This document shows positions 1 to 64,000 of a stretch of DNA of 64,000 nucleotides, piece after piece. The notes under the pieces are model-generated. The model was given only the letters and a program-made list of their open reading frames with translations, was not told the origin of the DNA and made no database searches. The position numbers and the translations under genes are program-made. The stretch spans positions 1 to 64,000 of the forward strand of contig NZ_VIRS01000014.1 in the NCBI RefSeq assembly GCF_006912135.1, read 5' to 3'. Source of the stretch: Cryptosporangium phraense (GTDB taxonomy: Bacteria > Actinomycetota > Actinomycetes > Mycobacteriales > Cryptosporangiaceae). The number at the start of each line of letters is the position of its first letter. Position 1 is the stretch's first letter.

Positions 1-22
1 GGGCTCCGGGGCTATCGACGGG

Positions 23-41
23 GCTCCCTGGTGCAGGGAGC
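23..41. terminator. hairpin, probable terminator of an upstream gene
   Basis: GCTCCCTG and CAGGGAGC form a perfect 8-bp stem with a GTG loop. There is no T tract, as is common for actinobacterial terminators. The rest of bases 1-234 holds no convincing gene; a purine-rich ribosome site (GGAAGGA) lies just before the first gene. No iron box is visible in this leader. Confidence 0.45.
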
Positions 42-234
42 AGCGGTCGCCTTCGTGAGGGACTCGGTTCCGGCACGGCCGGCCCGATCGGGTCGCCGCG
101 CCGCACCTCGGCTCTTCGGCGTTACTCGTGCTCACTCCACCATCCTGACTCACTCCCGCACGCACAACGCCGGGACGTCCGAACTGTCGTTGTTCGCGTA
201 GCCTCCCGAACGAGAGACCGACGGAAGGACAACG

Positions 235-1569
235 GTGGAACTGCCCCGGTCGTTCGCGGGTGCCCCCGCCCTACCGATCGACGCCGTCCCGACGACCGTC
301 CGCGCCGCCGCCCTCGCCTCCCGCGGGTCCGGCGAACCGGTCGGCGGCTACCTCTACGACCTCGCCGCCGCCCAGACCCGAGCCACCGCCCTCGTCGACG
401 CCCTCCCCGGCACCGCGACGGTGTGCTTCGCGGTCAAGGCCAACTCGTACCCCCCGCTGCTCGCCGCCCTCGCCGAGCGGATCCACGGCTTCGAGGTCGC
501 GAGCGTCTCCGAAGCCCGCCTCGCCGTCGCCGCCGCCCTCAAAGCCGGAACGACGCCCCGACTCGTCGCGTCCGGCCCGGCCAAGAACCCGGCGATGCTG
601 GCCGGCCTCCTCGGCCCGGAGATCCCCGACGGCGCGCTCACGGTCAACGTCGAGAGCCTGCTCGAACTGCACCGCCTCTCGCGCGCCGCCGTCGCCGCCG
701 GACGTCACGCCCCCGGCCGCGAGGTCCCGGTCGCCCTCCGGGTCAACCCGCGAACGAGCCCACTCCGGATCGAACACACCCACGGCCTCACGATGGGCGG
801 CCTGCCCAGCCCGTTCGGCATCCCCGAGCCCGAGATCCCCCGGGTCCTGCGCGCGCTCGGCTCGCTGCCGGGCGTCCGCTTCAGTGGCTTTCACCTGCAC
901 GCGGTGAGCGGCAACATGGACGCCTCCCGCCACGCGGACTACGTCCGCGGGGTCGTGGACTGGTCTGTCCGCACCGCGGACGAGCACGGCCTCCACCTGC
1001 GGACGATCGACGTCGGTGGCGGGCTCGGGATCCCGTTCGAACCCGGGCCCGAGTTCGACGTCGCGGCCTTCGGAGCCGCCCTGCCCGACCTGGGGGACGT
1101 CGAGCTCGTCCTCGAACCCGGCCGCTGGATGACCGGACCGATCGGCTGGTACGCGACCGAGGTCGTGGACGTGAAGCACTCCTACGGCGAGGTGTTCGTC
1201 GTGGTCCGCGGCGGCATCAACCACTTCCAGCTCCCCACCTCCTGGGAGATCCGGCACAACTTCGCGGTGCTGCCGGTGGACGACTGGCCGGTCGGCCTGC
1301 CCCGCCCGTCGGCCGAGCGCGTGCCGGTCATGGTCTCCGGTGAGCTGTGCACCCCCGAGGACGTGCTCGCGCGCGAGGTCACGGTCGAGTCGGTGCGGGC
1401 CGGTGACCTGCTGATCTTCCCGAACGCCGGGGCCTACGGGTTCGAGTTCGCGATGCCCGCGTTCCTCGGCCAGCCGCCGGCCTGGCGAACCGCGCTGATC
1501 CGCCCGGACGGTCCGACCCTGAGACCGCGTCCGGCGAGCCGAGTTGACGACCTGACGAACTTCCGCTGA
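235..1569 (+). CDS. fold-type III PLP-dependent decarboxylase (siderophore biosynthesis)
   Basis: A 444-residue enzyme of the alanine-racemase-fold Orn/DAP/Arg decarboxylase family. Visible motifs are the PLP lysine (FAVKANS, about residue 64), a HLHAVSGN segment, the glycine-rich phosphate site DVGGGLG, EPGRWM, the C-terminal GELCTPEDV containing the catalytic Cys and Asp, and GAYGFEFAMPAF. GTG start at 235 follows GGAAGGAC. Members of this family occur in NIS siderophore clusters (SbnH of staphyloferrin B, AcsE of achromobactin), where they decarboxylate an amino-acid building block or a citryl intermediate. First gene of a co-directional siderophore cluster; its stop codon lies inside the iron box that precedes the next gene. 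The substrate cannot be read from the sequence. Confidence 0.85.
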   Translation: MELPRSFAGAPALPIDAVPTTVRAAALASRGSGEPVGGYLYDLAAAQTRATALVDALPGTATVCFAVKANSYPPLLAALAERIHGFEVASVSEARLAVAAALKAGTTPRLVASGPAKNPAMLAGLLGPEIPDGALTVNVESLLELHRLSRAAVAAGRHAPGREVPVALRVNPRTSPLRIEHTHGLTMGGLPSPFGIPEPEIPRVLRALGSLPGVRFSGFHLHAVSGNMDASRHADYVRGVVDWSVRTADEHGLHLRTIDVGGGLGIPFEPGPEFDVAAFGAALPDLGDVELVLEPGRWMTGPIGWYATEVVDVKHSYGEVFVVVRGGINHFQLPTSWEIRHNFAVLPVDDWPVGLPRPSAERVPVMVSGELCTPEDVLAREVTVESVRAGDLLIFPNAGAYGFEFAMPAFLGQPPAWRTALIRPDGPTLRPRPASRVDDLTNFR

Positions 1570-1585
1570 GGTTAGGCAAGCCTAA
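1567..1585 (+). promoter_or_regulatory. IdeR/DmdR/DtxR-type iron box
   Basis: TGAGGTTAGGCAAGCCTAA matches 16 of 19 positions of the DtxR/IdeR consensus TTAGGTTAGGCTAACCTAA, with the palindromic core TTAGGCAAGCCTAA. It begins on the stop codon of the preceding gene and lies 32 nt upstream of the aminotransferase ATG. This implies an iron-repressed internal promoter for the rest of the siderophore operon. Confidence 0.85.
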
Positions 1586-1617
1586 GTCCACATCGACCTC
1601 AGGGGAGTCCCCCCACC

Positions 1618-2931
1618 ATGACCGTGCTCAGCCAGGTCGACGGAATACTCGCCCGCCAAGCCGCCCGGGAGTCCTCGGCCCGGACGTACGCGAGACACTT
1701 CCCGATCGTCCCGGTCCGCGGCGAAGGCATGACGATCCACGCCGCGGACGGCCGGACCTATCTGGACTGTCTGTCCGGAGCGGGCACGCTCGCGCTCGGG
1801 CACAACCACCCGGTCGTCGTCGACGCGATCCGGCGGACGGTCGACTCCGGCCGGCCGCTGCACACGCTCGACTTGTCGACACCGGAGAAGGACGAGTTCG
1901 TCACCGAGCTGTTCGCAACGCTGCCGGACACCGGCTACAAGATCCAGTTCTGCGGCCCGGCCGGCACCGACGCGGTCGAGGCGGCGATCAAGCTCGCCCA
2001 GACCGCCACCGGCCGGACCTCGGTCGCCGCGTTCACCGGCGCCTACCACGGCATGACGCTGGCCGCGATGTCCGCGTCCGGGGGCGTGGCCGCGCGCACC
2101 GGGACGAACCTCGACGTCGTCCGGCTGCCGTTCCCGTACCCCTACCGGTGCCCGCTCGGCCTCGGCGGGGTCGCCGGCGAACACGCGTCGGCCGCCTATG
2201 CGGAACGCCTGCTCGACGACCCCAACAGCGGCGTGCCGCTCCCGGCCGCGATGCTGGTCGAACCCGTGCAGGGCGAGGGCGGGGTGATCCCCGCTCCGGA
2301 CGACTGGCTGCGCCGTCTGCGCACGCTCACCCAGCAGCACGGCGTCCCCCTGGTGGTGGACGAGATCCAGACCGGCGTCGGCCGCACCGGGACCATGTGG
2401 GCGCACGAGCGGGCCGGCATCCGGCCGGACGTCGTCGTGGCCTCGAAGGCGATCGGCGGCGGACTGCCGCTCGCGGTCGTCCTCTACCGCGAGGACCTCG
2501 ACGTGTGGGAGCCCGGCGCGCACGCCGGGACGTTCCGCGGGAACGTCCTCGCGATGGCCGCGGGAGCGGCCACGCTCCGGTTCGTCCGGGAGAACGACCT
2601 GGCCACGGCGGCGGCAACGAACGGCGCGCGGCTCCGCGACGGTCTGGAGAAGCTGACCCACCCGGCGATCGGGGACGTCCGCGGGCGCGGGCTGATGCTC
2701 GGCGTCGAACTCGTCGACCCGGACGGGGTGCCGGACCACCTCGGCGCCCGCCCGGCCGCGTCCGCGCTGGCCGGACGGGTCCGGACCGAGTGTCTGCGGC
2801 GGGGTCTGCTCGTTGAACTGGGTGGCCGGCACGACGCGGTGCTGCGCCTGCTGCCCCCGCTGACGATCACCGAGCCCCAAGTCGACGCGGTCCTCGACCG
2901 CCTCGCCGACGCCTTGCGCGCTTGCGAGTGA
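1618..2931 (+). CDS. diaminobutyrate--2-oxoglutarate aminotransferase (class III)
   Basis: A 437-residue class III PLP aminotransferase resembling the Dat/RhbA/AcsF group, which converts aspartate semialdehyde to L-2,4-diaminobutyrate with glutamate as donor. Typical features are LSGAGTLALGHNHP near residue 58, FCGPAGTDAVEAAIKLAQ, VDEIQTGVGRTG, and the PLP lysine in VVASKAIGGGLPLAVV. ATG at 1618 has an AGGGGAG ribosome site. The iron box just upstream indicates iron-regulated expression. With the decarboxylase at 5925 it supplies 1,3-diaminopropane, as in rhizobactin 1021/schizokinen-type pathways. Confidence 0.9.
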   Translation: MTVLSQVDGILARQAARESSARTYARHFPIVPVRGEGMTIHAADGRTYLDCLSGAGTLALGHNHPVVVDAIRRTVDSGRPLHTLDLSTPEKDEFVTELFATLPDTGYKIQFCGPAGTDAVEAAIKLAQTATGRTSVAAFTGAYHGMTLAAMSASGGVAARTGTNLDVVRLPFPYPYRCPLGLGGVAGEHASAAYAERLLDDPNSGVPLPAAMLVEPVQGEGGVIPAPDDWLRRLRTLTQQHGVPLVVDEIQTGVGRTGTMWAHERAGIRPDVVVASKAIGGGLPLAVVLYREDLDVWEPGAHAGTFRGNVLAMAAGAATLRFVRENDLATAAATNGARLRDGLEKLTHPAIGDVRGRGLMLGVELVDPDGVPDHLGARPAASALAGRVRTECLRRGLLVELGGRHDAVLRLLPPLTITEPQVDAVLDRLADALRACE

Positions 2932-2981
2932 ACGCACTCACCCCTTGCCAGACCGGGGTGGGTGCGAGGGAGTGTCTAGGG

Positions 2982-4673
2982 ATGCAAACCACTGATCGCG
3001 CCTGGCGCGAGGCCGGGCACGCGCTCCTCGTGCGTGCGCTGGCCGAGCTGTCCTACGAGGACATGCTCTCGCCCGAGCCGCTGGGCGACGGTGCCTACCG
3101 CGTTTCGCTGGCGGCCGAGTACACGTTCCGCGCGGTACGCGGCGGGTTCGAGAGCTGGCGGATCGATCCCGGGTCGGTCCGGCGCAACGGCGTGCCGGCG
3201 TCCGACCCGATGGAGTTCCTGGTCGACGCGCGGTCGGCGTTGGGGCTGGACGGGCCGACCACGGCCGAGGCGCTGCGCGAGCTGGTGGCGACCTGGTCGG
3301 CCGACGCGCTGCTCCGGCGGTCGCTGCCGACCGCGTCCGGGCTGGCCGACGCGTCGTACGTCGATCTCGAGCAGGCCCAGGGCGGTCACCCGGCGATGGT
3401 CCTCAACAAGGGCCGGCTCGGCTTCACCGCCTCCGACGCCGAGGCCTACGCGCCCGAGGCGGGCCGCACGCTCCGGTTGACCTGGATCGCCGTGCATCCA
3501 TCGCTGGGGGTCTCCGCGGGGGTTTCTCTGGCCGACGAGCTCGATCCGGACACCACGGCCGCGTTCGCGTCCCGCGCGCCGGACGGGTACGTCTGGCTCC
3601 CGGTCCACCCGTTCCATCTGGACGTGGCGGTCCGCCCGTTGTTCGCGCCGTACCTGGCCGACGGACGGATCGTCGAACTGGGTGAGGCTCCGGACCGGTA
3701 CCGGGTGCTGGCGTCGGTGCGCACGCTGGTGAACGTCGACCACCCGGCCAAGTTCCACGTGAAGGTGCCGCTGCTGATCCGGAACACGCTGGTCTGGCGG
3801 GGGCTGCCGGCCGGCCCGACGGCCGGGGCGCCCGCGGTGTCGGCCTGGCTGCACGCGCTGCAGGCGTCGGATCCGTTCCTGGCGTCGCACGTGGACCTGC
3901 TGGGTGAGGTCGCGTCGGTCGCGGTGCGCCACCCGCTGTTCGACCGGATCCCGGACGCGCCGTACCGGTACCACGAGCTGCTCGCCGCGGTCTGGCGCGA
4001 GCCGGTGGAGACGTATCTGCGGCCCGGCGAGCGGGCCCGGTCGCTGGCGTCGCTGCTGGTGACCGGCTCCGACGGGGTCGCGCTGGTGGCCGAGCTGGTC
4101 GCACGGTCGGGCCTCTCGGCGGTGTCCTGGGTGCGGACGTTGCTGCGTGTCGTGCTGGCCGCGCCGCTGCACGCGCTGCACGTCCACGACCTGGCGTTCT
4201 GTCCGCACGGCGAGAACACCGTCGTGGTGTTCGGGCCGGACGACGTCCCGGTGCGGACGATGCTCAAGGACTTCGCCGAGGACGTGAACCTGCTGCCCGG
4301 GCGGGTGTACCCGGGGTTGCCGCCCGAGGCCGACCGGCTGCTGCCCCGGTGGTCGGAGGGGGAGCTGGCGCACTCGATCGTCACCGCGGTCTTCGCCGGG
4401 GTGTTCCGGCCACTGGCGGTGCTGGTGGGGCCGCTCGGGATCTCCGAGCCGGAGTTCTGGGGCCTGGTGCGGGAGGCGGTGGAGGAGTACTTCGAGGCGG
4501 TGCCGGAGGCGGCGGCCCGGCGGAAGGAGTACGGGCTGACCGCGGACCGGGTCGAGCGGATCTGCCTCAACCGCGAGCAGCTCACCGGCGGCGGGTTCCA
4601 CGACCGGGCCGAGAAGGAGGAGTTCGAGATCGTCTCCGGGACGGTGCCGAACCCGCTGGTGGTGCACGGGTGA
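2982..4673 (+). CDS. IucA/IucC-family NIS siderophore synthetase (first copy)
   Basis: An ATP-dependent carboxylate-amine/hydroxylamine ligase of the NRPS-independent siderophore family, about 563 residues, the usual size. Family motifs: a GHPAMVLNKGRLGF segment followed by YAPE (ATP site), SVRTLVNVDHPAKFHVKVPL in the middle, and HDLAFCPHGENTVVVF with MLKDFAEDVNLL in the C-terminal FhuF-like part. ATG at 2982 has GAGGGAG upstream; a TTG 60 nt earlier would overlap the previous gene and is less likely. It is joined by a GTGA overlap to the next gene. The substrate type (citrate, or a mono-citryl intermediate) cannot be decided here. Confidence 0.92.
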   Translation: MQTTDRAWREAGHALLVRALAELSYEDMLSPEPLGDGAYRVSLAAEYTFRAVRGGFESWRIDPGSVRRNGVPASDPMEFLVDARSALGLDGPTTAEALRELVATWSADALLRRSLPTASGLADASYVDLEQAQGGHPAMVLNKGRLGFTASDAEAYAPEAGRTLRLTWIAVHPSLGVSAGVSLADELDPDTTAAFASRAPDGYVWLPVHPFHLDVAVRPLFAPYLADGRIVELGEAPDRYRVLASVRTLVNVDHPAKFHVKVPLLIRNTLVWRGLPAGPTAGAPAVSAWLHALQASDPFLASHVDLLGEVASVAVRHPLFDRIPDAPYRYHELLAAVWREPVETYLRPGERARSLASLLVTGSDGVALVAELVARSGLSAVSWVRTLLRVVLAAPLHALHVHDLAFCPHGENTVVVFGPDDVPVRTMLKDFAEDVNLLPGRVYPGLPPEADRLLPRWSEGELAHSIVTAVFAGVFRPLAVLVGPLGISEPEFWGLVREAVEEYFEAVPEAAARRKEYGLTADRVERICLNREQLTGGGFHDRAEKEEFEIVSGTVPNPLVVHG

Positions 4674-5944
4674 GTGCGCTGGCCGAGGCGGCCGAGGTGG
4701 TGCTCGCGCTGCCGGACCTGTACGGCCGGCTGGTGGGGACCAGGCTGGCCGGTGACTTCTTCCGCGCCGAGGTGGCCGCGGCCGGATACGGCGGGTGCGA
4801 CTACCTGCTCTCGGCCGACGTCGACCTGCGGGCCTTCTCGTCGTACGCGGGTTCCTACGGTGACCTGGTCCTCCGGCCCGACCTGGGCACCGCCCGGCCG
4901 TTGCCGTGGCGGGACGGGGCCGTTCTGGTGCTGGCCGACGCGGTCTCCCGTTCCGGGGAGCCGGTGCCGGTGGCGCCCCGCCAGGTCCTCCGCTCGCAGC
5001 TGGCCCGGCTGGCGTCCCAGGGGTTGACCGCGTTCGTCGGCACCGAGCTGGAGTTCCTGGTGTTCTCGGAGTCGTACCGGGACGCGTTCACCGCCGGGTA
5101 CGCCGGGCTGAGCACCGCGTCCAGGCACAACTCCGACTACGCGCTGACCGGCCTGGGGGAGATGGACGACCTCGTCGGTCGTCTGCTGCGAGGGATGGCC
5201 GAGGCCGGGCTGCGCCTGGAGTCCGCGCGCGGGGAGGTGCACCCGGGCCAGTACGAGATCGTGTTCCGCTACGCGGAGGCGCTGTCGGCCTGCGACGCCC
5301 ACGTCTTCTACAAGATGGGCGCGAAGCAGATCGCCGAGGCCAGTGGGCGCGCCCTGACGTTCATGCCGAAGTACGACGCGGGCGAGGGCAACTCGTGCCA
5401 CGTGCATTTCTCGCTCCGGGAAGATGGCCGTCCTTCACTGGGCGATTCGGCGTTGGGCCAGTTCGGGGAGCACTTCCTCGCCGGGGTGCTGGCCTGCGCA
5501 CCGGAGCTGACGCTGCTGAGCGCGCCGACGATCAACGCGTACAAGCGGCTGGCCCCGGAGGCGTTCGCGCCGACGTCGGCCACCTGGGGCTACGACGACC
5601 GGACCCGGGCGATCCGGGTCGTGGGGACGGGCTCGTCGCTGCGGCTCGAACACCGCATCGCCGGTGGGGACGCGAACCCGTACCTCGTGGTGGCGGGGAT
5701 CGTCGCGTCGGGCCTCTACGGCGTCGAGCGGTCGCTGCCGTTGGCCCCGCCGAGCGCTGACGGTTCGCCGCTGCCGCGGACCCTGGAGTCGGCGGCCCGG
5801 CTCTGGCGGGAGAGCGCGGTGGCGCGGGCCGCGTTCGGCGACGAGGTCGTCGATCACCTGGCGGCGGCCGCGGACGCGGAGCTGTCGGCTTTCGCCAACA
5901 CGGTCACGGACTGGGAGCGCCAACGTGCCTTCGAACGCCTCTGA
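4670..5944 (+). CDS. glutamine synthetase-like ligase within the siderophore operon
   Basis: 424 residues, GTG start overlapping the previous stop (GTGA). It has the glutamine synthetase catalytic-domain signatures: GTELEFLVF, ESARGEVHPGQYEIVF, GEGNSCHVHFSL, NAYKRLAPEAFAPTSATWG and LEHRIAGGDANPYL. It resembles the short GlnA-like gamma-glutamyl-amide ligases (GlnA3/GlnA4, PuuA types) more than housekeeping GlnA. Family knowledge: these enzymes form gamma-glutamyl amides of polyamines or other amines using ATP. Placement between two NIS synthetases, with a 20-bp overlap into the diaminobutyrate decarboxylase, implies a role in the siderophore pathway: building a glutamyl amide, or protecting a diamine. 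That role is inference; I know of no well-known NIS pathway using one. Confidence 0.85.
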   Translation: MSALAEAAEVVLALPDLYGRLVGTRLAGDFFRAEVAAAGYGGCDYLLSADVDLRAFSSYAGSYGDLVLRPDLGTARPLPWRDGAVLVLADAVSRSGEPVPVAPRQVLRSQLARLASQGLTAFVGTELEFLVFSESYRDAFTAGYAGLSTASRHNSDYALTGLGEMDDLVGRLLRGMAEAGLRLESARGEVHPGQYEIVFRYAEALSACDAHVFYKMGAKQIAEASGRALTFMPKYDAGEGNSCHVHFSLREDGRPSLGDSALGQFGEHFLAGVLACAPELTLLSAPTINAYKRLAPEAFAPTSATWGYDDRTRAIRVVGTGSSLRLEHRIAGGDANPYLVVAGIVASGLYGVERSLPLAPPSADGSPLPRTLESAARLWRESAVARAAFGDEVVDHLAAAADAELSAFANTVTDWERQRAFERL

Positions 5945-7349
5945 ATCGGCGGCCCTGGCCGGGCGGGACAGTGCTGTGCTCGCCGAGTTGCTGCGGGTAG
6001 CGCTGGATGCCCTGGCCGCCGGCGCCCGCGACCGAGGCGGTCCGGCGCCGGCCGGAACGCCGGCCGTGCTCGACGCGGCCTGGCGCAACGCGCTCGGCGG
6101 TGCTCCCGGGGCCGAAGCCTTGCGGGAGCTCGTCCGGGTGTTCGCGGCCGGGTCGGTGGATCCGGCCGACCCCTGGTGTGCGGCCCATCTGCACACGCCC
6201 CCGTTGGCGCTGGCCGTCGCGGCCGACCTGGCCGCCTCGGCGCTCAACCCCTCGCTCGACTCCTGGGACCAGGCCCCGATCGCCACCACGCTCGAACCCG
6301 CCGTCATCGCCGAGCTCGCCGCGCTGGCCGGCTTCGACCCGGCCACGGCCAGCGGCGTCGTCACGACCGGTGGCTCCGAGTCGAACCTGCTCGGGCTCCT
6401 GCTGGCCCGGGAGAGAGCGATCCCGGGCGCGGTCCGCACCGGCCTTCCGGCCGGCCGCTACCGGATCTACGGCTCCGCGGTGACGCACTTCTCCGTCCAC
6501 CGCGCCGCCGGGCTCCTCGGCTTCGGCGAAGACGCCGTCGTCCCGGTCGACACCGGGCGCGACCACCGGCTCGACCCCGACGCCCTCGACCGCGCGCTCA
6601 CCGCCACGACCGACCACCCGATCGCGATCGTCGCCACCGCCGGTACCACCGACCTCGGCGCGATCGACGACCTTCCGGCCATCGCCGAGGTGGCGGCAAA
6701 GCACCGGGTCTGGCTCCACGTCGATGCCGCCTACGGCGGGGGAGCCCTCTTCTCCGAGCGCCTGGCGCCACTGCTCAGCGGCCTCGAACGAGCCGACTCC
6801 GTCGGCCTCGACCTGCACAAACTCGGCTGGCAACCGGTCGCGGCCGGCATCTTCCTCACCTGCTCGGCCACCAACCTCACCGCGCTCGCCCGCCGCGCCG
6901 AGTACCTCAATCCGGCCGACGACGAGGACGCCGGGTACACGAGCCTGCTCGGCCGCTCGCTGCGCACGACCCGTCGCCCCGACGCGCTCAAGATCGCGGT
7001 CACCCTCCGGGCGCTGGGCCGCGACGGCCTCGGCCGGCTCGTCGACCGTTGCTCGGCGCTGGCCCACCACGCCGCCGCGGCCGTCGAGGCCGAGCCCGCC
7101 CTCGAGCTCTACCAACCCCCGGTGCTCACCACGGTCGTCTTCCGTTACCGGGCGTCCGACGAGGTCAACGCCCGGCTGCGCCGTGCGTTGCTGGCCGCCG
7201 GCCGGGCGGTCGTCGGCCGGACCGAGATCGACGGCCGCGTGTGGCTCAAGCTCACCCTCCTCAATCCGGACGCCACGGAGGCCGACGTCGACGGGCTGCT
7301 CGCGGCCGTACTCGACGCCGGAGCGGCGGAACTCAAGGCGGTGCGATGA
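5925..7349 (+). CDS. group II PLP decarboxylase, probable L-2,4-diaminobutyrate decarboxylase
   Basis: 474 residues from GTG 5925 (GGGAG ahead; overlaps the previous gene by 20 bp). Fold-type I group II decarboxylase motifs: TTGGSESNLLGLLLAR, ATAGTTDLGAIDD, WLHVDAAYGGG, and the PLP lysine in LDLHKLGWQP. Related to RhbB/Ddc enzymes that make 1,3-diaminopropane from L-2,4-diaminobutyrate, which fits the aminotransferase at 1618. A tyrosine/aromatic amino acid decarboxylase role cannot be excluded from sequence but is contextually unlikely. ATGA overlap couples it to the next NIS synthetase. Confidence 0.85.
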   Translation: MPSNASESAALAGRDSAVLAELLRVALDALAAGARDRGGPAPAGTPAVLDAAWRNALGGAPGAEALRELVRVFAAGSVDPADPWCAAHLHTPPLALAVAADLAASALNPSLDSWDQAPIATTLEPAVIAELAALAGFDPATASGVVTTGGSESNLLGLLLARERAIPGAVRTGLPAGRYRIYGSAVTHFSVHRAAGLLGFGEDAVVPVDTGRDHRLDPDALDRALTATTDHPIAIVATAGTTDLGAIDDLPAIAEVAAKHRVWLHVDAAYGGGALFSERLAPLLSGLERADSVGLDLHKLGWQPVAAGIFLTCSATNLTALARRAEYLNPADDEDAGYTSLLGRSLRTTRRPDALKIAVTLRALGRDGLGRLVDRCSALAHHAAAAVEAEPALELYQPPVLTTVVFRYRASDEVNARLRRALLAAGRAVVGRTEIDGRVWLKLTLLNPDATEADVDGLLAAVLDAGAAELKAVR

Positions 7350-9094
7350 CCGAACCCGACATTCTGAACCGGCTTCTCGGGGACATCCCCGACCAGAGCC
7401 GGACCCCGAGAACCGGCGCGCCCACGACCGAGGGCGTCGCCAACTCGCTCGCGGTCCAGGCGCTGTTGCGCTGCTGGCTGCGCGAGGCCCGCGCCCCGGT
7501 CGCGCACGCCGGGGACACGCTGCGGATTCCGCTCCAGGTCGCCGGCGTCACGGTCGCCGCCGACGTGCGCTACCGCTCGCCGACCGGCTGGCACCGGTTC
7601 GGGCCGGCCCGGTTCCCGTCCGGCGTCAACGTGGACGCCACCGTGCTGGCCGCTCTGCTGGCGGCCGAGGCCAACTCGCACGGCTCCCCGAGCGACCTCG
7701 TCGAGCAGGTCATCGACTCCACCCGCCGGCTCGACCGCTACGTGCGGGCCCGGGCCGCCACCCCGAACGGCGACCCGGAGTCCCCGTTCCTGGTCGCCGA
7801 GCAGGCCCTCGTCGCCGGCCACCCCCTGCACCCGACGCCGAAGAGCCGCCCCGGGCTCTCCGACGTCGACGAGCTCGGCGCCGCTCCCGAGCTGCGCGGT
7901 GCGGCGCCGCTGCACTGGTTCGCGGTCGACCGGACGCTGATCCGGCACGGGTCGGCGACCGGCACCTCGGCGCTCGACCTGATCGCCTCGCTCGCGCCCC
8001 CGGGCGTGCACCAGCCCGCCGGTACCGCGCTGGTCCCGGCCCACTTCCGCCAGGCCCGCTCGCTGCTGGCCCGGGCCGACGTCCAGGACCTGATCGGCGA
8101 CGGGCGCGTCTACGACCTCGGCCCGGGCGGCCCGGCCTGGTCGTCCACGTCGTCGGTGCGGACGCTCTACCGCGCGGACGCCCGGCTGATGCTCAAGCTC
8201 TCGCTGGGCGTCCGCATCACGAACTCGCGGCGGGAGCACCTGATACCGGAACTGATCCGCGGGGCGGAGGCGTACCGGCTGGTGGAGGCCGGCCTCGGCC
8301 GGCTGTTGTCGGCCGAGCACCCGCGGTTCCGGATCCTCGGGGACCCGGCCTGGGCCGCGGTGCCCCTGCCGACGGAAGACCCGGCCGGGCAGGTCGCGCT
8401 GGCGGTGAGCCTGCGCGACAACCCGTTCGGGCCGGACGCCCGGGTGGCCTGCGTCGCCGGGCTGGTCGCGGAGCGACCCGACCTGCACGACCAGCGGTCG
8501 GCGCTGACCGTGCTGATCGAGGGCCTGGCCATCGGACGTCCGGCCGCCGCCGTCGCGGTCGAGTGGGTCCGCCGCTACGTGGACGAGGTGATCGCGCCGG
8601 TGGCCTGGCTGCACGGCGTCCACGGGCTCGGGCTGGAGGCGCACCAGCAGAACACGCTGGTGACGCTCGACCCGGCGGGCTGGCCGGTCGGCGGCTGGTA
8701 CCGCGACAACCAGGGGTACTACCTGTCGCCGACCCGGGCCGGCGTCCTGCGTGCGCTGGTGCCCGGCCTCGGCGTGGACAGCGACGCGACCAACCCCGAC
8801 GACGTCATCGACGAGCGGGTGACCTACTACGTCGGCGTGAACAACCTGCTCGGGCTGATCGGCGCGATCGGGTCGGCCGGGCTCGCCGAGGAGAACGTGC
8901 TGCTGCGGGCGGCCGTGGCCGCGCTCGAATCGCACCGCTACGGCTTCATCAACACGCTGCTGGACGCTCCCGAGCTGCCGTGCAAGGCGAACCTGCTGAC
9001 CCGGGTCGCCGGGCTCGACGAGCTGATCGGGCCGGTGGAGACGCAGTCGGTGTACGTCCGGATCCCCAACCCGCTCTGGGAGGTACGCAGGTGA
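7346..9094 (+). CDS. IucA/IucC-family NIS siderophore synthetase (second copy)
   Basis: 582 residues, translationally coupled (ATGA) to the decarboxylase. Family signatures: EQALVAGHPLHPTPKSRPG, SSTSSVRTLY, a LKLSLGVRITNSRRE strand-helix unit, and LEAHQQNTLVTL with WYRDNQGYY at the C-terminal lobe. It is clearly diverged from the copy at 2982, so the two probably catalyse successive condensations on a dicarboxylate/tricarboxylate core such as citrate, as IucA/IucC or RhbC/RhbF do. A GTGA overlap leads into the N-monooxygenase. Confidence 0.92.
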   Translation: MTEPDILNRLLGDIPDQSRTPRTGAPTTEGVANSLAVQALLRCWLREARAPVAHAGDTLRIPLQVAGVTVAADVRYRSPTGWHRFGPARFPSGVNVDATVLAALLAAEANSHGSPSDLVEQVIDSTRRLDRYVRARAATPNGDPESPFLVAEQALVAGHPLHPTPKSRPGLSDVDELGAAPELRGAAPLHWFAVDRTLIRHGSATGTSALDLIASLAPPGVHQPAGTALVPAHFRQARSLLARADVQDLIGDGRVYDLGPGGPAWSSTSSVRTLYRADARLMLKLSLGVRITNSRREHLIPELIRGAEAYRLVEAGLGRLLSAEHPRFRILGDPAWAAVPLPTEDPAGQVALAVSLRDNPFGPDARVACVAGLVAERPDLHDQRSALTVLIEGLAIGRPAAAVAVEWVRRYVDEVIAPVAWLHGVHGLGLEAHQQNTLVTLDPAGWPVGGWYRDNQGYYLSPTRAGVLRALVPGLGVDSDATNPDDVIDERVTYYVGVNNLLGLIGAIGSAGLAEENVLLRAAVAALESHRYGFINTLLDAPELPCKANLLTRVAGLDELIGPVETQSVYVRIPNPLWEVRR

Positions 9095-10389
9095 GTGAGC
9101 CGTACGACGTGCTGGGCATCGGGATCGGGCCGTTCAACCTGTCGCTGGCCGCGCTGGCCGAGCCGCTGCCGGGTCTCCGCTCGATCTTCTTCGACGGACG
9201 ACCGGGCTTCTCCTGGCACCCCGGCATGATGATCGAGGGCGCGACGCTCCAGGTGCCGTTCCTCGCCGACCTGGTGACGCTGGTCGATCCGCGCAGCCGC
9301 TGGTCGTTCCTCTCCTACCTGCAGGAACGCGACCGGTTGTTCCCGTTCTACTTCGCCGAGCGGTTCCACGTCCCCCGGGCCGAGTACGACGACTACTGCC
9401 GCTGGGTGGCCGAGTCGCTGCCGTCGTGCCGGTTCGGACGACAGGTCGACTCGATCGCATGGGACGCCGACGCGCAGCTGTTCGTCGCCGAGGTCTACGA
9501 CGTCCACACCGCGCAGACGTCGTTCGTCCGGGCGCGCAACGCGGTGCTGGGCGTCGGTACCGAGCCGGTCGTGCCGGCCGTCCTGCGTCCGCTGCTGGGC
9601 AAGGAGGTGTTCCACTCGGCGGAGTTCCTCGACCGCCAGGAGTCGCTGCGCGGAGCGCAGGACGTCACGATCCTCGGGTCCGGGCAGTCGGGCGCCGAGG
9701 TGCTGCTCGACCTGCTCCGGTCGCAGCGGGACGCCGGGTACCGGCTGCGCTGGCTCACCAAGGCACCGGCGTTCGCGCCGATGGAGTACTCGAAGCTCGG
9801 CCTGGAGCACTTCACGCCGGACTACACCCGGTACTTCCGGTCGCTGCCGTCCTCGGTACGCGACGCGCTCGTGCCGTCGCAGTGGCAGCTCTACAAGGCG
9901 ATCGACGCCGACACGATCGACGCGATCCACACCGAGCTCTACGACCGGACGGTCGCGGGCGGCACCGTGCCGCTGACGATGTCGCCGAACGTCGAGGTCG
10001 TGGGGGCGTCCAGGGGGCCGGACGGGATCACGCTGGAGTGCCGTGAGCTGCTGCAGGAGCGGTCCGTGTCGCTGCGCACCGACGTCGTGATCGCCGCGAC
10101 CGGCTACGCGGCCCGGCCGCCGCTGTGCCTGGCCCCGCTGGAGTGGTCGATCGACCGCGACGACGCCGGGCGGTTCCGGATCGACGGCGACTACCGGGTG
10201 GCTCTGGATCCGGCGGTGACGGGCGGGCTCTACGTCCAGAACGCGGAACTGCACACGCACGGCGTCGGGACGCCCGACCTCGGGCTGGGCGCGCACCGCG
10301 CGGCCACGATCCTGAACGCGCTGACCGGCCGGGAGGCCTACCGGCTGCCGTCCCGAGCCGCCTTCACGACGTTCGGCCTGGACTCCTAA
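9091..10389 (+). CDS. lysine/ornithine/diamine N-monooxygenase (siderophore N-hydroxylase)
   Basis: 432-residue flavin N-hydroxylating monooxygenase (IucD/SidA/RhbE family). FAD site GIGIGPFNLSL at residues 8-18, the FFDGRPGFSWHPGM region, NADPH site ILGSGQSGAEV, and the C-terminal D(x)3 ATGY motif VIAATGYAARPP. It would hydroxylate a primary amine, most likely 1,3-diaminopropane made by the operon, to give the hydroxamate precursor. GTGA overlap with the NIS synthetase. No acyltransferase for the resulting hydroxylamine is encoded in the cluster visible here. Confidence 0.92.
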   Translation: MSEPYDVLGIGIGPFNLSLAALAEPLPGLRSIFFDGRPGFSWHPGMMIEGATLQVPFLADLVTLVDPRSRWSFLSYLQERDRLFPFYFAERFHVPRAEYDDYCRWVAESLPSCRFGRQVDSIAWDADAQLFVAEVYDVHTAQTSFVRARNAVLGVGTEPVVPAVLRPLLGKEVFHSAEFLDRQESLRGAQDVTILGSGQSGAEVLLDLLRSQRDAGYRLRWLTKAPAFAPMEYSKLGLEHFTPDYTRYFRSLPSSVRDALVPSQWQLYKAIDADTIDAIHTELYDRTVAGGTVPLTMSPNVEVVGASRGPDGITLECRELLQERSVSLRTDVVIAATGYAARPPLCLAPLEWSIDRDDAGRFRIDGDYRVALDPAVTGGLYVQNAELHTHGVGTPDLGLGAHRAATILNALTGREAYRLPSRAAFTTFGLDS

Positions 10390-10398
10390 CCTGGTCCG

Positions 10399-11586
10399 AT
10401 GGGATCGAACGGACCGTTGGACGGCGTGCTCGTGGTCGACCTGTCCCGAGCGCTGGCCGGGCCGCACGCGGCGATGATGCTCGGCGATCTCGGCGCCCGC
10501 GTCATCAAGATCGAGAACCCGGACGGCGGCGACGACACCCGGTCGTGGGGGCCGCCGTTCGTCGGGCCCGACGACTCGATCTCGACGTACTTCCTGTCGT
10601 GCAACCGCAACAAGGAGTCGGTGACGCTCGACCTGAAGTCGGACTTCGGGAAAGAGACGCTGCGGAAGCTGATCGCTCGGGCCGACGTGCTGGTCGAGAA
10701 CTTCCGGCCGGGAGTGCTCGACCGGCTGGGCTTCTCCACTGACCGGCTGCACGAGTTGAATGCCCGGCTGGTGGTGCTGAGCATCACCGGGTTCGGGCAC
10801 GACGGGCCCGAGGGCGGGCGGGCCGGGTACGACCAGATCGCCCAGGGCGAGGCCGGTCTGATGTCGCTGACCGGGCCGTCGGCCGACGAGCCGACGCGGG
10901 TCGGCGTCCCGATCGGTGACCTGCTGGCCGGCATGTACGGCGCGTACGGCGTGGTGGCGGCGCTGCACGAGCGGAACGAGACCGGCCGCGGACGGGTGGT
11001 GCGGACGAGCCTGCTGGCGGCGATCGTCGGCGTGCACGCGTTCCAGGGGACGCGGTACACGGTCGCTCACGAGGTGCCGCACGCGTCGGGGAACCATCAC
11101 CCGTCGATCGCGCCCTACGGGTTGTTCCACTGCGCGGACGGCACGCTGCAGATCTCGGTCGGGAGCGAGGCGCTCTGGCGTCGTTTCATCGCCGCGTTCC
11201 CGTCGCTGGATCGGCCGGAATTCGGCTCGAACCCGCAGCGGGTCCGGGCTCGCGAGGCGGTGATCGCCGCGGTCGACCAGGTTTTCGCTGGGTGGAACCT
11301 GGCTGATCTGCTTCCGAAGCTCGCGGAGATCGGGATCCCGGCCGGTGAGGTGCGGACGCTCGACCGCGTCTACGAGTGGGATCAGACCAGGTCGCAGGGG
11401 TTGATGGTGGACGTCGAGCACTCGGTGCTGGGGTCGATCACGCTGCCTGGGCCGCCGCTGCGGTTCGATGCGAATCCCTTCGCCGGTGGGCGCCCGGTCA
11501 ACGATGCACCGCCCACCCTGGGTGAGCACACCGACACAGTCCTGGCATGGCTGGAGGAACCACAGCAAGTCGCCGATCCGGAGTAA
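10399..11586 (+). CDS. CaiB/BaiF family (class III) CoA-transferase
   Basis: 395 residues. Typical N-terminal nucleotide-like fold signature GPHAAMMLGDLGARVIKIEN, catalytic Asp in AGYDQIAQGEAGLMSLTG (about residue 150), and HPSIAPYGLF. The family transfers CoA between carboxylic acids. The ATG has no ribosome site but a TAACCT -10 box at 10387-10392, overlapping the stop codon of the monooxygenase, so it is probably a separate leaderless transcript rather than the operon's last gene. A role in making an acyl-CoA for the siderophore is possible but unsupported. Confidence 0.88.
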   Translation: MGSNGPLDGVLVVDLSRALAGPHAAMMLGDLGARVIKIENPDGGDDTRSWGPPFVGPDDSISTYFLSCNRNKESVTLDLKSDFGKETLRKLIARADVLVENFRPGVLDRLGFSTDRLHELNARLVVLSITGFGHDGPEGGRAGYDQIAQGEAGLMSLTGPSADEPTRVGVPIGDLLAGMYGAYGVVAALHERNETGRGRVVRTSLLAAIVGVHAFQGTRYTVAHEVPHASGNHHPSIAPYGLFHCADGTLQISVGSEALWRRFIAAFPSLDRPEFGSNPQRVRAREAVIAAVDQVFAGWNLADLLPKLAEIGIPAGEVRTLDRVYEWDQTRSQGLMVDVEHSVLGSITLPGPPLRFDANPFAGGRPVNDAPPTLGEHTDTVLAWLEEPQQVADPE

Positions 11587-11616
11587 GCGCGTCAATTGAC
11601 GGGCATGCTCGTTTCC

Positions 11617-12276
11617 ATGAGACGGGGCGTGCTCGGATTGCTGGTGCTGTTACTCGCAGCGGCCTGCGCTCCCGCGGACGGCACGTTCCAGCACCTGCAG
11701 GCGGTCTCGGTATCGCTGGAGGACCGCACCTCGGCGACGCTCGACGTCCGCCTGTCGGCGGAGAACGTCCGGGTGAAGGTCGCGGACCTCGACGACCTGC
11801 TGCTCAGGGCCGTCGTCAAGCGCGGCGACGGCTCACCGTCGGCCACCGTCGTCGGGGACGACGTCACGGTGGCCGGCAGCGGCACGAACTTCGAGCTGAC
11901 GCTCAGCAGCCGGGTCCGGTGGACGCTGACGTTGTCGGGCGGGGCGTCGGCGGTGGACGCCGATCTGCGCGGATCCCGGCTCACCAGCCTGAACGTGCCG
12001 GCCGGGGTGTCCCGGGCTTCGCTGTGGCTGCCCGCGCCGGCCGGGGACACGTCGGCCACGCTCTCGGGCGTCGGCACCGCGAACGTGTACGTGCCGAACG
12101 GCGTCCCGACCCGGCTGACGTGCCGCAGCGGCGGCGGGACGGTCACCGTCGACGGCGTCGAGAGCAGTGGGGTGCAGGCGGGTCGCCTCTGGACACCGGC
12201 CGGCTGGGACGGGGCCCGGAACCGCTACGACCTGTCGGTGGGCGGCTTCGGAAAGCTGACGCTCGGCCGGTCATAG
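11617..12276 (+). CDS. putative lipoprotein with DUF4097-like beta repeats
   Basis: About 219 residues from ATG 11617; ATG 11605 or TTG 11596 are alternatives. The N-terminus is a short basic stretch, a hydrophobic core and LLLAAAC, a slightly atypical lipobox with Ala at -3, so membrane anchoring is likely. The rest is rich in short beta-strand repeats with G/S/T turns (LTSLNVPAGVSRASLWLPA, GGGTVTVDGVESSGV), resembling DUF4097/adhesin-like solenoid proteins of Gram-positives. Function unknown. Confidence 0.6.
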   Translation: MRRGVLGLLVLLLAAACAPADGTFQHLQAVSVSLEDRTSATLDVRLSAENVRVKVADLDDLLLRAVVKRGDGSPSATVVGDDVTVAGSGTNFELTLSSRVRWTLTLSGGASAVDADLRGSRLTSLNVPAGVSRASLWLPAPAGDTSATLSGVGTANVYVPNGVPTRLTCRSGGGTVTVDGVESSGVQAGRLWTPAGWDGARNRYDLSVGGFGKLTLGRS

Positions 12277-12322
12277 GGCGCGCCATTCGTCGCGGAGCGG
12301 AAGCCGCCCTAGAGTCTGCGCC

Positions 12323-13021
12323 ATGTCGAACGCCTTCTCCAACGAGGATGTCGCCGCGGCCGCCGAGGTGCTGGCCGAATCCATCCGGCGACATGCCGCG
12401 GTCATGGTCGACTCGGACGCTCCGGTCCGGGACGCGCTGGGCGCGATCGAGGCGCTCCGCACCTCGGCCCGCCGATACGAAGAGGTCATCTTCGGGACGT
12501 CCGGCTGGGGTCCCGTCTTCGCCGACCTGGACGAGGACGACTTCGATGAGGACGACGAGCACGACCACGACCACGAACACGACCACGTCGTCGAGCACGG
12601 CACCACGCCCCCGATGGCGGTGACCGTCCGGGCCCGCTACGACTACCTGATCCCCGACCCCGACGCCCTGATCCGGGCCGGCCAGCTGGCCCGGATGCGC
12701 TCCTGGGACGGCGACCCGCACGGCGCCGAACCGGTGGCCGGCGTCGGCGAGGCGATCTACGAGCTCTTCCACCTCTCCGGGGCCACGTTCCCGGCTCTCG
12801 AAGTGGGCGAGCTTGAGCCCGGCAGCGGCTTCATGACCGTCCACCACACCGCGGCCCCCCTCGAGCCCGACGACGTCGTCGGGCCGGGCGTCGATCTGGA
12901 AGAGCTGTTGATCAGCGACGAGGAGGACGAACTCCTCTACGACCTGGCCGAGCCGCGGTACGCGACCCGCGAGGAGGCGGAAGAGGCCGGACGTCGTCTG
13001 GAGAGCGACGAGGGGATGTGA
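12323..13021 (+). CDS. hypothetical acidic protein with His/Asp-rich stretch
   Basis: 232 residues, strongly acidic. A helical N-terminal part (residues 1-65) is followed by a low-complexity Asp/Glu/His run (about 72-92: DEHDHDHEHDH) that could bind divalent metal, then an alpha/beta region and an acidic C-terminal helix. No domain recognised. The ATG has a TAGAGT -10 box 7 nt upstream (12310-12315) and no ribosome site, suggesting a leaderless mRNA. A metal-chaperone role is only an analogy to His-rich tails. Confidence 0.65.
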   Translation: MSNAFSNEDVAAAAEVLAESIRRHAAVMVDSDAPVRDALGAIEALRTSARRYEEVIFGTSGWGPVFADLDEDDFDEDDEHDHDHEHDHVVEHGTTPPMAVTVRARYDYLIPDPDALIRAGQLARMRSWDGDPHGAEPVAGVGEAIYELFHLSGATFPALEVGELEPGSGFMTVHHTAAPLEPDDVVGPGVDLEELLISDEEDELLYDLAEPRYATREEAEEAGRRLESDEGM

Positions 13022-13098
13022 CATCGGCCCGTCTGAACCGATTCCGGTAAGCATCACGGGTGCATGATCGAGGTTCTCTCCGACGCCGAGGAGGACCT

Positions 13099-14595
13099 GT
13101 GGGCCGACGCCGTCTTTCCGCTCGAGAACTGATCGACAGCGCGCTCGACCAGGACAGCTGGGAGTCGTGGGACGCGGCCGTCACCGACCCGGCCGGAGCC
13201 GACGACGAGTACCGGGCGGCGCTGGCCGCCGCCCGCGAGAAGACCGGCGTCGACGAGGCCGTCCTCACCGGCGCGGGCCGGATCCGGGGACGGCGGGTCG
13301 CCGCGGTCGTCGGGGAGTTCCGGTTCCTGGCCGGGTCGATCGGCGTCGCGACCGCCCGCCGGGTGGTCGCCGCGGTCGAACGGGCGACGCGCGAGGGGCT
13401 GCCGCTGATCGCCGCCCCCACGTCCGGCGGCACCCGGATGCAGGAGGGCACGGTCGCGTTCCTGCAGATGGCGAACATGACCAGGGCGGTGACCGCGCAC
13501 AAGGCGGCCGGCCTGCCGTACCTGGTCTACCTGCGGCACCCCACCACCGGGGGAGTGTTCGCGTCCTGGGGCTCGCTCGGCCACGTGACGGTCGCCGAGC
13601 CCGAGGCGCTGGTCGGGTTCCTCGGTCCCCGGGTCTACGAGCTGCTCAACGGGCGCGAGTTCCCGGCCGGCGTCCAGACCGGCGAGAACCTCTTCCGGCA
13701 CGGGCTGGTGGACGCGGTGCTGCCGCCCGAACAGGTCACCGACCTGGCCGCGCGGACGCTGGAGATCCTCTGCACGCCCCGGACCGGCCTGCCCCGCCCC
13801 TCCGACGTTCCGCGCGAGGAGCTGGCCGACGTGCCGGCCTGGGAATCCGTCACCCGCTCGCGACGCGTCGACCGGCCGGGCGTCCGTCGTCTGTTGAAGC
13901 ACGCGGCTCAGCCGGTGATCCCGCTGCACGGGACCCAGCAGGGCGAGATCGGATCGGGGATGCGGCTGGCGCTGGCGCGCTTCGGCGCGGCGCCAGCCGT
14001 CGTCCTGGGGCAGGACCGTCGGGGACAGACGGCGGAGAGCCCGCTCGACCCGGGCGCGCTGCGGACCGCCCGACGGGGGATGAGGCTGGCCCAGGAGCTG
14101 CGGTTGCCGCTGGTGACGATCATCGACACACCGGGCGCGGCGCTGTCCAGGGAGGCCGAGGAGGGTGGGCTGGCCGGCGAGATCGCCCGCTGCCTGGCCG
14201 ACCTGATCGAACTGCCGACACCGACGCTGTGTGTGCTGCTCGGCGAGGGCACCGGGGGAGGGGCGCTGGCGCTGCTGCCGGCCGACCGGGTGATCGCGGC
14301 CGAGCACGCCTGGCTGTCGCCGCTGCCGCCCGAGGGCGCCTCGGCGATCGTCCACCGGACCACCGACCTGGCGCCCGAGATGGCCGCCGCCCAGGGCGTG
14401 CGCTCCCGCGACCTGCTGGCCAACGGGATCGTCGACCGGATCGTCGCCGAGCACCCGGACGCGGCCGACGAGCCCGAGGCGTTCCTGGCCCGGCTCGGGC
14501 GGGTGATCGAGCACGAGCTGGTCGGTCTGCTGGAGCTCGAGCCGGAGAAACGGGTGGCCGCCCGCACGGACAGGTACCGCCGTATCGGAGGCTGA
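13099..14595 (+). CDS. fused acyl-CoA carboxylase carboxyltransferase (AccD-AccA type)
   Basis: About 498 residues from GTG 13099 (GAGGAGGA ahead; GTG 13060 also possible). The N-terminal half is an AccD/beta-type carboxyltransferase lobe (APTSGGTRMQEG, YLRHPTTGGVFASWGSLGH); the C-terminal half is AccA/alpha-like (RRGMRLAQELRLPLVTIIDTPG, GEGTGGGALALLPADRV). The zinc ribbon of bacterial AccD is absent. It would move a carboxyl group from carboxybiotin to an acyl-CoA or related acceptor; no biotin carboxylase or carrier is nearby, so it must work with proteins encoded elsewhere. Ends 69 bp before the carbamate kinase gene. Confidence 0.85.
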   Translation: MGRRRLSARELIDSALDQDSWESWDAAVTDPAGADDEYRAALAAAREKTGVDEAVLTGAGRIRGRRVAAVVGEFRFLAGSIGVATARRVVAAVERATREGLPLIAAPTSGGTRMQEGTVAFLQMANMTRAVTAHKAAGLPYLVYLRHPTTGGVFASWGSLGHVTVAEPEALVGFLGPRVYELLNGREFPAGVQTGENLFRHGLVDAVLPPEQVTDLAARTLEILCTPRTGLPRPSDVPREELADVPAWESVTRSRRVDRPGVRRLLKHAAQPVIPLHGTQQGEIGSGMRLALARFGAAPAVVLGQDRRGQTAESPLDPGALRTARRGMRLAQELRLPLVTIIDTPGAALSREAEEGGLAGEIARCLADLIELPTPTLCVLLGEGTGGGALALLPADRVIAAEHAWLSPLPPEGASAIVHRTTDLAPEMAAAQGVRSRDLLANGIVDRIVAEHPDAADEPEAFLARLGRVIEHELVGLLELEPEKRVAARTDRYRRIGG

Positions 14596-14623
14596 CAGCG
14601 AATCGGTGGCCTTTGGGCGAGTG

Positions 14624-14658
14624 TTGACAATGTCCGGGCGCCCCGGACTTCCTACGCT
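14624..14658 (+). promoter_or_regulatory. promoter with inverted repeat upstream of carbamate kinase
   Basis: A TACGCT -10 box (14653-14658) sits 6 nt before the ATG, with no ribosome site, so the message is probably leaderless. A perfect inverted repeat, GTCCGGG and CCCGGAC around CGC (14632-14648), lies just upstream and could be an operator. A TTGACA at 14624-14629 is spaced too far (23 nt) for a classical -35. Confidence 0.45.
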
Positions 14659-14664
14659 CGCCCC

Positions 14665-15573
14665 ATGCGGGTCGTGATCGCTCTGGGCGGCAACGCGATG
14701 ACCTCCTCGGACGGGCGGGCCCGGCCGGAGGACCAGATCGCGGCGATTCGCCGCGCCGCCGGCCCGATCGCCGAGGTGATCGCGAGTGGGGCGCAGGTCG
14801 TGCTCACCCACGGCAACGGTCCCCAGGTCGGGAACCTGCTGGTCAAGAACGAGATGGCGGCCCACGTGGTGCCGCCGGTGCCGCTGGACTGGTGCGGGGC
14901 CCAGACCCAGGGCACGGTCGGTTTCGTCCTGCTCAACGAGCTGGAGGCGGCCGGACCGGTCGCCGCCGTCGTCACCCGGGCGCTCGTCGACGCGCACGAC
15001 CCGGGCTTCATGAACCCCACCAAGCCGATCGGCCGCTATCTCAGCAGCACCGAGGCCGCGGTGATGATCCAGCACGGCCAGCGCTGGGAAGACCGGGGCG
15101 AGCGCGGCTGGCGCCGGGTCGTCGCCTCGCCGGAGCCCCGGGCGATCCTCGACGCCCCGTCGATCGCGACTCTGCTCGACGCCGGTTACACGGTGGTGTG
15201 CAACGGCGGCGGGGGCATCCCGGTCGTGCGCGACCCCGACGGGCGGCTGCGAGGCGTCGAGGCGGTCATCGACAAGGACCTCGGTGCGGCTCTGCTGGCG
15301 AATACGCTGAAGGCCGACACGCTGGTGATCGCCACCGACGTCGACGCGGCCGTGGTCGGCTGGGGCACGCCTTCGGCGCGCCCGCTGGGTGAGATCGGGG
15401 TCGTCGAGCTGCGCCGGCTGGCCGCCGAGGGCCATTTCGCCTCCGGCTCCATGGGTCCGAAGGTCGAGGCGGCCTGCCGGTTCGCCGAGAACGGTGGCCG
15501 CTCGGTGATCACCTCGCTCGATTCCATTGCGGACGCCGTGCAGCGCGCCGTCGGCACGGTAGTGACCAACTAG
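14665..15573 (+). CDS. arcC: carbamate kinase
   Basis: 302 residues, the normal length of ArcC-type amino-acid kinases. N-terminal [33 protein letters not shown] and the C-terminal [11 protein letters not shown] loop are all present. It makes ATP and carbamate from carbamoyl phosphate and ADP (or the reverse). It is followed after 10 bp by a ring-opening amidohydrolase and then by a MocA-like gene, with no arginine deiminase or ornithine transcarbamylase nearby, so it more likely serves a cyclic ureide/pyrimidine/triazine nitrogen pathway than arginine fermentation. Confidence 0.92.
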
Positions 15574-15583
15574 AGGAGACGCA

Positions 15584-16690
15584 GTGCCCGAGGCCATCGA
15601 AGTACGCAAGGTCCCGATCCTGAACGTCAGCGACGCGTCGGGCCTCGCTCAGCTCATCGACGACAAGGTTCTCGACGCCGACCGCGTGATCGCGGTGATC
15701 GGCAAGACCGAGGGCAACGGCGGCGTCAACGACTACACCCGGATCATCGCCGACCGGGCGTTCCGCGAGGTGCTGGTCGAGAAGGGCACCCGCAGCGCCG
15801 ACGAGGTCAAGCAGATCCCGATCGTGTGGTCGGGCGGTACCGACGGGGTGTTGTCCCCGCACGCGACGATCTTCGCCACGATCCCGGCGGAGTCCGTCGT
15901 GCCGACCGACGAGCCCCGCCTCACGGTCGGCTTCGCGATGAGCGAGGTGCTGCTGCCCGAGGACATCGGCCGGGTCGCGATGATCGAGAAGGTCGCGGCC
16001 GCGGTGAAGGTCGCGATGGAGCGCGCGGGCATCACCGACCCCGCCGACGTGCACTACGTCCAGACCAAGACCCCGCTGCTGACGATCTCCACGATCCGGG
16101 ACGCGAAGAGCCGCGGCAAGACCGTCTGGACCGAGCACACGCACGAGTCGATGGACCTGTCGAACGGCACGACCGCGCTGGGGATCGCGGTCGCGCTGGG
16201 CGAGATCGAGATGCCGACCGACGCCGACGTCATGAACGACCGGTCGCTCTACTCGTCGGTGGCGTCGTGTTCTTCCGGGGTCGAGCTCGATCAGGCCCAG
16301 GTCGTCGTCGTGGGCAACGCGCGCGGGGTCGGCGGCCGGTACCGGATCGGGCACGGGGTGATGAACGACGCGCTGGACGCGGACGGGATCTGGTCGGCGA
16401 TCCGGTCGGCGGGGCTCGATCTGCCCGAGCGGCCGCACCCGTCGGACCTCTCCGATCGCCTGGTGAACGTGTTCCTCAAGTGTGAGGTCTCGCAGGACGG
16501 CGTGGTGCGTGGGCGCCGGAACGCGATGCTCGACGACTCCGACGTCCACTGGCACCGGCAGATCAAGGCGACGGTCGGTGGCGTGACCGCGGCGGTGACC
16601 GGTGACCCGGCGGTGTTCGTCTCGGTGTCCGCGGCTCACCAGGGCCCCGACGGCGGTGGCCCGGTCGCCGCGATCGTCGACCTTGGCTGA
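15584..16690 (+). CDS. ring-opening amidohydrolase (barbiturase / cyanuric acid hydrolase family)
   Basis: 368 residues with the three-repeat 'Toblerone' architecture of AtzD/TrzD/barbiturase. Each repeat's Lys and Ser of a Ser-Lys dyad is visible: IGKTEGNGG with [20 protein letters not shown] with [22 protein letters not shown] with [14 protein letters not shown]. The enzymes hydrolyse barbiturate to ureidomalonate or cyanuric acid to carboxybiuret. Which substrate applies cannot be told here. GAGGAG ribosome site precedes GTG 15584. Co-transcription with carbamate kinase suggests that carbamoyl groups are the end product. Confidence 0.88.
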
Positions 16691-17261
16691 TGTAGTCGAC
16701 GGTGGGGTAGTCGGCGGTGGGGTCGTCGGGATAGTGCTCGCGGCCGGGGCCGGACGTCGCTTCGGGCGGCCGAAGGCCCTGGTCTCGTTCCGGGGCGTGC
16801 GGCTGGTGGACCGCGCGGTGGCGCTGCTGCGCGACGGCGGGTGCTCCCCGATCCTGGTGGTGGCCGGTGCGGCGCCGCTGACCGTCGCCGGTGCGACCGT
16901 CGTCGACAACCCCGGGTGGGACGAGGGCATGGGCTCCTCGGTGCGCGCCGCGCTGGCGGTGGCCGAGGGTGGTGCGGCCGTGCTCGTCCCGGTCGACACC
17001 CCGTACCTCGGTCCGGACGCCGTCCGCAGGCTGATCTCGGCGTACCGCGACGGCGCGACCGTGGCCGTCGCGACCTACGGCGGCAAGCGTGGCCATCCCG
17101 TGCTGATCGCGGCCGAGCACTGGCCCGCCGTGCGCGAGACCGCCGTCGGCGACGTCGGAGCCCGCGCGTTCCTGGCCGCCCACCGAGAACTGATCACCCC
17201 GGTCCCCTGCGACGACACCGGCCGCCCCGACGACGTGGACACCCCTGACGCTTTAGTGTGA
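16683..17261 (+). CDS. MocA-like molybdenum-cofactor nucleotidyltransferase
   Basis: About 192 residues. NTP-transferase fold: [18 protein letters not shown] near the N-terminus, [41 protein letters not shown], and [16 protein letters not shown] at the end. This matches MocA/NTP_transf_3 proteins that cytidylylate molybdopterin for xanthine-dehydrogenase-type enzymes. The start is uncertain: TTG 16683 overlaps the previous stop; GTG 16602 is an alternative. The 5' end carries a tandem GTAGTCG-CGGTGGG repeat coding for Val/Gly. It hints that the pathway served by this cluster includes a molybdenum hydroxylase encoded elsewhere. Confidence 0.8.
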
Positions 17262-17383
17262 CTTGCCCTATACCACCGAATTACTCTCCGAAAACCTGCA
17301 AGGGAGTGCGGAGGGCGCCGACAGGTAGCGCGAAGGGTGCGGGCGGGGGCCCGACAGGGCCGGTACGACGGGGGAGCAGGGAC

Positions 17384-18373
17384 ATGCGGCGGACGATCAT
17401 CTCAGCGCTTCGGGCCACGACCACCGTGGGCGGCGCCCTCGTCGGTGTGGCGCTCGCGCTGACCAGCCCGGCGCTCGCTAGCCCGGCGCTCGCTGCTCAG
17501 GCCGGCGCCGCCGGCTTCCCCGACGCCGTCCAGGCCGGCTCCACGTGGACCGCCCGGACCGGCGGCCGGATGCTCGTCGACAACGGCGCGGACATGGACC
17601 AGCTCTCGGCCGGCGGGAAGCAGACACTGCTCGCCGGTGAGGCCTACGAGCGCAAGTACGGCTCGTACTCGAAGGACGGCGCCAAGATCGTCTACTCCGA
17701 CCAGGGCACGAAGGGCTTCGGCGCCCAGATCTGGAGCATGGACTCGAGCGGCCGGAACCGCCGCCAGCTCACCTCGCTCGACACCGAGGCGTTCGGCCCG
17801 GAGCTCTCGCCCAACGGCAAGAAGATCGCGTTCCAGACCCAGGGCGCGATCTGGGTGATGAACGCCGACGGCACCGGCTCCCGCAAGCTCTCCACCGACG
17901 GCTACTACTACGGCACCGGCATCAGCTGGGCCCCCGACAGCGCGAAGTTCGTCGTCACCCGGGGCCAGATCGACGAGCGCAGCGGTGAGCCGTACCAGCT
18001 CGAGATCGTCACGATGAACGCCGACGGCTCCGGCGAGACCGCGCTGACCAAGTCCGGCGGCGACAAGAACAGCCCGGCCTGGAGCCCCGACGGCAGCACG
18101 ATCGTCTTCAGCTACACGACCACCAAGGCCCAGCAGCAGGGCGACACCTACGACCTCTGGACGATCAAGTCCAACGGCAACGGCCTCAAGCAGCTCACCC
18201 ACACCAAGAACGTCAGCGAGCAGGACACGGTCTGGGCGCCCACCGGCGCGGCGATCGCGTACGCGTCCTGGGCCGAGCAGACCGAGACCAGCCCGCGCGT
18301 GATGAAGGCCAAGGCCGACGGCACCTCGGTGACCTCGCTCGACGCCACCGGCTACCCGACCGCCTGGAGCTGA
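17384..18373 (+). CDS. secreted TolB-like WD40/PD40 beta-propeller protein
   Basis: 329 residues from ATG 17384 (GGGGGAGCAGGG ahead). Sec signal peptide with RR near the start, a hydrophobic core and an Ala-rich cleavage region (SPALAAQA). The mature part holds at least four PD40 repeats (YSKDGAKIVYS, LSPNGKKIAFQ, WSPDGSTIVFS, WAPTGAAIAYA) interleaved with MNADGTG-type turns, giving a six-bladed TolB-like propeller. No catalytic domain is attached. Probably an exported binding or scaffold protein. A strong hairpin terminator follows. Confidence 0.8.
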   Translation: MRRTIISALRATTTVGGALVGVALALTSPALASPALAAQAGAAGFPDAVQAGSTWTARTGGRMLVDNGADMDQLSAGGKQTLLAGEAYERKYGSYSKDGAKIVYSDQGTKGFGAQIWSMDSSGRNRRQLTSLDTEAFGPELSPNGKKIAFQTQGAIWVMNADGTGSRKLSTDGYYYGTGISWAPDSAKFVVTRGQIDERSGEPYQLEIVTMNADGSGETALTKSGGDKNSPAWSPDGSTIVFSYTTTKAQQQGDTYDLWTIKSNGNGLKQLTHTKNVSEQDTVWAPTGAAIAYASWAEQTETSPRVMKAKADGTSVTSLDATGYPTAWS

Positions 18374-18580
18374 GCCTCGATGTGTGCCCACCCCCGCCGC
18401 CCGTCGGGTTACCGCCGCCCGGCGGCCAAGCGCCCGGTCTCCCGGCGCCCCGCCTGCCGCGCGGCCGGTTCGACCCGCCCGCCCGAGCGTCGGCACCTGC
18501 CACCGCCGACGAAGCCCCTGACCTGAGGAGGTGATCGCTCGAAGACTCACACCACGCCACAGAGTCACTGCGTCGATACG

Positions 18581-18613
18581 GCCGGGCCGGTTCGGTTACC
18601 GAACCGGCCCGGC
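18581..18613. terminator. bidirectional terminator hairpin
   Basis: Perfect 15-bp stem: GCCGGGCCGGTTCGG (18581-18595) and its complement (18599-18613) around a TTA loop. It lies between two convergent genes, so it can end both transcripts. Confidence 0.85.
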
Positions 18614-18637
18614 TCGAGCGTGACTCCCCGCTGCAGT

Positions 18638-19717
18638 TCAGGAGCTCCAGGTCGACGGATACCGCATCTTCCCGGTCATCCGGAAGCTCGCGACGATGCT
18701 CTCGGCCAGCTTCCGGGCCGACCCGGTCTTCTCCGCTGTCTTCCGCTCCGGCCGGGGCTGGACTTGGACGAACGTCTCCGGCTGGGCCTGGAAACTGTAG
18801 AAGTCCCGGCCGTCGACGTGGTCCACGTCGACCGTCCAGGGCCCGATCCGGCGGTCGGGCGACAACCCGGCGGTGACCGTGTCGACCAGGACGTCAGCGC
18901 CCGGCCCCACCCCGTCCTCGGCCGGGAACACCAAGCTGAAGGAGGAGGCGCCGTCCGGCCGGCTCAGCCGGTCGTAGTGCGCGATCTCCAGCCGGGTGAG
19001 CGGGACCTTCGGGCGGGTCATCGTGAACGGGAGCAGGGTCGGCTGCTCGGCGTCCAGCCGGAGCGTCTCGGCGATCCGGGCCGCGATCTTCATCGCGTCA
19101 CCGACGTCCCACAGGGTCACCGAGCCGACCGCACCGGGCGCCCAGGTGAAGCGCAGCTCGCCCGCCCGGTTGTCGCCGGCCGCGATGTCCCGCGGGTACC
19201 AGGTCGACGGACGTCCCAAGACCGTGGGCCCGGCGACGTGATCACCGGGGCGGGGGTCGCTGGGGCGGGCCGGGCCTCCCATCGGCGCCGTCGGAACCAG
19301 CGGGGCACCCCGGGCGGCCAGGTAGACGTCGATCTCCCGGCCGGAGGTCGAGTCCTTCGTCGTCTGGTAGCGGACGCCGGGCGCCTCCAGCTGCTGACGC
19401 CAGCGGTCGAACCCCGGCGGGAGGAAGCCGATCCGCAGCCGGGTCGTGGCCGGATCGAACGACGGCGGCGCCGACCGGGCCGGTTCGGGGGCCGGCCGGG
19501 CCGGTGGTCCCGGACGGTCGAGCAGTCCGGCCGACGCCAGCGCCACAGTTGCGGTCACCACCAGCACCAGAGCCGCCGCCGCGGCGACGACCAGCCGTTG
19601 CCGCCGCCGCCGTAGCCGTTCCGCGGTCTCGGCCGCCCGGTAGGAGTCGACGGTGGTCTCGGCCGGGGTGTCGGTCGCCACCTGGGCCAGCACCTCACGC
19701 AGCAGGTTCGGGTTCAT
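18638..19717 (-). CDS. single-pass membrane protein coupled to a SigE-family sigma gene (putative anti-sigma partner)
   Basis: 359 residues. Cytoplasmic N-terminus of about 45 residues (NLLREVLAQVATDTP), an arginine-rich stretch, one membrane helix (LVVAAAAALVLVVTATVAL), a Pro-rich linker and an extracytoplasmic domain of about 270 residues with no recognised motif. The ATG overlaps the stop of the sigma gene (ATGA), the usual arrangement for a sigma factor and its regulator in actinomycetes, where SigE-family genes are commonly followed by such single-pass proteins. No zinc anti-sigma HxxxCxxC motif is present, so the anti-sigma role is inferred from position only. Confidence 0.7.
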   Translation of the reverse strand: MNPNLLREVLAQVATDTPAETTVDSYRAAETAERLRRRRQRLVVAAAAALVLVVTATVALASAGLLDRPGPPARPAPEPARSAPPSFDPATTRLRIGFLPPGFDRWRQQLEAPGVRYQTTKDSTSGREIDVYLAARGAPLVPTAPMGGPARPSDPRPGDHVAGPTVLGRPSTWYPRDIAAGDNRAGELRFTWAPGAVGSVTLWDVGDAMKIAARIAETLRLDAEQPTLLPFTMTRPKVPLTRLEIAHYDRLSRPDGASSFSLVFPAEDGVGPGADVLVDTVTAGLSPDRRIGPWTVDVDHVDGRDFYSFQAQPETFVQVQPRPERKTAEKTGSARKLAESIVASFRMTGKMRYPSTWSS

Positions 19718-20217
19718 CGCTGGATCGCCTCCTCGGGCAGGGCGCGGCGCAGCGCCGCCAGGCCCCGGGCGGTGTGACTCTTGACCGTGTTCACCGGGCA
19801 GCCGAGCGCGGCTGCCGTCTCGTCCACCGAGAGGTCTGCGTAGTAGCGGAGCACCAGCGCAGCGCGTTGTTTCGGGGGGAGGGCAGCCAGCGCGGCCCGC
19901 AGGGCCACGCCGGCCTCCGCGTCCGGCCGGGGCGCGGCCGCCTCCGGCACCCGGTCGACCAGCACCACCCGGCGGGCCTAGCCACCGCGTCTCTCGCTCA
20001 GGAAGACCCGGACCAGCACGGTCCGGGCGTAGGCGTCCCGGTTGGTCCGGATCCGGTCCCAGCTCAGGTACAGCTTGACCAGCGCGCTCTGGACGAGGTC
20101 GTCGGCGCGGTGCCCGTCCTGGCAGAGCACGTACGCGAGGCGCCGCAGCGCGGGCAACGCGGTGCGGACGTAGTCGTGGTAGTCGTCGGCCACGCTCGTA
20201 AGAGGTAGTCGGGTCAT
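19714..20217 (-). pseudogene. SigE-family (ECF) RNA polymerase sigma factor interrupted by in-frame TAG
   Basis: Reading from ATG 20217, codons 1-79 encode sigma region 2 (DYHDYVRTALPALRRLAYVL, DDLVQSALVKLYLSWDRI, FLSERRGG). Codon 80 is TAG (19980-19978). The same frame then continues without another stop into region 4 (LPPKQRAALVLRYYADLSVD, AALGCPVNTVKSHTARGL) to TGA at 19716-19714. The total of 168 codons including both stops is the normal SigE-family length. A TGG-to-TAG change is the simplest explanation. A split two-subunit sigma is conceivable but the downstream half lacks a ribosome site. Could also be a sequencing error. Confidence 0.85.
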
Positions 20218-20275
20218 CCACAGGTTGCAGTCGAGCGCGAAATGAGGGTGCGCCGTCCGCGTAGAATTCTGCGGC

Positions 20276-21652
<1,377 letters not shown>

Positions 21653-21667
21653 ACCCAAGGTTGAAGC

Positions 21668-22651
21668 ATGCCCGGCAATAGTCCGCGTCCGAACCGCCGC
21701 AAGGCAGGCACCAAGAAAGGCGCGGTCGTCGGATCGGGCGGTCAGCGGCGCAAGGGGCTGGAAGGCAAGGGCCCGACGCCCAAGGCGGTCGACCGGTTCA
21801 AGCACGTCGCGGCCCGGAAGGCGGCGGCGGCGCGCAAGGCCAACCCGCCCAAGAACGGCGACCGTCCCCGCACCGCGGCCGGCCGGCGCGCTCAGGGCAC
21901 CCGGGAAGGCGCCGAGTTGCTGGTCGGCCGCAACCCGGTGGTCGAGGCGCTGCGGGCCGAGATCCCGGCCAGCGCGCTGTTCATCGCCCAGGGCGTCGAC
22001 GTCGACGAGCGGATCAACGAGGCGGTGCAGACCGCGGGTGACCGCGGGCTGTCGATCCTCGAGGTCAGCCGCACCGAGCTCGACCGGATGACCGGCGGGG
22101 TCCTGCACCAGGGCATCGGCCTGAAGGTGCCGCCGTACTCGTATGCCGACCTGCCCGACGTGCTGTCCTCGGCGAGCGGCACCCCGCTGCTGGTCGCTCT
22201 CGACGGCGTCACCGACCCGCGCAACCTCGGTGCGGTCGTGCGCTCGGCCGCCGCCTTCGGCGCCTCCGGGGTCATCCTCCCGGAGCGGCGCGCGGCCGGG
22301 ATGACCGCCACGGCCTGGCGGACGTCGGCCGGCGCGGCGGCCCGTGTGCCGGTCGCTCGCGTCACGAACCTCACGCGGACGCTCCGGTCGCTGCAGGATC
22401 AGGGCTTCACGGTCCTGGGTCTGGACGCCGACGGGGACGTCGATTCCGACTCGCTGGACGTCGGCACCGACCCCGTGGTGATCGTGGTCGGCTCCGAGGG
22501 GCGCGGGCTGTCCCGGCTGGTGGGGGAGGCCTGCGATCAGCTGGTCTCGATCCCGATGACCAGCGACACCGAGTCGCTGAACGCGTCGGTCGCGGCCGCG
22601 GTGCTACTGGCGGACGTAGCGCGGCAGCGGCGTCAGGCTGCGCACGACTAG
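21668..22651 (+). CDS. rlmB: 23S rRNA (guanosine-2'-O-)-methyltransferase RlmB (SpoU/TrmH family)
   Basis: 327 residues. A Lys/Arg/Gly-rich, probably disordered N-terminal 75 residues typical of actinobacterial RlmB; then the substrate-binding domain ([13 protein letters not shown]) and the SPOUT trefoil-knot methyltransferase ([54 protein letters not shown]). Its 3' end overlaps the convergent VanZ gene by 48 bp. Confidence 0.93.
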
Positions 22652-23140
22652 CCCGAGCACGAGGCCGATCAGCAGCCCGTAGACGTTGTCGGCGACGTCG
22701 CGGGTGTCGCAGAAGCGGTTCAGCGGCAGCGTCCGCTGGGCCGCTTCGATGCCGATCGGGATGAGGACGCCGAAGGCGGCCAGCGTGAGTGGGATCTTGA
22801 CGTTCTTGCCGGTGAGCGCGGTGAAGATCCCGAGCGGGACGAACATCCAGACGTTGAGGCTGCGGCCGTTGATCGAGCCGGTGAACGGCCACGGCACCCA
22901 GTCGGGCTCCCAGCCGGCCCGGATGCAGCCCCAGCCCTGCCAGGGGTTGGCGAACGGCGCCGGGGCCGGCGTCAGCGTGACGATCGCGATGCCGGCCAGG
23001 CTCAGCAGGAGCCCGGCGGCGACGACCGGGTGGGTGCCGAGCTTGCGGACGATCGGCCGCCAGCCGACGGCGGCGATCAGGAGCACGACCACGGCGATCG
23101 GCACGATGCGTAGCAATTCACGGATGATGCTGCCGGCCAA
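22604..23140 (-). CDS. VanZ-like membrane protein
   Basis: 178 residues with about four membrane helices and the VanZ-family layout: a long extracytoplasmic loop ([10 protein letters not shown]), [43 protein letters not shown] start at 23140 with GGGGGAA upstream on this strand. Members are linked to glycopeptide tolerance or lipid transport in some bacteria, but most have no known role. Confidence 0.8.
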
Positions 23141-23163
23141 CGCTCAGTTCCCCCAGGTAAGCA

Positions 23164-23193
23164 GAAAGGCCCGCACCTCAGTGCAGGCCTTTC
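23164..23193 (-). terminator. hairpin terminator of the ABC ATPase gene
   Basis: GAAAGGCC/GGCCTTTC plus GCAC/GTGC stems with one C-A mismatch and a CTCA loop, 16 bp past the stop codon of the minus-strand ATPase gene. Confidence 0.7.
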
Positions 23194-23208
23194 CGACTTT
23201 ACTGTGCG

Positions 23209-24297
<1,089 letters not shown>

Positions 24298-24472
24298 CGT
24301 GCAGTCCTTTCCACCGGCAGGAACGTGCCGGACGATCCGAGTGGTGAGGACGGTGCACAAAGCTCCGCCTCCCGTGCCGGTAAACATATCTCCCGCGTGT
24401 CGGGAATGTTGCTTGAACCGGAACTATCGCTGGCGGTGGCCGGTCGGCATCGTTGGGTAATTAACACCACCA

Positions 24473-24484
24473 TGAATCGTTTCA
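24473..24484. promoter_or_regulatory. candidate LacI-family operator
   Basis: TGAATCGTTTCA, with TGAA/TTCA arms around a central CG, resembles the TGNNANCGNNNNCA-type sites of LacI/CcpA-family repressors. It lies in the 281-bp region between the divergent ATPase and LacI genes, and both could be controlled from it. Confidence 0.5.
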
Positions 24485-24578
24485 AAATGGCACGGACTGC
24501 GCGCCGATGACGTACATCACAAAGCCGCTCTGTTACCGGCGGGTATACGAAGGGCGCTGGATCGGTTAGGGTCCGCCC

Positions 24579-25655
24579 ATGGCTCAGCGTCCGCCCCGTC
24601 GGACCGCCACACTTGCGTCGCTGGCGGCGGAACTCGGCGTGTCCCGCACCACCGTCTCCAACGCCTACAACCGTCCCGACCAGCTGTCGCCGCAGCTCCG
24701 GCAGCGCGTCCTCGAAGCCGCCAAGCGGCTCGGGTACCCCGGGCCCGACCCGTTGGCGCGCTCGTTGCGCACCCGCCGGGCCGGAGCGATCGGCCTGCTG
24801 CTCACCGAGGCGTTGTCGTACGCCTTCCGCGACCCGGCCGCGGTCGAGTTCCTCGAGGGCCTCGCCCGCGAGTGCGAGGACGCCAAGACCGGCCTCCTGC
24901 TGGTCCCGGCCGTCCCCGGCGCCGGAACCGACCCGGCCCTGGCGGCGGCCGCCGCCGTCGACGGCTTCATCGTCTACTCCCTCCCGAACGACGACCCGCA
25001 TTTGGACGCTGCGCTGGCGCGCCCGGTGCCGACGGTGATCGTCGACGAGCCGCTCAATGCCGCCGGCGCGGACTACGTCGGCATCGACGACCGGGCGGCG
25101 GCGGCGAAGGCCGGCGCGCACCTGGCCGAGCTCGGCCACCGCCAGATCGGCATCATCTGCAGCCGGATCAGCTCGACCCGCGGTCCGGGCGGCCAGGCGA
25201 CGCCCGAGCGGCAGCGGTCGTCCCCGTACGACGTCGTTCGCCTGCGTCTGGACGGTCTGTTCGACGGCCTGCAGCTCGACCGGGACGAAGTTCCGGTCTG
25301 GGAGTGCTGGGAGAACACGCTCGACTCCGCGGCCGGCGCGGCCAAGGAGATGCTGGACGCGTACCCGTCGCTGACCGCGGTGGCCTGCACGACGGACGTC
25401 TTGGCCTTGGGGGCGATCCAGGCGGCCAAGTCTCTGGGCCGTTCCGTTCCTGACGACCTGTCGGTGACCGGCTTCGACGACATCCCCGACGCCGGGGCCA
25501 GCGGGCTGACGACCGTGCACCAGTCGCACGCCGAGAAGGGCCGCGCGGCCTGGCGTCTGCTCAGCCGCGACGACCGGGACGAGGTCCCGACCCAGCGCGC
25601 CACCATCCCGACGGAGCTGCGGATCCGCCAGACCACGGCCGTACCTTCTCGATAA
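24579..25655 (+). CDS. LacI-family transcriptional regulator
   Basis: 358 residues. N-terminal helix-turn-helix (LASLAAELGVSRTTVSNAYN) with a hinge (ALEAAKRLGY type), then a periplasmic-binding-protein-like sensor domain (AIGLLLTEAL, GIDDRAAAAKAGAHLAELGH, VACTTDVLALGAIQAAKSLG, GFDDIPDAGASGLTTV). Probably regulates sugar uptake, including the divergent ATPase. TAGGGT lies 6 nt upstream of the ATG, suggesting leaderless expression. Confidence 0.92.
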   Translation: MAQRPPRRTATLASLAAELGVSRTTVSNAYNRPDQLSPQLRQRVLEAAKRLGYPGPDPLARSLRTRRAGAIGLLLTEALSYAFRDPAAVEFLEGLARECEDAKTGLLLVPAVPGAGTDPALAAAAAVDGFIVYSLPNDDPHLDAALARPVPTVIVDEPLNAAGADYVGIDDRAAAAKAGAHLAELGHRQIGIICSRISSTRGPGGQATPERQRSSPYDVVRLRLDGLFDGLQLDRDEVPVWECWENTLDSAAGAAKEMLDAYPSLTAVACTTDVLALGAIQAAKSLGRSVPDDLSVTGFDDIPDAGASGLTTVHQSHAEKGRAAWRLLSRDDRDEVPTQRATIPTELRIRQTTAVPSR

Positions 25656-25706
25656 CTGACCGGAGGTCCCTGTTGGAGGGACCATCGGGTCTAGTTGGAT
25701 GGTCGG

Positions 25707-26276
25707 GTGCAGCCGGTGCGGACGAACAGCGACCTTTACCTCGCGATGTCCCGAGTGGGGTCCGCCGCGCGCAGACCGCTGGCGGAGTTCCTGCGGGCGT
25801 GGTGGTCGACGGGGTACGACTACGCGGACTCGAAGGCGTTGGAGCCGCTGGAGCTCGTGGGCTGGGTGAGAGATGCGTTGGTGGCGCCGGCGCCGCCGTA
25901 CGAGCGTTACTGGGCCAGGGAGGATCTGGATCTGGAGGCGCTGGACGGGTTCTCGGCCTGGTCCCGGGTGATCAGGGCGCAGGTCTGTGATCTGGAGGAG
26001 ATGGCGTCGGCCGGGGTGTTGCGCACCCAAGCGAGTTATCTGGGCCTGGACGCGCCCCGGCCGCCGGGTGCCGGGCGGCGGCCGACGCCGCCCCGCTGGT
26101 TCAACCTGGACGTGGCCAGTTACCTGGAGTCCGGCGTGATGGCGACGGTCGGCGGGTGGAGGCCGGAGTTCGAGGACGCGGTGGTGGACGTGGAGCCCCC
26201 GGAGCCGCTGGAGATCGGGGCGTTCGACTGGTCGGACCTGACGAGGTTCGCCATCGGTGGCCAGACGCACCAGTGA
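25707..26276 (+). CDS. hypothetical protein
   Basis: About 189 residues from GTG 25707 (TTG 25695 also possible). Rich in Trp and acidic residues, with no signal peptide, membrane helix or recognised domain. Ends 43 bp before the tRNA gene. High GC and codon use match the flanking genes, so it belongs to the chromosome rather than the island. Confidence 0.6.
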   Translation: MQPVRTNSDLYLAMSRVGSAARRPLAEFLRAWWSTGYDYADSKALEPLELVGWVRDALVAPAPPYERYWAREDLDLEALDGFSAWSRVIRAQVCDLEEMASAGVLRTQASYLGLDAPRPPGAGRRPTPPRWFNLDVASYLESGVMATVGGWRPEFEDAVVDVEPPEPLEIGAFDWSDLTRFAIGGQTHQ

Positions 26277-26319
26277 GGGTGCGGGTCGGTGGCGGGCAGC
26301 GGTTACGATCTGTGGCATT

Positions 26320-26392
26320 GCTGGTGTGGCGCAATTGGTAGCGCACCCGACTTGTAATCGGGCGGTTAGGGGTTCAAGTCCCCTCACCAGCT
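26320..26392 (+). tRNA. tRNA-Thr (anticodon TGT)
   Basis: Acceptor stem GCTGGTG pairs with CACCAGC (26385-26391); discriminator T at 26392. Anticodon stem CCCGA/TCGGG encloses the loop CTTGTAA, giving anticodon TGT. The T arm contains GGTTCAAGTCC. CCA is not encoded. Its 3' half is the left attachment site of an island. Confidence 0.95.
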
Positions 26393-26403
26393 CTCTTCTG
26401 ACC
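26350..26403 (+). repeat. left attachment repeat (attL) in tRNA-Thr
   Basis: 54-nt segment from the anticodon loop through the tRNA 3' end. It matches 30706-30759 at 49 of 54 positions, including 23 uninterrupted bases at the start (26350-26372). The tRNA copy is functional; the other lacks the 5' half. Confidence 0.88.
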
Positions 26404-26745
26404 TCTTGCTTTGCTGGCTCTGTGGGTCGTGTCGGCTGATCGAGTAGCCAAGCGGCGTCGGCGCATCTTCGCGGTTCCCCATGGTGCCTTCTCTGTCGAG
26501 GTGGCGGCCTCGCCGAGCATGGTGGGGGAGACCTGCGAGTAGGTGCTGAGTGTCAGGGCGATCTAGGAGTGACGAGCAGCTCCATGACAATGCGGGCCGG
26601 GACACCGTGCGCGACAGGCAGCGTCGCCGCGGTGTGCCGCAGGTCGTGGAGCCGGGTCGGACGGACCTTGGCCTTCTCTAGGAGCGCCTCGAATGCCCGC
26701 GCGTCGGCGCGATGGTCGATCGGGTGTGCCGCGGAAGCAGACGCC
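26374..26745 (-). pseudogene. tyrosine recombinase (integrase), C-terminal remnant
   Basis: On the minus strand one frame encodes AHPIDHRADARAFEALLEKA and RLHDLRHTAATL (the HxxR box), then HGVPARIVMELL. A one-base loss shifts the frame, and the next frame carries a TAG followed by IALTLSTYSQVSPTMLGEAA, which holds the catalytic Tyr box. The reading continues to a TGA inside the tRNA T loop (26376-26374), the normal end of a tRNA-adjacent integrase. The N-terminal domains are missing. Inactive by at least a frameshift, a stop and a truncation. Confidence 0.82.
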
Positions 26746-26871
26746 CGGGACGGACATCCAGAGGGACATGACCCAGCGTTCGCGAGCGATGAGACCGACT
26801 CGGGCGAGGTCGTTAGCGCGATATCCGTTGATCGTGAATCCTGCCTCCCAGAGGTGATCAGGGGCCGTCAC
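26740..26871 (-). pseudogene. small unrecognised gene, fused to the integrase remnant
   Basis: GTG at 26871 overlaps the stop of the preceding remnant (GTGA). It encodes TAPDHLWEAGFTINGYRAND and IARERWVMSLWMSVPG, after which the similarity to a coherent protein ends at the integrase junction. I do not recognise the family. The coupling suggests an accessory gene of the original element. Confidence 0.4.
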
Positions 26872-27115
26872 TCGGCGCCGGGCGTCTTCCATTCGGGTCG
26901 CTGAGGGATCGTGAGGTCACCGCGGTACCGCTCAGGGATCTCGTACCGGGCAGTCGCTTCGTCAGGGGTTATGCCGTCGAGCGCCGGCCAAGTCGGCGGG
27001 TGTGGCGCCGAAATGCAGCGCCCACTGTCCGGCCATCACGGCATTCAGTTCGGCCTCTTCGATGGCCGTGCGATTGACCGCCACGGTAGCCAGGTAGCGC
27101 ACGCGGATGCCGATC
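26868..27115 (-). pseudogene. unrecognised small gene with frameshift
   Basis: One frame reads LHWIGIRVRYLATVAVNRTA and MAGQWALHFGATPADLA; after about one base of shift a second frame reads LDGITPDEATARYEIPERYR and ends RPEWKTPGAE-stop. Together they look like a single small protein of an integrative element broken by a frameshift. No family recognised. Confidence 0.4.
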
Positions 27116-27126
27116 CAGTGCAGCGG

Positions 27127-27411
27127 GTCACGACGTACATCTCGTGGGAGATCGCCGAGGGGACGCGATTGCTGGTGGAGGAGATCCCGCACCTGCACGG
27201 CATCCACGGTGTGCTGGAAGTGCGCGGACAGACGATGACCCGCCTCCGCGAGGAGGTCACCGCCCGCATGCCCCGAGCCGAGGAAGCGCGCTATCTCCAG
27301 ATCCCGTCCGGAGTTCCGGTACTCGATTCCCTCTACACCAGCGTCGACCAGCACGGAATTGCGTACGTGCTGACCCGCTTCGTCTTGCGCGCCGATCTCG
27401 GCGCCCTCTGA
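27127..27411 (+). pseudogene. GntR-family regulator, UTRA domain remnant
   Basis: Codes for TTYISWEIAEGTRLL, MTRLREEVTARMPRAEEARY and IPSGVPVLDSLYTSVDQHGI, the pattern of the UTRA ligand domain of GntR/HutC-type regulators (KorSA-like regulators of integrative elements belong here). The winged-helix DNA-binding domain is absent, so it is a fragment. It is open upstream to 26911 but that extension is antisense to the remnant gene above. Confidence 0.55.
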
Positions 27412-27449
27412 TACGACGCACCCGTTGAGTAGGTTCGCAATTCGAGGCC

Positions 27450-28439
27450 TTACTCCGCCGCACTGCCCCAGACGGCTCCGTACGCTAGGCCACGCTGGAG
27501 ATCCGAGAAGTCCAAGGCGATGCCACCGAATCTGTCAACTTCGACCGCTGGTGCTTCGGATAGCCTGTTACGAATCTCTCGATGTGCCACTCCCCGAATT
27601 TCGCGAATTTCGATCGGTAATTGGTTTGTTCGGAACTGAACTCTGAGCCGGAAGACATCACACTCCTTGAGCGGAGAGAATAGGAATTGAGGCGCGAAGC
27701 CCCGCCAAGAGGGCATGCTGTACATAAGGCCCAGCGCATGACTTTCGCCGATTCGGATGAGGCGAGTGAGTTTCAACACGACACTGGTTCTAGTTGGAGA
27801 CTCGGTCGTCTTTCGGATAACTGAACCACCGTAGAGCGTGTCAATATCGATCCCATCGCTCGACTCAACGGGCGTGCTAACGGATAACATCATATACTTC
27901 ATCTCGTCCGACTCCGCTAGGATGCTGCGATGCTCGATAATCCTCGGGCTTTCGGTATCGAGATGGATCGAAGCGCTCATCCAACGCGTTCTCCACCAGC
28001 CCAAGTCGGCAGGTATCGTACCCAAGTTTAGATGATCCAATTTGCGCGAGATTTCCTCTGCAAACTGCTCAGGAGCGATTCCTCGGAGGTCGATCCAGGC
28101 TTGATCATCTGAGATTCCTGGAACGGGTGTGTCGTCGAAACGTGCAGCGAGCACACGAGGGCGCGGCGCTTGAAATTCGCCTCGGGATGCTGCGGTCAAC
28201 TCTGCGATTGTGTGGCTGGACTGGACGTATTCGGCGGACCCAAATACAATTACGACTGCGGCCTGGCTGCCGTAGATTCGGACGAGTTCATCGCTTAGAT
28301 TCTCGCCCCAAATTTCAGCCAATTGATGACGGTCGAAGAAGCACCGGACCCCTAGTCGACCGAGTTCAGTCGCTACACGTTCGACGTATTCGCGCTGCGC
28401 ACCTGCATATGAGAGCGCCACCTCCCAGTCGAGACTCAT
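27450..28439 (-). CDS. TIR-domain protein with unknown C-terminal domain (putative defence effector)
   Basis: 329 residues from ATG 28439 (GGAGAGGA 8 nt ahead). Residues 4-137 form a TIR domain: WEVALSYAGAQREYVERVA (strand A/helix A), VRCFFDRHQLAEIWGENL, VVIVFGSAEYVQSSHTIAE with the putative catalytic Glu80, and a final WIDLRG. Residues 138-329 form a beta-rich domain (QFLFSPLKECDVFRLRVQF) that I do not recognise. Bacterial TIR proteins commonly degrade NAD+ or make cyclic ADP-ribose signals in anti-phage defence. No partner sensor (Ago, ThsA, Pycsar/CBASS) is adjacent. Low GC relative to the window, inside the tRNA-Thr island. Confidence 0.82.
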   Translation of the reverse strand: MSLDWEVALSYAGAQREYVERVATELGRLGVRCFFDRHQLAEIWGENLSDELVRIYGSQAAVVIVFGSAEYVQSSHTIAELTAASRGEFQAPRPRVLAARFDDTPVPGISDDQAWIDLRGIAPEQFAEEISRKLDHLNLGTIPADLGWWRTRWMSASIHLDTESPRIIEHRSILAESDEMKYMMLSVSTPVESSDGIDIDTLYGGSVIRKTTESPTRTSVVLKLTRLIRIGESHALGLMYSMPSWRGFAPQFLFSPLKECDVFRLRVQFRTNQLPIEIREIRGVAHREIRNRLSEAPAVEVDRFGGIALDFSDLQRGLAYGAVWGSAAE

Positions 28440-28750
28440 TTTACTATTCCTCTCCGCTACGGACGGTATGGCGGTGGGTTGAGGTTCTATCGCGTCTATA
28501 AATTTCAATTCGCACACAACTCTGCTTGGGTCAGTCCCCTTGTCTACCTGCATTCGGCATCCACAAAGCCCCTACGATCTACACATTCCTCCGGCGATTA
28601 CTTGAGCACTTCGGTTGGGAGTGAACGCGAACTATCTATAGCATCGACGCGTACCGCAAGACTGCTGGCATGAGTTGACCGCAGCCCTACGCAAGCCCCA
28701 CCCATGCGAGCTTCCAACCCCTAGCATCGCTTTTAGCAGCGACGGACGGG
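28440..28750. other. gene-free stretch inside the island
   Basis: 311 bp of comparatively AT-rich sequence between the TIR gene and the methyltransferase fragment. It holds the TIR promoter region and ribosome site; no RNA gene or repeat was seen. Confidence 0.4.
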
Positions 28751-29149
28751 GTGCCGTGCGTGACGTCGACGAGAGCGACTGTCGACCACTACGAACGGTT
28801 GGCAGCAAGCCATGACCACAACTGGACGCACAGCGGCGTGTTCCTGGACTGGATGACCAGCCAGATCGTCTCCGCAGCCTCGATCGGTGCGACCGACCGC
28901 GTCGCCGACGTCGGTTCCGGTACCGGCTTGTTCGCGAGACACATCGCGGACCAGGTCCACCCTGCCCAGCCGATCCTCTGCGTAGACACGTCGCGGCCGA
29001 TGCTCACCCAGATACCCACATCGCCCGAGCCCCAGCCCGTAGTGGCGCCCGCCGAAGAGATGGCGGAGTGGGTGACGGCGGGAGGCGGAGCCGGGACCGC
29101 CGGCGAACTCGACGTCATCCTCCTCAAGGAGTCGGTCCACACCCGGTAG
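28751..29149 (+). pseudogene. SAM-dependent methyltransferase, truncated
   Basis: Only the N-terminal half of a class I methyltransferase: TVDHYERLAASHDHNW, motif I VADVGSGTGLFARHIADQ, acidic strand-2 end LCVDTS, and motif IV region LDVILLKESVH, then an immediate stop. The expected further 100 or more residues are missing, and the sequence switches directly to a P-loop gene fragment on the other strand. Higher GC than the TIR gene. Confidence 0.7.
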
Positions 29150-29343
29150 CGGTACGGGCCGAGGCCTTCGTTCGACAGGCGGGCGCCGGTGGCGACGCTC
29201 GTGAGGACCGTGGTCTTGCCGCTGCCGGGGCCGCCGATCACGAGGACGTTCGCGGTTGAGGTCGCGAGGCGGGCGAGCTCTACGTACTCAGCACGAAGAC
29301 CGGCCTGTCGGCAGAACAGGTGGTTGGTGCCGGCCGCGCCTGA
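29150..29343 (-). pseudogene. P-loop NTPase fragment
   Basis: Minus-strand reading: AEYVELARLATSTANVLVIG then Walker A GGPGSGKTTVL and ARLSNEGLGPYR, after which it runs into the antisense of the methyltransferase. No Walker B and a TGA at the 5' end of the open stretch. A fragment of an ATPase or kinase (family undetermined). Confidence 0.6.
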
Positions 29344-29413
29344 CCCAGGTCGTCGTCAGCCGTCGGACGTCCACTCGCGCCCAACGATGATCTTGCAACT
29401 GGAAACTCGGAGG

Positions 29414-30397
29414 TCAGACACCAAGTCGGAAGTCCTCAAGTTTCTGCCGGATGACCATGGCGGGATCCTGGCCGTGCTTCCGATTCTCCAGCATTTGCAT
29501 TAGATCGTCGTCGTTAAATACCAATATCATTTTGCCGTGTAACATCCACTGTTCACGGCAGGTGTGCATCGCTCCCTTGTCGGCCGAATTTCGTGTCAAA
29601 ATGAAGGCGAACAGGCCTGTTTTGTGTACCGAGAGATAGTTTGCTATTTGCAGGATATGTTCCTTCTTTACGTAGCCGCAGAAATTCTTTGCATCAACCA
29701 CCAAAAAGTCGGCCCGATAGTGTTCTCGCATAAACTGCCAAAATCCGGCGGTAGCATAGTTCGGGATCGCGAAATCGCGACGATTGACGCGAGGGATATC
29801 CGCACTTTCGGAAATAGGCTTGTTTAGGGGTGGTGTGAACAGGTACTCAAGAACTTCGCCGCAGAATCTCTGGTACAAGGGCCAGTGGTCACGACCACAT
29901 TTGATGCGGGCCAACCGGCGCTGCATCTCTTCTGCCTGCGAGACTGATCGTGGGGCGGTTTGCTCGGCGCTGAAGAACTCATGTGCGTCGGATAGGAATC
30001 CGGCCTTGGCGGCAATCCTGGTGATCTCGTCTTGATCCCAAAGGACTATGTTGGATGCGCGGAGTCGTTGAACGAAGGTGGCCGACAATGATCCTGGAAT
30101 TGCAAGAACGACCGTTAGTGGGGTCTCTGCCGCGCCATCCTCTTCGAGTGCCGATCGATATTTATCCAGCCTCCAAATAAGCTCACGGATTCGCCTGTCG
30201 GTCTGAGGGGTGCTCCCTCGGACCTCGACGAGAGTAAGTGTTCCGGCTCGCTCGAAGGCGATATCTACCCTCATTCGGAGCGGTTTTGGAAGTCGGACTT
30301 CAGAGGCTAGTTCGACATCGAAAGCCCGAGGAATGATCTTCTGAAGCAACTGCGTCAGTTGCAGCTCTGAGTACCGCGGCGCCGGCTCCTCTGGCAT
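29414..30397 (-). CDS. putative nuclease with two PD-(D/E)XK-like domains
   Basis: 327 residues. The N-terminal domain has RVDIAFE (Asp45) and LTLVEVRGS (Glu58-x-Arg60), a PD-(D/E)XK pattern with Arg in place of Lys. After a helical middle, the C-terminal domain has EVLEYLF (Glu181), RRDFAIPN (Asp208) and ADFLVVDAKNF (Asp235-x-Lys237), an intact restriction-endonuclease-like core, with conserved HILQIANYLS helices. Such folds occur in restriction enzymes and abortive-infection nucleases. No methyltransferase partner is intact nearby (only a fragment). Low GC; sits just inside attR. ATG 30397 chosen as the first in-frame start. Confidence 0.72.
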   Translation of the reverse strand: MPEEPAPRYSELQLTQLLQKIIPRAFDVELASEVRLPKPLRMRVDIAFERAGTLTLVEVRGSTPQTDRRIRELIWRLDKYRSALEEDGAAETPLTVVLAIPGSLSATFVQRLRASNIVLWDQDEITRIAAKAGFLSDAHEFFSAEQTAPRSVSQAEEMQRRLARIKCGRDHWPLYQRFCGEVLEYLFTPPLNKPISESADIPRVNRRDFAIPNYATAGFWQFMREHYRADFLVVDAKNFCGYVKKEHILQIANYLSVHKTGLFAFILTRNSADKGAMHTCREQWMLHGKMILVFNDDDLMQMLENRKHGQDPAMVIRQKLEDFRLGV

Positions 30398-30819
30398 ACG
30401 TGTCCATCCTGTTTAGATCGGAACTCGACCCTATTGCATCGGTCGGACTCTGCGCACGAGTAGTGTGCCAGCGGAGCGCAGTCGGGGGCTCGGTCAGCTC
30501 TGCGCCGACAGCACCTGCCTCGTTCAGGTTCGCCACATACGGGACCGGTCCCTAGGCCGGCGGCCGTTCTGTCACACGGAGGTCACGCCAACCCTGCAAC
30601 GGCTCCGGACGTCGACGGACAGCCTCGGTCGCTGCAACCCCTCTGGCCAGCCCCGCGCCGGATGACAGAGGTCGACGCCGGACGGCAAAGTACGCGTCAC
30701 ACCGCACTTGTAATCGGGCGGTTAGGGGATCAAGCCCCCTCACCAGATCTGGTCTGACCAGGGCCTTCTGCGTTGCGCGCAGTACGTCTCCGTGGCGGCG
30801 GTTGGCTTAGAATCACTTC
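30398..30819. other. gene-free region containing attR
   Basis: 422 bp with no convincing gene. It contains the right attachment repeat and, at its end, a TAGAAT box (30808-30813) serving the DUF433 gene. Short open frames here lack coding character. Confidence 0.5.
30706..30759 (+). repeat. right attachment repeat (attR), partial tRNA-Thr copy
   Basis: Matches 26350-26403 at 49 of 54 positions: anticodon loop, anticodon 3' stem, variable loop and T arm of tRNA-Thr, with changes in the T arm (GATCAAGCC for GTTCAAGTC) and after the acceptor. The sequence before it does not resemble the tRNA 5' half, so it is not a functional tRNA. Confidence 0.85.
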
Positions 30820-31050
30820 ATGGCCCTCGACAGGATCACTGCGGAGCCCGGCAAGCTCGAGGGTCGGCCTTGTATCCGGGGTCTACGGATGTCGGTCCAG
30901 TCGGTTGTCCGGCTTGTTGCCGCCGGTTGGGCGTTCGACGAGATCCTGGCGAACTACCCGGACCTCGAACACGAGGACATCAGGCAGGCTCTTGAGTGCG
31001 CGGCTGCTGCGACTGACGCGCACGTGCTCTCGCTTCGAGAGCCGGCGTGA
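30820..31050 (+). CDS. DUF433 antitoxin (VapB45-like)
   Basis: 76 residues. ITAEPGKLEGRPCIRGLRM, VQSVVRLVAAGWAFDEILAN and YPDLEHEDIRQALECAA are the characteristic DUF433 HTH-like antitoxin motifs. Overlaps the toxin start (GTGA). A TAGAAT -10 box lies 6 nt before the ATG without a ribosome site. DUF433 proteins neutralise DUF5615 PIN-like nucleases and repress their operon. Confidence 0.88.
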   Translation: MALDRITAEPGKLEGRPCIRGLRMSVQSVVRLVAAGWAFDEILANYPDLEHEDIRQALECAAAATDAHVLSLREPA

Positions 31051-31415
31051 AGTTTCTGATCGACGAGAACCTTTCGTCGCAGCTCGCCGAATTTCTCCTG
31101 AAGTCGGGCCATGATGCTGTGCACGCTCGCGACCTGGACGCGGCGGGAGCCTCCGACGCCGACGTGATGACCCTGGCCGCTGTTAGTGACGCGTGATTGT
31201 CTCCGCGGATCGGGATTTTGGCGCCTTGCTCGCGTATGGCCGCGCCACGGAACCCGTCAGTGATCCTTATTCGAGCGCTCATCGGTCGACGCCCATCTGA
31301 ACTGGCCGCGATTCTGATCGCGAACCTCAACGAAGTCGCGGCAGACCTTGAACATGGCGCCGTCGTGGCATTCACCAAGACTGAGATCCGGGTGCGTCGG
31401 CTCCCGTTGCGGTGA
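31047..31415 (+). pseudogene. DUF5615 PIN-like toxin, frameshifted
   Basis: GTG 31047 starts KFLIDENLSSQLAEFLLKSG and ARDLDAAGASDADVM, with the N-terminal PIN Asp in LIDEN, but a TGA follows at 31194. The protein continues in another frame as VIVSADRDFGALLAYGRA (second acidic motif) and then back in the first frame as PSVILIRALIGRRPSELA to TGA near 31415. A loss of about four bases in a CG-rich run and a compensating single-base change would explain it. Total length fits the family (about 120 residues). The nuclease is therefore predicted inactive, while the antitoxin is intact. Confidence 0.8.
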
Positions 31416-31596
31416 CGCCGTAGCCAACACGTCGGACGACGCCGCGCGCCCACAGACAGTGACCCGCGCGGCCCTGGATCGTGAGCGTGTGATCGCGGAG
31501 GTCGAATCGCGCCCAGGCGAGGCAGCAGACTCCGCTTCGGCGTAGGGCGGCAGCACATCTGGGCGCATCGCACAAGCGCAGATAGACAGCCTGAAC

Positions 31597-31616
31597 TAAT
31601 CAGCCTAGGCTGACTA
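31597..31616. promoter_or_regulatory. MarR-type operator overlapping a leaderless promoter
   Basis: TAATCAGCCTAGGCTGACTA is a 20-bp inverted repeat with one mismatched pair, ending 2 nt before the GTG of the MarR gene. It covers a TAGGCT -10 box (31606-31611). Such autoregulatory palindromes are typical of MarR-family loci. Confidence 0.75.
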
Positions 31617-31618
31617 AC

Positions 31619-32053
31619 GTGCCAAACCGCGAAGAGGCAGCAGCCACCGCCCAGCGGCTCCGGATCGTCTTCGGGCGGCTCCGCCGCCGACTCCAAGACG
31701 CCTCCGCGGTCAGCGGCCTCAGCGCCCCCCAAGCCTCCGCCCTGGCGCGCCTCGCTCTCAACGAACCGGCCTCCGCGAGCCAACTCGCCGGCGCCGAGCG
31801 CGTCCGTCCGCAGTCGATGGCCAAGACCATCGCCGCGCTGCACGACCTCGGCCTCATCCGCCGCGAGGCGGACCCCGACGACGGCCGCCAGAAGTGGATC
31901 TACCTCACCGACGAAGGCCGCGCCGCCGCCCAGGGGGCCCGCAGCCACCGCGAGGAGTGGCTCACCGATGCGATCGCCCAGCGCTTCACCGACGACGAGC
32001 GCCACCTGATCGACCAGGCCCTCACCCTGCTGGAAAGGGTCGTCGACCAATGA
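31619..32053 (+). CDS. MarR-family transcriptional regulator
   Basis: 144 residues, winged helix. LSAPQASALARLALNEPASASQLAGAE leads to the recognition helix, RVRPQSMAKTIAALHDLGLI, then the wing READPDDGRQKWIYLTDEG, and C-terminal dimerisation helices. GTG start directly after its presumed operator. ATGA overlap with the MFS gene; it most likely controls that drug exporter in response to a ligand. Confidence 0.93.
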   Translation: MPNREEAAATAQRLRIVFGRLRRRLQDASAVSGLSAPQASALARLALNEPASASQLAGAERVRPQSMAKTIAALHDLGLIRREADPDDGRQKWIYLTDEGRAAAQGARSHREEWLTDAIAQRFTDDERHLIDQALTLLERVVDQ

Positions 32054-33411
32054 CGCTCCGAGAGAGACTCCGCCCGACCAACACCGGCTTCGACCGCAAA
32101 CTCATCGCCCCACTCGTCGCCGGCGCCGTCCTCAACCCCATCAACTCCACGATCATCTCGGTCGCGCTCATCCCGATCGGAGTAGCGCTCGGCGAACCAC
32201 CCAGGGCAACCGCCTGGCTCATCTCGTCGCTCTACCTCGCGACCGCCGTCGGGCAGCCCGTCGTCGGCCGGCTGATCGACGTCTACGGGCCGCGTCGACT
32301 GTTCCTCCCGGCGACCGCCCTCGTCGGGCTGGCCGGCGTCATCGGCGCGCTCGCGCCGAACCTCGGCGTGCTGATCGCGGCCCGGGTCATCCTGGGGTTC
32401 GGCACCTGCGCCGGCTACCCCGCCGCGATGCGCCTGATCCGCGACGAGGCCGACCGCACCGGCCAGGGCAGCCCGGCCGGGATCCTGACGATCCTGGCCA
32501 TCTCGACCCAGACCATCGCGGTCATCGGGCCCCCGCTCGGCGGCCTGCTGATCGGTCTCGGCGGATGGCGCACCACGCTCGCGATCAACGTCCCGATCGC
32601 CGCGGCCGCGTTCCTCCTCGGCCAGAGACGCTTCCCGAAAGACACCCGGAGCAACGGCAGACCCAACCTCGACTACACCGGCATCGTGCTCTTCGCGACC
32701 ACCCTCGTCGCCCTGCTCCTGTTCCTGATGAACCCCCGCCCCACCAACGCCTACCTCCTCGCCATCGCCGCGGCCGCCGCCACCGGTTTCGCGGTCCGCG
32801 AACTCCGCCACCCCGACCCGTTCATCGACCTCCGCGTCCTCGGCGGCAACGTCCCGCTCCTGCTCACCTACGGACGCGCCCTGCTGGCGTACATCGTCGG
32901 CTACAGCTTCCTGTTCGGGTTCACGCAGTGGCTCGAGGAAGGTCGCGGCCTCGCCGCCGGCCACGCGGGCCTCGTCCTGCTGCCGATGTTCGCGACGGCC
33001 ATCGTCGTCTCGGCCGTCACCGGACGCCGGGAGGAGCTCCGCGGAAAGCTGATCGTCGCGTCGGCCGCGCAGGTCCTGGCCTGCGCCTTGCTGCTCACGC
33101 TGCACCCGCACAGCCCGATCTGGCTGGTCGTCGGGATCGTGCTGATCTTCGGCCTCCCGCAGGGCCTCAACAGCATCGCGCTGCAGAACGCGGTCTACCG
33201 CCAGGCCAACCCGGCCGACATCGGCGCGTCCGCCGGCCTGCTCCGCACGTTCGGCTACCTCGGCGCGATCACGTCCTCGGCCGCGCTCGGCGGCTTCTAC
33301 GGAGCGCGCGCCGACACGGTCGGCCTGCACCACCTCGCGGTGTTCCTGGTCGCGACCGGCGCCGCGTACCTCCTCGTCAACGTCTTCGACCGATCCCTGA
33401 GGAAGCGATGA
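32050..33411 (+). CDS. MFS drug transporter (DHA2-like)
   Basis: 453 residues with about 12-14 membrane helices. NPINSTIISVALIPIG in helix 1, the loop 2-3 motif GRLIDVYGPRRLFL, and a PPLGGLLI helix-5 motif are typical of proton-driven drug exporters. Translationally coupled at both ends (ATGA) with the MarR regulator and the isochorismatase-like gene. Confidence 0.9.
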   Translation: MTLRERLRPTNTGFDRKLIAPLVAGAVLNPINSTIISVALIPIGVALGEPPRATAWLISSLYLATAVGQPVVGRLIDVYGPRRLFLPATALVGLAGVIGALAPNLGVLIAARVILGFGTCAGYPAAMRLIRDEADRTGQGSPAGILTILAISTQTIAVIGPPLGGLLIGLGGWRTTLAINVPIAAAAFLLGQRRFPKDTRSNGRPNLDYTGIVLFATTLVALLLFLMNPRPTNAYLLAIAAAAATGFAVRELRHPDPFIDLRVLGGNVPLLLTYGRALLAYIVGYSFLFGFTQWLEEGRGLAAGHAGLVLLPMFATAIVVSAVTGRREELRGKLIVASAAQVLACALLLTLHPHSPIWLVVGIVLIFGLPQGLNSIALQNAVYRQANPADIGASAGLLRTFGYLGAITSSAALGGFYGARADTVGLHHLAVFLVATGAAYLLVNVFDRSLRKR

Positions 33412-33962
33412 ACCGCACCGCGCTGCTCGTCATGGACTACCAGGTCGGCCTGCTGCACCGCGTCGCCGATCCTGGCGGGCTCCTGGCCCGCGTCAACTCC
33501 GCTGTCGCGGAGACCCGTCGCCACGGCGGCCACGTCGGTTGGGTCCGCGTCGCGTTCACCGACGACGATTTCGACGCGATCCCGCCGACCAGCGTCATGG
33601 CCCGCAACGGGCGCCGCCCCGAGTTCCACGTCGACGCCCCGACGACCCGGATCGACCCCACCCTCGATCAGCAGCCCCACGACATCGCCGTCCGCAAGAC
33701 CCGCGTCGGCGCCTTCACCACGACCGACCTCGATCACCAGCTCCGGGCCCGCGGCGTCACGAGGCTGGTGCTCGCCGGCATCAGCACCAGCGGTGTCGTG
33801 CTCAGCACCGTCCGCGAGGCGATGGACCGCGACTACGAGATCGTCGTCCTCAGCGACGCCTGCGCCGACCCCGACCCGGACACCCACGCGTTCCTCACCG
33901 AGAAACTCTTCCCGAGGTCCGCGACCGTGACCGATTCCCTCCCGCCGTCCCGACCGGCCTAG
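33408..33962 (+). CDS. isochorismatase-like hydrolase lacking the catalytic Cys
   Basis: 184 residues, Rossmann-like isochorismatase fold. Asp in LLVMDYQVG and Lys in AVRKTRVGAF of the triad are present, but the nucleophile motif reads LAGISTSGVVLSTVREA, with Val where cysteine hydrolases have Cys. Non-cysteine members such as EntB also lack it, so another chemistry or a binding role is possible. Last gene of the MarR-MFS operon; 4-bp convergent overlap with the GNAT gene. Confidence 0.82.
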   Translation: MNRTALLVMDYQVGLLHRVADPGGLLARVNSAVAETRRHGGHVGWVRVAFTDDDFDAIPPTSVMARNGRRPEFHVDAPTTRIDPTLDQQPHDIAVRKTRVGAFTTTDLDHQLRARGVTRLVLAGISTSGVVLSTVREAMDRDYEIVVLSDACADPDPDTHAFLTEKLFPRSATVTDSLPPSRPA

Positions 33963-34516
33963 TCGTCCGTCAGGACGGCGATCTCGGACGCGGTCAGATC
34001 CCGGTCTGCGTACAGCAACCGAATCGCGCGCGGGTCGGGATTTCCGGCATCCGGGCCGCGCCAGACCGGGCGCAGCCCGGCGCGCTCGGTCGCGCGCTGG
34101 GAGCGCAGATTCCCCTCCAGCAGGTACGCGGTCATCGGCAGGTCCGGCCGCAGCTCGGCCGCGGCCGCAACCGCCTCGCGGACGATCTCCTGCGCCAGCC
34201 CCCGCCCCCAGAAGGCCGGCCGCAGCCGATACCCCAGGTTCCAGGCGACGTCGTACCGGACGAAACACCCACCGATGCCGACGAGCTCACCACCGGGCGT
34301 GCGCGCGACCCACATCCCCAACCCGTCGTGCGCCCACCCCGACCGCCACCGGACCACCATCCCGAGCGTCTGCTCCACGGACCCGTGCCGGGCCAGCGGA
34401 TCGGCCGCCCACACCTGCGGATCGGCGTACAGCTCGTACAGGTCCGGGACGTCGGACTCGCCGGGCACGGTCAGCGCCAGCCGCGCGGTCGAGACCACCC
34501 GGAAGCTTGTCACCAT
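33959..34516 (-). CDS. GNAT-family acetyltransferase (RimJ/RimL type)
   Basis: 185 residues. STARLALTVPGESDVPDLYE at the N-terminus, VGIGGCFVRYDVAWNLGYRL, and the acetyl-CoA loop FWGRGLAQEIVREAVAAAA, then EGNLRSQRATERAGLRPV. The RimJ/RimL-like pattern suggests acetylation of an amino group of a protein or small molecule. ATG at 34516, only 6 bp from the divergent GNAT gene. Confidence 0.85.
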   Translation of the reverse strand: MVTSFRVVSTARLALTVPGESDVPDLYELYADPQVWAADPLARHGSVEQTLGMVVRWRSGWAHDGLGMWVARTPGGELVGIGGCFVRYDVAWNLGYRLRPAFWGRGLAQEIVREAVAAAAELRPDLPMTAYLLEGNLRSQRATERAGLRPVWRGPDAGNPDPRAIRLLYADRDLTASEIAVLTDD

Positions 34517-34522
34517 GGCCCC

Positions 34523-35413
34523 ATGACCTACCAGGTGCGCCGGATCGAGCCGAACGACTTCCGGGAGCTCAAGCGTCTGCGGCTCGAGGCGCTGAAGAAC
34601 TCCCCGCTGGCGTTCGTCGAACAGTACGACGACGCGGTCGTGCTGCCGGACAGCGCCTGGCGCGACCGCGCGTCCACGCAGATCGGGTTCGCCGCCGTCG
34701 CCGGCGGCCGGTTCGTCGGCATGGCCGGTGTCTTCCGCGAGGCGGAGGTCATCCACCACGTGTCCGCGATGCTCGTCGGCGTCTACGTGACGCCGGCGTT
34801 CCGCGGAGGTGCCTACGGCACCGCGCAGGCGGTGACGGCCGCGGCCGTCACCTTCGCGTTCGAACACCTGCATGCGGACGTCGTCCGGCTGTTCGTTCTC
34901 GACCTCAACGAACGGGCCAAGGCGTTCTACCGGCGAGCCGGCTTCACCGAGACCGGCCACACGATCCGCTATCCCCCGGACCCGGCCTACCTCGAACGGG
35001 AGATGGCGCTCACCGAGCGCATGCCCCCCGAACAGCCGTCGTCTCATCTAGAGCCTCAGAGCGACTCTCTGGCTACAGTGCGCTCCATGGAGCAAGTGGA
35101 CGAAGAAACGATCGACGACGCGCTCGACGTTCTCGAATACCTGAGCGAGTGGCGGCTCGCACCCCAGCGCTGGGAGAGCGTCCAGGCCATCCTGGACCGC
35201 ATGGACATCGCGCTCCGGACCGCCGACGGGCCGGCCCTCCGGCGCGCGGTCGCCGAGCTCGAGCTCAGCGGGCCGGTCCGCGCCAACCGGATCGGCACCG
35301 CCGAGATCATCACCGCGCCCTCGCGAATCGTGGACCGGCAGAACACCCTGGTTCACGTCCTGACCGTCAACAAAGGACGGAAAAACGGCGATGCAGAACC
35401 GCTTTCTTCCTGA
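34523..35413 (+). CDS. GNAT acetyltransferase reading in frame into a CATRA-associated small protein
   Basis: Residues 1-170 form a GNAT domain: VRRIEPNDFRELKRLRLEAL, a beta4 MLVGVYVTPAFRGGAYG acetyl-CoA loop, and FVLDLNERAKAFYRRAGF. The frame has no stop after the domain (YLEREMALTERM); it continues through a 22-residue linker into the whole CATRA-associated protein, giving a 296-residue product. Either this is a genuine fusion or the GNAT lost its stop codon. The downstream unit has its own start and -10 box, so both products may be made. Confidence 0.7.
   Translation: MTYQVRRIEPNDFRELKRLRLEALKNSPLAFVEQYDDAVVLPDSAWRDRASTQIGFAAVAGGRFVGMAGVFREAEVIHHVSAMLVGVYVTPAFRGGAYGTAQAVTAAAVTFAFEHLHADVVRLFVLDLNERAKAFYRRAGFTETGHTIRYPPDPAYLEREMALTERMPPEQPSSHLEPQSDSLATVRSMEQVDEETIDDALDVLEYLSEWRLAPQRWESVQAILDRMDIALRTADGPALRRAVAELELSGPVRANRIGTAEIITAPSRIVDRQNTLVHVLTVNKGRKNGDAEPLSS
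35087..35413 (+). CDS. CATRA system-associated small protein (CASP-type)
   Basis: 108 residues from ATG 35087: DALDVLEYLSEWRLAPQRWE, VQAILDRMDIALRTAD, LRRAVAELELSGPVRANRIG, then a conserved NTLVHVL. This is the pattern I know from small proteins annotated as CATRA-system associated and found beside CATRA proteins in actinobacterial NTP-dependent conflict systems. A TACAGT -10 box (35074-35079) lies 7 nt before the ATG, so an independent leaderless message is likely. Overlaps the CATRA gene by 23 bp. Function in the system is unknown. Confidence 0.72.
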   Translation: MEQVDEETIDDALDVLEYLSEWRLAPQRWESVQAILDRMDIALRTADGPALRRAVAELELSGPVRANRIGTAEIITAPSRIVDRQNTLVHVLTVNKGRKNGDAEPLSS

Positions 35414-37097
35414 GCAGGAGCTCGTCGCCCACCTCTACGCCCCGCTCGACGGCCCCCACGCCGACACGGCCTACCAGCAGATCAGCGCGATCTGGAAGCG
35501 GTGCCGATCCGAGCTGAACATGACGCTCTCCATCCCCGGCACCGACCTGCCGACCGACTTACCGGAGAAGTTCACCCGCGAAGGCAGCGCCCTCGCCGGT
35601 CTGCAGGACCGCGTCGCCGACTACCAGGCGATCGTCCGGCACGAGCACGAGGTGCTCAACCTGTCCCTGGTCTTCGCCACGCCGGTCGCCGACCACGACC
35701 GCAAACCCCGGATCGGGGCGGCCGCGCCGCTGGGCTGGCGTGAATACGCCCGCTGGTGGCGGCAACTGACCGCGAACGGCCTCGACGCACTGCTCGGCTC
35801 GGTCGTGATTTTCCAGGCCAAGCGTCCGGAGGAGAGCACCGACTACGTCAGCTGGGGCGCCGACGCCGGCGCGGTGCTGCCGCCCGGCCCGACCGACGAA
35901 CCCGGCTGGCGTCAACGCCCCACCAACGCCGGCGAGTTCGCGCTCTGGGAGGTCGCTCCGGCCGACGACGACGGCGGCGACCGCCGGCTCGTCGTGCTCG
36001 CCGAGCCCGGCCGGGACCGCCAGCTGTCCGACTTCACCTGGAGCTCCGGTGACGTCCGGCTCCCGCCGCTGGCCCGCTACCTGATGCACGCGGCGAAGCT
36101 CCGGTTCCACTCCCGCGTCCGCGGTGACGGCAGCGCCCTGACCGACCTGCGCCGCCGCGTCGAAACGCGCGTCGGCCGCTTGACCGACGGCCTCAGCCGT
36201 CCCGACGCGGATCTCCGCGACGAGGCCGCGGACCTCGTCCGCGACGAGGCGATCCTCCGTGCGACGCAGGCCGAGCTCCGGAACATGCGCCGCTCGGTCG
36301 AGATCGCCGAGGACAACATGCGCAACGCGATCGACGACCTGCTGCCCTCGGACGCCCGGCTCGTCCGCTGGCTGAAACCGCAACTGGGCGACGACATCGA
36401 GTTCGTCAACATCGCCCGCGAGCAGGCGGAGGGCCTGCGCGGGCTGATCCGGGACGCGGGCCTGCTCGACCGCCGCGCCGAGCCACCCGCCGACTATTCG
36501 GTACTGACCCCGCCCGAGCCGACGACCCACCAATTGTCGGACCGCGTCGAGCAGCGCATGGGCTTCGGCATCGACGTCGTCGGCTACAGCACCCGGCCGA
36601 CGCCCCGTCAGGTCGAGATCCAGCGGCGCATCGCCACGCTGGTGGAGCAGGTCGTCAGCGACCTCGGCGTCCCGCTCGGCGCCACCGACCGGCAGGACGC
36701 CGGCGACGGCATGATGGTCGTCCTGCCGGCCGGAATCGAGGTCCCGACGGCTCTACCCCGCTTACTGCTCGGCTGGCGGTCCCGCCTGGCCGCCGACAAC
36801 GACCAGCACGAGGACCGGCTGCGGATGCGGCTCGCGGTGTCGATGGGTGGCTTCTCCCGGGCGGCGATCGGCTACGCCGGAGGAACGATCATCGAGATCG
36901 GACGTCTCCTCGACAGCGACGAGCTGCGCAGTGCGCTGGCCGAGGACGAGAGCCTGGAGCTGGCCGCGCTGCTCTCCGACCCGCTGTATCAGCAGGTCGT
37001 GGGCGAGCGCTTCGACGGTCTTCAGCCGGAGGAATTCGAGCACGCCGAGATCCAGAAGAAGCAGTACCGCCGTGCGGCCTGGCTCTGGCGCGGCTGA
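35391..37097 (+). CDS. CATRA (caspase/TPR-repeat-associated) conflict-system protein with cyclase-like C-terminus
   Basis: 568 residues; ATG 35391 with AAAGGACGG ahead. N-terminal CATRA-N-like domain (residues 1-240: LVAHLYAPLDGP, ISAIWKRCRSELNMTL, VVIFQAKRP), a long helical/coiled-coil middle (250-360), and a C-terminal domain (about 388-565) resembling class III nucleotide cyclases: FGIDVVGYS (Asp395) and DRQDAGDGMMVVLP (Asp439) match the two metal-binding Asp positions; the usual VNLAARL motif is replaced by IIEIGRLLD (Glu502, Arg505). Family knowledge: CATRA proteins accompany caspase-like peptidases with TPRs in actinobacterial conflict systems. No caspase gene is seen in the window. Confidence 0.75.
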   Translation: MQNRFLPEQELVAHLYAPLDGPHADTAYQQISAIWKRCRSELNMTLSIPGTDLPTDLPEKFTREGSALAGLQDRVADYQAIVRHEHEVLNLSLVFATPVADHDRKPRIGAAAPLGWREYARWWRQLTANGLDALLGSVVIFQAKRPEESTDYVSWGADAGAVLPPGPTDEPGWRQRPTNAGEFALWEVAPADDDGGDRRLVVLAEPGRDRQLSDFTWSSGDVRLPPLARYLMHAAKLRFHSRVRGDGSALTDLRRRVETRVGRLTDGLSRPDADLRDEAADLVRDEAILRATQAELRNMRRSVEIAEDNMRNAIDDLLPSDARLVRWLKPQLGDDIEFVNIAREQAEGLRGLIRDAGLLDRRAEPPADYSVLTPPEPTTHQLSDRVEQRMGFGIDVVGYSTRPTPRQVEIQRRIATLVEQVVSDLGVPLGATDRQDAGDGMMVVLPAGIEVPTALPRLLLGWRSRLAADNDQHEDRLRMRLAVSMGGFSRAAIGYAGGTIIEIGRLLDSDELRSALAEDESLELAALLSDPLYQQVVGERFDGLQPEEFEHAEIQKKQYRRAAWLWRG

Positions 37098-37171
37098 GCG
37101 TCGTTTCCTCTGGACGTCACCCGCGGGTCGGAGACGCGAATGAGGTCGCGGTTGCGGGGTAGGCCGGGTCC

Positions 37172-37405
37172 ATGCCTCTTGATGCGCAGCCTCCGGGCCG
37201 GCGGGGCACCGTCGGTCATCCGTATAGTCCGCTGACTTTGCGCCTCGTTCTGGCCGGGTTCGGCCTCGTAGCGTCGGTGATTGGTGCTGCGGTGTTGTTC
37301 GGCATCGGCCAGGCGGTGCCGGCGTGGGTGTTGGTGGCGCTGGCCGTCGTAGCGCTGATCGACCTGGCCGTGATCCAGACCCGCCGCCGAGCCCGCCGCA
37401 CCTAG
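37172..37405 (+). CDS. DUF6343-like small two-helix membrane protein
   Basis: 77 residues. A short polar N-terminus, then LTLRLVLAGFGLVASVIGAA and a second helix AWVLVALAVVALIDLAVI, ending in RRRARRT. The layout matches the DUF6343 family of actinobacterial small membrane proteins. Function unknown. Overlaps the convergent nuclease gene by 4 bp. Confidence 0.65.
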   Translation: MPLDAQPPGRRGTVGHPYSPLTLRLVLAGFGLVASVIGAAVLFGIGQAVPAWVLVALAVVALIDLAVIQTRRRARRT

Positions 37406-38499
37406 TCGAGATAGCTGCGCACGGTCTGGCGAATCGCTTCGGCGTGCTCGTAGATGCCGTCTAGCGAGTCTACCGGATGCTTGGTCTCGATCTTGTCCGC
37501 GTCGAACAAGCCGAGGTACTTCTGCTTCTTGGCGTTGAACCACAGGCGGGCGATCGGCTTGCGGTTGTTGTCATCGAGCAGAATCGCGAAGTAGGACTTC
37601 GCGTCGCGATTCACGATCCGGTCCGGCTTCACCTCACTGCAGGCGATCGCCTTGACGATCTGGTATCCCTCGAGTTCTTCGAGCGTGGTCGTGATCTCGG
37701 TGTCGCGATCGATGTCGCGCTCGGCGACCGGCTGGCTAGTAACGACATCGCTCGGCGTCGACGTCCCGACCGGAGCTGAATACGACGCGCCAAGGGCTGT
37801 CTTCAGCCGATCATTGACCTGCTCGTTGAGGAACTGCTTCGACGCTTTCGCAACCAGGGCCGTGAACTGGGTGCGCGCCTTCTGGGTGAAGCTGCCCTCG
37901 TAGACGCGCGTGGTGAACAGCCGGACGAAGTCCTCGTCCGGCTCCCGGAACTGCGCCGCGATGGCGCGTTTGATCGCGCCGACGTACTTCAGTTCCTCCG
38001 CCGCGCTGATGACGGATTCCAAGTCGAAGACGTCCTTCGTGAGCTTGCGCAGCTCGGGCAGGAGCGTCTCGTCGATGTCGAGGAGGTCGAGCACCAGGAA
38101 CGGTCGGTCGTCCATCTTGTTGGGCGCGTCGAGATCCGTGTAGAAGTTGTAGACCTGTCCGTTGGTGAGCACGGCGATGCGCGCGTTCGTCACGGAGAAG
38201 TACCGGAACAGCTGAGACGCGTTCTCGATGCGGAGCGCCCCGGTCGACTTCTTGCACTCGATGAGGATCTGGACCTCGCCGTCGCGCATGATCGCGTAGT
38301 CGACCTTCTCGCCACGCTTCGTGCCGACGTCGGCCGTGAATTCGGGGACGACTTCGAGCGGGTCGAAGACGTCGTAGCCGAGGATCGTCGAAATGAACGG
38401 CATCACGAAGGCGTTCTTCGTCGCTTCCTCGGTCTGGATCGCTCCGCGCTGGTTCTCGACCTTCGTCGCCAGCGCGGCGAGACGTTCTTCGAACTCCAC
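37402..38499 (-). CDS. stand-alone HsdR-N-type restriction nuclease domain protein
   Basis: 365 residues from GTG 38499 (GGGGGCGG ahead; TTG 38517 possible). The N-terminal half is the type I restriction R-subunit N-terminal nuclease: IQTEEATKNAFVMPF, VPEFTADVGTKRGEKVDYAI (Asp67), VQILIECKKS (Glu81-x-Lys83), QLFRYFSVT and ARIAVLTNG, a complete PD-(D/E)XK core with the QxxxY-like helix. The helicase motor of HsdR is absent. The C-terminal part (from about residue 260) has a small beta domain often seen in this family (IARLWFNAKKQKYLGLFD). It may act as a nuclease in defence; no modification or specificity subunit is adjacent. Confidence 0.82.
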   Translation of the reverse strand: MEFEERLAALATKVENQRGAIQTEEATKNAFVMPFISTILGYDVFDPLEVVPEFTADVGTKRGEKVDYAIMRDGEVQILIECKKSTGALRIENASQLFRYFSVTNARIAVLTNGQVYNFYTDLDAPNKMDDRPFLVLDLLDIDETLLPELRKLTKDVFDLESVISAAEELKYVGAIKRAIAAQFREPDEDFVRLFTTRVYEGSFTQKARTQFTALVAKASKQFLNEQVNDRLKTALGASYSAPVGTSTPSDVVTSQPVAERDIDRDTEITTTLEELEGYQIVKAIACSEVKPDRIVNRDAKSYFAILLDDNNRKPIARLWFNAKKQKYLGLFDADKIETKHPVDSLDGIYEHAEAIRQTVRSYLD

Positions 38500-38813
38500 T
38501 GTTCCGCCCGCCCCCAACCGTCAGTGAGACCATCCGCGGTCCAGTCACCGTAGGGGAGGCTGCTCGTCAAGCGGCTCCCCCATTGAGCCCTCATTTGATG
38601 GACGTTTCCTCTACCACGAGTCTGAGCAGAGCTCTCCTGCCCCCAGTTTCATTGGGCCCAGAGGCGATTAGTGGCCATCGGCCCTGGGGGCGCTGGGTCA
38701 GACGCTGGCCGGTCTCTGATCGAAAGCAGCGCAACTCGGCAGATCTCGGTTCCGCTGGGCCGCATCAAAATGTAATCTGCGTAGTTCCGTCCAGCCTCGC
38801 AGAGGGATGACTA
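38500..38813. other. intergenic region between divergent defence-like genes
   Basis: 314 bp, divergent promoters expected. It contains an AGAGGG ribosome site for the gene at 38814. No RNA, repeat or small gene recognised. GC content begins to fall here. Confidence 0.4.
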
Positions 38814-40211
38814 ATGCGCACGCATAGCATCGACGATCCGGCTCTCCCCTTGGATTTCCCGTACGCGTTCAATCAACCGGGCGAGCCAATCCGGCTATAT
38901 ACCGGTTCGATCGCGGGGTTTGATTCGTCGGAAATGAACGGCCGTGTCTTCTTGCATACGGTGGGTACGGCTAGCCTGCGTTGGGAGATGGATGTTCCTG
39001 ATGACTACTTCTCCGGGAGTCTCGACGAGGCAACGCTTTCATTGGCGGAAAAAGGTCTCGCAAGCAATATTTTGAGCTTTCGACGACAGCCGGATTCTGG
39101 ATGGATCAACAGCGCGGAGATCGGGTCCTCTCAGTCCACTGTGCGGAGCGTGATTGTGGGCTGGCTCAACGTGCCTAGTCTCCCGGGATGGAACTATTTG
39201 ATTGCGGCCGATGGTCGCAGATGGCCGGGCCGAATCTCTTTCGTGGTCGGGGAATGGGAGATCGCGATCGACCAGCGACCTGATCATCGCGAGGCTTTTC
39301 GGAACCTCGACGATCAGCATTACTACCTACTGACTCATGTCATGGAGATTCGTCGGTCCAGCGGCTGCGTTTTCGAAATTGCTGCAGCTGAAAACATCAT
39401 CGAGGCGCTCAGGATTACGCTCTCCTTCATGCTGGGGCGCTGGGTCTCGCCTGCCCTCGCGATCGCGTACGATCTTGACGGGAAGCTCGGATGGGAATCC
39501 TGGAAGTCGCCCATCTGTGATCCGGCCCGCAGGATCGGGTTGGAATGCGTATCGCTGAGTAATCGCACCGAATTCATGGACCTTCTGGTCCGCTCGACCT
39601 CGGCCGTCGCTGACGAAGTGCGCCAAGGAGTGAGCAGGTTCAGGATGCAGGCCTCCGTGACGGCCGCGCAGACAAGCTTCGTGGAGCAGCGAATATTGGC
39701 GGCTTTCCCGGCGCTGGAGAACATCGCATGGGAGTTTCTGACCCTCTCAGGAGGAGGCGGCGGCCGAAAGACCGCCTCCTCGAGGAGGCAGTACGGGAGC
39801 GGAGCCAATCGACTGCGAGAGACTCTGCGACTAGCGGGAATTCCTCTTGGTGTCAACGCTTCTGCGCTTCCTGCCCTGAGTCGATTCGCGGCAGACCAGG
39901 GACTTCCTGATGGCCCCGCTGCCCTCGTGAAAGTTCGAAACGAACTCGTTCACCCCAAAGAGTTGAATAGCCGTATCTATGGTTGTGAGGGGCTGATGCG
40001 GGATTCATGGATGCTGTCTCGACACTACCTCGCGCTGCTGATCATGTTCTCGACAGGATTCGGTGGCTCCTTTGTCAATCATTTGACGGCGACTTGGGTC
40101 GGAGAAGAGGAGCCGGTGCCCTGGTCGATCGCTGAACGGCTCGACAGCACTTTCATCGAATGCCGCGGATCTGATCGGAACGGCGTGTCCGAGATTGGCG
40201 GTCTCAGCTAG
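38814..40211 (+). CDS. hypothetical protein with HEPN-type RNase motif (ApeA-like)
   Basis: 465 residues. The N-terminal about 250 residues are beta-rich (IRLYTGSIAGFDSSEMNGRV, VIVGWLNVPSLPGWNYLI) and unrecognised; the C-terminal about 200 residues are helical with LVKVRNELVHP (Arg375-x4-His380), the RX4-6H signature of HEPN ribonucleases, followed by a membrane-free hydrophobic helix. The arrangement resembles ApeA-type abortive infection proteins (large N-terminal sensor, C-terminal HEPN). GC content and codon use are clearly lower than neighbours, suggesting transfer. Identification rests on one motif and the domain order. Confidence 0.6.
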   Translation: MRTHSIDDPALPLDFPYAFNQPGEPIRLYTGSIAGFDSSEMNGRVFLHTVGTASLRWEMDVPDDYFSGSLDEATLSLAEKGLASNILSFRRQPDSGWINSAEIGSSQSTVRSVIVGWLNVPSLPGWNYLIAADGRRWPGRISFVVGEWEIAIDQRPDHREAFRNLDDQHYYLLTHVMEIRRSSGCVFEIAAAENIIEALRITLSFMLGRWVSPALAIAYDLDGKLGWESWKSPICDPARRIGLECVSLSNRTEFMDLLVRSTSAVADEVRQGVSRFRMQASVTAAQTSFVEQRILAAFPALENIAWEFLTLSGGGGGRKTASSRRQYGSGANRLRETLRLAGIPLGVNASALPALSRFAADQGLPDGPAALVKVRNELVHPKELNSRIYGCEGLMRDSWMLSRHYLALLIMFSTGFGGSFVNHLTATWVGEEEPVPWSIAERLDSTFIECRGSDRNGVSEIGGLS

Positions 40212-40287
40212 GGCCGCTTCGACCGGACGCGTGCGACGCTATTGGCCCTTCGCGACCACGGGCTGGCGACGCGCTGCTCTTCCGGCG

Positions 40288-41385
40288 CTAGCGCGTTCCC
40301 TGAGCCCGGCCTAGCTCGGCGGACGACAGGACCGCCGCTATCGAGCCCGTTCGGGACAGAATCGCGCGTTGGCGGTCGGCTCCGTTTCCCTCTCGGCGCA
40401 CCCGACTCAGCTCACTCCCCACCTCGTCCAGGTCACCGCTCCTCAACAAAGCAGGCGTCACCCGTTCCCACAGCTCCTCCACCAACTCCCACGCCGGCCT
40501 GGCCCGTCCGGACCTCGGATCCAGCAGCGTGCCCGCCAACCCCACCCGGGCCGCGTTCCAATGCGCCGCCTCCAACACATGATCGGCAACCGGGTCGTCC
40601 GTGTCGTGCACCGTCGACAGCGCGGTCGCCACCAGCGCCCGCACCAGGCCGGCGACCAGCACCGCGTCGCCCACCGTCGCGCACACGTCAGCGATCCGGA
40701 TCTCCACCGTCGGGTACCGCTCCGACGGGCGCGCGTGCCACAGCACCAGCCCCGGATCGAGCATCACCCCGGACTCGACCAGCGACGCCACCGCCTCGTC
40801 GTACTCCTTCTCCGACACCACGTGCGGGGTCGGGCCCACGCCCGGCCAGCGGTCGAGCTGCACCCCTCGCCAGCTCGCGTACCCGGTGTCCACCCCCGAA
40901 TGCAGCGGCGAATTGGCGGCCAGCGCTTGGATCACCGGCAACCACGGACGAACCCGTCGGCAGACGTCCACCGCGGCACCTCGGGACGGCACACCGACGT
41001 GCACGTGACATCCGCAGACGGCCGGATCGCGGGCGATCGGGCCGTAGTGCTGCACGATCCCGCGATAGCGGGAATCCTCGGTCGGGGTGCGGTCGGCCTC
41101 GCCGACCGGCGTGGCTCCGACCGCCACGGCCCGGGCCCCGGCCGCCGCCGCGGCCGTCGCGGTGGCGGTCCGCAGCGTGGCCACCTCGGCGCGGACGGCC
41201 GCCAGCTCGACGGCCGGCGACGTCACCATCTCGACCATGCACGGCCGGAACTCGGCCCGGTTGTGCGACCGGAGCTCGGCCGGCAGCCCCGTGTAGACCT
41301 CGCCCGCCCTCGGCACGTTCTCGCCCGTCGAACGATCGACGAGGAGATACTCCTCCTCGACCCCGACCGTGAGCCCGGTGCTCAC
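40288..41385 (-). CDS. carboxylate-amine ligase / glutamate-cysteine ligase type 2 (YbdK family)
   Basis: 365 residues, GTG start. TVGVEEEYLLVD at the N-terminus, AEFRPCMVEMVTSP, CGCHVHVGVPS, and YPTVEIRIADVCATV are the GCS2/YbdK ATP-grasp-like signatures. These enzymes join the gamma-carboxyl of glutamate or another acid to an amine, weakly with cysteine. Mycothiol producers have many such paralogues with unknown substrates. Coupled (GTGA) to the upstream methyltransferase gene in a four-gene minus-strand operon. Confidence 0.88.
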   Translation of the reverse strand: MSTGLTVGVEEEYLLVDRSTGENVPRAGEVYTGLPAELRSHNRAEFRPCMVEMVTSPAVELAAVRAEVATLRTATATAAAAAGARAVAVGATPVGEADRTPTEDSRYRGIVQHYGPIARDPAVCGCHVHVGVPSRGAAVDVCRRVRPWLPVIQALAANSPLHSGVDTGYASWRGVQLDRWPGVGPTPHVVSEKEYDEAVASLVESGVMLDPGLVLWHARPSERYPTVEIRIADVCATVGDAVLVAGLVRALVATALSTVHDTDDPVADHVLEAAHWNAARVGLAGTLLDPRSGRARPAWELVEELWERVTPALLRSGDLDEVGSELSRVRREGNGADRQRAILSRTGSIAAVLSSAELGRAQGTR

Positions 41386-42302
41386 GCCGGGCGTGCCGCG
41401 GTCAGCAGCACGACGGCGATCCGCTCCGCGTCCGCGTACGCATCATCGTCGAGTTCCTCGCCGTAGACGTCCGGATCGACCTCACGGTACGTCCAGACGA
41501 GGTCCGTGCCGCTCAGGCGCTCCGCGGCGGCGGCGCGGAGCGAGTCGTGACCGTCGACGATGCCGACGCCGCTGAACAGGACCAACGTTCCACCGGGCGC
41601 CAACCGAGACGCGGCCGCACCGATGATCTCGAGCGTCAGGCCGTGGCCGCCGGGGCCGCCGCCGTCCCGATACGTCCGACCCGCGGGGTCGATCATGAAC
41701 GGCGGGTTGGACACGATCAGGTCGAACGACCCGTCGACGTCGTCCAGCAGGTCGCTGCGGCACGGCTCGACGGCGACGCCGGCCTGGAGAGCGTTGACCG
41801 ACGCGTAGCGGAGCGCGGTGTCGTTGATGTCGACGGCCAGCACCTGGGCGCCGGGAGCACGCTTGGCGACGACGATCGCGCCGGCGCCGGTACCGCAGCC
41901 GATGTCGACCGCGCGCCGGATCGGCGTCGAACACGTCCGGACGGACGCGATCGCGGCGTCGGCCATGCGGTAGGTGTCGGGGCCGAAGAACACCGCGTCG
42001 GGCGCCTGCGTCGGGAACGCCGAGTGGACGAACAGCTCGTCGTCGTACGTGGAGAAACGCACGAGGCTGCGCAGGCTGTCACCCGACCGGGCCAGCGCAC
42101 CGGCGCGGTCGAGCAGGTCGACGACGTCCGCGGGGAGCGTGCCCGGGCGGAACGGGCGGCTCCAGCCCAGCGCGTCACGCAGGTCGCGCGCCCAGGCGTT
42201 CGACGGACGGCGGTTGACCCGAGCGTGCGTCGTCGGGGTCACGGTGGTGAACGTGTACCCGAGTTCCTTGAGCGTGTCACCGAGCTCGAGCAGGGCGGTC
42301 AT
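41382..42302 (-). CDS. class I SAM-dependent methyltransferase with NPPF motif
   Basis: 306 residues from ATG 42302. Motif I VDIGCGTGAGAIVVAKRAPG, acidic LAVDIND, and LIVSNPPFMIDPAGRTYRDG, the NPPY/F motif of N6-adenine/N5-glutamine and RlmG/RsmC-type enzymes. The N-terminal 130 residues form an extra domain, as in RsmC/RlmG-like rRNA methyltransferases. The substrate is not determinable. 28 bp after the Pro-rich small protein gene. Confidence 0.82.
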   Translation of the reverse strand: MTALLELGDTLKELGYTFTTVTPTTHARVNRRPSNAWARDLRDALGWSRPFRPGTLPADVVDLLDRAGALARSGDSLRSLVRFSTYDDELFVHSAFPTQAPDAVFFGPDTYRMADAAIASVRTCSTPIRRAVDIGCGTGAGAIVVAKRAPGAQVLAVDINDTALRYASVNALQAGVAVEPCRSDLLDDVDGSFDLIVSNPPFMIDPAGRTYRDGGGPGGHGLTLEIIGAAASRLAPGGTLVLFSGVGIVDGHDSLRAAAAERLSGTDLVWTYREVDPDVYGEELDDDAYADAERIAVVLLTAARPA

Positions 42303-42330
42303 GGGCAGGCTCTGCCCGCCTACGACCGAT

Positions 42331-42588
42331 TCATTCCTGGGCCGGTGGGGCAGGGGCCGGTGGGGCAGGGGCCGGCGGCGGAGGGGGCGGCGGCGGGTGC
42401 TGGGCGCCGTTCGCCGGCCGGGCGAGATCACCGCTGAGCGTGTCGAGGAGCTGTTCGGCCACCCGTTCGGCGGCGAGCTTGGACTCGTCGGTCAGCGTTG
42501 GCCGGGCACCGCTGACCTCCATCTGCTGCGCGACCATCGCGACCACGTCACCGGCGGTCAGCGTGAGTTCCGGCGGGTCGGTGGTCAT
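42331..42588 (-). CDS. hypothetical small protein with Pro-rich tail
   Basis: 85 residues, ATG overlapping the previous stop (ATGA). Helical region LTLTAGDVVAMVAQQMEVSG and LTDESKLAAERVAEQLLDTL, then a C-terminal poly-Pro/Ala tail of about 22 residues. No family recognised. Coupling to the upstream gene suggests the two small proteins act together. Confidence 0.65.
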   Translation of the reverse strand: MTTDPPELTLTAGDVVAMVAQQMEVSGARPTLTDESKLAAERVAEQLLDTLSGDLARPANGAQHPPPPPPPPAPAPPAPAPPAQE

Positions 42589-42815
42589 GCCGGGGCCCGC
42601 AGGTCGTCGGGGATCTCGCCACGCTCGGACGCGGCCACCACCTCGGACGCCCAGCGCGCGCGGCTGCACGGCCAGGCCGGAGCCGCCGTCCAGTGTCCGG
42701 CGTTGCCGCAGACGGCCTCGTGCTGGTAGCGCTCGATCGGCTTGTGAAGTTCGAGCAACCGGTACGCGGTTGCGACGTCCTCGGGCGTCAGTGGTCGGTG
42801 CCAAACCAGCCCCAT
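42585..42815 (-). CDS. hypothetical small protein
   Basis: 76 residues from ATG 42815, with GGAGGGG upstream on this strand. Contains LTPEDVATAYRLLELHKPIE and a C-x2-AGHW-x6-WPC segment with two Cys and two His that could hold a metal. First gene of the minus-strand operon ending with the carboxylate-amine ligase. Unrecognised. Confidence 0.65.
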   Translation of the reverse strand: MGLVWHRPLTPEDVATAYRLLELHKPIERYQHEAVCGNAGHWTAAPAWPCSRARWASEVVAASERGEIPDDLRAPA

Positions 42816-43214
42816 GGTTTCCCCTCCCTGGGAGTCGTTCCCTGCCCGGACAGGGACGTACCGCTGCCCCCTACCCTGCGATCTTCGATCCAATCCCGAA
42901 TGGGAGACCAAGTTTTCGCAATTCCCATCGTAGGCGTTTCGGGTCGCAACGATGTCTTTCATACGTCTTTCGTTCGTTCAACGGACAGCGTTTTCGGACT
43001 GGCAGCGGTCTATGGGGTTCGTCGCCCAGCGAATCGATTGGGTTGCCTATCTGTTCGAGTTCGCGTGACCCCCGAACGGGGGTTATCCGATCGGCGGCGA
43101 CCCTCGACCAACGGACGTGAGCAGGTAGCCGCCAGGATCGACCGTCCACACCGGCCGGACGCACAGCGAACACACTGGCCGCACACAGGAACCGCCGGAC
43201 CTAACGTTCCGGAA
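42816..43214. other. intergenic region with a GC-rich palindrome
   Basis: 399 bp between divergent genes. ACCCCCGAACGGGGGT at 43068-43083 is a near-perfect palindrome; a 15-nt part of it recurs at 56921-56935. A TAACGT -10 box (43202-43207) serves the Ltp-repeat gene. No other feature seen. Confidence 0.5.
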
Positions 43215-43964
43215 ATGCAGCCGCCACAGGACCCGAACAATCCCAACAACGGCAACCCGCCCCCGTACGGTCAGCCTCAGCAGCCCGGATGGGGCCCCGG
43301 CCCACAGCAGCCCTACGGCGACCCGTCCCAGGGCTACCCGCCGCAGCCCGGCTACGGGCAGCAGCCTCCTTACGGCCAGCCCGCCTACGGGCCGCCCGGC
43401 GGCTATCCGCCGCCGGGCGGCTTTCCGCCGCCGAGGAAGAACGCCTCCGCTGGGAAGGTCATCGGCATCATCGCCGCGATCCTCGTCGGACTGTGTGTCG
43501 TCGGCGGCATCATCAACGCCATCGGCGGCGGGGACGACACCGACACGGCGACGACCGGGTCGAGCACAAGTGCTGAGGTAGCGGCGCCGGCCGGCGAGAA
43601 GACTGGCGCGTCCGAGCCGAGTAGCCCGAAAGCGGCGCCCACCAGGAAGGAGACCGCGGAGCAGCGCAATGCCGTCCGGGCCGCCAAGCAGTACCTCGAA
43701 TTCCAGCCGTTCTCCCGCAAGGGCCTGATCCGTCAGCTGTCGTCGGACGCCGGCTCCGGTTTCACCGAGGAAGCCGCGACCTATGCGGTGGACTCGCTGC
43801 ACATCGATTACAACGAGCAGGCCTACAAGGCCGCCAAGAGCTACCTCGAGATCAACCCGTTCAGCCGACAGGGCCTGATCGAGCAGTTGGAGTCCGACGC
43901 CGGCTCCGGGTTCACCCATGCCCAGGCTGTGTATGGGGCAGACAAGGCGCTGAAGGAGTCGTAG
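43215..43964 (+). CDS. membrane protein with two Ltp (host cell surface-exposed lipoprotein) repeats
   Basis: 249 residues. Residues 1-70 are Pro/Gln/Gly/Tyr-rich (QQPPYGQPAYGPPGG), then one membrane helix (VIGIIAAILVGLCVVGGII), a Ser/Thr/Ala spacer, and two tandem 45-residue repeats: AAKQYLEFQPFSRKGLIRQL and AAKSYLEINPFSRQGLIEQL, each followed by GSGFT and an Ala-rich helix. These match the Ltp domain known from phage TP-J34 superinfection-exclusion lipoprotein. ATG lacks a ribosome site; a TAACGT box lies 7 nt upstream. No N-terminal lipobox, so it is anchored by the helix. Confidence 0.85.
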   Translation: MQPPQDPNNPNNGNPPPYGQPQQPGWGPGPQQPYGDPSQGYPPQPGYGQQPPYGQPAYGPPGGYPPPGGFPPPRKNASAGKVIGIIAAILVGLCVVGGIINAIGGGDDTDTATTGSSTSAEVAAPAGEKTGASEPSSPKAAPTRKETAEQRNAVRAAKQYLEFQPFSRKGLIRQLSSDAGSGFTEEAATYAVDSLHIDYNEQAYKAAKSYLEINPFSRQGLIEQLESDAGSGFTHAQAVYGADKALKES

Positions 43965-44281
43965 GCCGGCATGCGGCGCAAGGTACACCGCCCCGCAGGC
44001 CGCCGTGTCGACACAGATGGTGGTGTCGGGAGGCCTGCGCTATCACCGCTGGCAACCCGTCGGCTCGGGTCTCGGCGGTCATCGACGCGATCCCGCTCTT
44101 CGGATCCCCGATCAAGCTGTGGGCCGACCGACCTGACGCAGGCCATTGCGGGCCGAGGCCGTCGCGTCGCTGCAGGTCAGATCCGGAAGAACCCCGCCTG
44201 ACAGCGGTCTATCAGCGTCCTGACAGGTGCGATCCGCAAACTCATCTTCAAGCGGCCGAACGGGCGAATGGAGCGCCACCG
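43965..44281. other. intergenic region
   Basis: 317 bp. Short open frames on both strands look weakly coding, but no start, ribosome site or family supports a gene. No hairpin with a T tract seen. Confidence 0.35.
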
Positions 44282-45124
44282 ATGGGCACAGCAACGTCTT
44301 CCACCGTCCGGTCCGCGGACGGCACCCCGATAGGCGTCCTCAGCGCCGGACGAGGGCCGGGGCTCGTCGTCGTTCCCGGCAACAACCGCCGGGCCCACCA
44401 CTACGACGGGCTCGTCCGCGCGCTCGAGGACGAGTACACGGTGCACGTCGTCGACCGGCGCGGACGCGGAGCCAGCGGCCCGCAGGGCCCGCACTACAGC
44501 ATCGAGGCCGAGGCCTCGGACGTCTTCGCGGTCATGCGCGAGACCGGCTCCGACCTGATCTTCGGCCACAGCCACGGCGGCCTGGTCGCACTCCACCTGG
44601 CGCTCTGGCGGCCGGTCGACGCGCTGGTCGTCTACGAGCCCGCGGTGAGCATCGGCGGCTCGTTCGACGTCGAGTGGTTACCGGCCTTCCAGCGGCACCT
44701 CGCGCTCGGCCAGCACGGCGCGGCGATGGCGACGTTCCTCAAGGGCACCCGGCTGGTCCCGATCGGCGACGCCCCGTACTTCGTCTACCGCGCGCTCGCG
44801 CACCTGCTGCTCCGGGGCGCCGACGGGGCCGAGACCCGGGCGATGATGCCGACCACGCCGGCCGAGATCGCCGAGATCGCCCGCCTGGATTCCGACGGAC
44901 GCCGGTACGCGAGCATTCAGTCGCCGACGCTGCTCCTCGGCGGCGGGCGCACCCCCGACTACCTCACCACCGCGCTGCGCCGGCTCGACCAGCTGCTACC
45001 CGACAGCGAGTGCCACCTGCACCCCGACCTCGACCACAACGCCCCCGACCTCAGCGCTCCGGCCGCGGTGGCGGCCGAGATCAGCGGTTTCGTCACCCGC
45101 CGGGCGGCGGTCGTCGCCGGTTGA
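44282..45124 (+). CDS. alpha/beta hydrolase
   Basis: 280 residues. Oxyanion-loop region VVVPGNNRRAHHYDGL, nucleophile elbow FGHSHGGLVAL (Ser about 96), the RRGRGASG loop after strand 4, and the C-terminal His in LHPDLDHNAPD. Similar to non-heme peroxidase/esterase-like hydrolases. Substrate unknown. GAATGGAG provides a weak ribosome site. Confidence 0.85.
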   Translation: MGTATSSTVRSADGTPIGVLSAGRGPGLVVVPGNNRRAHHYDGLVRALEDEYTVHVVDRRGRGASGPQGPHYSIEAEASDVFAVMRETGSDLIFGHSHGGLVALHLALWRPVDALVVYEPAVSIGGSFDVEWLPAFQRHLALGQHGAAMATFLKGTRLVPIGDAPYFVYRALAHLLLRGADGAETRAMMPTTPAEIAEIARLDSDGRRYASIQSPTLLLGGGRTPDYLTTALRRLDQLLPDSECHLHPDLDHNAPDLSAPAAVAAEISGFVTRRAAVVAG

Positions 45125-45146
45125 GGCCCGCACTAGGCTGCCACCC

Positions 45147-45572
45147 ATGGTCCTACGGCAGCTCGCGGTGCTGATCGCCGGGCTGCTGGTCCTCACCGGG
45201 TGCTCGGTTTTCCGGTCGCCCCCCTCGACCGAGACGCACATCGTCACGTTCGAGGTGGAGACCGTCGACGCCTCGACCGTCGACATCAAGGCCGACTACT
45301 CGATGGTCCCGCTGGCCGACAAGAAGTCCACCCAGTACGGCTCGTCCTGGGACGTGGAACTGACGTTCCACTACCCGGACGTCTACCGGCTGGTGCTGTT
45401 CGGTGAGCCGCGGCAGCGGACCTACCGCTACCTCCGGCCGACGGTCGACGACCCCGAGGTCCGCTGCCGGATCAAGATCGACGGCGTGCTCGTCGCCGAG
45501 TACACCGGCAAGTCGGCGCTCTGCGTCCACACGATGACCGAGGGACGGCAGAAGCGGCTCACCACGGCCTGA
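45147..45572 (+). CDS. putative lipoprotein
   Basis: 141 residues. Signal peptide with lipobox LVLTGCS, then a small beta-rich domain (THIVTFEVETVDASTVDIKA) with a C-terminal Cys pair that could form a disulfide. The fold resembles MmpS-like small secreted proteins. A TAGGCT -10 box 7 nt upstream of the ATG indicates leaderless expression. Function unknown. Confidence 0.72.
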   Translation: MVLRQLAVLIAGLLVLTGCSVFRSPPSTETHIVTFEVETVDASTVDIKADYSMVPLADKKSTQYGSSWDVELTFHYPDVYRLVLFGEPRQRTYRYLRPTVDDPEVRCRIKIDGVLVAEYTGKSALCVHTMTEGRQKRLTTA

Positions 45573-45653
45573 TGTGACGTACGTCGCTGCTGGTATCACG
45601 GCACCGGGTGACGACTCTTGTTCGTTGTGAAGGTCGTGGAAAGGGGAGTTGCT

Positions 45654-46793
45654 GTGGTGGACAACGTCGTGGCGGAGCGCGGAACCGGCGGCCGGTCGTT
45701 ATTCACCGCGCTCGCGCTGACCGGCATCGCCGCGTCCGTCGCCTGGGCCGTGCGTGACATCCCGTCCGCGATCGGTGGCCGGCCGGCCGGTACGCGGCTC
45801 GAGCGCATGCGTCAGTCGCCCCGCTTCCGGGACGGGGCCTTCCAGAACGAGTCGCCCGCGTCGATCGCGCCCGCCGGGCGCGGGATGCTCGGCGAGTTCC
45901 TCTTCGGCCGGCAGCGGCGCAAGCCCACCCGGCCCGTCCCGGTCGTCAGCCCCACGCTCGACGAACTGGCGGCTCCGGCGTCGGAGGGCCTACGTGCGAC
46001 GTGGCTCGGCCACGCGACCGTGCTGCTCGAGATCGAGAGCCGCCGCGTGCTGTTCGACCCGGTCTGGAGCGAGCGCTGCTCGCCGTCGTCGCTGGCCGGC
46101 CCACGCCGGCTGCACCCGGTCCCGCTCGACCTGGGCGCGCTCCCTGCGGTCGACGCGGTCGTCATCTCCCACGACCACTACGACCATCTGGACGAGACGA
46201 GCATCCGGACGCTGGCCCGCTTGCAGGATGCGCCGTTCCTCGTGCCGCTCGGGGTGGGGGCCCATCTGGAGCGCTGGGGAGTCCCGGCGTCCCGGATCGT
46301 CGAGCTCGACTGGGACGAGACCGCGACGGTCGCCGGCCTGGGCTTCACCGCCACCGCGGCCCGGCACTTCTCCGGCCGGCTCCGCTCCGACAACGCGACG
46401 CTCTGGGCGTCCTGGGTCGTGGCCGGCGCCGAACGCAAGGTCTTCTACACCGGCGACTCGGGCTACTTCGAGGGCTACACGACGATCGGCGCCGCCCACG
46501 GCCCGTTCGACCTGACGCTGATCCAGATCGGCGCCTACGCACCGTATTGGCCCGATATCCACATGACGCCCGAGGAGGGCGTCGCCGCGCACGTCGCGGT
46601 GAACGGCGGACTGCTGATCCCGGTGCACTGGGGGACGTTCAACCTCGCGCTGCACGACTGGTCGGAACCGGTCGAGCGGCTGCTGACCGAGGCCGCCGAG
46701 TGCGGTGTTCGCGTCGCGGTACCGCGCCCCGGGCAGGCCATCGACGTCGACGCCGCTCCGGCGCCCGACGGGTGGTGGCGGTCGGTTGCCTGA
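45654..46793 (+). CDS. metallo-beta-lactamase-fold hydrolase (NAPE-PLD/UlaG-like) with N-terminal membrane helix
   Basis: About 379 residues; GTG 45654 or 45657 follows AAGGGGAG, while TTG 45618 lacks one. An N-terminal helix (LFTALALTGIAASVAWAV), then LRATWLGHATVLLEIESRRV, the metal motif SHDHYDHLD, DNATLWASWV, FYTGDSGYF, and IPVHWGTF. Pattern of the NAPE-phospholipase D group, probable membrane-associated phosphodiesterase. Followed by a terminator hairpin. Confidence 0.85.
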   Translation: MVDNVVAERGTGGRSLFTALALTGIAASVAWAVRDIPSAIGGRPAGTRLERMRQSPRFRDGAFQNESPASIAPAGRGMLGEFLFGRQRRKPTRPVPVVSPTLDELAAPASEGLRATWLGHATVLLEIESRRVLFDPVWSERCSPSSLAGPRRLHPVPLDLGALPAVDAVVISHDHYDHLDETSIRTLARLQDAPFLVPLGVGAHLERWGVPASRIVELDWDETATVAGLGFTATAARHFSGRLRSDNATLWASWVVAGAERKVFYTGDSGYFEGYTTIGAAHGPFDLTLIQIGAYAPYWPDIHMTPEEGVAAHVAVNGGLLIPVHWGTFNLALHDWSEPVERLLTEAAECGVRVAVPRPGQAIDVDAAPAPDGWWRSVA

Positions 46794-46830
46794 CCACTCG
46801 ATTTCTCGCTAGTTCTCGCCTGATCCCGCC

Positions 46831-46863
46831 CCGCCCCGCGCCACCCCTCCCGGCGCGGGGCGG
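46831..46863 (+). terminator. GC-rich hairpin terminator
   Basis: CCGCCCCGCGCC pairs perfectly with GGCGCGGGGCGG (12 bp) around a 9-nt loop, 37 bp after the metallo-hydrolase stop. The remainder up to 47073 holds no gene; an AT-rich patch near 47030-47050 is the probable promoter of the next gene. Confidence 0.75.
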
Positions 46864-47073
46864 TGCTATGTCGGCCGTCCGGGGGCAGGCCCCCAGAGCC
46901 CCGGCCCCCAGCTGGTGGTCACCGTTCACGGCGCGCCGACCGTTCGGTTCGACCCCGTCCGCAAGGGCGGTGCGGACCCTGACCGGACGGAGGATTCGGC
47001 GGGGCAGCGCCCGTCGCGCTGACTACTTAGCGTAACTAATTGAAATCAGAATGATCTGGGGGAGGTGGGCACC

Positions 47074-47562
47074 GTGCCGAAGGGATCGCATCGGGACCGA
47101 CGACGCCGTCGGTCGTCGTGGCGAGCGGGGTGGGACGCTGCGGGGGCAGTGGGGCGCTGGGCCGTGATCGTCGGTGGGGTAGCGGGGTTGGTGGTGTGCG
47201 CGGTCGGGTTACCGCTGGCCGCCGCGCCCCGGGCGACGACCGGCACGACGACCGACGGCGCCGCCGCGGACTGCGTGGCCGAGGCCGTCGCCGCGTACCG
47301 GGTCCGCATCGTCTGCGGGATCACCGACCTGGCGCGCGACGGCGACTCGGTCTACGTGGGCTGGCGGACGACGAGCGGCCGGGTGCGCTCGATCTACGAC
47401 CGGGAAGGCGCCGGGCAGACGATCTCGGTGACCGGATACGCCCCGACCGCGCGCGTGGGGCCGCCGCACCGGGTGCTCTGGAAGGTGTGCCGCGACCGGC
47501 AGGCGCCGCTGCCCGACGCCTGCTCGGAGTGGCGCACCGTCTGGGCCGAGCCGGCCGCCTAA
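47074..47562 (+). CDS. hypothetical membrane-anchored protein
   Basis: 162 residues from GTG 47074 (GGGGGAGG 8 nt ahead; GTG 47065 is closer to the site). Basic N-terminus (RDRRRRRSSWR), one membrane helix (WAVIVGGVAGLVVCAVGLPL), and an extracytoplasmic domain with four Cys (ADCVAE, RIVCGI, VWKVCRD-type, DACSEW) likely forming two disulfides. No family recognised. 4-bp convergent overlap with the next gene. Confidence 0.65.
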   Translation: MPKGSHRDRRRRRSSWRAGWDAAGAVGRWAVIVGGVAGLVVCAVGLPLAAAPRATTGTTTDGAAADCVAEAVAAYRVRIVCGITDLARDGDSVYVGWRTTSGRVRSIYDREGAGQTISVTGYAPTARVGPPHRVLWKVCRDRQAPLPDACSEWRTVWAEPAA

Positions 47563-48029
47563 GTGCGTTCGGTGCGCTGGACCGGGCGGCCGGGGCGCCA
47601 GAGCTCGACGATCATGACCTTGCGTTCCTGGTCGACCGAGGTCAGCACCGCTTCGCGCAGATCGACGCGGAACAGGTGGAACGGCTCCGGGGGGTGCCGG
47701 TCGTCGACGTAGGTGCCGAGGTCACCCTGGTCGACCACTTCCACCGCTGAGCCGGCGACCTTCGCGTCGCCGCCGTCCATCGAGCCGTCGCCCGGGTTGG
47801 CGTGAATCGCCACCCGGGCGTCGCGCTGCAGGTCGAGCGCCTTGCGGGCCTGCCACATCGACCCGAACGTCAGGTCGGGCCCGTAGAACTCGACCTCCGT
47901 GCCGCTGACCCGGGGCGAACCATCCGCCCGGAGCGTCGCCATCACGTGGTGCTTCGTGGCCGTGAACCGTGCCTTGATCGCCTCCGCCAACGCCGGTGCC
48001 TCGACGGAGAACTGTTCCCAACTCGCCAT
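47559..48029 (-). CDS. PPOX-class (pyridoxamine-phosphate-oxidase-like) flavin/F420-binding protein
   Basis: 156 residues, split-barrel fold. HHVMATLRADGSPRVSGTEV, FGSMWQARKALDLQRDARVAI and the following KVAGSAVEVVD are typical of PNPOx-like proteins that bind FMN, F420 or haem. The reaction is not predictable. ATG start at 48029. Confidence 0.82.
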   Translation of the reverse strand: MASWEQFSVEAPALAEAIKARFTATKHHVMATLRADGSPRVSGTEVEFYGPDLTFGSMWQARKALDLQRDARVAIHANPGDGSMDGGDAKVAGSAVEVVDQGDLGTYVDDRHPPEPFHLFRVDLREAVLTSVDQERKVMIVELWRPGRPVQRTERT

Positions 48030-48071
48030 GCCCGACAGTCTCGCCGGAAACCCTGACAGTTCCCGGCAGGG

Positions 48072-50036
48072 TTACAGCGCCGGGGCCAAGGTGATCGACG
48101 CGGCGACCTCGTCCGCGGCGGCGGCGTCGAACGACACCGTCCGGTCGTCGGCCCGGGACGCCGGCGGCAGGTCCGCCGCCCGGGCCTCGATCCAGGCCAG
48201 GCACGTCGTGACGATCTGCCGGCCCAGCGGCTGACCGTCGAGGGCCTCGAGCAGCATCAGCGTGCCCGGGTCGTCGGCGGTGACCGGCTTGCGGGCGGTG
48301 CGGTCGGTCTGCGAGAGCACCGGCGAGTTCAGCGCCGCCACCCGGCCGGCCGCCTCGACCAGGCGCACCTCGGCCTCGTCCAGGCCCAGCCGGGCTCCGA
48401 CCTCGCGGCAGAGCTCGGCCACGCCCGATCCCATCGGCGGCTCCTGTTCGAGTGCCGGAGCGATCGTCGAGGCCAGCGCGACGCGGTTCCGGCCGGTCGC
48501 CTTCGCGTGGTACATCGCCCGGTCGGCGTCGCGGATCAGGATCTCGTCGTCGACCAGGCCGATCGCGCAGGCCACACCCAGCGAACCGGTCACCTGGATC
48601 GGCTCGGAGTCCGGGATCTCGACCGGACGGCCGGCCAGCGCCGACCGGAGCCGTTCGGCCAGGATCGACGCCCCGGCCTCGTCGGTGTCGGGCAGCAGCC
48701 AGACGAACTCCTCGCCGCCGAAGCGGGCGACGACGTCGGCGTCCCGGGTGATGCCCTTCAGCCGGGCCGCCGCCTGCACCAGCGCGGCGTCGCCGGCGTG
48801 GTGGCCGCGCTCGTCGTTGATCCGCTTGAAGTGGTCGAGGTCGAGCACGACCAGGCTGAGCGGACGCCCGCTGCGGCGGGCCCGGGCCACCTCGTTGCGC
48901 ATCGTGTCGTCGAAGAACCGGCGGTTGTACAGGCCGGTCAGCGGGTCGGTCACCGCGAGCCGCTCCTGCTCGCGCAGCGCCCGGCCGAGCTGACGGGCCA
49001 GGTCGGTGCGGTCGCGGGTCACCAGGTACTGACGCACCATCAGCCCGCCGAGGACGACCGCGCCCACGGTCAGCGAGAGGTAGCTCCCGCTGAACGCGTG
49101 CTCGAGCGTGCCCAGGCCGAGCACCGAGAGGCCGGCGGCCATCAGCGGGACGGCGGTCAGGTCCCGGCCGATGGCCAGGCGGACGGCGTCCGGCTCGTCG
49201 TGGCGCAGGGCGACCAGGCCGCCGAGCGCGAGCAGGACCGCGGCCAGCTGGTACCCGGAGTCGAGCCAGCTCCCGTCGCCGTAGGTGCCGTGCACCCGGC
49301 CGTAGAGGTAGAGGCAGTCGGTGAGCGCGTACACCAGGTACGACCAGCCGGCCAGCCGCACCGAGACCGGCAGCCGACGGTGCCCGGAGAGGCCGAGCGT
49401 CAGCAGGCAGCCCAGCACGACCAGGTCGGAGAGCGGGTAGAGCGCGGTGACGACCCGAGCCAGGCCGTCGACGTCCTCGATCACCGGGGCCACCAGGACG
49501 CGCCAGCCCAGCGCGCCGAGCCCGAGCAGGACCAGCGAGACGTCGAGCGCGACCCGGCCGCGGCGCGACCGGTGCCCCTGGCCGAACCCGATGACGAAGG
49601 CCGGGATCACGATCAGGTACTGGGCCAGGAACAGCCCATCGGCGGCCGACGGGTAGGCGACGTCCGGGCCCTCGATCTCGACGTACGCGAGCCAGAACAC
49701 CTCGCCGGCCAGCCAGCACAGGTAAGAGATCGCGAGCAGAGCCCAGGTGCGGCCGGTCCGGGTCCGGGCCCGGCGGCGGAACGCGGCGATCACCGCAGTG
49801 CCCGTGGCGAGCCCGATCGGGACCAGGAACAGCACGTTGACCGCCAGCCGGGTGGCCGAGCCGGTGTCACCGGCCAGCCAGTTCAGCAGCGCGAACGCCG
49901 CCACCCAGTACAGACCGCCGATCGCGGCGAACCGTACGACCGCATCACTGCGGACGAGACGGCAGACCGCGATGCTCCGACTGCTCTCGTCCGGGTCGGT
50001 CGAGGCGCCCGCCAGCTCTGCAGCGAACCTCTCCAC
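48072..50036 (-). CDS. membrane diguanylate cyclase (GGDEF)
   Basis: 654 residues. Residues 30-345 hold about nine to ten membrane helices (MASE-like sensor), then a GGDEF domain: DPLTGLYNRRFFDD, LVVLDLDHFKRINDERGHHAGD, and the active-site FGGEEF with the I-site RDAD five residues before it, so catalysis and product feedback look intact. The last about 130 residues (from GSGVAELCREVGARLGLDEA) resemble the helical start of an HD-type domain but no HD/GYP residues are evident. GTG start. Makes cyclic di-GMP, which controls development in actinomycetes. Confidence 0.9.
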   Translation of the reverse strand: MERFAAELAGASTDPDESSRSIAVCRLVRSDAVVRFAAIGGLYWVAAFALLNWLAGDTGSATRLAVNVLFLVPIGLATGTAVIAAFRRRARTRTGRTWALLAISYLCWLAGEVFWLAYVEIEGPDVAYPSAADGLFLAQYLIVIPAFVIGFGQGHRSRRGRVALDVSLVLLGLGALGWRVLVAPVIEDVDGLARVVTALYPLSDLVVLGCLLTLGLSGHRRLPVSVRLAGWSYLVYALTDCLYLYGRVHGTYGDGSWLDSGYQLAAVLLALGGLVALRHDEPDAVRLAIGRDLTAVPLMAAGLSVLGLGTLEHAFSGSYLSLTVGAVVLGGLMVRQYLVTRDRTDLARQLGRALREQERLAVTDPLTGLYNRRFFDDTMRNEVARARRSGRPLSLVVLDLDHFKRINDERGHHAGDAALVQAAARLKGITRDADVVARFGGEEFVWLLPDTDEAGASILAERLRSALAGRPVEIPDSEPIQVTGSLGVACAIGLVDDEILIRDADRAMYHAKATGRNRVALASTIAPALEQEPPMGSGVAELCREVGARLGLDEAEVRLVEAAGRVAALNSPVLSQTDRTARKPVTADDPGTLMLLEALDGQPLGRQIVTTCLAWIEARAADLPPASRADDRTVSFDAAAADEVAASITLAPAL

Positions 50037-50162
50037 GAGTTATCACCCGTTCCCGCGATCCGGGGCGCGCCCTCCTGGCTCAGCCCGTACGGGGAACTCA
50101 TCGGCGTCTCGCCGTGGCCGTCCAAGTGTCGTTCAGGCATCCGACGGTTGCGCCCGGGTAGC

Positions 50163-51146
50163 TCAGTGACGGGTCAGGACGATCTCCACCGCTCCCGGCT
50201 CGGCCGCCAGGTAGCACGACCCGCCGACCGGGAACGCGTAGATCGGGCTCGTGTGCCCCACGTCGACGTTCGCCAGCACCGGGACGCCGGCCAGCTGCGG
50301 CGCGGTCGTGACGATCTCCCGGAGCAGTTCCTGGGTCATCCCGGTGGCCCGCTGGAACCGGCCGATCACCAGCCCGCGGACCGCGACCCCGGTCTGCAGC
50401 AGCGACGTCAGGCGCCGAGCGAAATCGTGGACCGACGACTCGAAGTCGTCCTCGACCACCAGAACCGCCCCGTCCAGGTCGGGCCAGTACGGCGTCCCCT
50501 GCAACAGCGCCAGCGTGCTCAGGTTGCCGCCGATCAGCGGGCCGTTGGCGATGCCCGGCTGCAGCAGCCACCAGCCCTCGTTGCGAGCCGGGGCCGCCCG
50601 CTCGATGTCCGGCCGCCACCACTCGTCGTCGGTCCACGTCGCCGACGGACGCCAGCTCACCGCCGCGCCCGTGAACACCGCGCTCCGGAACGCCTCGATC
50701 GTCGCCTCGTTGTGGTCGCGCATCGCGAACGTCGAGAAGTGCGGGCCCGAGTACGTGACCAGATTCGACCGGGCCAGCAGCGCGCACTGCAGCGCGGTGA
50801 TGTCGGAGAACCCGCTGAGCACCTTCGGGTTCGCCCGGATCAGGTCGTAGTCGAGGTGCGGGAGCAACTGGTTCGAGTGGTAGCCGCCGATCACCGTGAG
50901 AATCCCGTCGACCTCCGGATCGGCGAACGCCTCGTGCAGGTCGGCCACGCGTCCGGCCACCGGACCGGTGCCGAGCGGCCCGGTCTCCTCGACGTGCGCA
51001 CCGAACGAGATCTCGAACCCGAACTCCCGCTGCAGCCGCTCGACCGCGCCCGCGCGCGAAGCGTCCGAAAGAAGGCCTAAAGACGACGACGGCGCGATCA
51101 CCCGGATGCGGGAACCCTCGGTCAGCCGGGGCGGCAGCGTCGTCAC
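50163..51146 (-). CDS. S66-family peptidase (LD-carboxypeptidase / MccF-like)
   Basis: 327 residues; GTG overlaps the previous stop (GTGA). IRVIAPSSSLGLL, ILTVIGGYHSNQLLPHLDYD, the Ser nucleophile in LSGFSDITAL, Glu in LVVEDDFES and His in VDVGHTSPIYAFPVG form the S66 catalytic triad. Could trim peptidoglycan tetrapeptides or, like MccF, cleave microcin-C-type aminoacyl nucleotides. The neighbouring deacylase would fit an aminoacyl-substrate role, but that is speculative. Confidence 0.88.
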   Translation of the reverse strand: MTTLPPRLTEGSRIRVIAPSSSLGLLSDASRAGAVERLQREFGFEISFGAHVEETGPLGTGPVAGRVADLHEAFADPEVDGILTVIGGYHSNQLLPHLDYDLIRANPKVLSGFSDITALQCALLARSNLVTYSGPHFSTFAMRDHNEATIEAFRSAVFTGAAVSWRPSATWTDDEWWRPDIERAAPARNEGWWLLQPGIANGPLIGGNLSTLALLQGTPYWPDLDGAVLVVEDDFESSVHDFARRLTSLLQTGVAVRGLVIGRFQRATGMTQELLREIVTTAPQLAGVPVLANVDVGHTSPIYAFPVGGSCYLAAEPGAVEIVLTRH

Positions 51147-51664
51147 CGGGCCTGCCCCAGCCCGTCGAGGACCTCGGCCGTCGGGAGCGCGGCGAGCGTC
51201 GCTCCGGGGATGCGAATCTTCGATTCGCGCAGCCCGCTGCCGATCACCACCTCGGCCGAGGCCGCGACCGCCGCGTCGATCAGCACCGGCCAGTCGGCCG
51301 GCAGGCCGAGCGGGGTCACCCCGCCGTAGGCCATCCCGGTGATCTCGACCACCTCGTCCAGCGGTGCGAACGACACCTTGCGGACGTCCAGGTGACGGCG
51401 GACGAGCCCGTTGATGTCGGCCCGGGTCGTGGCCAGCACGAGGCAGGCCGCGTACTTGACGACGCCTCCCCGCTTGCCCGCCACGACGACGCAGTTCGCC
51501 GACTCGTCCAAGGGCTCGCCGTACCGGGCGCAGAAGGCCTCGGTGTCGGCGTCGGTCGGGTCGATCGCAGCGACCTTGGCCCCCTCCACGAGGGCCTTCC
51601 CTACCGGTGGGGCCAGCAGTTCCAGGTGGTCGGCGGCGGGCAGCCAATCCAGCTTCTCGGTCAC
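51143..51664 (-). CDS. YbaK/EbsC-type aminoacyl-tRNA deacylase
   Basis: 173 residues from GTG 51664. Domain motifs: CVVVAGKRGGVVKYAACLVL with the catalytic Lys, RRHLDVRKVSFAPLDEV, TGMAYGGVTPLGLP and IGSGLRESKIRIPG. The family hydrolyses mischarged tRNA such as Cys- or Ala-tRNA-Pro. Upstream in an operon with the S66 peptidase. Confidence 0.85.
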   Translation of the reverse strand: MTEKLDWLPAADHLELLAPPVGKALVEGAKVAAIDPTDADTEAFCARYGEPLDESANCVVVAGKRGGVVKYAACLVLATTRADINGLVRRHLDVRKVSFAPLDEVVEITGMAYGGVTPLGLPADWPVLIDAAVAASAEVVIGSGLRESKIRIPGATLAALPTAEVLDGLGQAR

Positions 51665-51717
51665 GTGCGATCCTCCGATCTGTTGGCTGCAACCCAACCA
51701 CGGATGCGAGGGCGTTG

Positions 51718-52491
51718 ATGACCGAGGTGGTTCTGCTGACCGGCGCGGCCGGCCTGATCGGTTCGGCACTCCGGACCCGGATGGCCCGGCCCGGGCGGCT
51801 GCTACGCCTGTTCGACACCGCGACGCTGGGCGCACCCGGCCCGGACGAGCAGGTCATCCAGGCGTCGGTCACCGACCCGGCCGCGGTCACCGACGCCTGC
51901 GCCGGCGTCGACGCGATCGTGCACCTGGCCGGCATCTCCGGCGAGGCGCCCTACGACGAGATCCAGGCCGTGAACGTCGAGGGCACCCGGAACGTGTTCG
52001 AGGGCGCCCGCGAGCACGGGATCTCCCGGGTCCTGCTGGCCAGCTCGAACCACGCCGTCGGTTTCGCGCGGCGGGAAGACGAACCCCTGCCCGCCGACGT
52101 CCCGTTCGCGCCCGACACCTGGTACGGCTGGTCGAAGACGTCGATGGAGTCGATGGGGCAGCTCTACCACCACCGGTTCGGGATGGACGTCGTCGCGCTG
52201 CGGATCGGGACCTGCCGCGAGACGCCGCCGCACGTGCGCTCGCTGGCGACCTGGCTCTCCCTCGACGACGCGGCCCGGCTGGTCGAGGCGTCGCTGAGCA
52301 CGCCGTCGCCGGGGTTCCGGCAGGTCTGGGGCGTCTCGGCGAACACCCGGAACTGGTGGTCGCTGGCCGAGGGTTTCGCCATCGGCTACGCCCCGGAGGA
52401 CGACGCCGAGGCCTACGCCGACCAGGTCGACGGTGAGCCCACCGACCTCGTCGGCGGGCCGTTCACCACGATCCCGCTGGGTGAGCGTTGA
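51718..52491 (+). CDS. NAD-dependent epimerase/dehydratase family, uronate dehydrogenase-like
   Basis: 257 residues, extended SDR. NAD site LLTGAAGLIGSAL, VHLAGISGEAPYDEI, VLLASSNHAVGF (the SSNHAVGF segment is typical of uronate dehydrogenases) and YGWSKTSMESMG with Tyr/Lys. It would oxidise glucuronate or galacturonate to the lactone. Converges with, and overlaps by 29 bp, the Gfo/Idh/MocA gene. Confidence 0.85.
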   Translation: MTEVVLLTGAAGLIGSALRTRMARPGRLLRLFDTATLGAPGPDEQVIQASVTDPAAVTDACAGVDAIVHLAGISGEAPYDEIQAVNVEGTRNVFEGAREHGISRVLLASSNHAVGFARREDEPLPADVPFAPDTWYGWSKTSMESMGQLYHHRFGMDVVALRIGTCRETPPHVRSLATWLSLDDAARLVEASLSTPSPGFRQVWGVSANTRNWWSLAEGFAIGYAPEDDAEAYADQVDGEPTDLVGGPFTTIPLGER

Positions 52492-53449
52492 ACTCGGCGG
52501 CGGTGCGGGCGCGGTCGAGCGTCCGCATGATCGACAGCGTCTCGTCGAGCGTCATCAGCGGGGACTCGGTCTCGCCGGCGCGGATGCGCCGCGCGACCTC
52601 CTCGGCCTGGAACGTGTAGCCGAGGCCGGGGAGCGTGAACTCCTCGGTCACCGGCTCGGCGCCGGTGCGGACCAGCGTGAACTTCTCCGGCCGGAAGAAC
52701 GTCGGCGGGATGTCGATCCGGCCGGTCGTGCCGGAGATCGCGGCCCGGATCGGGTTGAGGCCGCGCAGCGAGCAGTGCAGCACCGCGACCGCACCGGACT
52801 CGTACCCCAGCAGCACACCGGTGTTCGCGTCGACGCCGGTCGGCGCGAGCCCGGTGGTGGCCAGCACGGTGGCCGGCTCGCCGAGGATCATCGACGCGAA
52901 CGAGATCGGGTAGACCCCGAGGTCGAGCAGCGCGCCGCCGCCGAGCTCGGGCGCGAACAGCCGCCCGGCCGGGTCGTACTCGGCCGGGAACCCGAAGTCG
53001 GCCTCGACGGTCACGACCTCGCCGATCGCGCCGTCGGCGAGCAGGTCGCGGATCCGGGCGATGGCCGGGTTGAACCGCGTCCACATCGCTTCCATGCAGA
53101 ACACGCCGGCCGCCCGGGCGGCCGCGACGACCTCGGCCGCCTCGACCTCGTCCATCGTGAACGGTTTCTCGACCAGGACGTGCTTACCGGCGCCGATGAA
53201 GGTCAGCGCGGCCGACGCGTGCCCCGAGTGCGGGGTGGCGACGTAGATGACGTCGACGTCGGGGTCGTCGGCCAGAGCCTGATAGCTGGCATGGGCGTGG
53301 GGGATGCCGAATTCGTCCGCGTAGGCCGTCGCGGTCTCCGCGGCCCGCGAGCCGACGGCCACGACCTCGTGGTCGTCCAGCGTCCGCAGGTCGGAGGTGA
53401 ACGTCCGGGCGATGCCCCCGGTACCCAGAATGCCCCAGCGCAGCGTCAC
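52463..53449 (-). CDS. Gfo/Idh/MocA-family oxidoreductase
   Basis: 328 residues. NAD(P) site WGILGTGGIARTF, VDVIYVATPHSGHA, VEKPFTMDEVEA (EKP catalytic Lys), and the C-terminal beta-sheet domain with GGGALLDLGVYPISF (DLGVYPI motif). Sugar or inositol-type dehydrogenase. Start overlaps the stop of the NagA-like gene (GTGA), so the two are co-translated. Confidence 0.88.
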   Translation of the reverse strand: MTLRWGILGTGGIARTFTSDLRTLDDHEVVAVGSRAAETATAYADEFGIPHAHASYQALADDPDVDVIYVATPHSGHASAALTFIGAGKHVLVEKPFTMDEVEAAEVVAAARAAGVFCMEAMWTRFNPAIARIRDLLADGAIGEVVTVEADFGFPAEYDPAGRLFAPELGGGALLDLGVYPISFASMILGEPATVLATTGLAPTGVDANTGVLLGYESGAVAVLHCSLRGLNPIRAAISGTTGRIDIPPTFFRPEKFTLVRTGAEPVTEEFTLPGLGYTFQAEEVARRIRAGETESPLMTLDETLSIMRTLDRARTAAEFNAHPAGSW

Positions 53450-54588
53450 GCCCTCATTGTGAACGACCCGCCGACCAGCACCTCTTCGACCTCCAGGTCG
53501 GCGCCGAGGACGAGCAGGTCGGCGGCCAGGCCGGGCACCAGCGCGCCGACCCGGTCGGCGATGCCGATGGCTCGGGCCGGGGTCGCGCTCAGAGCGGTGA
53601 CCGCGTCGATCAGCGGCACCCCGGCGTCGACGGCCCGGCGCAGCGCGATGTCCTGGGTGAGCGTGCTCCCGGCGGTCGCGCCGCTGCCCTCGATCAGCGC
53701 GACGCCACCCCGGACGTCCACCGAGCGCGGGCCGACCTGGTACTGGCCGTCGCCGGAGCCGGCCGCCGCCATCGCCGCGGTGACCAGCGCGATCCGCTCC
53801 GGACCGCAGAGCCGGAACGCCATCGCGAGCAGCGCGTCGTGGACGTGGATGCCGTCGGCGATCAGCTGCACGACGACGTCCGGGTGCTCGAGCAGCGCGC
53901 CGACCGCCCCCGGTTCGCGCTGCTGCGGCCCGGGCTGGGCGTGGAAGAGGTGGGTGGCCAGCGTCGCGCCGGCCTCGATCGCGGCCAGCGTGCGCTCGTA
54001 GCCGGCCCCGGTGTGCCCGATCGCCACCAGCACGCCGGCGTCGACCGCCCGTTTCACCAGCTCGAGCGCGCCCGGCAGCTCGGGGGCCAGCGTCAGCACA
54101 CGCAGGTGCCCTCGGCAGGCGTCGATCAGCGTCTGCAGCGCGTCGACGTCGGGCGGGATCATCGCCGCCGGGTCCTGCTCGCCGGCGTGCGCGGGGGAGA
54201 GAAACGGGCCCTCGGCGTGGATGCCGGCCAGCGCCCCGGCCTCGACCAGAGGTGCGAGTGCGGACGCGGCCCGAGCCATCTCGTCGAGCGGCGCGGTGGC
54301 CAGACTCGCCAGCGCCGACGTCGTCCCGTGAGTGCGGTGCAGGGCCCCGATCGCGGCCGGCGCGTCCGGCTCACCACTGCAGTAACTCTGGCCACCGCCA
54401 CCGTGGACGTGCAGGTCGACGAAGCCCGGTACGAGCCACCGTCCACCCAGGTCGACGACCTCGGCGTCGCGGGGGAGAGCCCGCTCGGGGCCACCGACGG
54501 CGGCTATTTTTCCCGATTGGAGAGCCACCCAACCACCCGGCACGACCCCGACCGGTGACACCAGCGTGGCGTCGGACAGGACGGTCAT
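53446..54588 (-). CDS. NagA-like N-acetylglucosamine-6-phosphate deacetylase homologue lacking the catalytic Asp
   Basis: 380 residues, amidohydrolase TIM barrel. LVPGFVDLHVHGGGG, IHAEGPFLSPAHAG (metal Glu), IGHTGA and THLFHAQPGPQQREPG follow NagA order. Two deviations are visible: the LFNAM motif reads LFHAQ, and the catalytic Asp of the VTDAMAAAG motif is Ala (VTAAMAAAG, near 53770). Without that Asp, deacetylation by the known mechanism is not expected, so the protein may be inactive or act on another substrate. ATG has an AAGGAG site. Operon with the Gfo/Idh/MocA gene. Confidence 0.85.
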   Translation of the reverse strand: MTVLSDATLVSPVGVVPGGWVALQSGKIAAVGGPERALPRDAEVVDLGGRWLVPGFVDLHVHGGGGQSYCSGEPDAPAAIGALHRTHGTTSALASLATAPLDEMARAASALAPLVEAGALAGIHAEGPFLSPAHAGEQDPAAMIPPDVDALQTLIDACRGHLRVLTLAPELPGALELVKRAVDAGVLVAIGHTGAGYERTLAAIEAGATLATHLFHAQPGPQQREPGAVGALLEHPDVVVQLIADGIHVHDALLAMAFRLCGPERIALVTAAMAAAGSGDGQYQVGPRSVDVRGGVALIEGSGATAGSTLTQDIALRRAVDAGVPLIDAVTALSATPARAIGIADRVGALVPGLAADLLVLGADLEVEEVLVGGSFTMRA

Positions 54589-54748
54589 GCCGCTCCTTAC
54601 GCAGATCAGAACGGTAGGTCATCGTACCTTCGGCCAGTTGTATCCGGCCGCGTGCATCAGCGTCGCGTCAGACTGTGCACAGAGCCCCGTCCGGAGCCGT
54701 TCCGATGGCTACAGTGGGGACGCTGGCCGGAGGAGGGACGAGGAGTTC

Positions 54749-55087
54749 ATGGACCAGAGCCACGTCCCGGCGCCCCTCGACGAAGCTGATGAAACTCATG
54801 AGGCTGCCGAGAACGCCGGGCCGGAACTGAACGATTCAGGGTTGACCGAGCGCGAACTAGCGATCCTGGCATTCGAACGGCAGTGGTGGCAGTTCGCCGG
54901 TGCCAAAGAGCAGGCGATTCGCGACCAGTTCTCGATGTCGGCGACCCGGTACTACCAGCTGTTGAACGCATTGATCGACCGGCACGACGCACTGGTGCAC
55001 GACCCGATGCTGGTGAAGAGGCTGCGTCGCGTGCGGGCGCAACGTCAGCGCCAGCGCTCGGCTCGCCGCCTCGGCGTCCGCCTGTAG
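54749..55087 (+). CDS. DUF3263 protein
   Basis: 112 residues from ATG 54749 (AGGAG directly ahead). An acidic N-terminal 35 residues, then LTERELAILAFERQWWQFAG, KEQAIRDQFSMSATRYYQLL and a basic C-terminal tail, matching DUF3263, a small actinobacterial family with an HTH-like helical region. Probably DNA-binding; role unknown. Confidence 0.85.
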   Translation: MDQSHVPAPLDEADETHEAAENAGPELNDSGLTERELAILAFERQWWQFAGAKEQAIRDQFSMSATRYYQLLNALIDRHDALVHDPMLVKRLRRVRAQRQRQRSARRLGVRL

Positions 55088-55132
55088 GTCCCTTCGGGCG
55101 CGTGCCGCCGGGGCACGCGTCCGCCGGAAGGT

Positions 55133-56878
55133 TCATCCGCAGGGCAGGCCGACCCGCAGCCGGGTACCGGCGCCGAGGTCACTCTCGACGGCGGCCCAGC
55201 CGTGCAGGGCGCGGGTGCGATCGGTGATCCCGGCGAGCCCACCACCGGGGACGACCCGCGCTCCGCCGGGCCCGTCGTCGGCCACCAGACCGTGCAGCCA
55301 GCCGTCGACCTCGGTGATGACGATCCGGACGGAGGCGTCGGGCGCGTACTTGGCCACGTTGGTCAGTCCCTCGCAGAGGGCGAAGTAGGCGGTCGCCTCC
55401 ACCGCGGGTGGCTGCCGCCGTGCGCTCACCGCGAGGTCGACCGACAGCCCCAGCCGACCGGCGACCGACTTCAGGGCCGGCCCGAGCCCGTCGGTGCGCA
55501 GTACCGGCGGATGCAGGCCCTGGGCGAGCGCCCGCAGGTCGTCCAGCGCGGCCTGGACCTCGTCCCGGCACGCGGCCGCGACCGAACGCACCGACTCGAC
55601 CGGCGTCTCCGCGGCCAGCTGCTCGAGCTGCGCCGACAACGCGACCAGCTGCTGCTGCGCGCCGGTCCGGAGGTCGTTCTCCAGCCGCTGCCGCTCGGCC
55701 GTCTCCCGCTCCTCGACCCGCGCCTGAGCGGCGTGCACCTGCTGGAGGTGCGCGGTCGCGACTGCCTGGAGCTGCGCGGTGAGCAGGGCCTGGCTGCCGG
55801 CCCGGAGCACCGCGTCCACGATGGCGGGACGGGAACGCAGGGCCGCGTCCAGCTCGATCACGGCCAGCGGCGTGCGATCGTCGGTGCGGGTCTCGATCAG
55901 CCAGCGCGACGGCTCCGCGGGTGGCAGGTCGACCAGCCGGCCGGCCGAGTCGACGTAGCTCTCCTCGGTGGGCACCCAGAACAGCAGCGTCAGCGACGGG
56001 TCGCGCAGCGCGTGCGCGAGCGCCTCCCGCACCCGGGCGACCGACGTGCTCGCCGACGTCATCCGGACGACCCGCAGCGGAGCGTCGACCTCCCACCAGC
56101 GCTCCCGGAGCGCGCCGGAGAGCACGGCCAGCGGCAGCACGACCGAGACCGTGTTCTCGACGACGTAGAACGACATCAGCGCTTCGAGGTCGGTCCACGC
56201 GTCGGTGCGCAGCGTGACCGTGGCGACGATGGCGACGAGCGCGGTCGCGACCAGCACCGGGATCATCGCCGGGCGCTCGTTGCGGGCCAGCCGCCGCCCG
56301 CGGCGCACCAGCAGGGCCAGGTACCAGACCGCGAGGACGCACTGCAGGCCGATGTTCACCGTGATCAGCCGGTCGAACAGCCACTCGTCCGGCACCAGCG
56401 TCGGCCAGAACACGTCGGCGGAGTTGCCGTTCCACTCCGGGCGGGACACGAACTCGACCAGGAACTCCTGGACGATCAGCACCTCGATCGCCGCGTACAT
56501 CCAGTAGCGCTCGGCCCGGCCGACGAGCCGCCCGACCGGGTAGACCAGCACGGCCGCGCCGACCGCAATGATGCTGACGCCCTCGCTGAAGATCGCGAAA
56601 ACCGGGAAGATCCCGCGGTCCCAGATCGACAGCCAGGTGAACGCCGTGAACGCGGCGGCGACGACGAGGAGCACGCCGCTGCGGCTGCGCGTGTCACCGG
56701 TCCCGGCGAGCAGACCGCCGGCCGCGCCGAACGCGACCGAGGCGACGACCGAGAGCGCGGCCGCGGCGACGTGGTGCCACCAGTACGGGGCACCGCAGAC
56801 GAACGTGAGCAGACCGGCGCCGAGACCGAGCAGGGCCGCGCGGCCGATGTGCCCCGGAACCGGTAGCGCCGCGCGCAT
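55133..56878 (-). CDS. membrane histidine-kinase homologue without the phosphoacceptor His
   Basis: 581 residues from ATG 56878 (GTG 56884 possible). About eight membrane helices (residues 10-265), a variable linker with a coiled coil, a HisKA_3-type dimerisation helix and an HATPase domain (LCEGLTNVAKYAPDASVRI, DDGPGGARVVPGGGLAGITD, GTRLRVGLP). In HisKA_3 kinases of this type the motif is RLERDLHDGAQQRLV; here it is RLENDLRTGAQQQLV, so the phosphorylated His is Arg. The ATP-binding N and G boxes persist. No response regulator adjoins. It may be a pseudokinase or a partner of another kinase. Downstream of the AAA+ gene. Confidence 0.85.
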   Translation of the reverse strand: MRAALPVPGHIGRAALLGLGAGLLTFVCGAPYWWHHVAAAALSVVASVAFGAAGGLLAGTGDTRSRSGVLLVVAAAFTAFTWLSIWDRGIFPVFAIFSEGVSIIAVGAAVLVYPVGRLVGRAERYWMYAAIEVLIVQEFLVEFVSRPEWNGNSADVFWPTLVPDEWLFDRLITVNIGLQCVLAVWYLALLVRRGRRLARNERPAMIPVLVATALVAIVATVTLRTDAWTDLEALMSFYVVENTVSVVLPLAVLSGALRERWWEVDAPLRVVRMTSASTSVARVREALAHALRDPSLTLLFWVPTEESYVDSAGRLVDLPPAEPSRWLIETRTDDRTPLAVIELDAALRSRPAIVDAVLRAGSQALLTAQLQAVATAHLQQVHAAQARVEERETAERQRLENDLRTGAQQQLVALSAQLEQLAAETPVESVRSVAAACRDEVQAALDDLRALAQGLHPPVLRTDGLGPALKSVAGRLGLSVDLAVSARRQPPAVEATAYFALCEGLTNVAKYAPDASVRIVITEVDGWLHGLVADDGPGGARVVPGGGLAGITDRTRALHGWAAVESDLGAGTRLRVGLPCG

Positions 56879-56934
56879 GCTCACGCGCGGATCGTAGTGG
56901 GGGTCAGTGCCGGGCCGCCGCCCCCGAACGGGGG

Positions 56935-59355
56935 TCAGCGGTTCTCGGCGTACGCCTTCAGGTGGGCCACCTGCACCGGGTCGAGCGACGGGCGGACCTT
57001 GCCGCGGGCGGTGCGGAGGTGCTCGGCGGTGACCTCGGCGGTGTCCATCGACTCGCGCATCGCGGCCAGCGCGGCCTCGCGCACGAGCGCGGCGCAGTCG
57101 GCCGAGGAGAACCCGTCGAGCTCCTCGGCCACGGTCTTCAGATCGATGTCTTCGGTGAGAGGCACCTTCCGCGCCGCGGCCTCCAGAATGTCGGCCCGGG
57201 CTGATGCGTCCGGCGGCGGGACGAACACCAGCCGCTCCAGACGGCCGGGCCGGAGCAGCGCCGGGTCCACCATGTCCGGCCGGTTCGTCGCCCCCACCAC
57301 CACGACGTTGCGCAGCGACTCGACGCCGTCCAGCTCGGTGAGCAGCGCGGCCACCACCCGGTCGGTCGTGCCGCCGTCGGTCGACTGGCCGCGGACCGGC
57401 GCCAGCGCGTCGACCTCGTCGAGGAACACCAGCGTCGGGGCGGCCTCGCGGGCCCGGCGGAACAGCTCGCGCACCGACCGCTCGCTCTCGCCGACCCACT
57501 TCGTCAGCAGCTCGGCGCCCTTCACCGCCAGCACGTTGGCCTGCCCGGTGCCGGCCAGGGCCCGGACCAGGAACGTCTTGCCGCAGCCGGGCGGCCCGTA
57601 GAGCAGCACCCCGCGCGGCGGGTCGACGCCGAGCCGGGTGAACGTGTCCGGGTAGCGCAGCGGCCAGAGCACCGACTCGGTCAGCGCCTCCTTGACCTCG
57701 ACCATGTCCCCGACGTCGTCGAGGCTCAGCGAGGCGACCTCCAGCGTGGACTCGGCCATCGAGGTCGGCCGCACCGTTTGCCGGGCCACGTCCAGGTCGG
57801 ACTGGCCGATCAGTGGTGAGTCGTGGTCTCGTTGTCGGATCGCGGCGCGGACGCCCGCTTCGCGGACGAGCGTCCCGAGGTCGGCGGCCACGAAACCCGG
57901 CGTCCGGGCGGCGACGTCGTCCAGCGAGACGTCGTCGGCGACGGGGAGGCCGCGGGTGAACAGCGCGAGCAGATCGCGGCGCTCGGTCGCGTCCGGCATC
58001 GGCACCCGGAGTTCGGAGTCGAGCACGCCGGGGCGCCGCAGACCGGCGTCGACGTCTTCGGGTCGGCTGGTCGTGCACACGACCGCGGTCTGGCCGTCGC
58101 CCACCAGGTCGGCGATCAGCTGGATCAGCACGGTGGCGAGCGGGCCCGGGTCGGTGCGCGGGGCCAGCGCTTCCACGTCGTTGAGCAGCAGCACGGCCGG
58201 CTGACTCTCCTGGGCCCGGGCGGCGGCTTGCCGGAGCGCGTCGGCGGCCGCGTTCGGCGCGACCGCGGCCAGGCCCGGGCACCAGATGCGCAGCACCGCG
58301 GCCCCGGTGGCCTGGGCCACCGACCGCACCAGCGTCGACTTGCCGGCGCCGGCCGGGCCGGTGATCAGCACGCCGAGCTGAACGTTCGTCCCGAGCCGGT
58401 CGAGCACCTCGCGGTGGTGGAACGCGAGGTCGAACAGCTCGGTCAGGTGCGCGGCCTGGCTGCGCAGGCCGACCAGGTCTTCCGGCGGCCGGGGTTCCTC
58501 GTCGAGCGCGGCGCCGGGCTCCGCGAACGCCTTGTCGGTCGCCGTGCTGATCCGGACGCCCCGGGCCGCGGCGGTCTCGCGGTCGACCGCGGTCCCGGCG
58601 GCCCCGGCCGCCCCTGGGGAGGGGAAGGTTCCGCCGGGAGGCGGGACCGGAACGCCGAGGCCGCTGGGTGACCGGGGGATGCCCGGGGCGGCGGCCGGGA
58701 AACCTGCGGATCGCGACGGCGTGCCGCTGGTCCAGGCCGGGCCGGTCGCCGACCGGCCCCAGACCGCGCCTCCCGACGTCTCCGACCAGGTGACGATCGT
58801 CTCCGGCGTGACCAGCGCGGCCGTCTCCGGCTCGGACGCGACGACCGTGAGCAGCGCGGCCGTCCAGCCGCTGCCGACCGTGTTGGAGAGGCTCCGGCGG
58901 GCCGACTCCACCAGCGGGCGGTGCGGGTGCGCCGGGTCGAGGTCCTGCGGTAGCAACGAGACGTCGTCGCCGCTGGTGACGACCTTGCTCAGCAGCGCCA
59001 GCCGGAGCATCTCGGGCGAGACGGCGGCCACCACCGTGGCGTCCCCGGTGACCGTGACCGTGCGCGCGCCCTGAATCGGAGCCGCGCTGACGTCGACCGG
59101 GGCGCCGTCCCGGATCCGGAGGTTGCCCATCGTCAGGTCGTCGGCCAGCAGCAGGCCGCGGGCCGAGCCCGGCTCGCCGGGCGCGGCGATGCCGGCCGAC
59201 GTCCGCTCCGCGCTGCGCAGCAGGACCGGGTCACCCGGCTGCAGGTCGAGCGCGGCCAGGACCTCCGGATGCAGCCGGACCACTCCCCGGCGGGCGTCGA
59301 GCACGGCCGACCGCAGGCTGGCGGTCAGGGTCAGCGAGGGCGGCTGCGATGTCAC
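56935..59355 (-). CDS. Cdc48/p97-like AAA+ ATPase
   Basis: 806 residues. N-terminal double-psi-barrel domain (VLDARRGVVRLHPEVLAALD, residues 15-130), a Gly/Pro-rich linker (about 190-280), D1 AAA (Walker A GPAGAGKST; Walker B region VLLLNDVEAL, where the usual DE reads DV) and D2 AAA (GPPGCGKTF, VFLDEVDALAP, GATNRPDMVDPALLRPGRL, complete). D2 is thus the likely motor; D1 may bind but not hydrolyse ATP. Actinobacterial Cdc48-like proteins (Msm0858 type) unfold proteins. GTG start, 4 bp after the GntR gene on the same strand. Confidence 0.9.
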   Translation of the reverse strand: MTSQPPSLTLTASLRSAVLDARRGVVRLHPEVLAALDLQPGDPVLLRSAERTSAGIAAPGEPGSARGLLLADDLTMGNLRIRDGAPVDVSAAPIQGARTVTVTGDATVVAAVSPEMLRLALLSKVVTSGDDVSLLPQDLDPAHPHRPLVESARRSLSNTVGSGWTAALLTVVASEPETAALVTPETIVTWSETSGGAVWGRSATGPAWTSGTPSRSAGFPAAAPGIPRSPSGLGVPVPPPGGTFPSPGAAGAAGTAVDRETAAARGVRISTATDKAFAEPGAALDEEPRPPEDLVGLRSQAAHLTELFDLAFHHREVLDRLGTNVQLGVLITGPAGAGKSTLVRSVAQATGAAVLRIWCPGLAAVAPNAAADALRQAAARAQESQPAVLLLNDVEALAPRTDPGPLATVLIQLIADLVGDGQTAVVCTTSRPEDVDAGLRRPGVLDSELRVPMPDATERRDLLALFTRGLPVADDVSLDDVAARTPGFVAADLGTLVREAGVRAAIRQRDHDSPLIGQSDLDVARQTVRPTSMAESTLEVASLSLDDVGDMVEVKEALTESVLWPLRYPDTFTRLGVDPPRGVLLYGPPGCGKTFLVRALAGTGQANVLAVKGAELLTKWVGESERSVRELFRRAREAAPTLVFLDEVDALAPVRGQSTDGGTTDRVVAALLTELDGVESLRNVVVVGATNRPDMVDPALLRPGRLERLVFVPPPDASARADILEAAARKVPLTEDIDLKTVAEELDGFSSADCAALVREAALAAMRESMDTAEVTAEHLRTARGKVRPSLDPVQVAHLKAYAENR

Positions 59356-59359
59356 GTTG

Positions 59360-60040
59360 TCAGTCTGCGTCCTCTTGCAAAGCGTGCGCAGCGACGGTGG
59401 CGGTGTCGTTGATGTGGTTCAGCGTGATCGCGATGACCGCGTCGGCGTCCCGGGCCCGATAGGCCTTCACCATCGCGCGGTGGTCGTCGCGGGCCCGGCG
59501 CCGCCGGGCCGGGTCGTTGTGCACCGAGAGGCCGACGTAGAGCGCCGACACGTCGGCGAGCCGGCGGAGGATCGCCCGCAGGTGCGGCTGGTTCGACGTC
59601 CCGTCGAGCAGTCGGTGCAGGCGCCGGTTGTTCTCCACCCACTCGGCGTCCGGGCTGGTCAGCGTCATCCGGCGGACGAGGATGCCGGCTTCGTCGAGCT
59701 CCTCGTCGGTGATCGTCTGGACCCGCTCGCGGATCGCCATCGGCACCAGCAGCCGGCGCAGCGCGTACACCTCTTCGAGCTCGGCCAGGCTCACCTTGTG
59801 CACGGTGGCACCGCGGAACGGGTCGACGTCGACCAGCCCCTGGCTCTCCAGATCGCGCAGCGCCTCCCGGATCGGGGTGACGCTGACCTGGAGCTGGGCC
59901 GCGAGATCGGCCTGGACGAGGTGGGTACCGGCCGGGAGCAGGCCGGACACGATCGCTTCGCGAAGCCGATCGGTCACGTCTCGGTGAGCGGTGCGGACCG
60001 TGCTGGCCGCGAGGGTCGGGAGCCCACCGTTCGCCTTCAT
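59360..60040 (-). CDS. GntR-family regulator, FadR/FCD subfamily
   Basis: 226 residues. Winged helix VTDRLREAIVSGLLPAGTHL, QADLAAQLQVSVTPIREALR and DVDPFRGATVHKVS, then the all-helical FCD ligand domain with metal-type His/Asp positions (DAEWVENNRRLHRLL, RRARDDHRAMVKAY). Lies 52 bp downstream of the amidohydrolase gene. Shared TCRTATATGATCG sites at 61200 and 62607 are its probable targets. Confidence 0.9.
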   Translation of the reverse strand: MKANGGLPTLAASTVRTAHRDVTDRLREAIVSGLLPAGTHLVQADLAAQLQVSVTPIREALRDLESQGLVDVDPFRGATVHKVSLAELEEVYALRRLLVPMAIRERVQTITDEELDEAGILVRRMTLTSPDAEWVENNRRLHRLLDGTSNQPHLRAILRRLADVSALYVGLSVHNDPARRRRARDDHRAMVKAYRARDADAVIAITLNHINDTATVAAHALQEDAD

Positions 60041-60092
60041 GTGCCCCCTCGCCTTCCCGGCTGAGATTCCAGTGTAGGGGGTGCGACGGGTA

Positions 60093-61172
60093 TCACAGGA
60101 ACGTGCCGCGACCGCCGGCGGTAGCCGCGATCACCGAGCCGGTCGTGCGCACACCCAGGAACGCGGCCCGGCGCGGTTCCTGACCCGGCCAGAGCGGAGT
60201 GTCCAGCGAAACCGTCGGGTCGACGACGATCCGGCTGTCGTCCAGGCCGCCGGCCGGGCGGAAGACCGCGGCCGCCGCCGTCGTCAGCTTCTCGATCGCG
60301 GTCGGCAGCGTCAGTACACCGTCGTCGACGAGGCTGAGCACGGCGGGCAGCAAGCTCTGCTCGATCTCCAGGCCCGGGCCCTTGTTGCCGGCGATCGGCG
60401 CATTGTGGTCGCTGGCGATCAGGTTCACGGCGTCGGCGACGATCGCCCGCAGGGTGTCGCGGGCCGGGTTGCCGGGCACCGGCGGGAGCACGAACAGTTC
60501 TTCGGAGCGGCCCTCGGGCAGTTCGAGCAGGAAGTGCGGCGAGGTCTGGCTGGTGGAGTCGGGCCGGGACGCGACCTGGTCGGCCATCGTCTTCGACGTG
60601 ACGTGCCGGAAGTGCACCGGGCCGCCGTGGTCGGCGACCACCGACTCGAATGCGGCCTCGTCGTAGAAGTAGATCGCCGCCCGGCAGTCGGCGGCCCAGA
60701 TCGCTTCGACGGTCCGCTCGAAGTTCGGGTCGTTCGAGTAGCACTTGATCACCGGCGCCCAGGTCTCGCGGATCTCGTCGCCGTGGGCGGCCAGCCAGGC
60801 CGGGAAGTCGGCGCTGCTCGGCTGATCGGAGACGGAGAGGATCGGCATCATCCGCGGGAAAGTGGTCGCGCGGAAGAACGCGGTGACGCCTTCGAGCGGC
60901 AGATCCTTGATCAGGTGCCAGGGCGTCGCCGAGTTCAGCTGGGTGACGCCACCGGCCAGCGCGCGCAGCCGGTCGAACTCGCGCACTCCGCGGGGCACCA
61001 GCGGCAGGTGGGCGTCGGCGTCGAACACCCCGGGCAGCACCCAGTAGCCGGAACCATCGAAATCGGAGCGGGCCGCGGCGACCCCGGGCACGTCGAACGT
61101 CACGTCGGTGCGGTCACCGGTCAGCGGGTCGAGCACGTCGTGCAGGACGACGGGCATCAGCGTTTCTGCCAT
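60093..61172 (-). CDS. dihydroorotase-like amidohydrolase
   Basis: 359 residues from ATG 61172 (upstream ORF extension ignored). VLPGVFDADAHLPL (DxH metal site), VIKCYSN (Lys that may be carbamylated), VHFRHVTSKT, and LIASDHNAPIAGNKGPGLEIEQSLLPAVL give the cyclic-amidohydrolase pattern of dihydroorotase/hydantoinase relatives. Substrate unknown, presumably a cyclic amide or ureide. Head of a minus-strand operon with the GntR gene and divergent from an MFS transporter. Confidence 0.82.
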   Translation of the reverse strand: MAETLMPVVLHDVLDPLTGDRTDVTFDVPGVAAARSDFDGSGYWVLPGVFDADAHLPLVPRGVREFDRLRALAGGVTQLNSATPWHLIKDLPLEGVTAFFRATTFPRMMPILSVSDQPSSADFPAWLAAHGDEIRETWAPVIKCYSNDPNFERTVEAIWAADCRAAIYFYDEAAFESVVADHGGPVHFRHVTSKTMADQVASRPDSTSQTSPHFLLELPEGRSEELFVLPPVPGNPARDTLRAIVADAVNLIASDHNAPIAGNKGPGLEIEQSLLPAVLSLVDDGVLTLPTAIEKLTTAAAAVFRPAGGLDDSRIVVDPTVSLDTPLWPGQEPRRAAFLGVRTTGSVIAATAGGRGTFL

Positions 61173-61199
61173 CGGGGTCCTCTCATCTGATTTCAGGCA

Positions 61200-61209
61200 T
61201 CGTATATGA
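61200..61209. promoter_or_regulatory. candidate GntR operator (copy 1)
   Basis: TCGTATATGA followed by TCG, in the divergent region between the amidohydrolase and MFS genes. It differs by one base from the perfect palindrome TCATATATGA at 62607. A TATGAT -10-like hexamer (61205-61210) overlaps it. Confidence 0.55.
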
Positions 61210-61260
61210 TCGAACCTCTTGGTGGGCGCCCCTGCTGAGAACGAAGGTGCGGGTGAAGGC

Positions 61261-62532
61261 ATGAGGGTGCCGACGTCGTTCGGGTGGTCGTGCGTCGCCC
61301 GGATTCCTCCGCTGATGACGCCGATCGCCCTGGTCGCGGTCGTGCAGCAGATACGGAACGACTACACGGTCGCCGGGCTGGCGTCGGGGTTGTTCGGGGC
61401 CGGGATGGCGGTCGGGGCGCCGGTGCTCGGGCGACTGATCCAGCGGTACGGGCAGGCGCGGGTGGTCGGGACGGCGTCGGCGGCCTGCGGGCTCGTGCTG
61501 GCCGGGCTCGCGCTCGGTGAGGCACTCCGGCAACCGGTGGCGTCTCTGCTGGTGCTGGCCGGTGTGGCGGGTGCGCTGGTGCCGCCGTTCACCGCGGCGA
61601 TGCGCGCGGTGTGGACCGCACTGGCGGCGGATGCGCGGACGCGTTCGGCGAGCTTCGCGCTCGACGGCGTCACGTTGGAGTTGCTGTTCGTGGTCGGTCC
61701 GATCCTGGTCTCGGGAGCCTTGCTGATCGGGCCGGACGTGCTCGCGCTGCTGGCGGCCGCCGTCCTGATCGGAGTCGGGGGTGTCGGGTACGCGCTGACT
61801 CGTCCGGTGCGTGGGCTCGCGCGAGGCGGCCCCTCGGCGCCCACCGAGCGAGGTCTGTTCCGGCGGCCGGGCGTGCCGGCGGTGCTCGTCGTCGCGTCGG
61901 CCACCGCGGCGACGATGGGAGCGGTCGACACCGCGTTGCTGGCCGTCGCGGCGGACGATCTCGGGGGATCGGCGCTGATCGGGCCGTTGATCGCGTGCAT
62001 CGTGGCGGGGAGCGTCGTCGGCGGGCTGGTACTCGGTGCCCGTGCTTGGCCGGGGACTCCGGCGACGCAGTCCCGGGGCGTCCAGCTCGGGCTCGCGGTG
62101 CTGCTAGTGCCGATCTGGGCCGTCGTCATGCGGCCCGGTGGGCCGCCCTTGGTGCTGCTCGGGGCGCTGCTCGCGGTGTTCGGCTCGATGCTCGCGCCCT
62201 GCTTGATCCTGCAGCAGGCGGTGCTGGACGACCTGGTGCCGGCCGCTGCGCGCCTACCGGCCCAGGCCTGGCTGGCCAGCGGCACGACCGCCGGAACCGC
62301 GCTGGGCACCGCGATGGCCGGCGCTGTCGTCGAGCTCGGCGGCCCGGTGCGCGCGCTGGCCATGGCCGTGGCGCTGACCGCGGCCGCAGCCGCGGCGGCG
62401 GTGCGGGTCGCGTCGGCGGCCCGGATCTCGGCCGCCGGCCCGGGCGCGGCGGCGGGCGCGGTTTCGTCGAGCGCCACGCCTGATGGCGCCGAGGTTTCCG
62501 CCCCCGACGCAACTCCGGCCCCACCCGGGTAA
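61261..62532 (+). CDS. MFS transporter
   Basis: About 423 residues from ATG 61261; a GTG at 61222 is possible if the transcript is leaderless. About 12 membrane helices (LMTPIALVAVV, GLFGAGMAVGAPVLGRLIQR with the GRLxxR-type loop 2-3, CIVAGSVVGGLVLG). An Ala-rich low-complexity cytoplasmic tail ends the protein. Likely importer or exporter for the substrate handled by the flanking catabolic genes. Confidence 0.85.
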   Translation: MRVPTSFGWSCVARIPPLMTPIALVAVVQQIRNDYTVAGLASGLFGAGMAVGAPVLGRLIQRYGQARVVGTASAACGLVLAGLALGEALRQPVASLLVLAGVAGALVPPFTAAMRAVWTALAADARTRSASFALDGVTLELLFVVGPILVSGALLIGPDVLALLAAAVLIGVGGVGYALTRPVRGLARGGPSAPTERGLFRRPGVPAVLVVASATAATMGAVDTALLAVAADDLGGSALIGPLIACIVAGSVVGGLVLGARAWPGTPATQSRGVQLGLAVLLVPIWAVVMRPGGPPLVLLGALLAVFGSMLAPCLILQQAVLDDLVPAAARLPAQAWLASGTTAGTALGTAMAGAVVELGGPVRALAMAVALTAAAAAAAVRVASAARISAAGPGAAAGAVSSSATPDGAEVSAPDATPAPPG

Positions 62533-62606
62533 CCGTTTCGCGCTCGTGAAGTCCTTGTAGCAGAGCCATTGCTGCCCTGGACGACCGCTCGGCAGCCAGT
62601 CACATT

Positions 62607-62616
62607 TCATATATGA
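62607..62616. promoter_or_regulatory. candidate GntR operator (copy 2)
   Basis: TCATATATGA is a perfect 10-bp palindrome followed by TCGG; the start codon of the SnoaL-like gene (62613) lies inside it. The match to the site at 61200 extends to ATATGATCG. Confidence 0.55.
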
Positions 62617-63131
62617 TCGGAGATGCCACCGAGGAGCTGCTGGCTCGTCTCGACGCGTTGGAAGCCCAGGACGCCGTCCGCAAGCTCAAAGCGGCGTACA
62701 TGCAGGGCCTCGACGACCGTCTGCGCGGGCGGGTGGCGGACCTCTTCTGGGAGGACGCGGTCTGGGAGTCACTCCCGGGCCGGGCCCCTACCAGTCCTCC
62801 GCCCTCCGCACCGATCGTCGGCCGCGAGGCCATCGCCCAGTCGTTCGTCGACGCCGCGAACTGGATGTCGTTCACCGCGCACTACCTCACGAACGAGGAC
62901 ATCGCGGTGACCGGCGACCGGGCGGTCGGCCGCTGGAAGCTGCTGCAGACCTGCACGGCCGAAGCGACCGACACCGCGTTCTGGCAGGCCGGCGTGTACG
63001 TCGACGACTTCGAGCGCCGGGACGGCGTCTGGAAGTTCTCCCGGCTGCGCCTCGCGATGGACTTCCGCACCCCGTTCGACGAGGGCTGGGCGAAGACCCG
63101 GTTCTGGGACCCCACGAAGGACGGCTCATGA
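62613..63131 (+). CDS. SnoaL-like (nuclear transport factor 2 fold) protein
   Basis: 172 residues. LLARLDALEAQDAVRKLKAA, YMQGLDDRLRGRVADLFWED, FTAHYLTNEDIAVTGDRAVG and DDFERRDGVWKFSRLRLAM follow the SnoaL-like polyketide-cyclase/dehydrase pattern. Such proteins act as small isomerases, dehydratases or hydrolases. ATGA overlap with the FAH-family hydrolase gene. Confidence 0.85.
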   Translation: MIGDATEELLARLDALEAQDAVRKLKAAYMQGLDDRLRGRVADLFWEDAVWESLPGRAPTSPPPSAPIVGREAIAQSFVDAANWMSFTAHYLTNEDIAVTGDRAVGRWKLLQTCTAEATDTAFWQAGVYVDDFERRDGVWKFSRLRLAMDFRTPFDEGWAKTRFWDPTKDGS

Positions 63132-63967
63132 GAATCGCGAAGTTCCGCTCCGGCGGGGTCGTCCGCACCGGCCTCGTCACCGGCGACGAGATACAGCCGC
63201 TGCACCACTCGCTCGACGAGCTGGTCGGCGGCGCGACCCCGGAGCCGCTCGGCGGCCGGATCCCGCTGACCGCGGTCGAGCTGCTCGCACCGCTGACCGT
63301 GGACTGCCGCGGCTTGCTCTGCTGCGGCATCAACTACGTCGAGCACCAGCGCGAGTCCGCCGAGGCGTTCGTCAAGGACGTGCCCGAGTACCCGATTCTG
63401 TTCTTCAAGACGCCGGCCGCGGTGGCCGACCCGTTCGCGGCGCTCGACCTCGACCCGCACGTCTCCACCGAGTTCGACTGGGAGGTCGAGCTGGGCGTGG
63501 TGATCGGCCGGGGCGGCCGGGACATCGCGGCCGAGGACGCCGAGCAGCACATCTTCGGCTACACGGTCGTCAACGACGTCACCGCCCGGGACGTGCAGCA
63601 CCGGCACAAGCAGTGGCACCTGGGTAAGAACGTCGACCGCAGCACGCCGGTCGGGCCCTGGATCGTCACCGCCGACGAGCTCGGCTACCCGCCGGTCGTC
63701 GACGTCGCGCTGACCGTCAACGGCGTCCGCAAGCAGCACGCGACGACCCGGGACATGGTCTTCAGCATCGCCGACCAGATCGCGGTGATCTCCCGGTACC
63801 TCGAGCTGCGCCCGGGCGACGTGCTGGCCACCGGCACGCCGGCCGGCGTCGGCTTCGCCCGGACGCCGGCCGAGTTCCTGCGGGACGGCGACGTCGTCGA
63901 GGCGTCGATCGACGGCATCGGAAGCGTGCACAACCAGGTCCGGGCCCGCACGGCGGTGAGCGCGTGA
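63128..63967 (+). CDS. fumarylacetoacetate hydrolase (FAH) family protein
   Basis: 279 residues. LLCCGINYVEHQRES, then the metal site FDWEVELGVVIGRGG and TVVNDVTARDVQ, KNVDRSTPVGPWIV, and the C-terminal LRPGDVLATGTPAGVG. The family cleaves C-C bonds in beta-diketo acids or decarboxylates/hydrates ring-cleavage products. Substrate unknown. Coupled to the SnoaL-like gene upstream and, by GTGA overlap, to a gene running off the window. Confidence 0.9.
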   Translation: MRIAKFRSGGVVRTGLVTGDEIQPLHHSLDELVGGATPEPLGGRIPLTAVELLAPLTVDCRGLLCCGINYVEHQRESAEAFVKDVPEYPILFFKTPAAVADPFAALDLDPHVSTEFDWEVELGVVIGRGGRDIAAEDAEQHIFGYTVVNDVTARDVQHRHKQWHLGKNVDRSTPVGPWIVTADELGYPPVVDVALTVNGVRKQHATTRDMVFSIADQIAVISRYLELRPGDVLATGTPAGVGFARTPAEFLRDGDVVEASIDGIGSVHNQVRARTAVSA

Positions 63968-64000
63968 ACCGGGTCGTGCGCACCGACGGAGAGACCGTAG
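63964..64000 (+). CDS. start of a further operon gene (truncated by window end)
   Basis: GTG 63964 overlaps the FAH-family stop (GTGA) and opens a frame reading NRVVRTDGETV to the window edge. Too short to identify. Confidence 0.5.
   Translation, partial: MNRVVRTDGETV

Follow-up and report, generated by a model that had tools for sequence, protein, structure and literature searches.

A Probable Decayed Integrative Element With Defence-Like Cargo at a tRNA-Thr Gene of Cryptosporangium phraense

Results

The tRNA-Thr Gene and Its Partial Copy

We examined positions 1–64,000 of contig NZ_VIRS01000014.1 of Cryptosporangium phraense (GCF_006912135.1), a stretch that is called the window below. 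A tRNA-Thr(UGU) gene is followed here by a partial copy of itself, and this raises the question of what the DNA between the two copies is and how it came to lie there. Our answer, which we consider very probable, is a decayed integrative element, that is, a genomic island resembling a cis-mobilizable element (CIME) and carrying defence-like cargo at tRNA-Thr. It is based on the repeat, an integrase relic, the composition, presence and absence in congeners, and repeated use of the site. The following features were recognised:

26320–26393, plus strand: intact tRNA-Thr(UGU) gene (ARAGORN, anticodon TGT), its 3′ part forming the attL-side copy
26374–26867, minus strand: tyrosine integrase relic, catalytic-domain pieces in two frames (frames by eye, Pfam Phage_integrase)
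26911–27411, plus strand: ORF with a UTRA ligand-binding domain, fragment of a GntR-type regulator (Pfam UTRA 1.1e-11, residues 63–162)
27450–28439, minus strand: TIR-domain protein, 329 aa (TIR_2 2.5e-16)
28751–29149, plus strand: truncated methyltransferase-like fragment (Methyltransf_25 5.6e-5, under its cut-off)
28789–29241, minus strand: ORF overlapping the preceding fragment, P-loop-like start GGPGSGKTT (weak AAA matches, best E 0.021)
29414–30397, minus strand: nuclease-like protein, 327 aa (PDC-M36A 6.5e-15)
30570–30699, plus strand: distal element arm adjoining the partial tRNA copy, common to congener G002
30700–30759, plus strand: partial tRNA-Thr copy, attR side (repeat alignment, shuffle controls)

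The direct repeat (26344–26403 and 30700–30759) matched at 53 of 60 nt (88%). Within it, the 54-bp repeat reported in an earlier sequence-only reading (26350–26403 and 30706–30759) was recovered when counted on the alignment, with 49 of 54 positions matching and 23 uninterrupted. The local alignment score of the repeat was 96, whereas 20 shuffles gave no more than 36, and a 40-mer taken from it occurred twice in the 64 kb at three or fewer mismatches (0 of 100 shuffles). As is typical of tRNA-associated islands, the tRNA 3′ end is therefore repeated at both borders, and the distance from tRNA-Thr to the distal copy is 4.36 kb. The 5′ half of the tRNA was not found before the distal copy (alignment score 12 of 68), and the 64-kb window contained no other tRNA according to ARAGORN and no third tRNA-Thr copy.

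Integrase Relic and Composition

The integrase relic adjoins tRNA-Thr. Its between-stops piece at 26556–26867 (minus strand) matched Pfam Phage_integrase at 7e-6 (26.4 bits, slightly below the cut-off of 27.1), and the NCBIfam XerA-type model was matched at 0.0078 only. Read by eye, the relic undergoes a frame change and then an internal stop, its N-terminal part is absent, and its last open piece stops at 26374–26376, inside the tRNA T loop. These frames and this stop bear out the earlier claim of a degenerate integrase at attL. An integrase gene at one border, another mark of tRNA-associated islands, thus exists here as a relic with a sub-cut-off Pfam match.

The foreign composition expected of such an island was also found. 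The GC content was 0.601 in 26404–30699 versus 0.710 in 16400–26300, in agreement with the low-GC cargo noted before. The codon adaptation index (CAI), proposed earlier as a check, was 0.270 for the TIR gene and 0.261 for the nuclease-like gene, whereas four neighbouring genes that were not part of the codon reference set (MarR, MFS, isochorismatase-like, and CATRA) had values of 0.67–0.75. The codon usage of both cargo genes is strongly foreign.

The Cargo Genes

The TIR and nuclease-like genes are both uninterrupted reading frames, as the sequence-only reading had stated of its intact genes. The TIR domain covers residues 7–126, and Glu80, which we take to be the NADase Glu, aligns with the conserved Glu of a relative. 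Judged from the TIR_2 match and this aligned residue, the protein would have the TIR fold and catalytic Glu of a TIR NADase. It shares both features with TIR-domain immune effectors and differs from them in its C-terminal all-beta domain, which among the relatives examined otherwise accompanies actinobacterial HTH proteins. PADLOC made no TIR-system call for the island (best 0.0027), and none of the partner genes known from named TIR systems was seen. A sequence search of the PDB returned seven uninformative matches (best 0.47). The structure model was good only from about residue 145 onward, the TIR part scoring below 50. Foldseek matched the modelled C-terminal domain mostly to M1 aminopeptidases (E 1e-5), which is a resemblance only, because the TM score was about 0.3 and the rmsd exceeded 5 Å.

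The C-terminal domain of the nuclease-like protein is of the PD-(D/E)XK type (D...DAKN). The D...(D/E)xK motif that defines this type is kept in relatives, with [DE]xKN present in the window protein and in 10 of 10 distinct aligned relatives. PADLOC lists PDC-M36A, the family matched, as a candidate family only, and the match covers profile positions 288–452 of 457 rather than the whole profile. The likeness to PDC-M36A thus lies in the C-terminal nuclease domain, whereas the N-terminal half of the profile is unmatched; that half of the protein aligns instead with the Mrr_cat domain detected in four plasmid relatives, with VEVR replacing their E/D-x-K. Relatives in 26 plasmid records were all below 60% identity, and none covered 80% of the query. 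None was found among 51 pattern candidates in genome contigs, 5 in viral contigs, or in phages. Distant matches occurred in 2 of 60 other relatives. Across the phylum, with scoring limited to 5 candidates per genome, at least 2 of 395 further genomes gave one. The PDC-M36A profile matched in 6 of the 395. The family is therefore too sparse to suit a selection test. The PDB search gave nothing matching this protein, its model when folded alone was unusable (pLDDT 44), and our literature search found no paper on PDC-M36 or PDC-M36A.

The other ORFs are fragments. The UTRA ORF had no detectable DNA-binding domain, and the ORF at 28789–29241 is probably an ATPase fragment, judging from its P-loop-like start. 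Since methyltransferase-like, ATPase-like, and UTRA fragments lie beside whole genes, the interval is a mosaic relic and not one compact defence operon. The earlier description, a defence island that outlived its mobility genes, is partly supported: it stands as to the integrative island, the degenerate integrase, the foreign composition, and the two whole-looking cargo genes, and the defence activity of these genes is a prediction.

The Site in Other Genomes

Two of the three congeners (G001 and G003; 19-kb stretches) carried tRNA-Thr without a second copy and without the island, and so the outcome named beforehand as refuting, relatives in which the same gene content is fixed, did not appear. 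In line with an insertion, the ybdK-like gene lies only about 3.4–5.0 kb from the tRNA in these two, as against 13.9 kb in the window. The third, G002, had four extra partial tRNA-Thr copies as well as a different integrase, and partial copies in opposite orientation enclose an inverted segment there. Its DNA was about 80% identical to 30570–30759 over 190 nt. In all three of these congeners, the DNA directly after tRNA-Thr differed from that of the window. An allele joining 26349 exactly to 30706 was not found in G001 and G003. Because 30.8–34.3 kb, which follows the distal copy, also had no match beside the tRNA in these two, the right border could lie elsewhere.

Of the 11 examined genomes that have this tRNA, 4, G002 among them, carry partial tRNA-Thr copies. 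This count derives from stretches of 13 of 20 other genomes, leaving out G004, where the contig ends and the tRNA was not seen, and G012, where the match was tRNA-Ala. The repeat geometry was the same in G002, G014, G020, and G006, and several partial copies begin at CTTGTAA of the anticodon loop. In three other families, PIN, Fic, or integrase/XRE genes lie between such copies. The tRNA-Thr(UGU) site is a recurrent integration hotspot. A suspected McrA-type HNH gene beside a partial copy in G002 was dropped, as Pfam found nothing in three ORFs tested.

Discussion

Origin of the Island

Based on these data, we infer that a tyrosine-integrase element would have entered tRNA-Thr(UGU) within its anticodon/3′ part, that the tRNA 3′ end which the element brought along would have kept the gene at 26320–26393 whole, and that the original 3′ end would have been displaced to 30700–30759. 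The integrase and other genes would then have decayed while the TIR and nuclease-like genes stayed open, leaving a relic of the cis-mobilizable type with its att sites kept, its own integrase lost, and its mobility presumably gone. In a neutral simulation, the probability that both genes remained open was 0.0065 at 7% divergence, the level given by 3 changes in 43 in the distal copy. The result depends on those three changes; at 1.5% divergence, P was 0.32. The two genes may have arrived after the insertion. An anti-phage role is predicted for both: the TIR protein would cleave NAD+ after a trigger sensed via its C-terminal domain, and the nuclease-like protein would cut DNA.

CIMEs are defined, according to PMC5704250, by loss of integration and transfer genes and retention of both att sites. 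Here attL and attR are kept and the integration gene is a broken relic, and G002 shows tandem accretion of such elements at one target gene. The difference is that loss of transfer genes is assumed in our case and that a mobilising partner was not identified.

It is doubtful, though conceivable, that the real mobile or variable block is larger and runs from tRNA-Thr to the ybdK-like gene (26.4–40.3 kb), with 26.4–30.7 kb as one accreted piece. The tRNA-to-ybdK-like distance is 13.9 kb here but about 3.4–5.0 kb in G001 and G003, more conflict-type genes lie at 35391–37097 (CATRA) and 37402–38517 (HSDR_N), 38814–40211 has a GC of 0.582 and a CAI of 0.334, and an HSDR_N fragment of G002, 84–91% identical to 37402–38517, adjoins a partial tRNA-Thr copy. 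Such a block, however, sits poorly with the lack of a third tRNA-Thr copy in the window and with the host-like GC (0.712) of 31619–37097.

Slightly less likely is a remnant specifically of a prophage or an actinomycete integrative conjugative element (AICE). According to PMC3218068, tRNA 3′ ends are the usual target of AICE tyrosine integrases, and tRNA-Thr is that of a pSE211-type group, so that integrase type, target, and actinobacterial host all agree. But the island measures 4.4 kb, its integrase is broken and unclassified, and searches of its ORFs with Pfam, PADLOC, and NCBIfam brought up no gene for replication, transfer (tra, TraB/FtsK-type), or phage structure, although a decayed AICE would lack these too. 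It is highly improbable that a local rearrangement merely duplicated a tRNA fragment and that the low-GC genes, unrelated to it, were gained separately. The mosaic of fragments and the rearrangement at these repeats in G002 would suit this reading, whereas the integrase relic ending within the tRNA, the like repeat geometry in four other genomes, and the distal arm common to the window and G002 argue against it.

Implications

Relics like this island are well known, its landing site is also visible in some related bacteria, and current models are unchanged by it. One speculative extension, which we consider improbable, is that tRNA-Thr(UGU) serves as a cargo platform in the order: a single element family, marked by its conserved distal arm, would carry small interchangeable genes of defence or toxin type, and once the integrases had died the leftover tRNA-Thr fragments would swap cargo and flip segments by homologous recombination, as in G002, in which an inverted chromosomal segment has leftover att copies on both sides. 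Two little-described proteins are offered here, a TIR protein with an HTH-shared C-terminal beta domain and a nuclease-like protein whose C-terminal domain is of the PDC-M36A type, and a decayed island is documented in which every gene that still looks whole is of a defence type, at a repeatedly used target.

The Island Is Bracketed by a tRNA-Thr Gene and Its Partial Copy

The sole tRNA gene found by ARAGORN in the window was the following:

26320-26393, tRNA-Thr, anticodon TGT

Its 3' part occurs again at 30700-30759 with an identity of 53/60, and a search ahead of this distal copy revealed no tRNA 5' half. A 40-mer of the repeat, with up to three mismatches, was present at these two sites of the window only and in 0 of 100 shuffles, and the GC content was 0.601 in 26404-30699 vs 0.710 on the left side. 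The sequence-only reading, which had claimed a direct repeat bracketing low-GC cargo, was thus confirmed on this point. It had also placed a degenerate integrase beside the tRNA with its stop codon in the T loop, and this was borne out. The piece between stops at 26556-26867 (minus strand) gave a Pfam match to Phage_integrase (7e-6), whose score of 26.4 bits stayed below the cut-off of 27.1; the frame shifts and is then interrupted by a stop, the N-terminal part is absent, and the terminal stop of the last piece (26374-26376) lies within the tRNA T loop. With the integrase piece as query and a threshold of 1e-12, the relic was the sole match in its own genome. Only 1 of 60 other relatives matched (G030, 52% identity), so no intact close relative was seen among these 60. 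Sections of PMC3218068 report that a pSE211-type integrase group uses tRNA-Thr in actinobacteria and that one actinomycete integrative conjugative element excised although its integrase was truncated; going by those sections, integrase loss is therefore no proof of immobility. The searched text of PMC10482375 leaves tRNA unmentioned.

The tRNA-Thr Locus in Other Genomes

The congeners G001 and G003 carry the tRNA-Thr gene and the same left flank as the window (80-92% identity), and their 19-kb stretches contain no second copy. The distance from the ybdK-like gene to the tRNA is 3.4 and 5.0 kb in these two genomes vs 13.9 kb in the window. In the proposed empty-site comparison, both congeners have the tRNA without a second copy, other DNA follows it, and the right border is unproven by an exact empty site because window 30.8-34.3 kb had no match in either stretch. 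The sequence CTGACCAGG lies directly right of the distal copy in the window and likewise right of the tRNA in G001 and G002; this match, of nine bases only, would be consistent with such a border.

In the third congener, G002, the tRNA-Thr gene is accompanied by four partial copies and a different integrase ORF (Phage_integrase, 4.2e-22). In its fetched stretches (L032, L033, and L072), the counterpart of window 18983-26403 has the reverse orientation and lies between two segments, matching up to window 18627 and from 44198, whose orientation is unchanged. Two of the partial copies point one way on one side of the inversion and two the opposite way on the other, and the simplest cause would be recombination between oppositely oriented tRNA-Thr copies. 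The arm adjoining the window's distal copy (30570-30705) is ~80% identical in G002; across 249 genomes of the order, with three candidates scored per genome, one further match within the arm was obtained, 31 nt long and from G497.

Stretches were fetched from 13 of 20 other genomes, and in 11 of them tRNA-Thr(UGU) was present. Four of these 11 (G002, G014, G020, and G006) carry partial copies, and none was found at the threshold applied in G001, G003, G005, G007, G008, G015, and G019. G014, G006, and G020 belong to three other families; between tRNA and copy, G014 has ~1.0 kb with a PIN gene and no integrase (stretch L037, reverse complement, 2200-3345), G006 has 2.5 kb with a Fic gene, and G020 has 4.4 kb with an integrase piece and an XRE-type gene.

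Two Open Genes of the Island

The TIR protein contains a TIR_2 domain (2.5e-16), and its Glu80, which we take to be the NADase glutamate, pairs with a Glu of a relative in G290 (36% identity, 132 residues). Its C-terminal half matched G000:C4, another protein encoded in its own genome, and a G163 protein (29%), the latter bearing an HTH_31 domain and having the same sequence as that of Streptomyces cyaneofuscatus. G163 and the window's genome share a class, which places the host in the class of Streptomyces. Six loci in genome_contigs, from 80 candidates, also matched this half and were alike by eye; five were named Streptomyces and one Streptosporangiaceae. Modeling predicted an all-beta fold for this half, with a weak resemblance to the N-terminal region of M1 aminopeptidases.

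The nuclease-like protein matched the PADLOC candidate family PDC-M36A (6.5e-15, profile positions 288-452 of 457), and the motif D...[DE]xKN was kept in all 10 distinct relatives aligned with it. When five relatives were searched against Pfam, Mrr_cat was matched at the N terminus of the four from plasmids (1.7e-11 to 1.5e-4), whereas the fifth, a chromosomal relative from G414, was without it; the window protein itself had no Pfam match to Mrr_cat. It has VEVR in place of the E/D-x-K of the relatives, so the site in its N-terminal half could be non-functional. One relative, encoded on a plasmid of Rhizobium sophoriradicis (L064, 1-3549), adjoins two TIR genes, one HhH-GPD gene, and one 7-cyano-7-deazaguanine synthase gene, possibly a defence cluster.

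Both genes have a codon adaptation index (CAI) of 0.26-0.27, and the remainder of the island consists of UTRA, methyltransferase-like, and ATPase-like fragments. If the distal copy was initially identical to the tRNA, as we assumed, 3 changes in 43 positions correspond to a neutral divergence of ~7%, with an approximate binomial interval of 1.5-19%. In a substitution-only simulation, both genes stayed stop-free with probabilities of 0.0065 at ~7%, 0.075 at 3.5%, and 0.32 at 1.5%; with assumed indels, the values were 0.00075 at 3.5% and 0.045 at 1.5%. We therefore lean towards selection or later arrival as the explanation for their openness.

Neighboring Genes

Right of the distal copy (30820-31200), a DUF433 gene (4.3e-21) is followed by another ORF, presumably DUF5615-like; the two are a possible toxin-antitoxin pair. 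The protein encoded at 35391-37097 (plus strand) contains the conflict-system domains CATRA-N (8.5e-64) and CATRA-C (1.5e-26), and its further C-terminal part, which matched no profile, is presumably nucleotide-cyclase-like, judged by eye. A second low-GC patch (37402-40211), which no tRNA-Thr copy adjoins, holds an HSDR_N gene (8.9e-12; CAI 0.681) and encodes a 465-aa protein (CAI 0.334) for which Pfam, NCBIfam, and PADLOC all gave no match and whose RNELVH motif we assume to be of HEPN type.

Decay at a tRNA Hotspot

The island resembles a cis-mobilizable element (CIME), in which att sites are kept and integration and transfer genes are lost, in decayed form. We conclude that a CIME-like island has decayed at this tRNA hotspot, and that two of the island's genes are, as judged from their sequences, of putative defence type.
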